Positions 1 to 64,000 of a DNA stretch of 64,000 bases are shown here, piece after piece. Each line of letters starts with the position of its first letter. Position 1 is the stretch's first letter. Below the pieces are notes generated by a model. The model searched no databases. It saw only the letters and a program-made list of their open reading frames with translations, and was not told the origin of the DNA. Both the position numbers and the translations under genes were made by a program. Source of the stretch: Beroe forskalii. Taxonomy: Eukaryota > Ctenophora > Nuda > Beroida > Beroidae. The stretch lies in assembly GCA_011033025.1 (NCBI GenBank), contig WFMF01000091.1, positions 434,001-498,000 on the forward strand, written 5' to 3'.

Positions 1-717
1 CAAAAATGGTAAGAATAGCATTTCATAGCATATTAGCATAATTAACCGTAAATCATAACAATAAACTTGTTCTAGCTGTCATGCTTGTTCTATTAGGATT
101 CAGGAAAAGTCTTTCCATAGAATTTTTTCATTAAACACCAATACTTCGATCATTTCCCCATTTTAATGATCTTCCGCAATCAAATAATAACAACTTTAGG
201 TGAAGTGATAATTTGATGATTAGGACAAGATCACAAATATTATGTTCATATTGCTGAGCTAAAATCAAGGAACAAGCACGACAGCAGAAGAGAGATTAAT
301 ACAAGCTATAGGTTATCACCACATAGGAAGCTGGTTATTTGACCAACCTTGTAGTCCTTAGAACCACAGGTATTTTCTAATAGTTCAACTAGTCGTGCCT
401 CACTGTGAAGATGAAGGGTATCAGACACGAGGGACGGTTAGTTACAATATTCAAACAGCAACTCAGTGACATACTTAATATTCAGAGGGACAACTGCCTG
501 TATCATGCTGCTTGTTTCATATGAATGAATGAACCTATGTATATTGTAATAGTATAAGGTAAACAAAGGGTTTTCAAACCGAGATATATCTTTGCAATAT
601 TGGCATATATCGTGATAGTTGGGGTGCAATCAATTCGCATCTGATACCCTCGTTCGTTGAGTTTGATATATGAATGTGAAATGGTGTCTCAAGCAATGTG
701 TTAGGTCTGTTGAAAAC
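1..717. other. No gene recognised; probable intron of the CRELD-like gene
   Basis: I see no convincing coding exon here. The stretch lies downstream (minus strand) of the second CRELD-like exon, so it is most likely intron. A 63-codon minus-strand open frame at 438-629 has no recognisable motif. Later CRELD exons should lie to the left of the window edge or be hidden here. Confidence 0.4.
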
Positions 718-800
718 CTGTGAGAGTAGGTTCCCAGACTCTTCTCTTCCCACGCCGTGTTACCTCCTCCGAAGTTGTGACCAACTGTTTTATCAAAATG
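718..800 (-). CDS. CRELD: CRELD-like ER protein, second coding exon
   Basis: The acceptor CCCCAG is followed by HFDKTVGHNFGGGNTAWEEK and SLGTYSH, then donor ACAG|GTTTTC. NFGGGNTAWEE is the near-invariant signature of the N-terminal CRELD domain, so the family call is strong. Joining exon 1 (phase 0) gives a continuous CRELD N-terminus with no extra or missing residues. The exon is 83 bp and leaves phase 2. I could not find the following exon in bases 1-717; the EGF and furin-like repeats are presumably beyond the window edge. Confidence 0.85.
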
Positions 801-905
801 CTGGGGGTTGAGGATACTTTAATTTACCTTGGAAGACCAAGGAAATAATTTTGAGGATTTTACTTTTAAGAAATGCCGGGCTCCCCAAGAGAGAAAAGCA
901 CCCAC

Positions 906-1010
906 CTCTTTGAAAGATTTGGTGAGGTCTCTGCATATTTTGCAGGGGGTTTTGTCTGCAAATGTGAGGGATATGAGAAGGAGAAGAAGGAGGAGGAGGC
1001 GGGATGCCAT
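906..1010 (-). CDS. CRELD: CRELD-like ER protein, first coding exon (signal peptide)
   Basis: This exon encodes 35 residues: Met-Ala-Ser-Arg, a run of eight leucines completing a hydrophobic signal peptide, then DKTPCKICRDLTKSFKE. The last part matches the start of the mature CRELD family (cysteine-rich with EGF-like domains), which opens with a CxxC motif followed by a charged helix. CRELD proteins are ER-luminal or ER-membrane proteins linked to folding, and CRELD2 is induced by ER stress. The donor is GAG|GTGGGT, phase 0. A good acceptor (pyrimidine-rich, ending GGACAG) lies directly before the ATG, so a non-coding upstream exon nearer the GRP94 promoter is likely. An in-frame ATG at 1037 is the alternative start. 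Seen: signal peptide, CxxC, splice sites. Inferred: family assignment, supported by the next exon. CRELD1 and CRELD2 cannot be told apart here. Confidence 0.75.
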
Positions 1011-1385
1011 CTGTCCAGCAGGGAAGGCAGACCTCATATCACAGGTTACTCAAGTCACATCATCCTTCTAGAGAAGAGAAGTGGTTAATCACAGGAGATC
1101 ATAGGATTCAGAGTGAATTCAGTGATCAGAAAGTAGGAGCGATAAGAAATCTATTATGTAAAGTGCACCCCGAAGATAATTCAACAAGAAATCGAATGAT
1201 TGATATATTGATTATGAAAATTTTCATGCTCTGTGAATTTCATCATATTTCTCTGTATGCAAATCTCATGCCTTACGTTAAGCAACATCTTAGCTAAGCA
1301 ACATCAAAAAACTTCTACATGTACATGGGACAAATCAGCAAACTAGTGAAGTATTGAGGCTGAATCCTTCTACACACACAGTACA

Positions 1386-1830
1386 TTGTACACACTCTTT
1401 GTACCCAATACGAATAGCAAGCTAGCTGTTCAGCATACAGCTAGCTGTACAGCATACATCATACAGCGTACACCATACAGCAAGCTGTACCTACAGCATA
1501 CAGCACAAGCTGTACAGCATACAGCAAGCTGTACAATGTGCATATACAGTATACTCACGCACTACCTGAGTGTAGTGTAGTGCATAGTCATTAGTCAATA
1601 GTGTATACATTACACTCGTTGAATATCATAAACACTACATGCTGCCATGTAACCTAATACACGATTTAAGTACACGAGCACAGGCATTACCAAAAGCCGG
1701 CTGAATTGTGTGGGACCTTGTCGGAACATAGACTGAGCCATGCGTACAGCTATATGTATACACTGAAATGTACATTGTACATTGGCGTGTACACTGTACA
1801 TCAACATTAGAGCATGCGCGTGTACATGCG
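1386..1830. repeat. Short degenerate repeat rich in CAGCATACAG and TGTACA
   Basis: Bases about 1425-1530 hold an irregular tandem of CAGCATACAG and AGCTGTAC words. TGTACA/GTACAT words recur at 1755-1830. There is no coding potential. The stretch lies in the spacer between the divergent CRELD-like and GRP94 genes. Confidence 0.45.
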
Positions 1831-2500
1831 CCTATTAAAGCATTAAGTTTACAGTTGAGTATTTTAAATTCATTAAGAATCAAGATCTGTTAAGTGATAG
1901 ATGACTAATTACTACTAGCAAAATAAGAACATTTGAATTTTGTACAGTGTTTTGAGTTTTCGATTCTGTGGGAGGCAAAAATGAATACAATCATTGCTGG
2001 CTTATTAACACAGCTTATCATCATGTGCTTTCTTTTTTCTACCTACAGAGGCATAGAAACTACATTCAACAAATATAGAACCAAGGTGCAGAAGCCCTAA
2101 CAAATCTACATAATTTAGGAAGTCCTGGACGGAGTTCTGTCAATTTGTGTAGTTATATCAGTGAATTTCAAGGGGGAATGTGAAAAAGAAACGAGATAAG
2201 ATGTCAAGAAAACAATGGTGCTACACAGAAACCAGTAAATAAAGTCCGACTTTAGTTAAAACAGAGTATTGCTACTTTTAAATTCTCACAAACAAAACAA
2301 AAAACTTCGAGCAAATGGCGAGTTTTGGGGTGGGTGCAGCTGTTTTTAGGGTTTATGAGCCATTCCATGCTTGTATGGTAATATGATAACCACATCATAG
2401 GACCTTGTGAAATGTGCAAACAAAGAGGAAACGTCAGTCACAGCCAAAACGTAGCACAACTTCTGCTAACATACGTGGAGTAAAATGCGCTCGCCACAAA
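1831..2500. other. Intergenic spacer, nothing recognised
   Basis: AT-rich unique sequence between the divergent CRELD-like gene and GRP94. I see no gene, repeat or strong regulatory motif in it. Confidence 0.4.
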
Positions 2501-2557
2501 TAACGGTGATGCTTACAATTTACTATCTACGCGCGTGGTCACGTGTCACGCTTTCGA

Positions 2558-2576
2558 CCAATGAGAGCGCTACACG
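2558..2576 (+). promoter_or_regulatory. ER-stress-response-element-like site upstream of GRP94
   Basis: CCAAT is followed by nine bases and ACACG. The ER stress response element is CCAAT-N9-CCACG, so this is one mismatch from consensus, with exact spacing. It lies 113 bases before the GRP94 ATG. A CACGTG E-box core within GGTCACGTGTCACG sits just upstream (2537-2550). ERSEs bind NF-Y plus ATF6 and drive GRP94 in vertebrates. The match is seen; its function is inferred. Confidence 0.5.
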
Positions 2577-2689
2577 ATGCGTTCAGCTCGTATGCAATGA
2601 CCCACCATCTCTGGCAGTTTGAGCACACTCACTTATTGATTCGTTGTCCCCGACTTGACTTCTCGTTTCGTCACAAACTTTAGTCAATC

Positions 2690-2735
2690 ATGAAGATCTA
2701 CTTACTGGGCATTTGTTGCCTACTTGTCCTATCAG
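2690..2735 (+). CDS. HSP90B1: Endoplasmin (GRP94), exon 1: signal peptide
   Basis: The exon encodes MKIYLLGICCLLVLS plus one base, then donor G|GTAATT. A short hydrophobic leader at the start of an ER chaperone is expected. Joining to exon 2 in phase 1 gives ...[22 protein letters not shown]. That places a signal-peptidase site after GRA, in front of the acidic mature N-terminus typical of GRP94. The start is the first ATG after the CCAAT-containing promoter. Confidence 0.8.
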
Positions 2736-3100
2736 GTAATTTCCTTTATTTGACTCATCATGATTAAACCATGTAAATTTAACCGCCCGCATGGCACATT
2801 GAAATGATCCCTTGACTAACATACCATTCAGAGTTACAATATCCAGTCAATCATTGTTCCCAATGTTCGGATATGGTAGACCGTTTCCGAAACGTATATG
2901 TTCTAAATTTCTGACCTTTCAAAGTAGCTGTTTAGGCTTGGAATCACATTCCTAATATGGCATAATTGAGCGCAATGTATGCATTCTCTATCGAGTACTC
3001 GAGTCTCGAGAAACTCATACCTTTGTGAATGTACTGTTACTGTTAAGAGACTTTATGTAGTGTTTTAATTGGTGTGATATATATTAATTCAGTGTATATA

Positions 3101-4665
3101 CTATGTCCCGTTTAAGTTCGTAAATTTTAAGGTTACATTTTAATTCTTAAAAATTGACTTATGGACAAATTTCACACATCATTTCAGAGCAAAATGATGA
3201 ACATTTATGGTAGATTAACTTCTATAACCGTTGTTATCAACACAACGTGTCCATCGCCTCTCAACTTAAGGCCTCAAATGAGCAAAATTAACCCTTTGTA
3301 GTTTCTTGAATCCCCACATTACAGCTCGTTCCAGGAGAGTCATAGAGGTAAACTGCTATTGATTTCCATTGAAGATGTTTCTTGTGAGTGTCAGCCATAG
3401 CCAGAAATCAACGGGAGTCAAATCTTGGGAGTAGGGAGGCCATGACAAGAAGATGTGTTTCCTTACTGCTCTCCTTCGAAAATGCATGTCAATAATGGCT
3501 CGATTTTTGAGAGCCATTTGAGGTGTTCTACTAACTTGCATGAACCATGAGGCGCCCGTAACGTTCGTCGGTCGATCGAATGGAACCGGTAAATCGATCA
3601 ATTCCATTTGAAGGAATGATGTGTTTTAAATAGAAAATCTTTGAGATAGTAGGGAAACAACTAAATTTTGCTCATTTAAACACGATTAAAATCATTAAGG
3701 ACCAGTAAAACACATCATTCGTTCAAATGGAATTGATCGATCGACCAACTCCACTCGATCGACCGACGAACGTTACGGGCGCCTGACGACTTCAGGATGT
3801 GTTTCTATATCAGCTGACGCAAAAAACACGACAGATAATTATAGTGAATATGCCCGTTAACCTTGTTGTGGGAGCCATTTTCGTGGAATGATTAAGGAAA
3901 ATGAAGATTTTGGGGCTAAAAGCGCCTCAAACCATGACTTCAATAGGTGTTTACCGACTTCCAAGAGGCTGAACAGTGTCCCTATTAAACGGCCAAAAAT
4001 ATTGATGCCAATTCTGGGATATCCCATGACTGTAGAACCATGATTTGGCGGGAAACAAACTTAAGGCAATATGCGCGATTCTCTAAGCACGCCCCTGCAG
4101 GCTGCGAACTAGGCCTTCCTCTGCTTGTCTTTCAATCAGGTTTGAAATTTTGCCTCATGGGCTTCCATCAGTATTCTCAGACGAACAATCGTAGAAATTT
4201 TCAGCTCCAATAAATGATGTTTGGTTGATGTTTTTTGAATTTACGGGAGCTGGGTTATTTGAAACGAGGTTTGCACACTTTTCACCTCAGCTTCTTTGAT
4301 CGATGATTCCCGTCGTTTTTGCTGTCATGAGCAGTTCCATGGACACAGAATATTTCGTTGATACACTGGAGAGTACCAAGGGTAGGTAAAATTTTGGTGT
4401 GGTATCCAGGTAGCTTCCTAGACGACCATTGAATCTTTCAAAGTGATGACCTCAAATGCACGTTTCAACTTTTCAATAACATGTATTTTTCACACTTCCA
4501 GTCAACGTGAAGAAATATGGACTCAAACTTCTGAAAACCAAATCAGGCCAAGATATGCCTAAATGTTCATCTATTTACTCCAATCTACAGAACCATTTAG
4601 GGTTTTATCTCTATTGCAGTAGATGCAGAGTGTATTTAAAATTTACGAACTTAAACGGGACACAC
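3101..4665. mobile_element. Degenerate Tc1/mariner-type transposon in GRP94 intron 1
   Basis: Inverted termini of about 30 bp carry the shared core GTCCCGTTTAAGTTCGTAAA (3105-3124, and inverted ending about 4661). Each is flanked by TA, the Tc1/mariner target duplication. On the minus strand at 3359-3460 an open frame contains SWPPYSQDLTPVDFWLW. This matches the mariner DDE-domain block WPPxSPDLxPxDFxLW around the last catalytic Asp. The rest of the transposase is interrupted. Inner inverted sequences (about 3594-3615 and 3706-3736, GGAATTGATCGATCGA) suggest a secondary rearrangement. At 1.57 kb it is slightly longer than a standard mariner. Confidence 0.75.
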
Positions 4666-4861
4666 TATACATGCCGTGTATTGTCAGACATGTACACAGA
4701 GTGAATACAGTAATACAACCAATTTGGAGTTTGGCTTTGTATTGCAGCAATCCTTGACATGTTGTTTCTTTGCACCCAATTCCAGATCATAATCCATGAC
4801 TAGGAACTTTTCAATTTCAGTTCTTGTTTTAGCTTCTCTTATCATACCTATCGTTTATCAG

Positions 4862-4997
4862 GACTGGGAAGAGCTGAAGATGAAGCAGTTGACATTGATG
4901 CGACTGTGGAGGAAGATCTGGGAAAGAGTACCATCGGATCCAAGACAGATGATGAAACAGTTGAGAGGGAAGAGGAACCATCTGTTACCGTATGCTG
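4862..4997 (+). CDS. HSP90B1: Endoplasmin (GRP94), exon 2: acidic pre-N segment
   Basis: After the acceptor TTATCAG the frame reads [20 protein letters not shown], then [19 protein letters not shown]. This is the GRP94-specific charged pre-N segment, with the family's TVEEDLGKS and TDDE-V motifs. The 3' boundary is uncertain. The donor TG|GTACCT at 4998 keeps phase with exon 3, while GTATGC at 4990 is a better donor but out of phase. The words GAAGAGGAA occur both at the end of this exon and at the start of exon 3, so a misassembled or shifted junction is possible. Confidence 0.7.
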
Positions 4998-5177
4998 GTA
5001 CCTTGGGGTGGTACCTTGTGATGTAGCTATTTAGATTACTTTTCTACCTATAACTGAATAAATCACGGTAATAGCTTTAGATCATATCTGAGTATTCAGG
5101 TACCTCTCTGACACATACTTAGTTGTCACGATTTAAAGCTATTTAATAAGATTGATTGAGAACCCCTCTTTCTTCAG

Positions 5178-5316
5178 GGAAGAGGAAGCTATCAAGTTGG
5201 ACGGTTTGAACGTTTCCCAGATGAAGGCAATGAGAGATGAGGCAGAGAAGCACAACTATCAGGCTGAGGTGAACAGGATGATGAAACTCATCATCAACTC
5301 TCTCTACAGGAACAAA
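5178..5316 (+). CDS. HSP90B1: Endoplasmin (GRP94), exon 3: start of the ATPase domain (truncated)
   Basis: The acceptor TTCTTCAG is followed by [20 protein letters not shown], then [20 protein letters not shown] and SLYRNK. This is the beginning of the Hsp90 N-terminal ATP-binding domain; [16 protein letters not shown] is the GRP94 form of the first conserved Hsp90 helix. The exon then runs directly into unreliable homopolymer sequence with no donor visible. The remaining ATP-binding domain (roughly 280-300 residues, with the catalytic Glu, nucleotide-binding DxGxG and lid) is not represented. It is presumably an assembly loss rather than a biological one. Confidence 0.85.
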
Positions 5317-6914
5317 GTTTTTACTTGATTTTTACCCCAAACCCCCAAAAAAAAGGGGGGGAAAAAAAAGGAAAAAAAAAAAGGGGGAAAGGGGGGAAAT
5401 TTTTAACCCCCCAAAAAAGGGGTTTTTTTTTTTTTTTGGGGGGAAAATTTTTTTAAAAAAAACCCCCCTTTTCCTTTTTTTTGGGGGCCCTTTTTTAATT
5501 AAAACCCCCTTTTTTTTTTTAAAAAAAAGGGGGGTTTTAATAAAAAAAGTAAAATTTTTTTTAAAAATTTATTTTTTCCCCCAAAAAACTTTTTTTTTTT
5601 ATTTAATTTTTAAAGGGTCCCTTAAAATTTTTTTTTTCCCCCCCCCCCCCTTTTAAAATTTTTTAAACCTAAAAAAAAAAATTTTAAAAAAAGGGGGGGG
5701 AAGCCCCCAAAAAATTTTTTTTCCCCCCCCCCCAAAACCCCCTTTTTGGGGCCCCCGGCCCCCGGGGGGGGGCCCCCCTCCCCGGGGAGGGGGCCCAAAA
5801 AATTTTTTTCCCGGGGGCCCCCCTTTTTTTTAAAAAAAAAAATTTGGGGGGGGGGGGCCCCCCCCCCCGGGGGGGAAAAAAAAAACCCCCAAATTTAACT
5901 TTTTAATTTTGGGGAAAAACCCCTTTTTTTTCCCCCCCCCCCAAAATTTAAACCCCCCTTTTTTTTAAGGGAAAAAACAAAAAAAAATTTTTCCCCCCCC
6001 CCCCCCTTCTCCCCCCCCCAAAAAAAAATTTTTAAAATTTTGGGGTTTAAAAAAAAGGAATTTTTTTTTTCCCCCCCAAAAAATTTTTTTTAAAAAAAAA
6101 AAACCCCCTTTTTATTTTTTTTTTTTTTTTTTTTTAAAAATTTTAAAAAATTTAAATTTAAAAATTTTAAAGGGTTTTTGGTTTTCCTTTCCTGGAAAAA
6201 AAATTTTTTTTTTGGGGCCCTTTTTTAAAGGGGTTTTTAAGGGTTTTTTTAAAAAACCCCAAAAATTTTTTAAAAATTTTTTTTTTTTTAAAATTTCCTT
6301 TTATTTTTTTAAAATTTTTTTTTCCCCCCCTTTTTAAAAATTTTAAATTTGGAAAAAAAAAAAATTTTTTTGGGGAAAAATTTTTCCAAATAATTTTTTT
6401 TTAAATTTATTTTTTTTTTAAAAAAAAAAATTTTTTTTTTTTTTTAAAAAAAAAATTTTTTTGGGGCCCACCAAACCCCGGGAAAAAGGGGGGGAAAAAA
6501 AAGGGGGGGGGAAAAAAAAAAAAAAAAAATTTTTTTTTTTTTTGGGGGGAAAAAAAAAAAAAAAAAAGGGGAATGCCCCCGGGGGTTTTTCCCCCTTTTT
6601 TTGGGGGAAGGAAAAAAAAAGGGGCCCCCCCAAAAAAAACCCCCTTTTAAATTTTTTTTTAAAAAAAAAAATTTTTTTAAAAAAATTTTTTTTTGGGGAA
6701 AAAAATTTAAGGGGTAAAAAAAAATTTTTTTGGGTTTTTTTAAAAAATTATTTTTTTTGGTTTTTTTTTTTAAAAATTTTAAAGGGCCCTTTTTAAATTT
6801 GGGTTTTTTTTTTTGGGGGGTTTTTTGGGTTTTTTCCCCCTTTCTAAAAAATTTTTTTTTTTGGGGGTTTTTTTCCCAAAAAAAATTTTTTAAAAATTTT
6901 CCCCTTTTTTCTTT

Positions 6915-6947
<33 letters not shown>

Positions 6948-7309
6948 GGGGGAAAATTTTTTTTAAAAAGGGTTTTTTTTTGGGTTTTCCCCCTTTTGTT
7001 TTTTTTTTTAAATTTTTTTTTTTAAAAGGGGTTTTTAAAATTTTTAAAAAACCTTTTTTCCCCTTTTGGAAAATTTTTTAAATTTTTTTTAAAAAAATTT
7101 TTTTTTTTTTTTTTTAAAATTTTTTTTTTTTTTTTTTTCCACCTTTAAATTTTTTTGGGGGGGGGCCCCTTTAAAAACCCTTTTAAAAAAAAAAAAAATT
7201 TTTTTTAAAAATTCCCTTTTTTAAAAAAAAAAATTTTTTTTTTTAAAAAATTTTTTCCCCTTTTTTGGGTATTTTTTTTTTTCCCCCCCCTTTTTTTTTT
7301 TTCCCCCAA
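5317..7309. other. Unreliable homopolymer-inflated sequence replacing GRP94 exons
   Basis: Almost every base here is in a run of 3-20 identical bases, with A, C, G and T runs alternating. This is unlike any natural coding or intronic sequence and unlike both flanks. It starts abruptly after exon 3 and ends abruptly before [12 protein letters not shown] read it as low-quality consensus or gap-fill. All open frames inside (poly-Lys/Phe/Gly/Pro) are meaningless. Confidence 0.85.
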
Positions 7310-7493
7310 AAAATCTGGCTGAGGAACCCCAAGGACGTGGAGGATGCGGATTACAACGCGTTCTACAAGAGCTTCAGCAAGAACAGTGACGACCCCCTGG
7401 CTCATGTTCACTTCTCCGCAGAGGGAGAGGTTACCTTCCGATCCATCTTGTTTGTGCCAAAGACCGCTCCTTACGATCTCTACCAAGACTACG
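7310..7493 (+). CDS. HSP90B1: Endoplasmin (GRP94), middle-domain exon
   Basis: Reliable sequence resumes in frame with [20 protein letters not shown], then [20 protein letters not shown] and [20 protein letters not shown]. This is the start of the Hsp90 middle domain; FYKSFS and HF-AEGEV-F-SILFVP are diagnostic of GRP94 rather than cytosolic Hsp90. The donor G|GTGCGT leaves phase 1. The 5' edge of the exon is obscured by the low-quality block. Confidence 0.85.
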
Positions 7494-7656
7494 GTGCGTG
7501 GAAATCCTAGCTTTCTTAAACCGAAATATTATCATGTAAATTACGACGAATTGATCCCATGTTCTCTGCCATTTTCTCTTTCGAATTCTTTTAAGTGATA
7601 CTGATACCAATTTTTACTAAAATGACATTTTTGATTGATATTTTAATGTATTGCAG

Positions 7657-7751
7657 GCAAGAAGGTTGACAACATAAAGATGTACGTCAAGAGAGTTTTC
7701 ATCACTGACGATTTCGAAGAAATGATGCCCAAATACCTTAACTTCATCAAG
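7657..7751 (+). CDS. HSP90B1: Endoplasmin (GRP94), middle-domain exon
   Basis: The acceptor TATTGCAG is followed by GC completing a Gly codon, then [20 protein letters not shown] and [11 protein letters not shown], with donor [30 protein letters not shown] is the canonical Hsp90 middle-domain strand-helix segment. Length is 95 bp; phases match both neighbours (1 in, 0 out). Confidence 0.92.
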
Positions 7752-7899
7752 GTAATTTGAAACTTTTTCCGGGACAGAAGGGACTTTATCTTGATTCAGT
7801 AGTTCATGAAGAATGAGATTGAAATAGCCCCACAGATTTCCAAATGATTTCTTCCTTGGAACCCAATTCCTGCCATGCTGTAATAACATATCATTTCAG

Positions 7900-8979
7900 G
7901 GTGTGGTAGACAGCGATGACTTGCCTCTGAACGTCTCGAGAGAGACCCTCCAACAGAACAAGCTGCTCCGAGTCATCAAGAAGAAGCTGGTCCGCAAAGC
8001 CCTGGACATGCTGAAGAAGATGAGTGATGACGACTACAAGGAGTTCTACCGGGAGTTCGGAACTAACGTAAAGCTCGGAGTCATGGAGGACCACAGCAAC
8101 AGGAACAGACTGGCTAAGCTGATCCGCTGGCAGTCCAGTAACGACGAGTCGGAGATGACCTCCCTGACAGACTACCTGGAGCGGATGAAGGAGAAACAGG
8201 AGCACATCTACTTCATGACGGGTACCTCCAGGGCAGAGTGCGAGAAGTCTCCCTTCGTGGAGAAGCTGCTGAAGAAGGGCTACGAGGTCCTGTATCTGGT
8301 GGACCCCATTGACGAGTACACCGTCCAGAACCTCCCTGAGTTCGAGGGCAAGAAGTTCCAGAACGCCGCCAAGGAGAACCTCAACCTCCAGGAGTCGGAG
8401 AAGGCCAAGGAGACCATGGAGGTCCTCGGACGAGAGTTCGATCTGCTGATGACATGGCTGAAAGACAAGGTCCTGAGTGCCGGTATTGACAAGGCTATCC
8501 TCTCTACCCGTCTGGTGAACTCGCCCTGCGCCCTTGTTGCCACCCAATACGGATACTCCGGTAACATGGAACGAATCATGAAGTCCCAGGCTTACGCCAA
8601 AGCCGGATCAGTGGAGGGAGGAAACCAGAAGAAGATCCTCGAGCTGAACCCCTTCCATCCCATCATCCAGGAACTGAACAGACTCTACAAGGAAGATGCT
8701 GAGTCTGATGCTGCCCTCGACCTGGCTAATGCTCTCTACGACACTGCACTGCTCCGGTCTGGGTTCTCTCTGAAGGACACCACTCAGTTCAGTGACAGGA
8801 TGGACAAGCTGCTCCGACGTAGCTACAACATCGACATGGACGCCACAGTGGAGATCCCCGAAGAGTTCGACGCTGAGGAGGAGGAGGAGAAGGTTGAGGA
8901 GGAAGGGGAAGAGGCCGAGGAGGAGGTTGTGGACGAGACCGTGGAGGAAGATTCAGAAGAAATTCGGGATGAGTTATAA
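7900..8979 (+). CDS. HSP90B1: Endoplasmin (GRP94), terminal exon: middle and C-terminal domains, RDEL
   Basis: The 359-codon exon begins [20 protein letters not shown], the catalytic-loop region of the Hsp90 middle domain. It carries [20 protein letters not shown], the client-binding region, [20 protein letters not shown], and the C-terminal dimerisation helices ([19 protein letters not shown]). An acidic Glu-rich tail (about residues 323-355 of the exon) ends in EEIRDEL and a TAA stop. RDEL is a KDEL-type ER-retention signal, confirming ER-luminal endoplasmin. The frame is open and uninterrupted, with codon use richer in G+C than the flanks. GRP94 is an ATP-dependent chaperone for secreted and membrane clients. 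This gene copy can make a full product only if the missing ATPase exons exist in the real genome. Confidence 0.95.
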
Positions 8980-10471
8980 ACTGTTGAACTCACAGAATAG
9001 CACGTTTCATAAAACGTCTTGACGCAACCCTTTCCTTTCCATCAGAAGTTATAGATTTGCATTCTAGTTACATAATGCAGTTAAATTATTCCATCCATAT
9101 GATAACAGCGATCGTTTGTGGAAAATGTTGCAAACTTTTTAAACATGCTTAATGAAGGTTTAATTGTTTGTTTTTGGACATTTTTCTGAGATAACCATCA
9201 ATTTATTTCAAATGTATAGATCTTTATCAATATCTTAACGTAAAATATTTGATATGAATAGTAGAATTTTTCTGTACCTAGTCATGCTATGATGCTGCTA
9301 TAGCTTTTTTGGGCCACACCATCCCTTTCACTCTTGATTGTCTTAAATTTTTACAATGTTTATAATATATTTGATGATGATATAGCTTTGGTATTCGATT
9401 GTTATGTTATTCACCTTATTTAAGTTTGTGACGAAACTAAAGAAAACGTTGTGTTGAATGTGTTAGATATCAAAGTAATTAAATAGTTGACGAGATTATT
9501 ACTACTGTAAATCAATGGAAAGTGACTTAACTCAATCAATGCTCACTGGGAATGGGATGGGCAAAAATCATTTTTATGTTCATAGCCCACTATTGAAAGA
9601 CATTTTGATATTTCCAGCTGTAGGCATTCTACAATGATTCATTGTAGAATGTAGATTGCCTACAGCTGGAAATATCGAAATGTAGATTTCAATAGTGGGC
9701 AATGAACATTAAAAAAAACTTTGGGACAATACCATTACTTTTTATGCTTTTAAAATCGCTGTAGGTACTTTGAAATTTAAATCCAGATGAAAGTTTGATT
9801 TCAGATTTTGCATAGAACAAATACTGTGAAACATAAAATACCCCAAAAAATTGCCCCTTATCTGAACGGGAACCAAGAAATAATTTTAACCAATAAAATT
9901 TATGTAGAATCATATTCATTCAAATATCAAATTTAACCATGCGATATTTCATCAGTTTTCTAAAAATAAATTATATTAATTCTTATCTGATTTGAAATTT
10001 TAATGGTTTTATAGGGATTATTTCTGAGCATGCGATTATCTGTATCCCATTCAACTTTACTTTTATCCATGTCCCAATGCTATCCTATATTTTGCCAGTT
10101 CTAATGCTATCGTGTTCCAGTTCTAATGCTATCGTGTTTCAGTTCTATTTCTAATGCTATCGTGTCCCAGTTCTAATGTCCCAGTCGCTCTATCATCTGC
10201 CCCGACCTCTGCTATCTTTCTGTTTTCCGTGTGTTATTGATATCAATATATCAGTCCAGCATCTTTGTAATCCAAAGTCTGAGGTCTCTTGTTGCTTTCA
10301 CCAAGTAGCTCTGAGTGGAAATTAGATCATTATTGAGCTTTGAAATTATTTTCATATGATATCAATCGAATAATTGAACAATTTCGGTGCGCAAAGGCCA
10401 GTTTAATCGAAGCTGCATTAAAATTCTTCAAGTTCAAATCAAGGTGTGACCGGGTAAAAAAGCTACAATCA
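8980..10471 (+). other. GRP94 3' UTR and 3' flank
   Basis: AT-rich non-coding sequence. AATAAA occurs at about 9893 and 9966 and is a possible polyadenylation signal. A short run of about four CAGTTCTAATGCTATCGTGT units lies at 10095-10190. The block is repeated almost unchanged after the second GRP94 tail (17948-19474). Confidence 0.5.
9577..9709. repeat. Near-perfect inverted repeat (hairpin) downstream of GRP94
   Basis: Arms of about 63 bp, starting ATGTTCATAGCCCACTATTG and ending with its complement, fold around ATTCTACAATGATTCATTGTAGAAT. It contains the stem word TTTCCAGCTGTAGGC. It resembles a small MITE or foldback. The same hairpin is present at 18545-18675 in the second copy. Confidence 0.75.
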
Positions 10472-10623
10472 TTAAACTGCAAGTCTAACCGGGTGTAGGT
10501 TGGTGATGGTCACGATGTGATGGAGAGTAGAGAGTCCTTCCTCATGACCCAGCAGTCTGGTAACTGACTCCAAAATACAAGCTCCAGCTATCACACTGGG
10601 TGGGTGCAACACAGACTCGTACT
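10472..10623 (-). CDS. Divergent cyclin (copy A), last recognised exon
   Basis: After the acceptor AATGTTTCAG the exon completes a Glu codon and reads EYESVLHPPSVIAGACILES, then VTRLLGHEEGLSTLHHIVTI and TNLHPVRLAV before TAA. YES-L-HPPSVIAGA is the conserved second cyclin fold (consensus YxxxxxPSxIAAA). Splicing from ...LLPVLYM plus G gives LYM-EYESVLHPPSVIAG, with phases matching (1/1). The C-terminus is short for a cyclin; a donor-like CCG|GTTAGA at 10486-10487 might extend the gene. The first seven codons of this exon, with its acceptor, are the founder of the adjacent 41-bp minisatellite. Confidence 0.75.
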
Positions 10624-11190
10624 CTGAAACATTGAGATGGTAGGTGCAACACAGACTCGTACTCTGAAAAGCTGAAACATTGAGATGAGTGGGTGCAACA
10701 TTGACTCGTACTCTGAAACATTGAGATGAGTGGGTGCAATACTGGCTCGTACTCTAAAACATTGAGATGAGTGGGTGCAATACTGGCTCGTACTCTAAAA
10801 CATTGAGATGAGTGGGTGCACTGTGCAGCACTGACTCGTACTCTGAAACATTGAGATGAGTGGATGCAACACTGACTCGTACTCAGAAACATTGAGATGA
10901 GTAGGTGCAATACTGGCTCGTACTCTAGAACATTGAGATGAGTGGGTGCACTGTGCAGCACTGACTCGTACTCTGAAACATTGAGATGAGTGGGTGCAAC
11001 ATTGACTCGTACTCTGAAACATTGAGATGAGTGGATGCAACACTGACTCGTACTCAGAAACATTGAGATGAGTAGGTGCAATACTGGCTCGTACTCTAGA
11101 ACATTGAGATGAGTGGGTGCAGCACTGAACGGTACTCTGAAACATTGAGATGAGTTGGTGCAGCACTGACTCGTACTCAGAAATATAAAG
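10603..11190. repeat. 41-bp minisatellite derived from the cyclin splice acceptor (copy A)
   Basis: About 14 units (array length over period) of 41 bp. On the minus strand each unit reads AGTACGAGTCAGTGTTGCAC, then CCACTCATCTCAATGTTTCAG. It therefore consists of a pyrimidine-rich acceptor ending TTTCAG followed by the first codons (EYESVLHP) of the downstream cyclin exon. Some units carry a 5-base CTGTG insertion. Open frames across the array are spurious. Confidence 0.9.
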
Positions 11191-11249
11191 CTGAGTAAAA
11201 GAGAGATGAGTTTAAGAACTGGTAGTGGTAGTGGTAGTGACTGGACCAC

Positions 11250-11932
11250 CTGTACTTACCCATGTAAAGGACTGGCAGCAAGTTGTAGGCGTGGTGCAGG
11301 ACCACCTGTACTTACCCATGTAAAGGACTGGCAGCAAGTTGTAGGCGTGGTGCAGGACCACCTGTACTTACCCATGTAAAGGACTGGCAGCAAGTTGTAG
11401 GCGTGGTGCAGGACCACCTGTACTTACCCATGTAAAGGACTGGCAGCAAGTTGTAGGCGTGGTGCAGGACCACCTGTACTTACCCATGTAAAGGACTGGC
11501 AGCAAGTTGTAGGCGTGGTGCAGGACCACCTGTACTTACCCATGTAAAGGACTGGCAGCAAGTTGTAGGCGTGGTGCAGGACCACCTGTACTTACCCATG
11601 TAAAGGACTGGCAGCAAGTTGTAGGCGTGGTGCAGGACCACCTGTACTTACCCATGTAAAGGACTGGCAGCAAGTTGTAGGCGTGGTGCAGGACCACCTG
11701 TACTTACCCATGTAAAGGACTGGCAGCAAGTTGTAGGCATGGTGTAGGACCACCTGTTCTTACCCATGTAAAGGACTGGCAGCAAGTTGTAGGCGTGGTG
11801 CAAGACCACCTGTACTTACCCATGTAAAGGACTGGCAGCAAGTTGTAGGCGTGGTGCAGGACCACCTGTACTTACCCATGTAAAGGACTGGCAGCAAGTT
11901 GTAGGCGTGGTGCAGGACCACCTGAGCCACCT
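11250..11932. repeat. 56-bp minisatellite derived from the cyclin splice donor (copy A)
   Basis: About 12 almost identical units. On the minus strand each is GTGGTCCTGCACCACGCCTA, CAACTTGCTGCCAGTCCTTT, ACATGGGTAAGTACAG. This is the end of the upstream cyclin exon (VVLHHAYNLLPVLYM) plus the donor G|GTAAGT and 5 further bases. The highest-coordinate unit (11877-11932) is the genuine exon end. Because 56 is not a multiple of 3, frames rotate, and every third unit has a stop made by the TAA of the donor itself. Confidence 0.92.
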
Positions 11933-12044
11933 CGCTGGTGAACTCCTCTGATATCCGGGCGGTGTAAGAGTAGAAGTAGTCCGTGGGGAGGACCAACTCG
12001 TCTGCGTCAACACTCACAGCGTTCAGAAACTGCTCTTCTATCTT
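11876..12044 (-). CDS. Divergent cyclin (copy A), third recognised exon
   Basis: The acceptor TTCCTGCAG is followed by KIEEQFLNAVSVDADELVLP, TDYFYSYTARISEEFTSEVA and QVVLHHAYNLLPVLYM plus one base, then donor G|GTAAGT. It corresponds to the end of the N-terminal cyclin fold and the linker into the second fold (pattern: E---L---------P-DYF, then a helix leading to LL----Y). Length 169 bp, phase 0 in, phase 1 out. Its last 56 bases seeded the donor minisatellite. If a donor one to two units further downstream were used, the frame would not match the next exon; beyond that an in-frame stop appears. Confidence 0.75.
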
Positions 12045-12255
12045 CTGCAGGAAGAGATTAAGATTTATAACTATAAGAAAGCAATACCATACTGTTATCA
12101 TATAAACCCAATTAATGCTTTCATTTATGATTTATCAGTATCTGACTAGTAAAAATGATTCTGATGGTGTGATTCAACCAATCAACACGCAGTACTCGTA
12201 TGATTCTGTACAGTGCTTGTTGATTGGCTGAGTAATTGGGGTGCTATAAACATAC

Positions 12256-12471
12256 CTTGAGCTTGTTGAGTCTGATGTAGTTTTGGAGAGTCTTGCTGAT
12301 CCCCAGAGGGGGAGTATCCCTCTCTAGCACCCTGCTGCAGGCTATGAGGGCTGTCAGAGCCACGTCCTGGAGGTCTTGTGGAGCCACGGTCTCCACGGAG
12401 AGGTACCTGTCAAACAGGCAGCAGACAGCAGGGAACAGGGACACTGAGCTGCCCTCTGTAGTGTCGATCAG
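12256..12471 (-). CDS. Divergent cyclin (copy A), second recognised exon: cyclin box
   Basis: The acceptor CTTCCCCAG is followed by LIDTTEGSSVSLFPAVCCLF, DRYLSVETVAPQDLQDVALT, ALIACSRVLERDTPPLGISK and TLQNYIRLNKLK, with donor AAG|GTATGT. LFDRYLS is the hallmark of the cyclin box (L-DR-L), and LQ-VALTALIA-S matches the next helix (LQLVGITALLIASK in canonical cyclins). Exon 1 ends TLDWVFE, so the join reads MRSMTLDWVFELIDTTEGSS, matching MR-IL-DWL-EV. The product is clearly a cyclin but too divergent for me to name the subfamily. Cyclins bind and activate CDKs. Confidence 0.85.
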
Positions 12472-12559
12472 CTGGGGAAGGTGCAGAGGATTGGATGGAT
12501 GAAATAAAAATTCCCAATTGTTTTTTTCATTTGTCATTTGTCACCCCCCTCCCCTTGTA

Positions 12560-12675
12560 TTGTCTGGCGTTGCCTGTAATAATGGGTCTGACGACGTCAG
12601 ACAACCCTTGTAGTTGTCAGGCGTTGCCTGACCCCATTAAAATAATGGGTCTGACGACGTCAGACAACCGCCCCC
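12560..12675. repeat. Small repeat with palindrome GTCTGACGACGTCAGAC
   Basis: AATGGGTCTGACGACGTCAG occurs at about 12580 and 12644, separated by its inverted relative TTGTCAGGCGTTGCCTGACC. Related words (GTCCGACGACGTCA, GTCAGACGTTGTTTGAC) recur at 52.2 kb and 61.5 kb. It is absent from the equivalent place in copy B, so it is probably a small mobile sequence. Confidence 0.5.
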
Positions 12676-12834
12676 CCCGTTAGGAAAATGGATCCATTGT
12701 TTAAGGATTAAACTGATGGCCAAACGCCCAATTAAATCGCCCAACAAGTACAACGCTGTGAATCCACTTCCAACGGAAAAGAGTAAAGAAAATTGACAAA
12801 TCGCGTGACCTTTTCATCAGTGTTTCAGTCTTAC

Positions 12835-12981
12835 CTCGAAGACCCAGTCGAGTGTCATGGACCTCATGGTGGGGGTGATTCTGTTCCTCTGTTTCAGACT
12901 CAGGTAGTTCGGGTCAGCCAGACAGTGTCTCTCCCTCTGGATGAGGTCTCTGATCTTCTCTTTCCTCCGCAGGCATTTCAT
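12835..12981 (-). CDS. Divergent cyclin (copy A), first recognised exon
   Basis: From a Met codon at 12981 the frame reads MKCLRRKEKIRDLIQRERHC, LADPNYLSLKQRNRITPTMR, SMTLDWVFE, with donor GAG|GTAAGA (phase 0). LKQRNRITPTMRSMTLDWVFE is the start of a cyclin box, including the MR-I--DW motif whose Arg contacts the CDK. The frame stays open upstream to 13113, so the true 5' boundary is unknown. An acceptor-like ATACAG/CTGCAG lies at about 13060. Confidence 0.7.
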
Positions 12982-13499
12982 ACCTCCTCGTATTGCTGGT
13001 CCCCCCTCACTGTAGTGCAGGTCACTGGAGTTCTCTTCTCGGTGTGACAACATATTACTGCAGCTGTATCCTCGTTCTCTGGGTCCTATTGTAGTGCAGC
13101 CAAACGTTATCACAAGTATTCAAATGCGATTGTCAGGGCCTAATTAATCAAAAACCCGTATTTAGGGTGTTGCCCTTTTTTATTGAATAGGCGTGGCCTT
13201 AATTTTCCTGATTGCTATTATGTGAATAATCATAAATACCGTGATGTTTAAATTAAAATCTTTATCATTGCAGCAGCGGTGCTATTCATCGTTAATTCTG
13301 TGGTCGAGACACTGATAATTTTGCATTATTTACAGGGCCACATAATATTCTAATCATGAAATTTACAACAAAACCTAACGCTAACGGATCAAATCCAATG
13401 CAGAAACACAAACTGAGTTGTAAATGCGAAGTTAACTGAATGGCCCGCTTTTCATGTGAATGAAAGTGGTACATAAAACTAAAAGTTGTAATTTTCATT

Positions 13500-13930
13500 T
13501 TTGAAACTGAACGAGATCGACCATCATGATTTCATGAGCTGAGACGAAACCAATGCAATACGAGAATAGGCTATCCCCCGGGAGATGGGAGAAACTATAG
13601 TCGTTATAATACAGCAAACGTCTGCAGTCTGAGAGGAAGACATCTGTAGTCTGAGACTCTGAAGTGTCTGAGACAATATGTGCACGCGATCCCTCCATTA
13701 TAATGCAGTGTCAGTGAGGGAGTACTGCATGACACTCCCTCACCGCACTCACTATTAGCTTGTTTGGAGTATAACGGCTGAGTGCTGCTTGTGCATTGCT
13801 TATCTAGAGAGGACCCCTCCCTTCCTCTCCAGATCTTCAGGGAGAGTGGAACTGGGAGAGTGCTCTTAGGAGGGCTGATATCATGTGTGGGAGACCTCTC
13901 AATGATTTTAATCGTAGTGTACCGATAACT
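13500..13930 (-). other. Possible upstream cyclin exon or conserved flank
   Basis: On the minus strand at about 13715-13900 an open frame encodes SPTHDISPPKSTL, then PLSLKIWRGREGSSLDKQ, then CTSSTQPLYSKQANSECGEG. The same frame is kept in copy B (25600-25840) with few changes, whereas neighbouring non-coding bases carry indels. It could be an N-terminal cyclin exon, but I see no clear splice sites. Confidence 0.3.
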
Positions 13931-13959
13931 CCTACAGAAAAGCCCTTCAGGCCAATTGA

Positions 13960-14545
13960 TTTATTAATTGTGATTTATGTCCAATTGATTTATTGCGTCC
14001 AATTGATCCATTGCATCCAATTGATCCATTGTGTCCAATTGATCTATTGCGTCCAATTGATCCATTGCGTCCAATTGATCTATTGTGTCCAACTGATCCA
14101 TTGTGTCCAACTGATCCATTGTGTCCAATTGATCCATTGTGTCCAATTGATCCATTGTGTCCAATTGATCCATTGTGTCCAATTGATCCATTGTGTCCAA
14201 TTAATCCATTGTGTCCAATTGATTCATTGTGTCCAATTGATCTATTGTGTCCAATTGATCCATTGTGTCCAATTGATCCATTGTGTCCAATTGATCCATT
14301 GTGTCCAATTGGTCCATTTTGTCCAATTGATTCATTGTGTCCAATAGATACATAGTATCCAATTAATCAATTGTGTCCAATTTGGAAGTTATGGATCATT
14401 TGGACATTTAATGGCATAATTGGGCAATACGGACAAATTGGACATAATGGATCAATTAGACATTAATTATCAATCGTATCCAATATATACATTGGACACA
14501 ATGAAGTTGTATCCACTTGATCCATTGTCTTCAAAGTGATCAATG
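13960..14545. repeat. 18-bp satellite CCAATTGATCCATTGTGT (copy A)
   Basis: About 22 units of 18 bp at 13975-14370, decaying to 14545. At about 14395 the orientation switches (GGACATAATGGATCAATT). Because 18 is divisible by 3, the array gives hexapeptide-repeat open frames in several frames on both strands; these are not genes. Copy B has a much longer version. Confidence 0.9.
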
Positions 14546-14639
14546 GGGTTGGCAAGTAGGGGGAGCCCATGTATCCGTTTTGGTGACAAGGGCTCCCCCT
14601 ATTCTAGGTATCACAAATTACAGAGTTCACCGTACCCAA

Positions 14640-17455
14640 GCTTCCCTACACATGGGATAACCTCATGAAAGCTCCCCTATACACCGCTCCCTAATCTAGG
14701 GATCCCCCGATTGTCCGGGGCTCACCTCTATACCCGGTCTCGCCCATACCAGACTCACCCTTACCTTGGGCTTCGCCATGCCAGGCTCCTGAACCTCGGG
14801 CTTCACCAATGCCTTGGGATAACCCCCGATACAGGGGCTCACCCGTACCAGGCTCACCCTTACCTTGGGCTTCGCCATACCAGGCTCACCCGATCCTCGG
14901 GCTTCACGGATGTTCTGGGATAACCCCGATACAGGGCTCACCCGTACCAGACTCACCCCTTATCTTGGGCTTCACCATACCAGGCTCCACCGAACCTCGG
15001 ACTTCACTGATGTTCTGGGCTCACCCTCAAACATGGCATCACCCATACCGAGGCTCACCCTTACATTGGGCTTCACCGTACCTGGCTCCACCTTATCCTG
15101 GGCTACACTGATGTTCTGGGCTTATCCACAAAACATGGGATCACCCATACCAGGCTCACCCTTACCTTGGGCTTCACCGTACTTGGCTCCACCTAATCCT
15201 AGGCTCCACCATAACTTGGGCTCACCCCTGAAACATGGGATCGCCCATACGAGGCTCACCCTTACTTTGGGCTTCACCGTACTTGGCTCCACCTTATCCT
15301 GGGCTTCGAAGGGCCCCCCATTTTTTGGGGGCCCCTCCGCCCTTATGATAAACCGGCCCCCAAACGGATCCCCCTTAACTCGGCCCCTATACTAACTGGC
15401 CCCCACCCGGCCCCCTATAAAATTTGGGGCCCCCACCAAATTTGGGGCCCCCCCACTCCCAATAACTGGGCCCCCATATCTCGGCTCCCCAATAACTGGC
15501 TCCTCCATACAAATGGTCCCCACCCGGGCCCCCAAAAATAAACCCCCCACTAACTCGGCCCCCACACCTTGGCCCCCGACTGGCCCCCCACAACCGGCCC
15601 CCAAAAACCCCGGCCCCCCCTTAAACCCGGCCCCCAATTTGGCCCCCCGGCAGTGGGCTCCCCCCATCCAACTTGGGCCCCCCTTTTCGGGGGCCCCCTA
15701 CCGCGGGTCCCCGTTTTCAGGCTCCCCATAAACCCCGGGCCCCCGTGCTGTTGGTTTCCCAAAAATTGGGCTCCCCGTTTGTTGGGGTCCCCCTTAGGGT
15801 CCCCGTCTGTTCAGGCTCCCCCCTCCCGGCCCCCGTGGGGGCTCCCCATACCAACGGTCCCCCGCGGGGCCCCCAAAAAACGGGGCCCCCGTGGTTGGGG
15901 CCCCCCCCAGCAGGGGGCGGGGGGCAAAAACGGGGAAGACTGGGGGCCCCGCGGGGGCGGGTTGAGCCCAGCACAAAAGAAAGGGGGCCCCGGCAGGGGG
16001 CGGGAGGGGCTGAAAGCAAAACAATGAAACCCACAGGGGGCCCAAGGGGAGGCCGGGGGGCCCCGGTGGGAAACCCTGAACAGGGGGGTGTTGGGGGGAG
16101 CCGCAGGGAGCCCGGTTGGGGGGAACCCCGGGGGCCATGGGGGGGAAAAACAAGCCCAAGTTGTATGGGGGGGCCTCGAGGGGGGCCCCAAGTTTGGGGG
16201 CCCCTTTTGGGGGGCCCAAGTTAGTTGGGGGAAAAAAAATGGGGCCCAAAATTGTATGGGGGAAAGGGGGGGGGGCCCAAGGTATGGGGGGCCCAGAGGG
16301 GCCCAGTTGTTTGGGGAATTGGGGGGGCCGAGTTTATGGGGGCCCGGTTATAAGGGTTGGGGGGCCGAGTTATTGGGAGGGCCCAGTTAGTATGGGGGGA
16401 AAATTGGGTTGGGGGGCCCATTGTATAGGGGCCGGGGGGTTGGGGCCGAGAGGTTGGGGGCCCCAGTTTATATGGGGTATGGGGGCCCAAAAATTGGGTT
16501 GGGGGGCCCAAAATTTATGGGGCCCCAAATTGGTGGGGGCCGAGTTAGAAGGGGCCCGTTTTATGGGTCCCAAGGGGTATGGGGGGGAGGTTATATGGGG
16601 GGCCGGGAGGGGGAGCCCAAAAAAGGGGGTGGGGGGCCCAAAACTATGGAAAACCGGATAAGGTGGAGGGTTCGGTAGCCCCAAGTAAAAATGAGCCTGT
16701 AGGGGTCCCCTGTTTAGGTGAGCCCAAAGGTGGGCCCAGTTGGGGGGAGCCTGCAGTGGCCCAAGGTAAGGGGGAGCCCGGTAGGGTGACCCATGTTTCT
16801 GCCCCCGAACTAATGGAGGGGGGTGGGCCGGTGGGAAGGGGGCCCAAGTGGGGGGGCCTGGTTTGTCCTGTTTTAGCCCAAACATCAGTGAAAAGGGGGC
16901 GGGGGGCCTGGGATGGGGAAGCCCAAGATGGGTGAGCTTACGGGTGAGCCCTTATCTTATCCCCGAACATCCTAATGGGATTTGGTACCTGGTAGGCAAC
17001 GGGGGGGAAGTGGTCCCTTTTTTTTTAAAAAATTTTCCCGTTTGGAAAAAAAGGTGGAACAGGAAAAAATGGGGATATAGCGGGAAAAGCGGACTTGTCT
17101 CAACTTCCTGAACTGGACCCTTTAAAACCTTAAAATTTTATATGTCGGATCTATCTGGGGATTTATATATAAACAAAAAAAGAGTGGTGCAAAAAGGGAT
17201 TAACGGGAAGGGTAAAATTGCATTTTTTTGAACAGCAGTTTTTAAATTGTGTTTTCAGAAAAAACAAATTTTTCCCAAAATTTTGCCCCTGATTTTTAAA
17301 GGGTTCAAATTAAAAAAAATTTTCGGTTTTTCTTTTTTAAAAGAGGTCCCTTTTAAAACCCCTAATTAATTGGCCCCCTTTAAATTTACGCCCCAAAAAA
17401 ATTTTCCAAAAAGGGTTTTGTTCTCTTTAACCAATTTCTTTGAATGGGAAAAAAA
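14640..17455. repeat. GGGCTTCACC/GGCTCACCC minisatellite decaying into low-quality sequence
   Basis: At 14640-15300 short units such as TACCAGGCTCACCCTTACCT and TTGGGCTTCACC alternate irregularly (33-40 bp spacing). From about 15300 the sequence degrades to GGGGCCCC-type runs. Beyond about 15900 the same words appear on the opposite strand (GGTGAGCCC, CCCAAGGTAAGG), so the array reverses orientation. From about 17000 to the gap it is unreliable homopolymer sequence. Long Gly/Pro-rich frames here are artefacts. Confidence 0.75.
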
Positions 17456-17555
17456 NNNNNNNNNNNNNNNNNNNNNNNNNNNNNNNNNNNNNNNNNNNNN
17501 NNNNNNNNNNNNNNNNNNNNNNNNNNNNNNNNNNNNNNNNNNNNNNNNNNNNNNN
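17456..17555. other. Assembly gap (100 N)
   Basis: Exactly 100 N, a standard placeholder for a gap of unknown size. It is followed immediately by the middle of the GRP94 terminal exon. Confidence 0.99.
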
Positions 17556-17947
17556 TCAGGCCACGCCAAAGCCGGATCAGTGGAGGAGGAAACCAGAAGA
17601 AGATCCTCGAGCTGAACCCCTTCCATCCCATCATCCAGGAGCTGAACAGACTCTACAAGGAAGATGCTGAGTCTGATGCTGCCCTCGACCTGGCTAATGC
17701 TCTCTACGACACTGCACTGCTCCGATCTGGGTTCTCTCTCAAGGACACCACGCAGTTCAGTGACAGGATGGACAAGCTGCTCCGACGCAGCTACAACATC
17801 GACATGGACGCCACCGTGGAGATCCCCGAGGAGTTCGACGCTGAGGAGGAGGAGGAGAAGGTTGAGGAGGAAGGGGAAGAGGCCGAGGAGGAGGTTGTAG
17901 ACGAGACCGTGGAGGAAGATTCAGAAGAAATTCGGGATGAGTTATAA
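17556..17947 (+). pseudogene. HSP90B1: Second copy of the GRP94 3' end (fragment)
   Basis: Near-identical to 8588-8979, with a handful of substitutions over 390 bp. It encodes the C-terminal helices, the acidic tail and EEIRDEL. It starts at the gap edge, and one G is missing near 17585 (GTGGAGGAGG for GTGGAGGGAGG), which shifts the frame of the first codons. It has no upstream exons, so it is an assembly fragment, a duplicate fragment or the other haplotype. The 3' flank through 19474 is collinear with copy A. Confidence 0.85.
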
Positions 17948-18544
17948 ACTGTTGAACTCACAGAATAGCACGTTTCATAAAACGTCTTGACGCAACCCTT
18001 TCCTTTCCATCAGAAGTTATAGATATGCATTCTAGTTACATAATGCAGTTAAATTATTCCATCCATATGATAACAGCGATCGTTTGTGGGTAATGTTGCA
18101 AACTTTTTAAACATGCTTAATGAAGGTTTAATTGTTTGTTTTTGGACATTTTCTGAGATAACCATCAATTTATTTCAAATGTATAGATCTTTATCAATAT
18201 CTTAACGTAAAATATTTGATATGAATAGTAGAATTTTTCTGTACCTAGTCATGCTATGATGCTGCTATAGCTTTTTTGGGCCACACCATCCCTTTCACTC
18301 TTGATTGTCTTAAATTTTTACAATGTTTATAATATATTTGATGATGATATAGCTTTGGTATTCGATTGTTATGTTATTCACCTTATTTAAGTTTGTGACG
18401 AAACTAAAGAAAACGTTGTGTTGAATGTGTTAGATATCAAAGTAATTAAATAGTTGACGAGATTATTACTACTGTATTAATCAATGGAAAGTGACTTAAC
18501 TCAATCAATGCTCACTGGGAATGGGATGGGCAAAAATCATTTTT

Positions 18545-18675
18545 ATGTTCATAGCCCACTATTGAAAGACATTTCGATATTTCCAGCTGTAGGCATTCTA
18601 CAATGATTCATTGTAGAATGTAGATTGCCTACGGCTCGAAATATCGAAATGTCTTTCAATAGTGGGCAATGAACA
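18545..18675. repeat. Hairpin downstream of GRP94 (copy B)
   Basis: Same inverted repeat as at 9577-9709, with a few substitutions (CTACGGCTCG for CTACAGCTGG). Just downstream, copy B has about 60 extra bases (18742-18800) that copy A lacks. Confidence 0.7.
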
Positions 18676-19474
18676 TAAAAAACTTGGGGACAATACCATT
18701 ACTTATGCTTTTAAAATCGCTGTTATGTAGGTACTTTGAAATTTACAATGACAGTTGATCTTCACACAAACAGTGCTCTACCAGATAAATCCGGGAGGTA
18801 CTTTGAAATTTAAATACAGATTTTGCATAGAACAAATACTGTGAAACAAAAAATACCTCAAAAATTGCCCCTTATCTGAACGGGAACCAAGAAATAATTT
18901 TAACCAATAAAATTGATGTAGAATCATATTCATTCAAATATCAAATTTAACCATGCGATATTTCATCAGTTTTCTAAAAATAAATTATTCTTGTCTGATT
19001 TGAAATTCCAATTATAAATGGTTTTATAGTGATTATTTTCTGAGCATGCGATTATCTGTATCCCATTCAACTTTACTTTTATCCATGTCCCAATGCTATC
19101 CTATATTTTGCCAGTTCTAATGCTATCGTGTTCCAGTTCTAATGCTATCGTGTTTCAGTTCTAATGTCCCAGTCGCTCTATCATCTGCCCCGACCTCTGC
19201 TATCTTTCTGTTTTCCGTGTGTTATTGATATCAATATATCAGTCCAGCATCTTTGTAATCCAAAGTCTGAGGTCTCTTGTTGCTTTCACCAAGTAGCTCT
19301 GAGTGGAATTTAGATCATTATTGAGCTTTGAAATTATTTTCATATGATATCAATCGAATAATTGAACAATTTCGGTGCGCAAAGGCCAGTTTAATCGAAG
19401 CTGCATTAAAATTCTTCAAATCCAAATCAAGGTCAAGAAAGCTGCAATGTCAATAATCAAAACTGCAAGTCTAT

Positions 19475-19620
19475 TTAAGTATTAACCGGGTGTAGGTTGG
19501 TGATGGTCACGATGTGATGGAGAGTAGAGAGTCCTTCCTCATGACCCAGCAGTCTGGTAACTGACTCCAAAATACAAGCTCCAGCTATCACACTGGGTGG
19601 GTGCAACACTGACTCGTACT
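19475..19620 (-). pseudogene. Cyclin copy B, last recognised exon
   Basis: Encodes the same EYESVLHPPSVIAGACILES...TITNLHPV as copy A but ends NT-stop instead of RLAV-stop, because of a few inserted bases. The acceptor TGTTTCAG is intact. Other exons of this copy are broken, hence the pseudogene label; if the copy is allelic, the breaks may be sequencing errors. Confidence 0.6.
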
Positions 19621-19715
19621 CTGAAACATTGAGATGGTAGGTGCAACACTGAATTGTACTCAGAAACATTGAAATGAGTGGGTGCAACACTGACTCGTAC
19701 TCTGAAACATAAAAT
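19597..19715. repeat. 41-bp acceptor-derived minisatellite (copy B)
   Basis: Only about three units, against about 14 in copy A, with the same acceptor-plus-EYESVLHP structure. It is followed by a short spacer containing AAACTAAAACTAAAAGAGAG. Confidence 0.85.
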
Positions 19716-19774
19716 TAAAACTAAAACTAAAAGAGAGAGATTTAAAGGACTGGTAGCAAGTTTTACCTGTAGGC

Positions 19775-22700
19775 GTGGTGCAGGGCCACCTGTACCTACC
19801 CATGTAAAAGACTGGCAGCATGTTGTAAGCATGGTGCAGGACCACCTGTACTTACCCATGTAAAGGACTGGCAGCAAGTTGTAAGCATGGTGCAGGACCA
19901 CCTGTACTTACCCATGTAAAGGACTGGCAGCAAGTTGTAGGCGTGGTGCAGGGCCACCTGTACCTACCCATGTAAAAGACTGGCAGCATGTTGTAAGCAT
20001 GGTGCAGGACCACTTGTACTTACCCATGTAAAGGACTGGCAGCAAGTTGTAAGCATGGTGCAGGACCACCTGTACTTACCCATGTAAAGGACTGGCAGCA
20101 AGTTGTAGGCGTGGTGCAGGACCACCTGTACTTACCCATGTAAAGGACTGGCAGCAAGTTGTAGGCGTGGTGTAGGACCACCTGTACTTACCCATGTAAA
20201 GGACTGGCAGCAAGTTGTAGACATGGTGCAGGACCACCTGTACTTACCCATATAAAGGACTGGCAGCAAGTTGTAGGCGTGGTGCAGGACCACCTGTACT
20301 TACCCATGTAAAGGACTGGCAGCAAGTTGTAGGCGTGGTGCAGGACCACCTGTACTTACCCATGTAAAGGACTGGCAGCAAGTTGTAGGCGTGGTGCAGG
20401 ACCACCTGTACTTACCCATGTAAAGGACTGGCAGCAAGTTGTAGGCGTGGTGCAGGACCACCTGTACTTACCCATATAAAGGACTGGCAGCAAGTTGTAG
20501 GCGTGGTGCAGGACCACCTGCTACCCATGTAAAGGACTGGCAGCAAGTTGTAGGCGTGGTGCAGGACCACCTGTACTTACCCATGTAAAGGACTGGCAGC
20601 AAGTTGTAGGCGTGGTGCAGGACCACCCACCCATGTAAAGGACTGGCAGCAAGTTGTAGGCGTGGTGCAGGACCACCTGTACTTACCAGCAAAGGACTGG
20701 CAGCAAGTTGTAGGCGTGGTGCAGGACCACCTGTACTTACCCATGTAAAGGACTGGCAGCAAGTTGTAGGCATGGTGCAGGACCACCTGTACTTACCCAT
20801 GTAAAGGACTGGCAGGCGTGGTGCAGGACCACCTGTGCCACCATGTAAAGGACTGGCAGCAAGTTGTGGTGCAGGACCACCTGTACTTACCCATGTAAAG
20901 GACTGGCAGCAAGTTGTAGGCGTGGTGCAGGACCTGCACTTACCCATGTAAAGGACTGGCAGTAAGTTGTAGGCGTGGTGTAGGACCACCATGTAAAGGA
21001 CTGGCAGCAAGTTGTAGGCGTGGTGCAGGACCACCTGTACTTACCCATATAAAGGACTGGCAGCAAGTTGTAGGCGTGGTGCAGGACCACCTGTACTTAC
21101 CCATGTAAAGGACTGGCAGCAAGTTGTAGGCGTGGTGCAGGACCACCTGTACTTACCCATGTAAAGGACTGGCAGCAAGTTGTAGGCGTGGTGCAGGACC
21201 ACCTGTACTTACCCATGTAAAGGACTGGCAGCAAGTTGTAGGCGTGGTGCAGGACCACCTGTACTTACCCATGTAAAGGACTGGCAGCAAGTTGTAGGCG
21301 TGGTGCAGGACCACCTGTACTTACCCATGTAAAGGACTGGCAGCAAGTTGTAGGCGTGGTGCAGGACCACCTGTACTTACCCATGTAAAGGACTGGCAGC
21401 AAGTTGTAGGCGTGGTGCAGGACCACCTGTACTTACCCATGTAAAGGACTGGCAGCAAGTTGTAGGCGTGGTGCAGGACCACCTGTACTTACCCATGTAA
21501 AGGACTGGTAGCAAGTTGTAGGCGTGGTGCAGGACCACCTGTTACCCATGTAAAGGACTGGCAGCAAGTTGTAGGCATGGTGCAGGACCACCTGTACTTA
21601 CCCATGTAAAGGACTGGCAGCAAGTTGTAGGCGTGGTGCAGGACCACCTGTACTTACCCATGTAAAGGACTGGCAGCAAGTTGTAGGCGTGGTGCAGGAC
21701 CACCTGTACTTACCCATGTAAAGGACTGGCAGCAAGTTGTAGGCGTGGTGCAGGACCACCTGTACACCCATGTAAAGGACTGGCAGCAAGTTGTAGGCGT
21801 GGTGCAGGACCACCTGTACTTACCCATGTAAAGGACTGGCAGCAAGTTGTAGGCGTGGTGCAGGACCACCTGTACTTACCCATGTAAAGGACTGGCAGCA
21901 AGTTGTAGGCGTGGTGCAGGACCACCTGTACTTACCCATGTAAAGGACTGGCAGCAAGTTGTAGGCGTGGTGCAGGACCACCTGTACTTACCCATGTAAA
22001 GGACTGGCAGTAAGTTGTAGGCGTGGTGTAGGACCACCTGTACTTACCCATGTAAAGGACTGGCAGCAAGTTGTAGGCGTGGTGCAGGACCACCTGTACT
22101 TACCCATGTAAAAGGACTGGCAGCAAGTTGTAGTGGTGCAGGACCACCTGTACTTACCCATGTAAAGGACTGGCAGCATGTTGTAAGCATGGTGCAGGAC
22201 CACCTGTACTTACCCATGTAAAGGACTGGCAGCAAGTTGTAAGCATGGTGCAGGACCACCTGTACTTACCCATGTAAAGGACTGGCAGCAAGTTGTAGGC
22301 GTGGTGCAGGACCACCTGTACTTACCCATGTAAAGGACTGGCAGCAAGTTGTAGGCGTGGTGTAGGACCACCTGTACTTACCCATGTAAAGGACTGGCAG
22401 CAAGTTGTAGACATGGTGCAGGACCACCTGTACTTACCCATATAAAGGACTGGCAGCAAGTTGTAGGCGTGGTGCAGGACCACCTGTACTTACCCATGTA
22501 AAGGACTGGCAGCAAGTTGTAGGCGTGGTGCAGGACCACCTGTACTTACCCATGTAAAGGACTGGCAGCAAGTTGTAGGCGTGGTGCAGGACCACCTGTA
22601 CTTACCCATGTAAAGGACTGGCAGCAAGTTGTAGGCGTGGTGCAGGACCACCTGTACTTACCCATGTAAAGGACTGGCAGCAAGTTGTAGGCGTGGTGCA

Positions 22701-23470
22701 GGACCACCTGTACTTACCCATGTAAAGGACTGGCAGCAAGTTGTAGGCGTGGTGCAGGACCACCTGTACTTACCCATGTAAAGGACTGGCAGCAAGTTGT
22801 AGGCGTGGTGCAGGACCACCTGTACTTACCCATGTAAAGGACTGGCAGCAAGTTGTAGGCGTGGTGCAGGACCACCTGTACTTACCCATGTAAAGGACTG
22901 GCAGCAAGTTGTAGGCGTGGTGCAGGACCACCTGTACTTACCCATGTAAAGGACTGGCAGCAAGTTGTAGGCATGGTGCAGGACCACCTGTACTTACCCA
23001 TGTAAAGGACTGGCAGCAAGTTGTAGGCGTGGTGCAGGACCACCTGTACTTACCCATGTAAAGGACTGGCAGCAAGTTGTAGGCGTGGTGCAGGACCCTA
23101 CTTACCCATGTAAAGGACTGGCAGCAAGTTGTAGGCGTGGTGCAGGACCACCTGTACTTACCCATGTAAAGGACTGGCAGCAAGTTGTAGGCGTGGTGCA
23201 GGACCACCTGTACTTACCTGCAGCAAGTTGTAGGCGTGGTGCGGGACCACCTGACTTCAAAGGACTGGCCAAGTTGTAGGCGTGGTAAACCACCTGATGG
23301 CATGTAAAGGACTGGCAGCAAGTTGTAGGCGTGGTGCGTACCCTGTACTTACCCATGTAAAGGACTGGCAGGTTGTAGGCGTGGTGCAGGACCACCTGTA
23401 CTTCTGATCTAGCATGTAAAGGACTGGCAAGTTGTAGGCGTGGTGTAGGACCACCTGTACTTACCCATTG
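19775..23470. repeat. 56-bp donor-derived minisatellite, strongly expanded (copy B)
   Basis: About 65 units (array length over period) of the unit seen at 11250-11932. There are variant units (GTAGACATGG, CATATAAAGG, deletions of 3-10 bp), and higher-order blocks recur: 19985-20420 resembles 22165-22640. The last 300 bases (23215-23520) are scrambled, with shortened units and patches of other cyclin sequence such as GGTCTCCACGGAGGA, suggesting poor consensus. Confidence 0.92.
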
Positions 23471-23519
23471 CCGGTCTCCACGGAGGACTGGTGAACAAGT
23501 TGTAAAAAATTACAGGACC

Positions 23520-23649
23520 ACCCTGTAGGTCACCTCGCTGGTGAACTCCTCTGGGGACATGTCGGGCAGTGTTTGGTCAAAATGGTCCATTGGGGTAAAC
23601 TCACGTCTGCGTCAACGCTCACAGCGTTCAGAAACTGCTCTTCTATCTT
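23520..23649 (-). pseudogene. Cyclin copy B, third exon remnant
   Basis: It starts like copy A (KIEEQFLNAVSVDAD) and has EEFTSEV near its end. The middle (LVLPTDYFYSYTARIS in copy A) is replaced by unrelated, frame-shifted sequence, and the junction with the array is scrambled. It cannot encode the cyclin fold as written. Confidence 0.6.
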
Positions 23650-23837
23650 CTGCAGGAAGAGATTAGATTTATTAGAAAACCATGTCATACTGTCGTCAGA
23701 TAAACCCAGTCAATGTATGATTCATCTCTAGTAAAAATTATTCTGATGGTGTGATTCAACCAATCAACACGCAGTACTCGTATGATTCTGCACAGCGTAC
23801 ATTGTTTGGTCGAGTCATTGGGATGCTATAAACATAC

Positions 23838-24053
23838 CTTGAGCTTGTTGAGTCTGATGTAGTTTTGCAGAGTCTTGCTAATCCCCAGAGGAGGAGTATC
23901 CCTCTCAAGCATCCTGCTGCAGGCTATGAGGGCTGTCAGAGCCACGTCCTGGAGGTCTTGTGGAGTCACGGTCTCCACGGAGAGGTACCTGTCAAACAGG
24001 CAGCAGACAGCAGGGAACAGGGACACTGAGCTGCCCTCTGTAGTGTCGATCAG
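23838..24053 (-). CDS. Cyclin copy B, second exon (intact cyclin box)
   Basis: A 216-bp exon identical in length to copy A, with intact acceptor (TCCTCAG) and donor (AAG|GTATGT). Only two residues differ (VETVTPQ for VETVAPQ, SRMLE for SRVLE). LFDRYLS is preserved. It is the best preserved part of copy B. Confidence 0.7.
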
Positions 24054-24153
24054 CTGAGGAAGGGTTAGACTTAGAGGATTAAATGGATATAATAACACTT
24101 GTCTACTGGACATGTCGCCACTTCTGATCAAAATGGATCCATTGGGTTAAACT

Positions 24154-24501
24154 GGCCAGGTTGCGCAGTGGTTTAGGGTGTCGTGCTTCCAATCGACGAG
24201 AGGTTGGTGGTTCGATTCCCGGCCCTGCCTATCGTGCTAAGGGTGAGGATTCTCACCTAAGCAGCCACACGGTTCACTCAGCCGAGCGTACAGGAAACTG
24301 TGCGGGAGGGTTAAATGAGGAGCTGCCCATTGCAGCGAAGTCTCTGGCGACGAAAGTATGGATTAAAGGTTTACACTTCCTTACACTTCCTTAACCGTCA
24401 CTGGCTTGATTACACTTGAATCCTTCGATTCCTGTCATTGGCTGTTACAGCTGTTGGAATAGAAGTAAAACCATGTAAATAAAAAAAAAAAAATAAAAAA
24501 T
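24154..24501 (+). mobile_element. tRNA-derived SINE inserted in cyclin copy B
   Basis: The head GGTTGCGCAGTGGTTTAGGG fits a Pol III A box and GGTTCGATTCC a B box, at tRNA spacing. The body is about 270 bp and ends in AAATAAAAAAAAAAAAATAAAAAA. Copy A has no such sequence at the matching position (around 12715), so this is a presence/absence difference between the copies. I do not recognise the body family. Confidence 0.75.
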
Positions 24502-24660
24502 AACGCCCTAATATTAATAAATCGTCCAACAACGCTGTGAATCCATTTCCAACGGAAAAGAGTAAAGACTCGCAACTGACAACTCCCGCGGCCTTGTCTG
24601 ACGTTGACAGACCCTCTCGAGAATCAACGCCGCTGGACCAGTGTTTCATTTCAGCCTTAC

Positions 24661-24793
24661 CTCGAAGACCCAGTCGAGTGTCATGGACCTCATGACGGGG
24701 GTGATTCTGTTCCTCTGTTTCAGACTCAGGTTCACTGACAGTGTCTCTCTGAATAAGGTCTCTGATCTTCTCTTTCCTCCGCAAGCACTTCAT
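24661..24793 (-). pseudogene. Cyclin copy B, first exon (frameshifted)
   Basis: It has MKCLRRKEKIRDLIQR and the DNA for MRSMTLDWVFE with donor GAG|GTAAGG. Between them a net loss of 14 bases relative to copy A, in the stretch encoding RERHCLADPNYL, shifts the frame, so the two ends are no longer in one frame. Confidence 0.65.
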
Positions 24794-24859
24794 GCCCCCC
24801 GGTCCTCGTTGTATTGCTGGTCCTCTATTATGTCACTCGAGTTTTTCCGGTCGGTGTGA

Positions 24860-25930
24860 CAACATATTACTGCAGCTGTATGTTTTATCCTATTGTAGTG
24901 CAGCCAAACGTTATCACACGTATACAAATGCGATTGTCGGGGCCTAATTAATCAAAACCCCGTATTTTTGGTGTTACCCTTTTTCATTGAATAGGCGTGG
25001 CCTTAATTTTCCTGATTGCTATTATGTGAATAATCATAAATACCGTGATTGTTTAAATTAAAATCTTTATCTCGGTGCTATTCATCGTTAATTCTGTGAA
25101 CCGAGACACTGATAATTTTGCATTATTTACAGGGCCGCATAATATTCTAATCATGAAATTTACAACGAAACCTAACGCTAACGGATCAAATCCAATGCAG
25201 AAACACAAACTGAGTTGTAAATGCGAAGTTAACTGAATGGCCCGCTTTTCATGTGAATGGGGGCCTCAAATATGATTGTAGCACTGATGATGTTCTGAAA
25301 GTACTTTGCTATTTTACAATCAGCTCGTGTGTCTCATTAAAGTGTTGTGAAACCTGGCAATTGACAGTGACAAAGTAATGAAAGTAGTACATAAAACTAA
25401 AAGTTGTAATTTTCATTTTTGAAACTGAACGAGATCGACCATCATGATTTCATGGACTGAGAGGAAACCAATGCAAAACGACAATAGGCTGTCCCCCCGG
25501 GAGATGGGAGAAACTTTATTCGATAACATAGCAAACGTCTGCAGTCTGAGAAGAAGACATCTGAGACTCTGAACTGAGACAATATGTGCACGCGATGCCC
25601 TCCATTATAATGCAGTGTCAGTGAGAGAGTACTGCATGACACTCCCTCACCGCACTCGCTATTAGCTTGTTTGGAGTATAACGGCTGAGTGCTGCTTGTG
25701 CATTGCTTATCTAGAGAGGACCCCTCCCTTCCTCTCCAGATCTTCAGGGAGAGTGGAGCTAGGAGAGTGCTCTTAGGGGGGCTGATATCATGTGTGGGAG
25801 ACCTCTCAATGATTCTAACCGTCGTGTTCCGATAACTCCTACGACTACAGGAAGGCCCTCCTGCAGGCTCCAAATATGTTTATCCTATCAGTCATTGACA
25901 CAGAAAATACGCACAAATTGAACACAATGG
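24860..25930. other. Upstream flank of cyclin copy B
   Basis: Collinear with copy A 13040-13960, with scattered indels. It includes about 120 extra bases at 25262-25385 absent from copy A. A minus-strand frame at 25442-25873 is the counterpart of the possible upstream exon in copy A. Confidence 0.5.
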
Positions 25931-25959
25931 ACCAATTGTCCAATCGAATATAACCAATT

Positions 25960-28720
25960 AATCCCTAGTTGTGTCGGATTGATCCATTTTGTGGAACTGA
26001 TTCATTGTGCCCAATTGATGCATTGTGTCCAATTGATCCATTGTGTCCAATTGATCCATTGTGTCCAATTGATCCATTTTATCCAATTGATTCATTGTTT
26101 CCAACTGATCCATTGTGTTCAATTGATCCATTGTGTCCAATTGATCCATTGCGTCCAATTGATCCATTGTGTCCAATTGATCCATTTTATCCAATTGATT
26201 CATTGTTTCCAACTGATCCATTGTGTTCAATTGATCCATTGTGTCCAATTGATCCATTGTGTCCAATTGATCCATTGTGTCCAATTGATCCATTGTGTCC
26301 AATTGATCCATTGTGTCCAATTGATCCGTTGCGTCCACTTGATCCATCGTGTCAAATCGATCCATTGTGTCCAATTGATCCATTGAGTTCAATTAATCCA
26401 TTGCGTCCAATTAATCCATTGTATCCAATTGATCCATTGTGTCCAATCGATCCACTTTGTCCAATTTAGACATAATGGAATAATCGAGGGATACGGGTTA
26501 ATCGGACATAATGGATTAATTGGACATAAGGGAGAAATTGTATCCAATATATACATCGGACACAATGCCGTTGTGATCAGTTGATCCATTGTGTCCAACT
26601 TTGAATGTATCCATTGTGATCAACTGATCCATTGAGTCCAATTGACAAACTGTGCTAATTGATCCAGTGTGTCCAATAGGTTTATTTATGTCAATTTATC
26701 AATTATGTCCAATTGATCAAGTATGTCCAATTGATCAATTATGCCCAGTTGAACAATTGTGTCCAGTTGCTCAATTATGACCAATCGATCAATTATGCCC
26801 AATTGATCAATTATGCCCAATTGATCAATTATGCCCACTGACAATTGATCATTATGCTTAATTGATCAATTATGCCAATTGATCAGTATGCCCAGTGATC
26901 AATTATGCCCAATTGATCAATTATGCCCAATTGATCAATTATGCCCAATTGATCAATTATGCCCAATTGATCAATTATGCCCAATTGATCAATTATGCCC
27001 AATTGATCAATTATGTCCAAATTGGATATAATCGATCAATTGTACCTAATTGATCAACTGTACATGATTGATCAATTGGACATCATTGATAAATTGTACA
27101 AAATTAACTAATTAGACATAATTGATTAATTGGACATAATCGATAAATTGGTGAATTAGGCATAATTGGACAATTAGGCATAATTGACCAATTGGACATA
27201 ATTGATCAATTGGACATAATTGATCAATAACAGAAATTAAATGAACAATTGGACGTAATTGATCAATTGGACATAATTGATCAATTGGACATAATTGATC
27301 AATTGGACATAGTTGATCAATTGGACGTAATCAATCAATTGGACGCAATTGATCAATTGGACATAATTGATCAATTGCACGCAATTGATCAATTGGACAT
27401 AATTGATAAATTGCACGCAATTGATCAATTGGACATAATTGATCAATTGCAGGCAATTGATCAATTGGACATAATTGATCAATTGCAGGCAATTGATCAA
27501 TTGGACACAATTGATCAATTGCACGCAATTGATCAATTGGACGAAATTGATCAATTGGACGAAATTGATCAATTGGACATAATTGATCAATTGCACGCAA
27601 TTGATCAATTGGACATAATTGATCAATTGGGCAAAATTGATCAATTGGACAAATTTGATCAATTGGACAAAATTGATCAATTGGACAAAATTGATCAATT
27701 GGACAAAATTGATCAATTGGACAAAATTGATCAATTGGACAAAATTGATCAATTGGACAAAATTGATCAATTGGACAAAATTGATCAATGGGACAAAATT
27801 CATCAATTGGACAAAATTCATCAATTGAACAAAATTGATCAATTGGACAAAATTGATCAATTGGACAAAATTGATCAAATGGACAAAATTGATCAAATGG
27901 ACAAAATTGATCAATTGGACAAAATTGATCAATTGGGAAAAATTGATCAATTGGACAAAATTGATCAATTGGACAAAATTGATCAATTGGACAAAATTGA
28001 TCAATTGGACAAAATTGACCAATTGGACAAAATTGATCAATTGGACAAAATTGATCAATTGGACAAAATTGATCAATTGGACGCAATTGATCAATTGGAC
28101 ATAATTGATAAATTGGACGCAATTGATCAATTGGACATAATTGATCAATTGCACGCAATTGATCAATTTGACATAATTGATCAATAGGACGCAATTGATC
28201 AATAGGACGCAATTGATCAATTGGACATAATTAATAAATTGGAAGCAATTGATCAATTGGACTGTATAATTGATCAATTGGGCAAAATTGATCAATTGGA
28301 AAAATTGATCAATTGGACAAAATTGATCAGTTGAACAAAATTGATCAATTGGACAAAATTGATCAATTGGACAAAATTGATCAATTGGACAAAATTGATC
28401 AATTGGACAAAATTGATAAATTGGAAAAAATCGATCAATTGGACAAAATTGATCAATTGGACAAAATTGATCAATTGGACAAAATTGATCAATTGGACAT
28501 AATTGATCAATTGGACATAATTGATTAATTGGACATAATTGATCAATTGTACATGATTGATCAATTGGACACAATAGATCAGTTGGACACAATGGATCAA
28601 TTGGACATAATTGATAAATTGGGCACAACGGATCAGTCGGACACAATGGATCAAATGGACACAATGAATTAATTGGACAGCCAGTGGAGCCAGTGTCCAA
28701 TTGATCAATTGTTTTTTACT
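25960..28720. repeat. 18-bp TTGATCAATT satellite with orientation switch (copy B)
   Basis: Left part (25970-26470): CCAATTGATCCATTGTGT. Middle (26690-27010): CCAATTGATCAATTATGC. From about 27200 to 28560 the units appear on the opposite strand (AATTGGACAAAATTGATC). Nearly every unit contains the palindrome TTGATCAA or AATTGATCAATT. Very long hexapeptide-repeat frames on both strands (up to 487 codons) are a by-product of the 18-bp period. Confidence 0.92.
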
Positions 28721-31534
28721 CAATGTTTTACGAAATAAACTTTACTGTAACAAATACAGGGTAAATATTGTTTGCAATGACCATTCTCCTCTATTCATTC
28801 CGTGACTGGGCGTGACTGTGAGACTGGAGGTGAATTAAAAAGACTGTTAATGGTGATCCTAAAAACGGGTAAATCTGTTCATTAGTCTCAAGCTGCAAAC
28901 GATCACAACTGCATTTATTAAAAAGGCACTTAGCAAATAAAAACTAATGCTAGCCCCGAGTAAAAAGGGGTACGCGTGACATTCAATACGTGAAATATGC
29001 CAAGGAATGCAGCAATAGGGAGAGTTCTTCGCATGTTTGATCGTGTCCTTGGGACAGGGGGACCCCACCCCATGTTATGAGTATATACAAACCTGCCCTG
29101 ACTTGTCCTACTCCTCCCTCAATACTGTGTAGAACATGACAGCCTCTCTCCTACTCACTCAGTTCACATAACATTATCACAGCTCCACCGTTAATTTGAT
29201 AAAGTGTACATTACGTCATCCTCAAGATACAGTGATTGACAGTGCGGGGTATCAATTTCATTATATTGGGTGCACCTGTGTGTATTCTTTACTTCAATCA
29301 CTGATCTGTGACTGGAACGATTTGTTATACGATGTCTGAAGTATAGCAGTAGCTACTAGCTCAATGTGGAATGTGAGCATATGAAAATCTGGCAGCGAAA
29401 GACGTCCCCAAATTTCCTTGAGTGATTTTGTAATAGAATGTGAATACAAACATCAATTTTTTTTAAATTTTAGTGATTATTTGCCATTTCAGAAGTGTTT
29501 GTGCTCATCAGTCCTCAAAATATTGCGTTTACCATTAAGTCAGTCTATGCCCCCCTTTTACTTATAATAAATAGGGGGGCATAGACTGCCTTTGATAGAC
29601 AAATGGTGCCGCTGATTAATATTCCATTTCATGCAGACATCCCAGTTGCATACTCTTATAGCTTCCAATATAGTAAATTCTCACGGTTCGTGAATCTCCA
29701 TGCTTCCACCCACGACTTCGTTTAAACTATTTCATTGGGGTTGCCCAATTTAACTCCGGTCCTAGAACACACAAAATGGCAGTGTCACTAAAAAGTGAAA
29801 CACAGTACTTTCAGCATCAGAAACTTGGAAATAAATACGTGAATATCATATATATCGGATCATATCGTGAAGCACTATTACATATCAAAATAAGATATAA
29901 CGTCCCTTTACAATTTGGTGCCAACAAGATGGAATTGGATACAGGAACAACTCGAACTTGAATTAGTTAATACTGCTAAAGATTTCCCCCGATTTCGGTT
30001 CATTAACATTTCAAAGAGACGTATATAATGCATACGATGCGCATTATGTAAAATTCAAGCTGTCACCTATTTGATTTGTTCAAAAAGAACACCTTTTTCG
30101 CTTTTATACCTGTTTGAAATTTCTATCTGTTTGGCCTCTGACTAAGTGTGGGTTAAATGGTACCAGAGAAGCACGACTATTGTAGGAGTAGGACTATTAA
30201 GCTGAATTTCCAGATACCTTCGGATTGGTTCTCCACCCGAAGGTCACCAACAATAAAATAGGCGATCAATTCACCATTTTAAATCATGGTATCCCCCATA
30301 CGGCAAAACTTCAAGATTAGCTCCAGTGTGAGTGATGGGGACTAAACTCCCACATGGGCACTAAAACGAGATCCATAGTCCCCACTACAGCTCCTTTTGA
30401 AGTGTTCGCTGTCTTTCCTCTGGTACCAATCTACCCTTTAATGATAGATATTATGATGATATCATCTACTCTTTAGTGCCAAGAAGACGGGGGGAAGTAA
30501 CCGTTCTTCCTTCATTTTGTACTACCACGGTGGGGACAGTTATTTTGCGATAAAGGTTCCCCTTTTTCAGATTTGGAAAAACACACATAGGGGGACAATC
30601 AGTACAGCCTCCGTCTACTTTGCACCGAAGAATAAGCAAACGCCATAATAGAAATAGAAAAAGAGATTCTCTAGAAAGTTTTGTATGATTGAACACTAAA
30701 CAGATCATCATCTTGAATCTTAATCATCCTTCCCGGCAAATTCCGGGCAGGATATGATCGACAGGATGTGTCATGACTGTATCATATACATTTTTACAAA
30801 TCATTAAGGTTTAGAAACCTTATAGCAGACAAGTCTTGTTGATTTCATTCCTCATGGGGATTCACACGATATTCACATAAAATTATCCATGGCATTCATA
30901 TCTTATGAAGAGGATATTCTGTGCAGCAGACATTGCAGTTTTGCTCACATCCAACAGACATTCAAAGCTAGCAAACTACATCATTGTCCTTTTTTATTAT
31001 TAATGCACTCGAAAGAGCACGGAGAAATATAAGAAGTTACTACGGTATATCATCAGTTCATCTACAACAAGAGAGAGATTTACAGAGTCACATAATTTCA
31101 ATACATACAAGTCAGCTCTACGGATAATATAGCTACACTGCGTCATGTCAAATAGTCACAAATCTGTCAAGGAATTTATCATCAAAAATGCAGTATACAC
31201 GGTTTTAACCACAATGATTAAAGAATTAAGGTATGAAATGTCAAGTTAAGGATGGCATGAAATAATTTATAGAAATATAGATATCTTCTTGGTCCCTTGG
31301 TCTGTCATAATCATAGCAGCACCGTACTATACAGTGAACAGCACTTAAGCAATAATTGTAATATTTCATGAGTAAATAGATAAAAATCGCTGTTATAAGA
31401 ATCTACAGCTGAAGTGTTTATGAAAGTGATCCACTATATTTGGTATGTGTAACTCGATCATAACCCAGTATTACAGTAACTAGAAGAGGGGGAAGGGGTA
31501 AGGAACCCCCACTCCCCACTCGGCACTCTCAGTC
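28721..31534. other. No gene recognised; 3' flank of the ANP32-family gene
   Basis: Unique, AT-rich sequence with no convincing exon on either strand. The part near 31534 should be the ANP32 3' UTR (minus strand). A 20-bp-arm hairpin, CAGTCTATGCCCCCC with its complement, lies at 29542-29590. Confidence 0.4.
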
Positions 31535-31726
31535 TCATGATTTGCTCTCCTCATCCCCCTCGGCTGGCGTCCCCTCGTCTTCTGGGCCACTGTCTGGAAG
31601 TCCGTTAGAGTCTGGAGCACCTTCTTCTTCCTCCTCCTCCTCCTCCTCTTCTTCACCGTTGTCTAACTTTGCTCTCTTGGAGGCTGGCTGGTCGTCACCA
31701 TCTTCTACTGTGTTATCCTCATCGTT
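31535..31726 (-). CDS. ANP32: ANP32-family protein, terminal exon (acidic tail with NLS)
   Basis: After the acceptor TAATTTCAG the exon reads NDEDNTVEDGDDQPASKRAK, LDNGEEEEEEEEEEEG, APDSNGLPDSGPEDEGTPAE, GDEESKS and TGA. It is an acidic low-complexity tail with a basic SKRAKL nuclear localisation signal. ANP32 proteins end in such a tail, with a KRKR-type NLS near the C-terminus. They act as histone chaperones, phosphatase-2A inhibitors and RNA-export adaptors in the nucleus. Phase 0 fits the preceding exon. Confidence 0.75.
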   Translation of the reverse strand, partial: NDEDNTVEDGDDQPASKRAKLDNGEEEEEEEEEEEGAPDSNGLPDSGPEDEGTPAEGDEESKS

Positions 31727-31799
31727 CTGAAATTACAGGAAGTTACACTGGATATCAGGGGATATGATACACGAGATTACAATGTACGATTAACAAACG

Positions 31800-31885
31800 A
31801 ATGGGAGTGTTATATCGAAAATTATCACACGAGGCGTTAGCCGAGTTTGACAATTTTCGATATGACACGATCCATGAGTTTGTTA
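31800..31885. repeat. Palindromic MITE-like sequence in an ANP32 intron
   Basis: ATATCGAAAATTATCACACG and CAATTTTCGATATGACACG form inverted arms around CGAGGCGTTAGCCGAG. A related fragment TATCGATAATTATCACACTG occurs at 32061-32081. Confidence 0.5.
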
Positions 31886-32129
31886 ATTGTATTATTACCC
31901 GACAAAACAGTACTCCCTACCACTCGGGTCTGACGACCCTTGTCTGAATTCAACGTTTTTTTATAGATTATCGAGTGCTCCTTCATAAAATCAACAATTT
32001 ATTAAACAATATTCTGCTTTATTATTCCGCCACTGTTCAGTAGTCCTATAAAGGAGTGATATATCGATAATTATCACACTGGAGTTTGAGCCACGGGAGG
32101 GTAATAATGATAATCATCCCACCAATCTT

Positions 32130-32545
32130 CCCTCATCTCACCAACTCACCTCGTTCCCCACCAAATCACCTCGTCCAACCAGCTCACCTCGTCCTCGTCC
32201 CTTGTCCCCTGGTACCAACTCACCTCGTCTTCATCCCCCACCCCATCGTCCCCCTCCTCCTCACTGTCCACATCCTCGTCACTGCCTCCTTCCTCCTCTT
32301 CCCACATCCCTATTTCCCCACATTCTTCGTCCCCTGGTACCAACTCACCTCGTCCTCGTCCCGCACCCCTTCCTCCCCCTGGTACCTACTCACCTCCTCT
32401 TCGTCACCCACCCCCTCTTCCCACCAAATCACCACAACCTCCACCCCACCAACTCACCTCGTCCTCGTCCCCCACCCCCTCGTCTCACCATCTCACCTCG
32501 TCTCTCCTCTTCCACCACACCCTCGTCCCCCTGGAACCAACTCAC
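32130..32545 (-). repeat. Reiterated acidic-exon end plus splice donor in ANP32 (donor minisatellite)
   Basis: In the transcribed direction, downstream of the genuine donor (GACGAAGAAGAG|GTGAGT), degenerate units of the type GTGGGGGACGAGGACGAG, GTGAGTTGGTACCAG repeat to 32130. I count about nine further CGAG|GTGAGT-like donors (some GTGAGC, GTGAGA or GTGATT). At 32195-32310 there is a second, longer copy of the exon core (GGSDEDVDSEEEGDDGVGDE) with its own donor. The repeated unit therefore spans an exon-intron boundary. Confidence 0.8.
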
Positions 32546-32672
32546 CTCTTCTTCGTCCCCCACCCCCTCGTCCCCCTCCTCCTCACTGTCCACATCCTCG
32601 TCACTGCCTCCGTCCTCCTCCTCCTCGTCATACTCGTAATCCTCGTCTGAGTCAGGCTCAGCGTTACCTTCC
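32546..32672 (-). CDS. ANP32: ANP32-family protein, acidic exon
   Basis: The acceptor CACTTTCAG is followed by one base completing an Arg codon, then EGNAEPDSDEDYEYDEEEED, GGSDEDVDSEEEGDEGVGDE, EE, with donor GAG|GTGAGT. It is the acidic domain directly after the LRR cap (FLDGIDR). The phase (2 in, 0 out) agrees with both neighbours, giving a continuous protein of LRR exons, this exon and the tail exon. Confidence 0.75.
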
Positions 32673-32673
32673 C

Positions 32674-33174
32674 TGAAAGTGTGATGTTTAGTTTGCTGTC
32701 AGCTCAGGGAATATGGTAGTTCAGGGCCAATGGACATTGGACCATTGTTTATTTTACTGTCACTGCAGGCAGAGAATACAGAGTAAACTGTACATAAACG
32801 AGGAATTAGCAATTAGCATATTGTGTAACACAAGCATCACGCTGGCCCCTGCCCGATTTCTAGAATTACACTTAGCTCCAATTAACGTGCCGCCGGCCGG
32901 CAAATGGATGTGTGTACAAGGGAAGCCGCGGTTTTGTTTGTTATTGCCGCGCGCGGGAAAAGTATACAAATAAAAGCGCGAACACAGAATTAAGAAAAGC
33001 TTTGTTTTGAGAAGACCCTTTCGCAAAAATGGGACAAAATGCGACATAAATGATGCTTCGTGGACCGAATTGTTGCAAAATGTAACTAGCGTTTTCCTGA
33101 AAAATTGGATGCTTGGTTTCTAACCTTAAAATACTTCTGAATACCACTGACCATAAATAGTTAGTGACTATGAT
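32674..33174. other. ANP32 intron sequence, nothing recognised
   Basis: Unique intronic sequence upstream (minus strand) of the acidic exon. It has a GC-rich patch at 32885-32960 but no exon or repeat that I can support. Confidence 0.4.
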
Positions 33175-33430
33175 CAGAGTCCTCAAAAACGAAAATCAAT
33201 ATTCGTCATATGCCATTGAATACGAATGGTGTCAACGTCATATGTCTGGAATTCTGAATGCTTACGAATCAAAATACGTCATACGTCATCACATACGAAT
33301 GGTGTCAACGTCACATGCCTGGAATGTGGAATGCGTACGAATCAAAATACGTCATACGTCATGAGCTACGAATGGTGTCAACGTCATATGGATGGAATGT
33401 GGAATGCGCGCATTCGTCATGTTTGATTGG
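33175..33430. repeat. Tandem repeat of about 65-70 bp
   Basis: Three to four units containing TACGAATGGTGTCAACGTCA and GGAATGTGGAATGCG, with AAAATACGTCATACGTCAT between. It lies inside the large ANP32 intron. Confidence 0.7.
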
Positions 33431-33494
33431 GTGTCAACAGAGACATATATATATAAAGCCCCCCACTGCGGGTGGAGTCATTATTCATTACATT

Positions 33495-34670
33495 TGTCGA
33501 CCACTCCTACTCCTACCTCGCCTTCCTTGACGAGTGATGACCAGCCCCTCCTGCCACGCCTTCCTTGACGAGTGATGACCAGCCCCTCCTACTCCTACCA
33601 CGCCTTCCTTGACGAGTGATGACCAGCCCCTCCTACTTCTACCACGCCCTCCTTAACGAGTGATGACCAGCCCTTCCTGCCACGCCTTCCTTGAAGAGTG
33701 ATGACCAGCCTCTCCTACTCCTACCACGCCTTCCTTGACGAGTGATGACCAGCCCCTCCTGCCACGCCTTCCTTGACGAGTGACTACCAGCCCCTCCTGC
33801 CACGCCTTCCTTGACGAGTGATGACCAGCCTCTCCTACTCCTACCACGCCTTCCTTGACGAGTGATGACCAGCCCCTCCTACTTCTACCACGATTTCCTT
33901 GACGAGTGACGACCAGCCTCCTACTTCTACAACGCCTTCCTTGACGAGTGACGACCAGCCTCCTACTTCTACAGCGCCTTCCTTGACGACTGATGACCAG
34001 CCTCTCCTACTCCTACCACGCCTTCCTTGACGAGTGATGACCAGCCCCTCCTACTTCTACCACGCCTTCCTTGACGAGTGATGACCAGCCTCTCCTAACA
34101 CTACCACGCTTTGCTTGACGAGTTATGACCAGCCTCTCCTACCACGCCTTCCTTGACGAGTGATTACCAGCCCTTCCTGCCACGCCTTCCTTGAAGGGAG
34201 ATGACCAGCCCCTCCTACTGCTACCATGCCTTCCTTGACGAGTGATGACCAGCCCCTCCTACTCGGGCTTGTGATGAGCACGAATTGACATAAACTCGAA
34301 TCTGGTCGGGGTCTTCAGACTATCAAGTTGAAAATTTTTTGATGCTGTATATCTAGGGTCTGTCAGAAGGACTTAACCTAATCCTCTGTCCCACAAGTAA
34401 GATATACAGTGACAGCGTTGTATCACCTTGATAGTCTGAAGACCCAGTTCAGATTGGAGTGTAGGTCAAACCGTGTTCATCACTAGCCCCAGTAGGAGGG
34501 GCTAATAATCACTCTTCAAGGAAAGCGTGGTGATGACCGGCTCCTCCTACTCCTACCGCGCCTTTCTTGACGAGTGATGACCACCCACTCCTACTCCTAC
34601 CACGCCTTCCTTGACGAGTGATGACCAGCCCCCCCCCTACTTCAGTCTCCTACTTCTGCTACATCTTCCT
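33495..34670. repeat. About 43-bp minisatellite CCTTCCTTGACGAGTGATGACC
   Basis: Degenerate tandem of TTCCTTGACGAGTGATGACC followed by AGCCCCTCCTACTCCTACCACG, with 28- and 43-bp spacing variants. It is interrupted by a foldback element at 34264-34495, after which the first few units are inverted and then resume. Frames here are spurious. Confidence 0.8.
34264..34495. mobile_element. Foldback/MITE of about 230 bp inside the 43-bp array
   Basis: Two arms of about 65 bp are inverted copies: GGGCTTGTGATGAGCACG...GGGTCTTCAGACTATCAAG on the left, and CTTGATAGTCTGAAGACCC...CGTGTTCATCACTAGCCCC on the right. The centre is short and AT-rich. No clear target duplication is visible because the flanks are repetitive. 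Confidence 0.65.
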
Positions 34671-34680
34671 TGACGAGTGA

Positions 34681-35400
34681 ATGAGTGATGACAAGCCATA
34701 AAAGTATTCAAAAACTTACATGGAAAATATGTTACAAAATGTAACCAGATTGGAAAAAATGTGATACAAAATGTAACCAAGTATTTTGAGCCAGAAATAG
34801 CTAAAATGGAAGCAATGGAAGCAAAACTCATACAAATCAACTATTTATGGTTGATAGCATCTCAATATATCTAAAAAGTGAAAGCAAATATTTCTGGCTC
34901 CAAACACTTGGTTACATTTGGTAACAATTTGTTCCACTTTTACGGAAACTCGACATGGAACAGGATTATAACCAATAACGTTGTTCCAGTACCGTGATAA
35001 AATGGTAAATGAGCCCAACCAGACGTTATAAAAAACAACCTCATTCGATCGGTTACCTTTCCACTTATGAAGTTATAACGTCACCAAGCAGCCGAACTAA
35101 GGGTGACAGTAAAGCATGGTTCATGATGCTCATGTGCAGCGCACACGGAAGAGACACGAAAAGATAAGTTACCCCGTTATACCAACCATCTATCCAACCA
35201 CATGAGCCAAGTGCCAAACAACATAACTGTTATTCCTAGAGCTGAAATAAGAACATCAATGCTTCCATATGCCATGTCTTGAAACTGCAATAAGATTCAT
35301 ATTTTAATCAAGAATTAGAATTAAGTTATGGTGAAACGGACGATTTTTCGTTGAGATCTGACAACAGGTCAGGGGCAAATAATGACTACAGCCACTCGGA
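34681..35400. other. Intronic sequence with a small inverted motif
   Basis: Two words, TTACAAAATGTAACCA and GGTTACATTTGGTAAC, lie in inverted relation at 34730-34930. There is no gene. Confidence 0.35.
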
Positions 35401-35469
35401 AATTCTTCAGAAGCAAAAGCTTTTTGTTCAGCAATGTCACTTCGAACAGTCATGTGGTCAATTGAGTGG

Positions 35470-36040
35470 AGTAATGAACCATGGGGACATTGCCTGTATT
35501 GGCTATTAGAATAATCAGGAGCAAATTAGTCAATTAGCCGCAGAACCGTCTAATAGGATCGCAGTCATTGAAATCAAGCACCTCTATGACTCTACCCGAC
35601 TCTATTTTACACTCAGAAAAAGAATAATAAATGAAGAATGTAACGCGAATGTTAATTTAAATCTACCTTATAAATACGAGACCATTACCTTTCCAATTCA
35701 TCATCGCAATCATCTGAGTCATCTGAATCGTCCAAGTCCAAGAGCAATTTATAAAGGAGCATTTGTCCGTGCATTGCTGCTCCCATAGCCAAAAGCATGG
35801 CGTTAGCATTACGTTGGACAGCCAAAGCCGAAAGCAAGAGGCTACGTTGGAAATGGTCCATGATGCATCTAAGCTGTAGGAAACTGATTTGTAGTTGATG
35901 GTGCTTTTAAAGTTATTCACCTACCTTCAAATCTACCGGAAATGTGATGTCCTTATTGATAAAAAACCAATGCATTTCGCACCTAATTTACGTGGACAGA
36001 AGAAAGTGGCAATCAGTTAAAAAATCTCATAAGTGAATAA
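35470..36040. repeat. Left half of a duplicated module (copy 1)
   Basis: About 85-90% similar to 42040-42554: shared TAATCAGGA-CAAATTAGTCAA, the small exon-like frame, and AAAAAATCTCATAAGTGAATAA. Copy 1 is interrupted after 36040 by the Helitron array and continues at 39881-40500. Confidence 0.8.
35689..35861 (-). CDS. Small exon-like ORF, module copy 1 (unknown protein)
   Basis: From Met at 35861 the frame reads MDHFQRSLLLSALAVQRNAN, AMLLAMGAAMHGQMLLYKLL, LDLDDSDDSDDCDDELE, with donor AAAG|GTAATG. The paralogue at 42218-42360 keeps the frame, the acidic C-terminus and the donor, and differs by an in-frame 30-base indel. A hydrophobic helix followed by an acidic patch recalls N-terminal exons of Harbinger-transposase-derived proteins, but I cannot confirm that. 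I see no downstream exon. Confidence 0.4.
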
Positions 36041-39000
36041 TCTTATATATAAAGTAAAGTCACACGTGAATAATGTTTGTCTGTAATTCCGTATACAATT
36101 AAATTTGAGCTTGCCAAGATGATATCAAGAGAAACGAAGGCATAAGGGAGAAATGAGGCGCCGTTGCTATGGAAACCAATTTTTGCGCACGTGCAGATTA
36201 TAATCAGTGCTATGCGAGAGCTTTCTATTACGCTACAACTGTTAAATGCTGTGCTGACATAGTTTTTGAAAATTTGACGTTGTTTTACATCAAAATCAAG
36301 ACCTCAAGATGGAGAATGAACAACGGAGGATATTTCAGATGAATTGTTTTCTGTGGCAGAGTTTGGCAGATAATCAATGCTGAGTCGGTGATAACAATAG
36401 TAACTATAGTTTCGAGATTAGCCGTTTAGTTCACAAAAGTGTACAATTCAATCGAGTCGAATATAGGTGTAGCAGATTACGAAGACAGTTCCTGGCCTGG
36501 ATTAATTATGTAAACAAAACAAAATGGTCTAATGTCAGTATCAGTATGAGAATTAACATAGACTTCTTGCAATCAAAACGGAACGCTGGAACAAAACTCA
36601 CATGGTTAAGCATAACTAACACTAACCGACGCCGTTCTATTTTCCACTCTGCTCCTTCATAAAATTTAATAATGATTTAATTGATTTCGTTACGACTAAC
36701 ATTCGATCAATTGGAATTTTGATGCGGTAAGAACTATCCAATCAATTTGAATGGTAGTTTTTAAAATTTGCGAACGAGGTGCTGCGTAGCTGTGTGATCT
36801 GTGTATATACGTATATGCAGGCTCAACGGGCCTGCTAGTCTCTAATATAATTTCGCAACCTCTGTTGTTTGTCGTAACGGCGGAAACATCTTCGGAACGC
36901 GCGCGCATTACGATTTGTGCGGGTAACCATGGTGACACGTGCACGGAGAATTGCGCGCGCGCTCATTTCTGTTAATGGTGTTTTGATTACGTTGCGATCT
37001 CTAACAACTTTTGAACGGATCGGAGTTTTTGATGCGGTAAAAATTTTATTTGATTTGAATTGTGGTTTTTGAAATTTGCGAACGAGGTGCTGCGTAGCAG
37101 CGCCGAGTGAGCTTTGAACTTAGACATTCTGTGATTTTTCACAAATTGTGTTTTCAGAGGCTTGCTGACCCAGTGACCCAGTGGCATTAAAATTTTTAGT
37201 GGCTAGCCGACTGAATTTTATAGCAAAAGTGGCTGGTTTAAGTCTAATGTTAAGATGTCCGTTATTTGCGTCGTATTTGTCTTAGTTTTTGGTCATCAGA
37301 TTAGAATTTCTAATGATGTATTTGTAAAAGGCCTTAAGCAGCATCAGACAGACTTTTATGGTGTATATACAAGTCAAAATGAATTTTTTCATAAAGCAGA
37401 GGCAAAATTGTAAAATTTGTAACTAAGTAAAAAAGTCTTCCCGGCACTCATTCGAACCCACAATAACTGCAGTTGAACTCGGTACCTTAGACCAGTCGGC
37501 CATCACGGCGATGTACTCCTAAGAATTAGCAATACCTAATCACGAATCGAATGGAAGATTTTGCACGTAGAGCATTGAATTCAACTTTTGGCCATGAAAT
37601 CACATTGTGAAGTTGTATTGATTGTTAATCAATGAATTACTTTATACTCAACTCATTCAATTTGCCATTGGATATTGATGATTTCTGAATTCGATTTGAT
37701 TCATGTTCCGTGAGTCAGTGACAAGACCACAAATCATTACACTTTGCTGCATTGCTTATTAATGCTTATGCTATGCCTTTCCTGTGACCTAGAAGGCCCA
37801 ATGGGCCTTCTAGTCTCTTATATAATTTCGCAACCTCTGTTGTTTGTGCGTAACGGCGGAAACATCTTCGGAACGCGCGCGCATTACGATTTGTGCGGGT
37901 AACCATGGTGACACGTGCACGGAGAATTGCGCGCGCGCTCATTTCTGTTAATGGTTTTTTGATTACGTTGCGAGTTCTAACTTTTGAACGGATTGGAGTT
38001 TTTTGATGCGGTAAAAAGTATTCACTATTCAGCTGATCTGAAATTTGCGAACGAGGTGCTGCGTAGCAGCGCCGAGTGAGCTGTGTATTAGCAGGCCCAA
38101 CGGGCATTCTAGTCTTACTTATAAAGTCGCAGATTGTGTATGTTCTCCGTACGTCACGCCCCATGGCAACGCGCGCGCAATTGGGGAAATTGCACGTGCA
38201 GATTAATCGCGCGCGCGTTCATTTCTGTTTCATGCTGTTTTAATTTAGAAGCTTTATAACTTTTGATGTGGTCGGAATTTTTTGATGCGGTAAAAAGTAT
38301 TTAGCTGATTTGAAATTTACGAACGAGGTGCTGCGTAGCAGCGCTGAGTGAGCTGTGTATTTGCAGGCCCGACGGGCCTGCTAGTCTTATATATAAAGTA
38401 AAGTCACACGTGAATAATGTTTGTATGTGCCGCCGTCCACAATTAAATTTGAGCTTGCCAAGAAAATATCAAGAGAAACGAATGCAAAAGGGAGAAATGA
38501 GGCGCCGTTGCTATGGAAACCGATTTTGGTGCACGTGCAGATTATGATCAGTTCTATGCGAGTACTTTCTATTACGCTACTAATGTTAAATGCTGTGCTG
38601 ACATAGTTTTTGAAAATTTGACGTTGTTTTACATCAAATTCAAGATCTCAAGATGGAGAATTGACAAAACTTGAACAACGGAGGATATTTCAGATGAATT
38701 GTTTTCTGTGGCAGTGTTTGGCAGATAATCAATGCTGAGTCGGTGATAACAATAGTAACTATAGTTTCGAAATTAGCCGTTTAGTTTACAAAGTGTACAA
38801 TTCAATCGAGTCGAATATAGGTGCAGTAGCAGATTACGAAGACAGTTCCTGGATTAATAAAAACAAACAAAATGGTCCAATGTCAGTATCAGTATGAGAA
38901 TTATCATAGACTTCTTGCAATCAAAACGGAACGCTGGAACAAAACTCACATGGTTAAGCATAACTAACATTAACCGACGCCGTTCTATTTTCCACTCTGC

Positions 39001-39880
39001 TCCTTCATAAAATTTAATAATGATTTAATTGATTTCGTTACGACTAACATTCGATCCAATTGGAATTTTTGATGCGGTAAGAACTATCCAATCAATTTGA
39101 ATGGTAGTTTTAAAATTTGCGAACGAGGTGCTGCGTAGCTGTGTGATCTGTGTATATACGTATATGCAGGCTCAACGGGCCTGCTAGTCTTATATATAAA
39201 GTAAAGTCACACGTGAATAATGTTTGTCTGTAATTCCGTATACAATTAAATTTGAGCTTGCCAAGAAGATATCAAGAGAAAGGAAGGCAAAAGCGAGAAA
39301 AGAGGTGCCGTTGCTATGGATACAGATATTCTGCACGTGCAGATTATGATCAGTTCTATGCAAGTGCTTTCTGATACGTTGTTGACTACTGCGTTTTAGC
39401 GTTTGAAAAAAAGACGTTTTTGCTGTTTTTCATTTGAAATTCAAGATCTGGAAATAGAGGACGGGTATGGCAGGCATTGTGGAGGCTATTTCCGATAGCA
39501 TCTCTTCATAAATCTGTGACAGACGTCAGTCGATTTAAAACGATGCTTAGTTGATAATGTAAACGGAACTAAATGAATTTAGAGCATTTCAAGATTAGCC
39601 AAAAGCAAAATCAAATTGAATCGGATTTGGGCATTGTATATTGCGAATTTGGAAAACTGCTCTTGCCGTGAATCAATGCTAAATTCAAAGTTCAGTATGA
39701 GTACGATACTCGGTTTTAATTTTCAGATTTAACTTCATCATGCAATCGAAAATTATAATTATCAAAACTTGCCCGGTCCATCATTACTAAAAGTAACCAA
39801 CGAATTTGCTCCTTCATAAACTATTTCATGAGCTTAGTATTTGGTTCTGTATTATCAGGCGAGCTCAACGGGCCTGCTAG
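36041..39880 (+). mobile_element. Head-to-tail array of six non-autonomous Helitrons
   Basis: Units: 36041-36838, 36839-37813, 37814-38112, 38113-38384, 38385-39187 and 39188-39880. Each begins TCT followed by a TATATAA-like word (TCTTATATATAAAGTAAAG in units 1, 5 and 6; TCTCTAATATAATTTCGC or TCTCTTATATAATTTCGC in 2 and 3; TCTTACTTATAAAGTCGC in 4). Each ends in a GC hairpin such as GCAGGCCCGACGGGCCTGC overlapping the terminal CTAG. TC at the 5' end and hairpin plus CTAG at the 3' end are Helitron hallmarks. The array sits exactly between A and T (GTGAATAA | TATGGAA), and the unoccupied site is preserved at 42548-42560. There is no Rep/helicase gene. Units 1 and 5 are nearly identical. Confidence 0.88.
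37435..37520 (-). ncRNA. tRNA-like sequence inside Helitron unit 2
   Basis: On the minus strand, GATGGCCGACTGGTCTAAGG resembles a Leu/Ser-type A box and GTGGGTTCGAATGAGTGCC a B box with T loop, at about the right spacing. The acceptor stem pairs poorly. It is probably a tRNA pseudogene or SINE head rather than a working tRNA. Confidence 0.4.
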
Positions 39881-40500
39881 TATGGAAATAAAATTGAGGC
39901 AAAAAGCAAATGTGAGATACTTTGATCATTGCTCGACTTCCATCGTGAACCAGCCAGCAACTGAATTAACGAGGAATGAGCAGTCACTATCAAAACCAAA
40001 ATCACAAAACTGAAGTCACCAAATCAAATTGGATTAAGAGGTCAAGGTTGATGGTGTGATACTATCCAATCAAGAGTTAACTCAATACCCAGTACCCTAT
40101 AACAACAATCACCTGCTGTATAAACAATCTAATAAGCCGATGAGTAATGACCAACGTCGCTCTAAGTTTCAACTGGTTGATAGGGTCTCCTGCTCGGTAG
40201 TTTAGCCGTTAATTTGAAATTAGACACATCACAAATTATTATATCTTGGAATTGGGCGAATAAAATCTAATTACCTCGATCCTGTTGGGAGTATAGACAA
40301 CTAAACTTGCTATTGCAGGGATGGAAACAGTGCGTGGCGCAACGCAATGGTCCAAGAAGAATGTATTGAATTATTTTTAGATACTATATCGAAATTGACA
40401 AAAATTCTTCGATTTACATACAAAATATTCGATATTGTTACATAAATTTTCTCTAGTAATTAAATTATCTTTCGCAATTTTAATCATGTACGACAGAAGC

Positions 40501-41854
40501 CTTACCTTCCAAAAAGGAAAATCCCCTCGGTAGCAGATTTCAAAATCCCCTCGGTTTCAAGCGTGCTCGGAGCCAAGAGCCAATTAGTGGTAATTAAGTA
40601 CAGCTCACCGCAGGCAAAAATTTTCAAGGTTTTGGACATGAATTTGCCTCTAAGACCAATTTAGTTAAAACAGCCAGTCATAGGCAAAAATTGTGAAGGT
40701 TTTACACCTTCGATTATGTCTAGGATCAATTTAGTGACATAATTTGATCACAACAGCCCGCTGCAGGTGAAAAATTTTAAGGTTTTGTGCGTGAATCTGT
40801 CTCTAAGATCAATTTCTCAATTTAGTTAATGTATAATGTGATTAAAACGGTCAGCCGTAGGCAAAAATTGAGAAGGATTTATACCTTAGATTGTGTCTAG
40901 GATCAATTTAGTGACATAATTGGATCATAACAGCCCGCCGCAGGCTAAAATTTTTAAGGTTTTGGGCGTGAATCTGCCTCTAAGATCAATTTTTTATGAA
41001 TGTATAATGCCATTGAAACAGCTAGCCTTAGGCAAAAATTGTGAAAGTATTAGATCTGAGATTGTGTCTAGGATCAATTTAGTGACATAATTGGATCACA
41101 ACAGCCCGCTGCAGGCGAAAATTTTTAAGATTTTGTGCCTGAGTCTGCCTCTGAGATCAATCTGCTAAAGTTTAATTAGATTAACAAATAACAATCCTTT
41201 TCTTGCCAAAGGCGTTTTCTATCGATTATCTATCATCGAACTATAACAAAAGTTTGAAATGGTCAGTATTTTCCTCCTGTATGGCATATCGCTTTTCCCT
41301 CACCTCACTTCCCTCACCTTACATGTCATCACGAATCACCGTAATTCCCCTCACCATACTTCCCTCACCTCAGTTAGTTAATTCACCTCACCACACTCCC
41401 CTCACCATACCTCCCTTACCTTAATAATAACTTAATTACCCTCATCTTACTTCCCATCATCTTAATTACTTAAGCTCCTTACTTCCCTGTCACTCAGTTA
41501 ACGTCCCCTCACCTTAATTCCCCTCAGCCAATCTGACCATCACACCATTTTCCCCTCTACTTCACTTCCCTTGATTCACTACCCGCTTCCCCTCACCTTA
41601 TCATCACTTCCCCTCACGTCCCTTTGTATGTATTCCCCTCACATATGCCTCTTTACTGCTAGAATTGATCTACGTTGTTATTAGAACACATTAGTGGCAA
41701 ATAAATACATTTTTTTTAATCAAAATTTTATTCGAGATTTCGGCGAGGCATGCAAGCTGCGCGTGCGTGCATCTTGACTTGAAAATCCTCTCGGTTTTGA
41801 AAAAAATCCCCTCGGTAGCAGTGCTACTCCTGCTACCAACTTTTGGAAGGTAAG
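40501..41854 (+). mobile_element. 1354-bp non-autonomous DNA transposon (copy 1), 8-bp target duplication
   Basis: Termini CTTACCTTCCAAAA and TTTTGGAAGGTAAG form a perfect 14-bp inverted repeat. A second shared subterminal word is CCCCTCGGTAGCAG. ACAGAAGC is duplicated on both sides (40493-40500, 41855-41862). The left half carries three to four imperfect units of about 180 bp (GGCAAAAATT..AAGGTTTT..GATCAATTTAGT). The right half is rich in TTCCCCTCACCTTA. There is no transposase. The 8-bp duplication fits the hAT superfamily. An identical-length copy lies inverted at 56485-57838. Confidence 0.85.
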
Positions 41855-42039
41855 ACAGAAGCCGTTCATCTATAGCCTTTTACTCGTTAGACGTTATACC
41901 CAAGTGACGAGCTTATTTCTAGATGGCTACTAGTTGAATAATTGAACATTCATATTTCATTGTTTTTGTCGCCAAATCAAAAGAAATTCGAATAAAGAAG
42001 CATTGCCAATTTGCCAAACCGAAACATGGAGACATTACC

Positions 42040-43160
42040 CTTCTACTAGCATAATCAGGAACAAATTAGTCAATTAGCCGCAGGTGAGCGCTGAACCGTC
42101 ATTAGATCGCAGTCATTGAAATCAAGCACCTCTATTTCTCTATTTTACACTCATAAAAAGAATAATAAATGAAGAATGCAACGCGAATGTTAATAATTTA
42201 CCACACGAGCCCATTACCTTTCCAATTCATCATCGCAGTCATCCGAGTCATCTGAATCGTACAAGTCCAAGAGAAATTTATTAAGGAGCACCTGTCCGTG
42301 CATTGCTGCTCCCAGAGCGGCCACAGCCGTAAGCAAGAGGACACGTTGGACATGGTCCATGATAAATCTAAGCTGTTGATCTGCTGTGTTAAAACTACTT
42401 TGTAATTTTGTAATGGATGGTGCCTTAAAGGCTATTTGAACAAGGCTATTTGAACAAATTCCTACACATTTACCGGAAATAATCAATGCATGTGCACCTA
42501 TATACGTGGACAGAAGAAAGTTGCAATCAGTTAAAAAATCTCATTAGTGAATAATATGGAACTAAAAGTGAGGCAAAAAGCAAATGTGAGATACTTTGAT
42601 CATTGCTCGACTTCCATCGTGAACCAGCCAGCAACTGAATTAACGAGGAATGAGCAGTCACTATCAAAACCAAAATCACAAAACTAAAGTCACCAAATCA
42701 AATTGGATTAAGAGGTCAAGGTTGATGGTGTGATACTATCCAATCAAGAGTTAACTCAATACCCAGTACCCTATAACAACAATCACCTGCTGTATAAACA
42801 ATCTAATAAGCCGATGAGTAATGACCAACGTCGCTCTAAGTTTCAACTGGTTGATAGGGTCTCCTGCTCGGTAGTTTAGCCGTTAATTTGAAATTAGACA
42901 CATCACAAATTATTATATCTTGGAATTGGGTGAATAAAATCTAATGACCTTGATCCTGTGGGGAGTCTAGACAACCTAAACTTGCTATTGCAAGATGGAA
43001 ACAGTGCGAGGCGCAACGCAAATCGTAATGGTCCAAGAAGAATGAATTAAATTATTTTTAGATACTTTATCGAGCTTGACACTTACATTCAAAATATTCG
43101 ATATTGCCGCATAGATTTTCTCAAGTAATTTTCTTTCGCAATTTCAATCAGGTACGACAG
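42040..43160. repeat. Duplicated module, copy 2 (without Helitrons)
   Basis: Collinear with 35470-36040 joined to 39881-40500. At 42548-42560 (AGTGAATAATATGG) it shows the uninterrupted site of the Helitron array, and at 43156-43167 the same target word used by the 1354-bp transposon in copy 1. Confidence 0.85.
42218..42360 (-). CDS. Small exon-like ORF, module copy 2 (unknown protein)
   Basis: MDHVQRVLLLTAVAALGAAM, HGQVLLNKFLLDLYDSDDSD, DCDDELE, with donor AAAG|GTAATG. It is the paralogue of 35689-35861 with ten fewer residues. Retention of frame, acidic end and donor despite many substitutions hints at past coding constraint. Function unknown. Confidence 0.4.
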
Positions 43161-43167
43161 AAGCCGT

Positions 43168-43306
43168 ATCACCCGGTGCCTGGTAAGGGGTTCTACAAGC
43201 TAGAAGTGCAGCCGGGTGGGTCCCAGCGTACGCTCCATGCATGGAGGGTTGCCGTAACATCCCGAAAGGGATGGCGATGGTCAGTGGATTTTGCCAGAAA
43301 AAAAAA
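43168..43306 (+). mobile_element. 139-bp retroposed insertion with poly(A) and 12-bp target duplication
   Basis: GACAGAAGCCGT is present at both ends (43156-43167 and 43307-43318). The insert begins ATCACCCGGTGCCTGGTAAG and ends AGAAAAAAAAA. Poly(A) plus a long target duplication shows LINE-type reverse transcription, so it is a short SINE or a retroposed small RNA. I do not recognise the source RNA. Confidence 0.7.
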
Positions 43307-43810
43307 GACAGAAGCCGTTTATCAATAGCCTTTTACTTGTTATACCCAAGTGACGACCTTATTTCTAAATGGCTCCTAGTTGAATAATTGAACATAATTC
43401 ATTGTTTTTGTCACCAAATCAAAATAAATTCGAATAAAATTAAAGTAGCATTGCCAAACCGAACTTTAAAGCACAGGTGTGCCGAAGCATGCTCCAAGGA
43501 CTTACAGTCTCCTGAGTATGAGTTAATATAACTGATAAAACAAATATTGGCGAACCAGGTCTTTGAGTCACACAGGCACACTAGTACCCTTGAGTTGAGC
43601 CACGATGCCATCCAGAAGAGAGTCTTTGACTAGTGTTAGAACTCGAAAAGACTTCGGGTGATAGTAAGTCTTCTTCAATAGTGTAGTTATAGCTATGTGG
43701 TCCCGGGCTTACCTCCATTCTGGTGTTATGAAATGGAGTCACGACCGGCTTAGACGGAGTTAAACGTCGTTTTATGGGCGCCCAACGATCCTCCTCCCAC
43801 ATTTTTGATT

Positions 43811-44012
43811 CTAGAAATCACATGATAGAGTCTTTGTCCGTAGTCCATCCTCAAACTTCCAGAGAGTGTCTTTGCCGTCCTTACTGTAACCATGTTATCT
43901 GAGTATGAGAGTACAGAAGTACAAGAGTAATGAATGGTTAAGGATGGGAAAGACACTCTCTGGAAGTTTGAGGATGGACTACAGACAAAGACCTCTATCA
44001 TGTGATTTCTAG
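43811..44012. repeat. Long inverted repeat (about 75-bp arms)
   Basis: CTAGAAATCACATGATAGAG...CTTCCAGAGAGTGTCTTTGCC is mirrored by GGAAAGACACTCTCTGGAAG...CTATCATGTGATTTCTAG around a 50-base loop. It is a MITE-like foldback near the Helitron 3' end at 44218. Confidence 0.75.
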
Positions 44013-44189
44013 CATCATTGCCGATGATCGGAATGTTCATACCAGAGTACCAGTGACGTTTGACACCACCTGACATAAAGACATCACATAGAGGAGTAGG
44101 CACACCCGATTAAAATATGACCTCATCACTGATAAGAACTACAGTACTGCATTATACTGTACGAATTGCTGAAGCGAAAAAATTGTGAA

Positions 44190-44218
44190 CGATGGCCGGA
44201 GGCCATGGGTTCTGCTAG
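44190..44218 (+). mobile_element. Helitron-type 3' terminus
   Basis: The hairpin ATGGCCGGAGGCCAT is followed after 9 bases by CTAG and then T, as in Helitron 3' ends. I could not identify the matching 5' TC end; it may lie between 43.3 and 43.8 kb. Confidence 0.5.
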
Positions 44219-44425
44219 TCATAATAATTGCTCATATTAATAAGGAAGGTTTATGAACTGATCATAATGTTCAGGAAGCGGAAACATCCAAGCTATCCCC
44301 CCATATACTCATATAAAGAATATAAAACTTCGCAGAGATGTGATTATAAATGCTTATAAACACACTGGTATACATGTTTATATGGTAAAACCGTTAAAAT
44401 GGAAGTGTTGCAAGATCCCTTTTAC

Positions 44426-44547
44426 CTATCAATGCCATCCAGGAAGGTTAGTTGCTTAATGGCTCCGAGCACGTCATCTCTGTAGGTTTCTGTGTCAGAA
44501 ATGGGGCATTCTATAAGATCTAGACTCCGTAGTTCCTTCATTAGCTT
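44426..44547 (-). CDS. ANP32: ANP32-family protein, LRR C-cap exon
   Basis: The acceptor CCCACAG is followed by KLMKELRSLDLIECPISDTE, TYRDDVLGAIKQLTFLDGID plus two bases, with donor ATAG|GTAAAA. L-SLDL--CP--D---YR--V-----QL-FLDG-D is the last LRR and cap motif of ANP32 (family: [20 protein letters not shown]...LTYLDGYDRD). Length 122 bp, phase 0 in, phase 2 out, agreeing with the acidic exon 11.8 kb away. Confidence 0.88.
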
Positions 44548-44746
44548 CTGTGGGGGATATGATAATTAAGAGGTGACAACTGTTTGAAAAATATGATGCT
44601 TTATTTGTTGGAACTGGGATTTGTATTACTTCCCTTTACCTTCATCGCCCAAATTTACAAAAGAAATGTAATAAAGTAACATAACAATACAAATGATTTC
44701 CTCTCTTTTCAACACCAATGATTCTACAATCCACATCAATGCTTAC

Positions 44747-44866
44747 CAGAGGTTCAAGCGATTTGATATCTGCAAATCTGTTGTTACAGAGCTTTAGGGA
44801 AGCCAAGTTTGGGCAGCCTTTCAGATACTCCAAATCCGAGGCAAGTTTGTTGTCGCTTATTTCTAG
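44747..44866 (-). CDS. ANP32: ANP32-family protein, LRR exon
   Basis: Exactly 40 codons: LEISDNKLASDLEYLKGCPN, LASLKLCNNRFADIKSLEPL. The acceptor is TTGTTTCAG and the donor CTG|GTAAGC. L--LE-SDN----L--L---CPNL--L-L--N---D---LEPL is the ANP32 LRR3 signature. The N-terminal exons (first two LRRs) should lie further right but were not found; the 48-50.6 kb low-quality block and gap may hide them. Confidence 0.88.
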
Positions 44867-44919
44867 CTGAAACAATAATAATGATAAAGACTAAACGTGG
44901 TAACGAGAGTATAGGGTTT

Positions 44920-45010
44920 ATCGTCCGGAGTGTAAGCATTAATGAGTGCAATTAACGAGGCCGAAGGCCGAATCGTTAATTGCACGATTAATGCATTAAC
45001 TTTGGTCGAT
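44920..45010. repeat. Palindromic motif GTGCAATTAACGAGGCCGAAGGCC
   Basis: GTGCAATTAACGA and TCGTTAATTGCAC form arms around GGCCGAAGGCC. Similar in style to the MITE at 31800-31885. Confidence 0.5.
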
Positions 45011-45424
45011 ACACTATTTAAACATGAGTCAAATGCTTAGATGGAACAATGCCACAAGATTTCGTTTTTGTGTACATAGGGAGAAGGTTAATAATTAAAT
45101 AGGTATTTGAATATCTGATATTGATTAAAACCGCGAGACAATATTTGTCAGTTTTTCATCTCAGATTTAAGAGCATGCAAAGTAACACCCACTCGCAACT
45201 TTGCATCTCAGCTAGTCCTTTTCTATGCATTTTTCAATGTCTCTTTGATTGAGAACCCACGATGGGCTTTGAAACGAAAATAAGGAGTACCATTATGAGA
45301 GTATAAGATTATTAAAAGTTGACAAAATCCCTCAGAAGGGCACTCTGCATTCTGCAACTGGATGAAAAGAGAAATGGCACGTCATCATTACAGCAGTAAA
45401 AATAAAATCAGTAGTTCCAACTTA

Positions 45425-45935
45425 ACACTGTAAAACGCATTGGTGTGTGGCTCTTATCGAAACAAACGCACAGGCACGGGTGAACGCAGAAGGTATGAGG
45501 CCTAAACAAAAAACAAACGCAACTTAACACTGTGTAAACGCATTGGTGAGTGACTCTTATTGAAACAAACGCACAGACACGAATTTGAACGCAGTAGGAA
45601 TGAGGCAGAGCTTTTACAGAAACAAACGCGACCTAACACTTCGTAAACGCATCTATGTGTAACACTTACAAATAAACACGCACAGACAGGAAGAATTTAA
45701 ACGCAGGGGTATGAGAGGCTTCAACAAAAACAAACGCAACTTTTTAACACTTGCTAAACGCATTGGATTGTGACTCTTATTTAAATAAACGCACCGACAG
45801 AATTTGAACGCAGTAGAGTGAGGCGTGGCTCTTAACAATAATAAACGCAACTTAACACTGAGTGAACGCATTTCTTGCCTTCTTATTAAGATGAACGCAC
45901 TGACACAAATTTGGACGCAGTCATCATAAATACGA
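45425..45935. repeat. About 100-bp tandem repeat (AACGCAACTTAACACTG)
   Basis: Five units of roughly 95-110 bp, each with AACGCAACTTAACACTG, AAACGCATTGG, GTG-CTCTTAT--AAA-AAACGCAC and GAACGCAG. A further array at 46.8 kb is unrelated. Confidence 0.8.
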
Positions 45936-46740
45936 TATACTAACAAATAACTGTATTGTAATTTATTATGGAATAAATGGAACTGAGTGTAGAGTTATTA
46001 AATTACACACACTGTGTAAAATAGTATTTGTTATGGACCTCGCATTAGCTGAAACTTTGAGTAAGACATCTGAAGGATTTCTGAATTTACTCAAAAGCTC
46101 AAATAATAAGAAAAATATAGTCGTATGCTTCCATGAAGAGTACCTACTTACTTTTTAGTTTGTCTGTGGACGCACCTTGTTCTGTGAGTGGACAAAACAC
46201 TGTTGGGTGGAGTAAAGGTTTGTCACGGCTACGAGTTTTATGACCTAGGGTCTCTGTGAGGGGGAAAGAAAAAAAGTTATGCGCTAAATGTGCATTTGTA
46301 CAGCAGAGTAAAAATATTGCTTGTTATCTGTGAAGTCTGCAGGACTCCATGGCATTCATCTGACTGATGAGATTTACAATGCGCCAAAAACAAGCCCACT
46401 CGAGAACAGGCGAACTATAGTTCACAGCAAACGAGTCCATAGTGTAAACTAGTCCGCTCAAAGTGCTCTGTCCTACATTATGGACATTATCACGGAGATT
46501 ACTGTCACGTGAGAATCGTGATTTTCAGGTCCGTGAAATTTAAGTCCAGTATTTCTCCTTATTAAAATTTCTAGGATATAAACAAAAATTTTCTAACTTT
46601 ATCCCTTCAAACGTTCGAATAATAAAACTTAACCGGAAATTATACTTATTTCTCATGTATAATGTATATATAATTATACTGCGAAACGAAAAATATTGAA
46701 ATCTTAAATTCAGGTACCTATTCAAATCGTGAAAAACTGA
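45936..46740. other. No gene recognised
   Basis: Unique AT-rich sequence, presumably intron or upstream flank of the ANP32-family gene. No exon found on the minus strand. Confidence 0.35.
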
Positions 46741-46744
46741 AAGT

Positions 46745-48240
46745 GTAGATGAGTCCACTTGAGTACACTGGTGAGCAAGTCCAATCGGAGTACACTGGCG
46801 AAATAGTCCGCTTGGAGTCCACGGATTGCAATGTAAACAAGTTCGGTCAGAATATACTGCAATCTAGTCCGCTCAGAGTGCACTGCAATCTAGTCCACTC
46901 AGAGTGTACTGCAATCTAGTCCGCTCAGAGTGCACTGCAATCTAGTCCACTCAGAGTGTACTGCAATCTAGTCCGCTCAGAGTGTACTGCAATCTAGGCC
47001 ACTCAGAGTGCAGTGCAATCTAGTCCGCTCAGAGTGCACTGCAATCTAGTCCGCTCAGAGTGTACTGCAATCTAGTCCGCTCAGAGTGCACTGCAATCTA
47101 GTCCACTCAGAGTGCACTGCAATCTAGTCCACTCAGAGTGCACTGCAATCTAGTCCGCTCAGAGTGTACTGCAATCTAGTCCACTCAGAGTGTACTGCAA
47201 TCTAGTCCGCTCAGAGTGCACTGCAATCTAGTCCACTCAGAGTGCATTGCAATCTAGTCCGCTCAGAGGCACTGCAATCTAGTCCACTCAGAGTGTACTG
47301 CAATCTAGTCCACTCAGAGTGCACTGCAATCTAGTCCACTCAGAGTGCACTGCAATCTAGTCCGCTCTGACTGTTCTTCAATCTAGTCCGGTCAGAGGTA
47401 CTGCAATCTAGTCCGGTCAGAGTGTACTGCAATCTAGTCCGGTCAGAGTGTACTGCAATCTAGTCCGCTCAGAGTGCACTGTAATCTAGTCCGCTCAGAG
47501 TGCACTGCAATCCAGTCCGCTCAGAGTGCACTGTAATCTAGTCCGGTCAGAGGTACTGCAATCTAGTCCACTCAGAGTGCACTGCAATCTAGTCCGCTCA
47601 GAGTGCACTGCAATGTAGTCGGTCAGGTGCGCACTGCAAACTAGTCGCTCAGTGCACTGCAGCAGTACCTGAGCGGACTAGATTGTTGTCCCCTCAGAGT
47701 GGACTAGATTGCAGTGCACTCTGAGCGGAATACAATGCAGTTTGCTCAGAGTGCACTGCAATTGCAGTCACCTCAGATTGCACTGCAATCCAGCGGACTC
47801 AATTGCAGTGCACTCTGAGGGGCTCCAGGTGCACCGCCTGGGCAGACCTGAACCAGTGCACTCTGAAGAACGGACTTAGATGCAGTGCGATCTGGTCGGA
47901 CTAGATACAGTGCGGCATTGCAGTGCACTCTGGGGGGACTAATTGCAGTAATCGAGGGGGCCACATTGAGTGCACTCTTTACGGGCCAAATTGCAGTAAT
48001 CCCGAGGGCTATTTTTAAATGCACTCTTAAGGACCAATTGAAATGCATCTGAGGGGCTAGGATTGGGGCACTCTGAAAAGGGTTTGATTGCAGTAACCTG
48101 AACGGGACCAACGGTTCTCTGAAGGGGCTAATTGCATTCACCTTTAGCGGACTAGATTCAGTCACCCTTGAAAGGGGCTAGATTCAGTGCATTTTGAGGG
48201 ATTTGATTGCAGTACCTGGGGCCAATTGCAAGTACCCAAA
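46745..48240. repeat. 26-bp minisatellite CTGCAATCTAGTCCGCTCAGAGTGCA with orientation switch
   Basis: About 30 units from 46860 to 47650, with C/T and A/G variants (CCACTC or CCGCTC, GTGCA or GTGTA). At about 47655 the array turns onto the other strand (GAGCGGACTAGATTG...GCAGTGCACTCTGAG). It then decays progressively to about 48240, before low-quality sequence and the gap. Confidence 0.88.
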
Positions 48241-49725
48241 CGGGCGTTTCGGCCCCCAGTGATCCGATTGCTTGCCCCAAGGTTTTCCAAGGGGTTTATT
48301 TCACCTTTAGCACGATTTTTAAAGGGAAAAAAGGGGGGTTTTTGGGCTTCAAAACCTTTCCGAATTTTTACATTTAGGGAAAAAAAGCATTTTCGGAAAT
48401 TTTTTTTATTGAAATTTAAGGTAAAAAGGAAAATTTTTACCCCCAGTTTTTAAAAAAGGGTTTAAATTTTGGACCTGAAAAAAAAATTTCAAATATTTTT
48501 CGTTTCCGTATAAAATTATAAAGTTTTCATTTTACGTAGAAATAAGGGAAATCTTTCAAGTTTTTTTTATTCCCCCCAAATTTGAAGGGGTTGTTGGAAA
48601 ATTTTACCCAAATTTTGGAGAAAACCGGCCAAAAGGGGCCTGAAAATCACCAAAATAACAAAAAAATATTTTCCGTGGACAGTAACTCCGGATTTGGCGC
48701 CATAATTTTTTTTCCCTACAAAAATTTTGGGGGCTAGGGGTTTCAGAAACCCGGGGGAAAAAATTTTTAATGAAAATATTTTTTCCCGGGCAAATTTTGA
48801 ATGGGGGTTTTTTTGCATTGAAACCCCAAATGTTGGGGGGAAAACCCAAATGGAGGGCCTTCATTTCCCCGCAATAACAAGCAATTTTTTTATTTGGGTT
48901 TAAAATTGGCCAGAGGCTACCAAAACAGAAAAGGGCCCTAAAAATTTTTTTTTCCCTACAAAAGTTTGTGTAATTTTTTGTCTTTAAAAACCCGCCTTTA
49001 AAATTCCAAATAATAATACAAACCTTTTTAAAAAAATAAGTGACCGCTAAAATTTAACGTGTGCGTTCCCCAAAAAACAAAGGAAAGGGTTCTCCATTTT
49101 GGCCGTTTTTTATTTGAGCCCCTTTTGGGGTTTTTAGGAAATTTCCCTTTGGTGGTTTATTTAAAAAAATTTTACAATCCAGGGTTTAAAAATTTTTGTT
49201 CGTTTTTTTTGTAATTTAAAACCCCTGCTTTCCCGTCCCTTTTTATTTCCTTAAGGCAATAAGGTTTTCAAGTGTTATCGGTTTTTGTTTCTGTTAAATT
49301 TTAGTTTCATTCCTAAAAAACGTTCAAACCGTGTTTGGTTTTTTGTTTAAAAGCCACCCTCAATCGCGTTTCAAATTTGTTGGTTTCGTTTTTTTAAAAG
49401 GGCCCTTTCCCAAAACCCTTAGCAAAGTGTTTTTGTTTTTTTGTAAGGCCCCCCCAAACCACGGTTTAAATTGTTAAGGTTTTTTTTCGGGGGTTTTTGC
49501 TTCCAATTTTCCCCCCCCCCTTTTTTTTTTTTTTTTTTATTTTCCTTTCTTTTTTTTTTGGCAAAAATTCTTTCCGGGGGGTTTTTTGTTTTTTTTTCCC
49601 CCCTTTAAATTTTTTTGGTTTTTAAAAAGAGTCAAACAGAAATGCGGGGGTTTTTATTGGGTTGTTTTAAGGTTTTGAAGGCCGTTTTTTTTTTCCAAAT
49701 TTTAATTTAAAATTTTTCGGGGAAA
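48241..49725. other. Unreliable homopolymer-inflated sequence
   Basis: Runs of A, C, G and T of 3-15 bases dominate. Quality falls steadily from the inverted half of the 26-bp array to the gap. Nothing here should be annotated. Confidence 0.8.
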
Positions 49726-49825
49726 NNNNNNNNNNNNNNNNNNNNNNNNNNNNNNNNNNNNNNNNNNNNNNNNNNNNNNNNNNNNNNNNNNNNNNNNNNN
49801 NNNNNNNNNNNNNNNNNNNNNNNNN
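49726..49825. other. Assembly gap (100 N)
   Basis: Exactly 100 N, with unreliable sequence on both sides. Confidence 0.99.
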
Positions 49826-50650
49826 TGCCAACAGCGATGTGGCTCAACTTTTAGGCTTGGCAGGGCCCCCTTACAATTAATACGGAAAATATTAATTTTT
49901 GCAAAAATTTATTAATTTAACTTTTTTTGGTCTGTAAATATGGCATTATTTAACAAAAAGAGTGTGCTAAATTTTTTAAAAGATTTACCCTTTAAAAACC
50001 GGGTTTAATTTTTTTAATAAAGAAAATAGTTTCAAACCTTTTCCGGGGTATTTTTTAAAAACTTTTATTTTTAAAAGGGGCAAACCCATTTTTTAAATAA
50101 AAAACCCTCCCCATCTAAAACTAACCCTTAATTTCTTTCCCCAAACCCAAAAAAAAACTTGTTTTGGGCCCCTTTTAAAAAGAAAAATTTGGGGTTTTAA
50201 ACCCCGGGGTTGGGGGTTAAATTTTTTAAAAAGCTTTTGGAACAGAATGGGGGATCCCAAAAAGGGAAAAAAGTTAAAAAATTAAAACCGGCAAAAGGGG
50301 GAGGAGGTTTAAAAAAGGATTTGGGGGATTGGGTTGTTGCCAACCAGACCCCTAGGATGGGAAAAATTTTCCCCAAACAACTCCCCCCAAAAAGTAGGGT
50401 TTAATTTATTTTGGGGGGGAGCTTTTTAAAAAAAAACCCCTTTTTTAAGGGAGGCTCCCTTTTTTTTAAAGGGGTTTCCCGGCGCCCAACTCAGTTGGTT
50501 AACCGGGGGTGTGTTTCCCTAGGGTGTTGTTTTTGGGGGGAACCCTTCCCCCAATTGTATTATAGTATTTAGGCTTTAGGGGGTTATATGAAAAATAGGG
50601 TTTTTTAATGTGGGTGAATAATATAGATGGGTTTTTGGGGCTTAGGCGTT
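49826..50650. other. Unreliable sequence after the gap
   Basis: Homopolymer-inflated to about 50460, then gradually normal. At 50474-50500, GGCGCCCAACTCAGTTGGTTAACC resembles a tRNA A box, but the surroundings are too poor to call anything. Confidence 0.6.
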
Positions 50651-50984
50651 AGGGAAATTTAAAGGCAATTCTTATGGTGAAGCGGTAGGTATAGAAACTG
50701 CAGCTGCAGATAACATGATAGGTCGTAGGAAACTGTCATACAAACGTCATTACTATAGGTAATACGATACACATTTATATACGTCACATAATACAGCTGC
50801 AGTAGAACGTAGGGTAGTATAATTATAAGGTAACAGTGCGTTGCGGAGTAAGTAACGCGCTGTGTCAGTCACGTGACCCAGCACCTTAACAATGCGTAAC
50901 TCGCAGTAGCTGGTGGCTGTTTGAATGTTTTGTTGATACGTGGCTGATTCACGTCTTAGGAATAGGTTAGGGCCACGTATTCGT

Positions 50985-51200
50985 AGGTTTTCTTGAGAGT
51001 GTCCCACCGGCTATAAGGTGGAGCTCTTAGTCTTATAGTCCTATGTTATAAGTATTTGTGGGGTTAATTAGAGTGTCCCACCGGCTATAAGGTGGAGCTC
51101 TTATAGTCCTATTTTATAAGTCCAGTCCATATTGATATTCTACAGGATTAACATTGGTCAACATAGTTTTATAAAAAGTGTCCCGTCTTAGGCGGAGCTT
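50985..51200. repeat. Short direct repeats AGAGTGTCCCACCGGCTATAAGG
   Basis: Two copies of GTGTCCCACCGGCTATAAGG, TGGAGCTCTTA (about 70 bp apart, 50996 and 51071) and a third degenerate one (GTGTCCCGTCTTAGGCGGAGC) at 51178. Confidence 0.6.
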
Positions 51201-52150
51201 CAAGTATCTCGTCATGGCCAATTAATTGAGTATGATAGCTTTGAATTAAGTTAAATATACGTGTTTCTGTACGTATCTTTATTCCGATACGTATCTTTGT
51301 TGTTTTATATATGTAACGGATACACACGTTTTCGTTATTTATTTATGATGGATATTGTGATTTTCGCCCCATGATTGAAGTCGTGGTGAAAATCACGCAA
51401 TAGTAGCACGTTGAGTGTGGGCGACATCATATACATCATGATATAGTGATTTAAGTGGTGCCGGCGCTAAGGCGAAAAGCATCCACCTTTTATGATATTT
51501 GTAAGAATAGTGAATGTGATGCGATCATTATTTTCATATTCATTTTTGTCAGAACTTCAAAACATGCAATTGCAAACTAACAAAGTTCAAAAGCCGATAG
51601 GGCCTTTTCACGTTTTTTTTATATCCGAGTTTCTCTGTGTTTATTCTTTTATTGACGAATGAATACAAATACAATTACAATTACTTGACTGACGGGCAAC
51701 GCCTGACAAACAATTACAGCTGCAGCGCAGCATATTCTATTGAAATTGGGATGTGGGAGTTGAAGTGTGATGCAGTGAATCGCGCGACAGTCTGTATTCC
51801 CGGGTCATTAAAAGGACACGTGGCACGAACCTTAACGCAACCCTGATGATTACCGATTCTCATGCTTTACAAGCGCAACAGATTTAGCTATAACGATACA
51901 TAGACCCTGAGATAACCGAGAGCAAATACTACGCCATATATAGCTTATTACGAGCTGACCTCACATTTTACAGTTATAGATGAACTACTGCTTAAGTGAT
52001 AAACACCCTTTTTTATACCCCTTTACCCCTTTACCCCAAGCACCATCTAACTATATTTTATCACAGCACCGCACGCTTTCCTACGGGAAGCGCGCCGCGC
52101 GAGCCACACAAGGATATACGTGTTTAGCAAGGGGTGTCGATACGCTTTAG
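51201..52150. other. No gene recognised
   Basis: Unique sequence with no supported exon. An open frame at 51637-51846 lacks any motif. Confidence 0.35.
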
Positions 52151-52239
52151 CGCTTGCCGCGCCGCGCATGCTCCGTGCGCGTAACCAGGGCTCTGTCAGA
52201 CGTTGTTTGTCAGACGTTGTTTGACCCCTACGCCTTCGG

Positions 52240-52384
52240 CGGGCGCGCGCGCGAAGCGCGCGCGTCCGCCGTCAGACAACGTCTGACAAGTCAAGGTCAC
52301 GACTCTAGCTCTGCGAGTTGCCCTAAAGCTAACCAGAGCCCTGGTTACGCGCACGGAGTTAGGGGAAGTCGTGACCTTATTTTA
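52240..52384. repeat. Repeat R, copy 1 (left of the 9.1-kb element)
   Basis: GCGCGCGCGTCCGCC...GTCACGACTCTAGCTCTGCG...GGAAGTCGTGACCTTATTTTA. It matches 61525-61644 apart from a few small indels. At 52384 it is interrupted by the element; the copy at 61.6 kb continues uninterrupted. Confidence 0.8.
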
Positions 52385-52852
52385 CCCAGCCGGCACAAAG
52401 AAACCAAACCAAAAATAAACGTTTATATTTGGTTTAATTTTGGTTTTCGTCTTCCCCTAACCAGGGGCGTCGCGAAACGACGCTTGCCGCGCTTTTGCTA
52501 AACACGTATATATCCCTGTCTGCGTTGCGCGGCGCGCGTACACACACCTATGCGGGCTTAGGAAGCCGCGCTTGCCGCGCCGCGCACTCCGTGCGCGTAA
52601 CCAGGGTCCTGGTTAGGGCAAGTTTTCGTCAAACGTTATTTCTAAACGTTTTTGATGCGTTTAATAGACGGATCTGTAGAAACGTTTACACCAAAACCAA
52701 AATTAAATGTTTCTGATACGTTTATTTTTGGTTTATACACTTTTTACAAAAACCATAAATAAACGTATGTGGAACGTTTATTTATGGTTTACAGAAAACT
52801 AATTTGTGGATTGAAGTTTCGTTCCATAGAAACCTCAAGTAACCTTTTCTAA

Positions 52853-53995
52853 ATGTGTATTTTTCGTTCACGAAAAACCTGTTTATCACAAACCCTAAGT
52901 GTAGCACCCACAAGGGCTTTAAAATCAAACTTGATCCGGCTGTTCAGGTTATTAGAAATTCCACCCCATAGCAGTCACGGACTGATGGCTCGCTCTGTTG
53001 CAGATATGTCCACTGCAGGCTCTTCTCCACTTCCCCGCACAACTTCGCTGGTAATCTCTTCAAGAACAAACAGTATAATTACTATTACCCCTTTCTTTCA
53101 CTTTCAGTTGCCGTGTTTCTCAGCAAATTTCACCGCAGCTTTCAGCTCTCTTTTCTTTCTTCATACCCCAGCTCATGCTTGACCTCTTCCCGGACACTCC
53201 TCAAACTCACTCTTGAATTGCTCACATTTACTCTGCTGTAACCAAGTTTCCTGATTTTTGATCGGAATCCGCCTCAGCTGCTGACTCTGCTCTTGCTCTC
53301 TTGACAAGAAAACCGCGGACAGCTGTCAAAACAAAATTTATTCGAGTAGACTAGACTTGTCAAACTTCATCACTGTCGTGCCTTGCAGTACAGTTGACCT
53401 CCTCCCCACTTTTCACCAAACACAGCATTGAAAGTTCATTTCCTTCGCCACACTGTGCAGATTTTCTGTGAAGGAATTTAATGCGTGATCTTTTGTACAT
53501 AACTATATAACTATAAGTATATAAGGCCCCAAAACCGCAAAAAGAGTCGTCGCTGAATTATCTCCCTTAAAATTGGATGAGGCCGTTTCAAACCCATGCG
53601 ACTCCTCGAACGAACTTTGGGTCCACGTAACTCATCATATCGTAACGTTTAATGCCTGAATAAATCAAAAGTAGCGATTTCAATAAGTTCTACAAAACGT
53701 CCGTGCTAACTCACGTGCAAAATTGTAGCATTGGAACCTAATTTCACGAACATTAATCGTATTTGAACTTGTTTAACAAAATCAAGTCGAAAATCCCATG
53801 TATATATTGATTTCCATGAAATGCCCTAATTTCTACAAAACTTCCCATGAACTCACTGCAGCACAATTTCATCTCCTATTTTCCATCATTTTTTACTAAC
53901 AGGCAACAGGACACCATGAAAAGGTCACTATAGCATCACTAAGTGCGGCAGCAGAACGTTTTTTCGCCAAAAAACCTATTTTAATGATTTTGCAG
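52853..53995. other. Interior of the 9.1-kb element, no gene recognised
   Basis: Mixed-composition sequence with an open frame of 109 codons (52853-53182) that has no motif I recognise. No repeats are evident. Confidence 0.35.
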
Positions 53996-54003
53996 CTCAA
54001 TTT

Positions 54004-57000
54004 GGCAAAATGGTACCACAGGAACACGACAAAAATTAGCCTCCATTAGCCTCCATTAGCCTCCATGGAGGCTGAGTGGAGCCTGAGTGGAGCCTGAGTG
54101 GAGCCTAAGTGGAGGCTAATTTCAAAAATTAGCCTCACGGAGGCTAGTGGAGGCATGAGGGCTAATTTTCGAAAAATAGCCTCACTATGGAGGCTATATT
54201 AGCCTCCACTAGCCTCCACTAGGCTCCACTAGTCTCCACTAGCCTCCACTCAGCCTCGACTCAGCCTCCATGGAGGCTAAAGTTTTGGTTTAGCCTCCAC
54301 TAGCCTCCAGTCAAGAATTAGCCTCCATTAGCCTCCACGGAAATTTAAAATTTGGATTCTATGGAAGCTATTTTGACAGTGCTAGTGGAGGCTATAGCCT
54401 CCACAATGGAGGCTAAAATCATGAAAAAACACAGATAATATGCTAGCCTCCACAAAATTAAATTTATGTCATGTTTTTACAAAAAGAGTACATTTTGTGG
54501 CAAAATGGTACCACAGGAACATGACAAAAATTAGCCTCCATTAGCCTCCATTAGCCTCCATGGAGGCTGAGTGGAGGCTGAGTGGAGGCTGAGTGGAGCC
54601 TAAGTGGAGGCTAATTTCAAAAATTAGCCTCCACGGAGGCTAGTGGAGGCATGAGGCAAATTTTTGAAAAATAGCCTCCCACTATGGAGGCTATATTAGC
54701 CTCCACTAGCCTCCATTAGCCTCCACTAGCCTCCACTCAGCCTCCACTCAGCCTCCACTCAGCCTCCATGGAGGCTAAATTTTTGGTTTAGCCTCCACTA
54801 GCCTCCACTCAAGAATTAGCCTCCATTAGCCTCCACAGAAATTTAAAAAGTCATTTTTGTGGAGGCTAAAGCCTCCATATGGAGGCTAATGGAGGCTAAT
54901 GGAGGCTGAGTGGAGGCTAAGTGGAGGCTGAGTGGAGCCTAAATCAATAAGCCTACAAAACACAAATTTCTTGCTGAAAATGGTGATTTATGTGTACTAA
55001 TGTGAAAAACAATATATAGCTTCAAACTTTCAGACAGCTCCAACTGTCTTACACTCAGCCTCCACTAGGCTCCACTCAGCCTCCACTAGGCTCCACTCAG
55101 CCTCCACTAGGCTCCACTCAGCCTCCATTAGGCTCCACTCAGCCTCCACTTAGCCTCCACTAGGCTCCACTCAGCCTCCAATAGGCTCCACTCAGGCCCC
55201 ACTAGCCTCCACTAGGCTCCACTCAGCCTCCACTAGGCTCCACTGGCCACCACTAGGCTCCACTAGGCTCCACTAGCCTCCACTAGGATCCAATAGGCTC
55301 CACTAGCCTCCACTAGGATCCATTCAGCCTCCACTAGGCTCCACTCAGCCTCCACTAGGCTCCACTCAGCCTCCACTAGCCTCCACTTAGCCTCCACTAG
55401 GCTCCACTCAGCCTCCACTAGGCTCCACTCAGGCCCCACTAGCCTCCACTAGGCTCCACTCAGCCTCCACTAGGCTCCACTAGCCTCCACTAGGATCCAA
55501 TAGGCTCCACTAGCCTCCACTAGGCTCCATTCAGCCTCCACTAGGCTCCACTTAGCCTCCACTAGGCTCCACTCAGCCTCCACTAGCCTCCACTAGGCTC
55601 CACTCAGCCTCCACTAGGCTCCATTCAGCCTCCACTAGGCTCCACTCAGCCTCCACTAGGCTCCACTCAGCCTCCACTAGGCTCCACTCAGCCTCCACTA
55701 GGCTCCACTAGCCTAGTGGAGGCTAGTGGAGGCTTGTGGAGCCTAGTGGAGGCTGAGTGGAGCCTAGTGGAGGCTGGTGAAAATGGGAGGCTGAGTGGAG
55801 GCTGCGTGGAGGCTGGTGGAGGCTGAATGGAGCCTAGTGGAGGCTGGGTGGAGCCTGGGTGGAGGCCTGAGCCTGGTGGAGGCTGAGTGAAGCCTAGTGG
55901 AGCCTAGTGGAGGCTGAGTGGATTCTAGTGGAGGCCTAGTGGTGCCTAATACTAGACTTTGGTCTATGTTACAAAATGGGCAAAATGGTACCACAGGAAC
56001 ACGACAAAAATTAGCCTCCATTAGCCTCCATTAGCCTCCATGGAGGCTGAGTGGAGCCTGAGTGGAGCCTGAGTGGAGCCTAAGTGGAGGCTAATTTCAA
56101 AAATTAGCCTCCACGGAGGCTAGTGGAGGCATGAGGCTAATTTTCGAAAAATAGCCTCCACTATGGAGGCTATATTAGCCTCCACTAGCCTCCACTAGGC
56201 TCCACTAGGCTCCACTCAGCCTCCACTCAGCCTCCACTCAGCCTCCATGGAGGCTAAATTTTTGGTTTAGCCTCCACTAGCCTCCACTAGCCTCCACTCA
56301 AGATTTAGCCTCCATTAGCCTCCACGGAAATTTAAAAAGTCATTTTTTGGATTCTATGGAAGCTATTTTGACAGTGCTAGTGGAGGCTATAGCCTCCAAA
56401 TGGAGGCTAAAATCATGAAAAAAACACAGATAATATGCTAGCCTCCACAAAATTAAATTTATGTCATGTTTTTACAAAAAGAGTCTTACCTTCCAAAAGT
56501 TGGTAGCAGGAGTAGCACTGCTACCGAGGGGATTTTTTTCAAAACCGAGGGGATTTTCAAGTCAAGATGCACGCACGCGCAGCTTGCATGCCTCGCCGAA
56601 ATCTCGAATAAAATTTTGATAAAAAATGTATTTATTTGCCACTAATGTGTTCTAATAACAACGTAGATCAATTCTAGCAGTAAAGAGGCATATGTGAGGG
56701 GAATACAAACAAAGGGACGTGAGGGGAAGTGATGATAATGTGAGGGGAAGCGGGTAGTGAATCAAGGGGAAGTGAAGTAGAGGGGAAAATGGTGTGATGG
56801 TCAGATTGGCTGAGGGGAATTAAGGTGAGGGGACGTTAACTGAGTGACAGTGAAGTAAGGAGCTTAAGTAATTAAGATGATGGGAAGTAAGATGAGGGTA
56901 ATTAAGTTATTATTAAGGTAAGGGGAGGTATGGTGAGGGGAGTGTGGTGAGGTGAATTAACTAATTAAGGTGAGGGGAAGTATGGTGAGGGGAATTACGG

Positions 57001-59336
57001 TGATTCGTGATGACATGTAAGGTGAGGGGAAGTGAGGTGAGGGAAAAGCGATATGCCATACAGGAGGAAAATACTGACCATTTCAAACTTTTGTTATAGT
57101 TCGATGATAGATAATCGATAGAAAACGCCTTTGGCAAGAAAAGGATTGTTATTTGTTAATCTAATTAAAATTTAGCAGATTGATCTCAGAGGCAGACTCA
57201 GGCACAAAATCTTAAAAATTTTCGCCTGCAGCGGGCTGTTGTGATCCAATTATGTCACTAAATTGATCCTAGACACAATCTCAGATCTAATACTTTCACA
57301 ATTTTTGCCTAAGGCTGGCTGTTTCAATGGCATTATACATTCATAAAAAATTGATCTTAGAGGCAGATTCACGCCCAAAACCTTAAAAATTTTCGCCTGC
57401 GGCGGGCTGTTATGATCCAATTATGTCACTAAATTGATCCTAGACACAATCTAAGGTATAAATCCTTCTCAATTTTGCCTACGGCTGACCGTTTTAATCA
57501 CATTATACATTAACTAAATTGAGAAATTGATCTTAGAGACAGATTCACGCACAAAACCTTAAAATTTTTCACCTGCAGCGGGCTGTTGTGATCAAATTAT
57601 GTCACTAAATTGATCCTAGACATAATCGAAGGTGTAAAACCTTCACAATTTTTGCCTATTACTGGCTGTTTTAACTAAATTGGTCTTAGAGGCAAATTCA
57701 TGTCCAAAACCTTGAAAATTTTCGCCTGCGGTGAGCTGTACTTAATTACCACTAATTGGCTCTTGGCTCCGAGCACGCTTGAAACCGAGGGGATTTTGAA
57801 ATCTGCTACCGAGGGGATTTTCCTTTTTGGAAGGTAAGAAAAGAGTACATTTTGTAACATAGACCAAAGTCTAGTATTAGGCACCACTAGGCCTCCACTA
57901 GAATCCACTCAGCCTCCACTAGGCTCCACTAGGCTTCACTCAGCCTCCACTAGGCTCCACTTAGCCTCCACTAGGCTCCACTCAGCCTCCACTAGGCTCC
58001 ATTCAGCCTCCACTAGCCTCCACGCAGCCTCCACTCAGCCTCCATTAGCCTCCACTCAGCCTCCACTAGGCTCCACTCAGCCTCCACTAGGCTCCACAAG
58101 CCTCCACTAGCCTCCACTAGGCTAGTGGAGCCTAGTGGAGGCTGAGTGGAGCCTAGTGGAGGAGGCTGAGCCTGGGAGGCTTCATCCTGGTGGAGGCTGA
58201 ATGGAGCCTAGTGGAGGCTGGAGTGGAGCCTAGTGGAGGCTAGTGGAGGCTGGGAGGGAGCCTAGTGGAGGCTAAGTGAGCCTAGTGGAGGCTGAATGGA
58301 GCCTAGTGGAGGCTAGTGGAGCCCTATTGGATCCTAGTGGAGGCTAGTGGAGCCTAGTGGTGGACAGTGGAGCCTAGTGGAGGCTGAGTGGAGCCTAGTG
58401 GAGGCTAGTGGGGCCTGAGTGGAGCCTAGTGGAGGCTGAGTGGAGCCTAGTGGAGGCTAAGTGGAGGCTAGTGGAGGCTGAGTGGAGCCTAGTGGAGGCT
58501 GAGTGGAGCCTAGTGGAGGCTGAATGGATCCTAGTGGAGGCTAGTGGAGCCTATTGGATCCTAGTGGAGGCTAGTGGAGCCTAGTGGTGGCCAGTGGAGC
58601 CTAGTGGAGGCTGAGTGGAGCCTAGTGGAGGCTAGTGGGGCCTGAGTGGAGCCTATTGGAGGCTGAGTGGAGCCTAGTGGAGGCTAAGTGGAGGCTGAGT
58701 GGAGCCTAATGGAGGCTGAGTGGAGCCTAGTGGAGGCTGAGTGGAGCCTAGTGGAGGCTGAGTGGAGCCTAGTGGAGGCTGAGTGTAAGACAGTTGGAGC
58801 TGTCTGAAAGTTTGAAGCTATATATTGTTTTCACATTAGTACACATAAATCACCATTTTCAGCAAGAAATTTGTGTTTTGTAGGCTTATTGATTTAGGCT
58901 CCACTCAGCCTCCCACTTAGCCTCCACTCAGCCTCCATTAGCCTCCATTAGCCTCCATATGGAGGCTTTAGCCTCCACAAAAATGACTTTTAAATTTCTG
59001 TGGAGGCTAATGGAGGCTAATTCTTGAGTGGAGGCTAGTGGAGGCTAAACCAAAAATTTTAGCCTCCATGGAGGCTGAGTGGAGGCTGAGTGGAGGCTGA
59101 GTGGAGGCTAGTGGAGGCTAATGGAGGCTAGTGGAGGCTAATATAGCCTCCATAGTGGAGGCTATTTTTTCAAAATTAGCCTCATGCCTCCACTAGCCTC
59201 CGTGGAGGCTAATTTTGAAATTAGCCTCCACTTAGGCTCCACTCAGCCTCCACTCAGCCTCCACTCAGCCTCCATGGAGGCTAATGGAGGCTAATGGAGG
59301 CTAATTTTTGTCATGTTCCTGTGGTACCATTTTGCC
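54004..59336. mobile_element. Foldback-type element of TAGCCTCCAC repeats, 8-bp target duplication
   Basis: Ends GGCAAAATGGTACCACAGGA and its complement are flanked by a perfect 8-bp duplication CTCAATTT (53996-54003 and 59337-59344). The arms consist of hundreds of TAGCCTCCACT / TAGGCTCCACTC decamer-like units, in both orientations. The terminus recurs internally at 54499 and 55979. 54499-55978 is an inverted copy of about 57847-59336, and 55979-56476 is a direct copy of 54004-54490. There is no coding sequence. Long inverted arms of short tandem repeats are typical of foldback (FB/TU) elements, which give 8-9 bp duplications. Confidence 0.85.
56485..57838 (-). mobile_element. 1354-bp non-autonomous DNA transposon (copy 2), nested in the foldback element
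   Basis: Inverted, nearly identical copy of 40501-41854 with the same length and the termini CTTACCTTCCAAAA / TTTTGGAAGGTAAG. It is flanked by a perfect 8-bp duplication AAAAGAGT (56477-56484 and 57839-57846). The neighbouring foldback copy shows the unoccupied site ACAAAAAGAGTACATTTTGT at about 54480. Confidence 0.9.
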
Positions 59337-60124
59337 CTCAATTTTTAGAGGCTTCCAGAGGCCGCATTTAACACCTGATTGCCCTGAAAATTGTTTTATA
59401 GCTAAATCTTAAGGAACAATATAAGCAACTTACCAATGTAAAACATTATCCGATAAAAACTGATTTTTATAGATGTTCAAAATGACGCAAAATAACATTT
59501 TAAACATGGTTCTACTCTCTATCTTTCCGCGGATTACCGCCTTGCCCAGGGCGTGAACTCGTGCCAGCTGTGGACAAAGGCTTGTGGTATATTGTGCAAT
59601 TACGCTGCAATTTGTTGATAAGAAAATTGCTTAATCAACACGCACAAAAACTGATAGATAGCGAATGAATAAGAAATAAACGAAAATAAACCAAAAATAA
59701 ACCAAAAATAAACCTTATCATAGAAACACAAGGAAACCTTTTACCCTTACAATTATATCCCCCGTCCTGCTTCAGTCTGTAAATTGTGCCTTGCAAGGCA
59801 AATACTGTGGTTAATAACCCAGTTCTATTACTTTTGTTAAAACCATGTGTGTACTCATACTGTATACTCATGGTCGACGGAGGACTCACTATAGTCCAAG
59901 TCGAGATTGTCCTAGGGGTCTAGGACAGTAAGAAATAATTTAGTGATGAAATGGTTAATCAATTGGTTTATTTATAGTTTCGAGGATACCAATCAGAAAC
60001 GTTTTTTTGAAAACGATTTATAAACCATAAATAAACGAAACTGCAGGAACTATTTTTCGAGTGATTTTCCGTTTAATAACCGTTTCTGTTTGACGTTTAT
60101 TAAACGTTTCCCTAGAAACGTTTA

Positions 60125-61324
60125 GGGATCGTTCACATATTACGTAATCAGCCGAGGGGGGGGGGGAGGGGGGTTTCCAAATGATTACGTTTGATTACGA
60201 GGGGGGGGGAGGGGGGGTTTGGCCGATGATTACGTAATCAAAATATCTAAATTTTCATGAAAATTTCAAGGATTTTTATGAAAATTTCACGAATTTTCAT
60301 GAAAATTTCAATAATTTTCATAAAAATTTAAAGAATTTTCTTGAAAATTTCAAGAATTTTTTAATGAAAATTTAAAGGATTTCCGAATTCTTATTACCAA
60401 AAATTAACCATTTGCAGAAAAAATTGTCAAAATTTCATAATTATGATTAAAACATGATCTAATGTAACAAAATACGGTTCAGAATGTATAGTTCCTTTAG
60501 TGCTGCCCATATAGGAGGGATGTACTCCATTCGTTGAACTCTTCCAAACCACTTCAGTGCCTCTTTGTATATAAGGTTTGCTGCTCTGTGCTTGATCAGA
60601 GGTTCGGAGGCCTTCCTTTCCCTAGAGCTATAGATTTGATGCCAGAGCCGGTCTTGGCGTACATCCGCAGCTCCATTATCCAGGAATCAATCTTTTTGAT
60701 GAAGGTGTAGGAAGCTGCAGTTGTCTGTATAGTTGCCAGACTCTGATCTGGCACTTAGGGGCTAGGGCTGATCTGGATCTTGGGTTCTGTCGGCTTTGGT
60801 GGCAGATGAGCAGGACACGGATACTGAACTTTGGTTCCATCGGTTTTGAAGGAGGTTGAGGTGGGACCAAGACGTCGATTTCTGGCTCTTTAGTGGAACT
60901 GGGGGCCTCAGGTGTAGAGGAGGAGGAGGAGGATGATCTGTTGGAGGTAAAGGAGGATGATGAGCAGATGAGGATGCGTTGGAGGAAGAGAAAGAGGAGG
61001 AGGTGTCCATCTCATTGTCAGAGGAGTTGTCGTAGGCGAGATTTCCGTAGGAAAAACTAAAAGAAGCTTTGAATGTCATCTTCAGGTCGATGATGTTGAT
61101 GATTGAATTGAAACACACAATACTGTTCTATTTCTAATTTTTTGTCAGTTAATGTAGTTTTTTGGTGACGTCAAAAAAACTGAAGGAGGGGGGTTGGGCC
61201 ATGATTACGTAATATTTTCCGAAAAAGAGGGGGGGTTTGGCCATGATTACGTTTGATTACGGAGGGGGGGGGTAGGGGGGTAAAAAATGCCCAAAAATTG
61301 ATTACGTAATATGTGAACGATCCC
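60125..61324. mobile_element. 1.2-kb Harbinger-like element, TTA duplication
   Basis: Perfect 26-bp inverted termini starting GGGATCGTTCACATATTACG (60125-60150, 61299-61324), flanked by TTA on both sides. A 3-bp TTA/TAA duplication with GGG-starting termini is characteristic of PIF/Harbinger. Inner subterminal repeats include GATTACGTTTGATTACG and G-runs. On the minus strand (60676-61118) two overlapping frames encode a Ser/Pro-rich segment (MDTSSSFSSSNASSSAHHPP) and a basic segment. There is no DDE transposase, so the element is non-autonomous; the frames might be captured host sequence. Confidence 0.75.
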
Positions 61325-61477
61325 TTATGAAACGTAAATTTTAAACCGAATGTATGCTTTAAAACGTTACGCGAAAAAACGTTTAATAAACGTTTATTAA
61401 AAGTTATTTCGTTTCGTTAAGGTTTCCCAAAAAACGTTGAATAAACGTTTTTTAAACGCTTTTTGGCCGGCTGGGTA

Positions 61478-61700
61478 AATGAAATTCAAAATTTGAAATA
61501 ATGGGTCCGACGACGTCAAAGCGCGCGCGTCCGCCATCAGACAACGTCTGACAAGGCAAGGTCACGACTCTAGCTCTGCGAGTTGCCCTAACCAGAGCCC
61601 TGGTTACGCGCACGGAGTTAGGGGAAGTCGTGACCTTATTTTAAATGAAATTCAAAATTTGAAATAATGGGTCCGACGACGTCAAACAACTGAACAATAA
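61478..61700. repeat. Repeat R, copy 2, with the empty site of the 9.1-kb element
   Basis: 61525-61644 matches 52240-52384. AAATGAAATTCAAAATTTGA and ATAATGGGTCCGACGACGTC occur twice (61478 and 61645), so a short tandem duplication pre-dates the insertion. Confidence 0.75.
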
Positions 61701-62520
61701 GTTAACGCGCGTGATCGTGAATGTACATTCATCTCACTAGATGCCGCGTGTTATAAATTATACTATTCGTCTATCTCATGCACAGATGACAGAGTGCGGC
61801 GCAACAAGCGCCCCTAGCCCCGGTTCAGTTGCTAAACACGTATATCCCCTGCACACGCCTATGCGGCCCGGCCCGGCCTTAAGAATTTAGAACCGGTTCA
61901 GGTGTGCGTCTGCTCGCAAAGCTTTTCAACGGGTCATGGAAAGCGCACCACGCAATGCGAGCAGGGGTAACAAATGCAAAGGTTTTGGGTAAAGCAAGTT
62001 AGCAAGCGGTTTATTAAATGATAAATAAAACTTTTAATGATCCCGCAAATCATCAAATTTATTTGTAATCCAATTTTTGTGAAGAAACATGCTCAATTGC
62101 AAAACGAATATTTCTGAAATATTAAGTATCTGTTTTATTTTGAGCTATTTATTTTGAACCTTTCCAAAACCAAAAATAAATGTCTGTCTAGAAAGATTGT
62201 TTGGCGATTGTTTGGTGATTGTTTGGTGATTGTCTGGTGATTGTGGTTAAAACCACAACTTTTCTGTTGCTTTAACAAGATCCCTTGTTTCATGTGTGTG
62301 TGGTGTAGTTCATTGCTCCAATGATGCCCCTGGTTAGAAAATATTGAATGATCATCTTGACTGATCATTTGTTTGATTTTTCTGGTGGAGATATTACTCT
62401 CAATTATTGGACAATCCTTGGCAATTTTGTGGAAGCCATTGTTCCTTAGCCCGCATAGGTGTGTGTACGCACAGCACAATGCAAACAGGGGTATACGTGT
62501 TTAGCAAAAGCCATTGATCT
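61701..62520. other. No gene recognised
   Basis: It contains the word TAAACACGTATA with CCCTG and CACACGCCTATGCGG (61830-61870), inverted at 62450-62505 and also present at 52500-52560, so a further repeat family brackets this region. A short TTTGGTGATTG tandem lies at 62200-62245. Confidence 0.45.
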
Positions 62521-62540
62521 GATATAATGAAATGAAGTGT

Positions 62541-62590
62541 GATGGTTAAATACAACAAATTTTTCTATTTTTTCCTATTTATTTGATTCA
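62541..62590. repeat. Direct repeat flanking the ORF1-like unit (left)
   Basis: GGTTAAATACAACAAATTTT, TCTATTTTTTCCTATTTATTTGATTC is repeated with one mismatch at 63946-63994. The two copies bracket a 1.4-kb unit with one gene. Confidence 0.8.
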
Positions 62591-62703
62591 GTACAGTTTT
62601 ATCACTTTCATATACATAGCTATTTTCTTGCTCTCTTATCGCAACGCTTATCAGTTAAAGATTTGCAATTGCTACACATCGTGCAACCCTGTGTAGCATT
62701 GAA

Positions 62704-63528
62704 ATGCGTACAAGTACATCGCAGTCCGACCCTGAGGACTTTGAGGAATTGAAGAAGAGCAGTGTGGATCACATCCAGGAGACACTGCAGGAGCTCGGTG
62801 TGGAGAGGACAGGGGAACTCAGCCCCTTCGCAATCAGCAAGCTGAAGAAAGACAGAATGTCCACGTTATTGCTTGCTACACTCTGTATGCTGGAAAACCT
62901 GACGTGTAGTGTTGTGGACAGCTCATATGCCCCCCATGGTGTGACTGCAGAGCTTCTGGAAGCTCACAGGAAGATCATCTCACTCCAGACTGTAGTACAG
63001 TCATCAGTGTGTGAGACCGTGAAAGAAGAGATGAAAATCTTCAGTGCAGTTGTCCAGAGTAGTACAGGAGGTTCACAGAAGCCATTGAGCCAGTCTGTGC
63101 TGAAGAAAGTCGTTCAGGACGTCGTTAAGACTGAAGATCGCAGCAAAAACGTCATGATTTTCGGACTGAGTGACGAGACGAATGAGGACACGAGTGCCAA
63201 GGTCAGCAAGCTGTTTGATGCGTTGGGGGAGAAACCACGAATCGACATCTGCAGAGTGGGGAAACATGTTCCCGGTGGCTCACCGAGACGGGTGAAGGTA
63301 GTGACTATGTCCTCCACCATAGCAGATCAGCTGATGCAGAAGGGGAGGAGGCTCAGTCATCTGGAGAAGTACAAGAGGGTGTACGTGAATCCTGACCGTT
63401 CACCAGAGCAGAGGGAGGAACGCAGGGAGCTGGTGAAGGAGGTCAAGCTGTTAACGGATTTGGACAAGGACAAATGTCACTTCATCAGGAATGGGAAGGT
63501 GTGCAGTGTCGCCCGGTCAGCAACTTGA
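62704..63528 (+). CDS. ORF1-like protein of a non-LTR retroelement
   Basis: A complete 274-residue frame from ATG to TGA. Residues about 5-140 are helical and charged (ELKKSSVDHIQETLQELG, ...KIISLQTVVQSSVCETVKEE), possibly a coiled coil. From about 144 it reads RSKNVMIFGLSDETNED, then DICRVGKHVPGGSPRRVKVV, QLMQKGRRLSHLEKYKRVYV, NPDRSPEQREERRELVKEVK and CHFIRNGKV. This pattern (NV-IFGL, then R-VKV, then VY--PDR--EQR-ERREL) is common in ORF1 or gag-like proteins of invertebrate CR1/L2-type retrotransposons, with an RNA-binding RRM-like fold. No reverse transcriptase frame follows within the window. The G+C-rich, intact frame suggests recent activity. The name rests on motif memory, not a search. 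Confidence 0.55.
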   Translation: MRTSTSQSDPEDFEELKKSSVDHIQETLQELGVERTGELSPFAISKLKKDRMSTLLLATLCMLENLTCSVVDSSYAPHGVTAELLEAHRKIISLQTVVQSSVCETVKEEMKIFSAVVQSSTGGSQKPLSQSVLKKVVQDVVKTEDRSKNVMIFGLSDETNEDTSAKVSKLFDALGEKPRIDICRVGKHVPGGSPRRVKVVTMSSTIADQLMQKGRRLSHLEKYKRVYVNPDRSPEQREERRELVKEVKLLTDLDKDKCHFIRNGKVCSVARSAT

Positions 63529-63945
63529 TAGCGGTGCATATGTGTGGTTTTTGAAATGTGTGTTTTGAGTTTGAATCCTGGATTTTAACATGTGTTTTTG
63601 TGTGGACAGCAGGAGTAACTTGGCGTTCAAGTGGGCGGACACAAAACTTAATTGTTTTCCCAATCATTTCAACCCTTCCCGGTGTTTATAAGCAGCACTT
63701 CCACACTTGTTATATGATTCCTTGATTGGCATGCAGCACCCAATTTTTGGGTCGATTTTAATGATTATTTACTGTATATTATTTTTGTTTAGAAGCCCTC
63801 TGCGGTACCCTTCATGGGTTTTCAAACTAACCCATATGTGTGCACACCGCTCGATTGTAAAAGGGCTCGATAGAGACATGCAAAAATTGTGTGCTTTCGA
63901 TGAAATTTATATAGAAAGCGGTCTGCACACATATGCGAATCAAAA

Positions 63946-63994
63946 TGGTTAAATACAACAAATTTTTCTATTTTTTTCTATTTATTTGATTCTA
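63946..63994. repeat. Direct repeat flanking the ORF1-like unit (right)
   Basis: Second copy of the 62541 repeat, close to the window end. Between the gene and this repeat lies about 400 bp of non-coding sequence with no reverse transcriptase. Confidence 0.8.
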
Positions 63995-64000
63995 AGAACC

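Follow-up and report, generated by a model that had tools for sequence, protein, structure and literature searches.

The third intron of a cyclin gene in the window (the whole stretch of 64,000 nucleotides that was analysed) is made up of tandem copies of its own two splice junctions: 12 donor units, each 56 bp long, are separated by about 60 bp of spacer from 14 acceptor units, most of which measure 41 bp. The explanation that we favour, with a probability of about 0.7, is a double-ended mirage, in which tandem duplications separately spanned the 5' and the 3' boundary of one intron and the mRNA stays unchanged through use of the outermost pair of splice sites.

The cyclin gene and the arrays of intron 3

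The cyclin gene lies on the minus strand and has four exons that form an intact open frame of 251 codons in the first of two copies of the locus. Exon 1 (12835-13053) was defined by its open frame and a GTAAG donor, exon 2 (12256-12471) by the gene model and a protein match. Exon 3 (11876-12044) supplies with its last 46 bases the exon part of the first donor unit, and exon 4 (10472-10623, to the stop codon) follows the outermost acceptor at 10624. The spliced protein matches Pfam Cyclin_N at 7e-16 and has a short match to Cyclin_C (22.4 bits) barely over the cut-off of 22. Among PDB entries it aligns best with cyclin D1 (8e-12). The alignment runs without a gap across the joint between VLYM (end of exon 3) and EYES (start of exon 4), so that exons 3 and 4 are adjacent by homology. 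This adjacency, on which the sequence-only reading had staked its case, is thereby answered as far as sequence goes. The plus strand beside the cyclin gene carries the terminal part of a gene for endoplasmin (HSP90B1), in the frame 7828-8979.

Intron 3 (11875-10624, minus strand, phase 1) is 1252 bases long. Its donor array occupies 11243-11924 (minus strand), where TRF reports 12.2 copies with 98% match. Twelve complete units span 11921-11250, the first one being counted with the real exon end, and their donors run from 11875 to 11259. All 12 were verified to have the composition first proposed for them, namely the last 46 exon bases followed by the intron start GTAAGTACAG. The proposal of about 12 identical donors is right in number and slightly too strict in identity: 10 of the 12 units are identical, units 3 and 4 differ by two changes each, and the intron part, which opens with GTAAG throughout (12/12), reads GTAAGT in 11 donors and GTAAGA in one. 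Donor matches that reach 8 bits number 11 on the gene strand of the array compared to 0.7 in shuffled sequences, which rules out a chance origin of the junction motifs.

The spacer (11184-11242, minus strand) has the size of about 60 bases given previously and contains the acceptor with the highest predicted strength in intron 3, whose AG ends at 11191. It is followed by the acceptor array (10600-11183, minus strand), whose units are mostly 41 bp and in some cases 48 bp long. The count of about 14 near-identical acceptors stands for the units, but those usable are 11: the AG is kept at the homologous place in 11/14, while three inner units (11178, 11055 and 10884) read TG. The outermost acceptor retains its AG, and one unit has an additional AG 8 bases upstream. 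The units at 11096, 11055 and at 10925, 10884 are pairwise identical over the 43 bases compared; such recurrence of units as blocks of equal order is the mark of multi-unit duplications. Two features of mirages are found here, since the repeat unit spans the exon-intron boundary at either end of the intron and the units carry splice signals (GTAAG in every donor unit, AG in all acceptor units except the three with TG).

The second copy of the locus and other arrays in the window

The block at 8587-14382 recurs in order, as separate matching pieces, at 17557-26322, with the cyclin gene again on the minus strand. The match starts at the second base after a gap of 100 N (17456-17555). This second, diverged copy is probably the other haplotype, which the assembly has put next to the first (odds of about 3 to 1 in our judgement), a true paralogue being the possible alternative. 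Codon differences between the copies are 8/110 in the HSP90B1 tail, all synonymous, 6/72 in cyclin exon 2 (4 synonymous, 2 non-synonymous) and 1/46 in cyclin exon 4 (synonymous). Nucleotide identity is 97.0% in the 3' intergenic piece, 92.6% in exon 1 with its upstream region, 91.3% in the downstream piece and 82.2% in intron 2 with exon 3; intron 1 is poorly aligned (57%). In the second cyclin copy, exons 1 and 3 are interrupted by stops or shifts. Unless this is due to poor sequence at these places, the copy therefore looks broken, and the constraint on the locus is uncertain for this reason.

The donor array of the second copy (19768-23218, minus strand) has 62.6 copies by TRF, and degenerate units extend it to about 23540. 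Alignment delimits about 68 units (70 aligned pieces including partial ends). Within a core of 62 units, 30 are full matches to the consensus, and the donor nonamer is preserved in 53. The exon-side units are degenerate and much of the middle is uniform, whereas in the first copy unit 1 is identical to the consensus. The acceptor array (19596-19710, minus strand) has three units, two with AG and one with TG. The donor/acceptor unit counts are thus 12/14 in one copy and about 68/3 in the other, the two copies being probable haplotypes and possibly paralogues. Such unequal lengths fit the boundary-spanning duplication by unequal exchange or slippage that the sequence-only reading had put forward. 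Deletions in the second copy touch the donor nonamer in 7 of 11 events (P = 0.004 against random placement), a result that is not relied on as the events were counted by eye with approximate sizes and the choice of test was post hoc. Arrays with an 18-bp unit are present in both locus copies (13978-14382 and 25969-28679), that of the second being much longer. An insertion-like segment (24150-24390) in intron 1 of the second cyclin copy resembles a tRNA-derived SINE; ARAGORN detects no tRNA in it. Searches with Rfam (gathering scores) and ARAGORN gave no matches within the 64-kb window. Outside it, 30 bases of the repeat unit were without an exact match in the collections genome_contigs and viral_contigs, and endoplasmin had one relative of 33% identity in viral_contigs.

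An array of the same nature is found in a second gene, which, like the second copy of the locus, the sequence-only reading of the cyclin intron does not mention. This ANP32-like gene was traced along the minus strand between 44866 and about 31.5 kb. When its pieces are joined they match the PDB entries for ANP32A and ANP32B (6e-20 at best), as does one exon alone. The exon at 32672-32546 ends with GAAGAAGAG and the intron opens with GTGAGTTGGT. Exon end and donor are repeated within the intron, forming a donor-side array (32140-32620, minus strand) whose outermost donor is at 32545. Six inner donors score 10.2-11.4 bits (32457, 32393, 32348, 32223, 32187 and 32149) and weaker ones are also present. 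Three of the 16 junctions of three genes (cyclin donor 3, cyclin acceptor 4 and the ANP32-like donor) are multiplied nearby, in a count that leaves out the last HSP90B1 acceptor and takes cyclin acceptor 3 at its position in the second copy. Two of the three are the finding itself, so that 3/16 is no unbiased rate; among the other 14 junctions, one is multiplied.

From the 127 TRF rows of the window, 18 arrays were taken, one row each, and scored for donor-like sites. Donor-like sites of at least 8 bits are well above shuffled sequences in four of them, namely those of the two cyclin copies, of the ANP32-like gene and at 14739-15307; the remaining 14 arrays have 0-2 such sites on either strand. 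The array at 14739-15307 has a unit of 100 bp and 14 minus-strand sites that resemble donors and reach 8 bits, compared to 1.9 in shuffles; no exon was identified for it, and it is followed directly by a poor-looking stretch. Three stretches (5001-8000, 15001-17455 and 48001-51000) have 0.21-0.85 of their bases in homopolymer runs of at least 4, two of them adjoin N gaps, and they look of low quality. The kilobases from 15001 to 18000 have 0.21-0.38 of their bases in such runs, compared to 0.00-0.15 outside the three stretches. An inverted repeat of 1.36 kb with 98.6% identity, perhaps a mobile element, is found at 40501-41856 and 56483-57838, the second place lying beside arrays of 10-21 bp.

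Choice among the splice sites and competing explanations

According to the double-ended mirage, duplications would have happened across the 5' boundary of intron 3 and, separately, across its 3' boundary, and unequal exchange or slippage would later have made the arrays longer or shorter. A duplication that spans a junction would supply its own splice site; joining of the outermost donor (11875) to the outermost acceptor (10624) would therefore leave the mRNA unchanged and turn the extra copies into intron. Since splicing at the outermost sites would give back the normal mRNA, duplications across a junction would be tolerated. As the additional units would be merely intronic, they would be nearly neutral, and selection would accept arrays at junctions while rejecting purely exonic ones. 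In favour of this explanation are the arrays themselves, the open frame of the first copy with its gapless match across the joint, the unequal array lengths of the two copies, the AG that the outermost acceptor retains while three inner units have lost it, and the donor array of the ANP32-like gene.

The coding outcome of other site choices was derived for 156 pairings, which combine the 12 donors with 13 AGs, of which 11 are the regular AGs of the units, one is the additional AG within a unit and one lies in the spacer. The native carboxyl terminus is reached in 5/156, with 0, 48, 96, 186 or 201 extra bases, and uninterrupted cyclin results only from the outermost pair. The previous calculation that only the first donor can join in frame has to be extended to donors 2 and 3, and it is right for donors 4-12, which give no in-frame pairing. 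Predicted strengths come from scoring against a simple consensus table, by which the spacer acceptor at 11191 reaches 11.3 bits, the unit acceptors 5.3-8.4 and the outermost acceptor 6.4. That the strongest predicted acceptor is not the outermost is a puzzle that counts against the favoured explanation, the more so as the AG at 11191 precedes the unit AGs in the path from the donors; it cannot be joined in frame to any of the 12 donors. Either exon-side signals override this acceptor or some transcripts are lost.

Alternatively, the arrays could act as a regulator. Inner donors and the strong inner acceptor would then yield frame-shifted products destined for nonsense-mediated decay, and array length would tune the level of cyclin. 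The 151/156 pairings that miss the native end and the unproductive nature of the acceptor at 11191 are in line with such regulation. Human genes likewise show alternative transcripts that retain boundary repeats: for 66% of the variable-repeat intron modifications in human segmental duplications there is also a transcript in which the repeat stays exonic, according to the available text of that study (PMC2812944), and boundary repeats therefore need not be silent, which counts against the favoured explanation too. The lengths of the cyclin arrays vary widely between the two copies, though, unlike those of a tuned device, and the accessible parts of the amphioxus studies report mirages that do not disturb splicing (PMC3087553, PMC3902484). 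Regulation is accordingly considered improbable, if the least so of the alternatives.

Slightly less credit is given to a dying gene, that is, a locus no longer needed in which arrays grow unrestrained. The second copy combines stops or shifts in exons 1 and 3 with the longest array, and the marginal Cyclin_C match points the same way. The frame of the first copy is nevertheless intact over its 251 codons, and exons 2 and 4 diverge between the copies mainly by the synonymous changes listed above (4 against 2 non-synonymous in exon 2, the single one in exon 4). Nested splicing, in which the innermost pair is removed first and outer sites are left intact until the outermost pair remains, agrees with the layout to the extent that pairings avoiding both outermost sites leave both available. 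It needs equal numbers of donors and acceptors and is judged very unlikely because these are unequal (12 donors and 13 AGs in the first copy, about 68 donors and 2 unit AGs in the second). An assembler origin of the arrays or of their unit numbers, which two N gaps, homopolymer-rich stretches and the apparent haplotype overlap of an imperfect scaffold might suggest, is just as improbable, as both cyclin arrays lie in regions with 0.00-0.07 of bases in runs of at least 4 and two diverged copies share the unit and carry different variants, although exact copy numbers may still be wrong.

Relation to known mirages and meaning for intron growth

Mirages were reported in amphioxus as minisatellite-like repeats that span exon-intron junctions of Adh, globin, troponin C and PGBD5 genes. 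They occur at either boundary, many of their units have AG/GT signals, regular splicing is reportedly undisturbed by them, and the accounts place mirages so far in cephalochordates (PMC3087553, PMC3902484). Among the globin genes, BflGb6 is affected on the acceptor side, where two haplotypes have 6 and 3 units, and BflGb9 on the donor side; somatic instability was observed at the Adh3 mirage (PMC3087553). The mirage edges are excluded from homogenisation (PMC3087553, PMC3902484). PGBD5 has two arrays at neighbouring exons, the wording available being somewhat ambiguous on the exact introns (PMC3902484). The claim that no case with both intron ends expanded had been described needs to be qualified in that the class itself is known (PMC3087553, PMC3902484); arrays at both ends of a single intron are the new aspect, of which no described case was found in the open-licence literature, a search that did not include the founding Adh paper. 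As far as these accounts go, cyclin intron 3 resembles the mirages of Adh3, BflGb6, BflGb9, troponin C and PGBD5 in the tandem duplication of an exon-intron boundary with units that carry splice signals, and differs from them by having arrays at both ends of one intron and more units than the globins.

The 31-bp VNTR of the CBS gene is a donor-side case. Intron 7 of human F7 has a variable number of 37-bp repeats, with the authentic donor in the first of them; splicing normally uses no repeated donor other than the most upstream one, which was ascribed to oriented scanning (PMC6627357). Its donor layout is like that of cyclin intron 3, whereas the F7 repeats, in the text available, are on the donor side only (PMC6627357). 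In CBS 844ins68 the intron 7/exon 8 junction is duplicated and the distal site is strongly favoured, yielding normal mRNA; note that the source says "splice donor" while describing an intron/exon junction (PMC2630376). This is a single 68-bp duplication and not an array as in cyclin intron 3 (PMC2630376). By analogy with these two human genes, outermost choice can occur at each end of an intron.

The spliceosome's choice among many identical sites has mostly been studied with artificial duplicates. Cyclin intron 3 is a natural case and provides a natural test, with 12 donors (11 of them GTAAGT) and 11 similar acceptors in one copy, about 68 and 2 in the other, and a correct frame in just 5 of 156 pairings. 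Introns could grow by junction-spanning duplications while the protein stays the same, and the mirage papers, in the portions available, connect such lengthening with intron gain (PMC3087553, PMC3902484). A host outside the cephalochordates would mean that such arrays are more widespread than the mirage literature suggests. A bolder proposal, which we hold only tentatively and regard as rather doubtful, is that in this animal lineage junction duplication is a general and ongoing route of intron growth, hitting two unrelated genes within 64 kb, and that an outermost-site rule may apply at both intron ends even past a much stronger acceptor.
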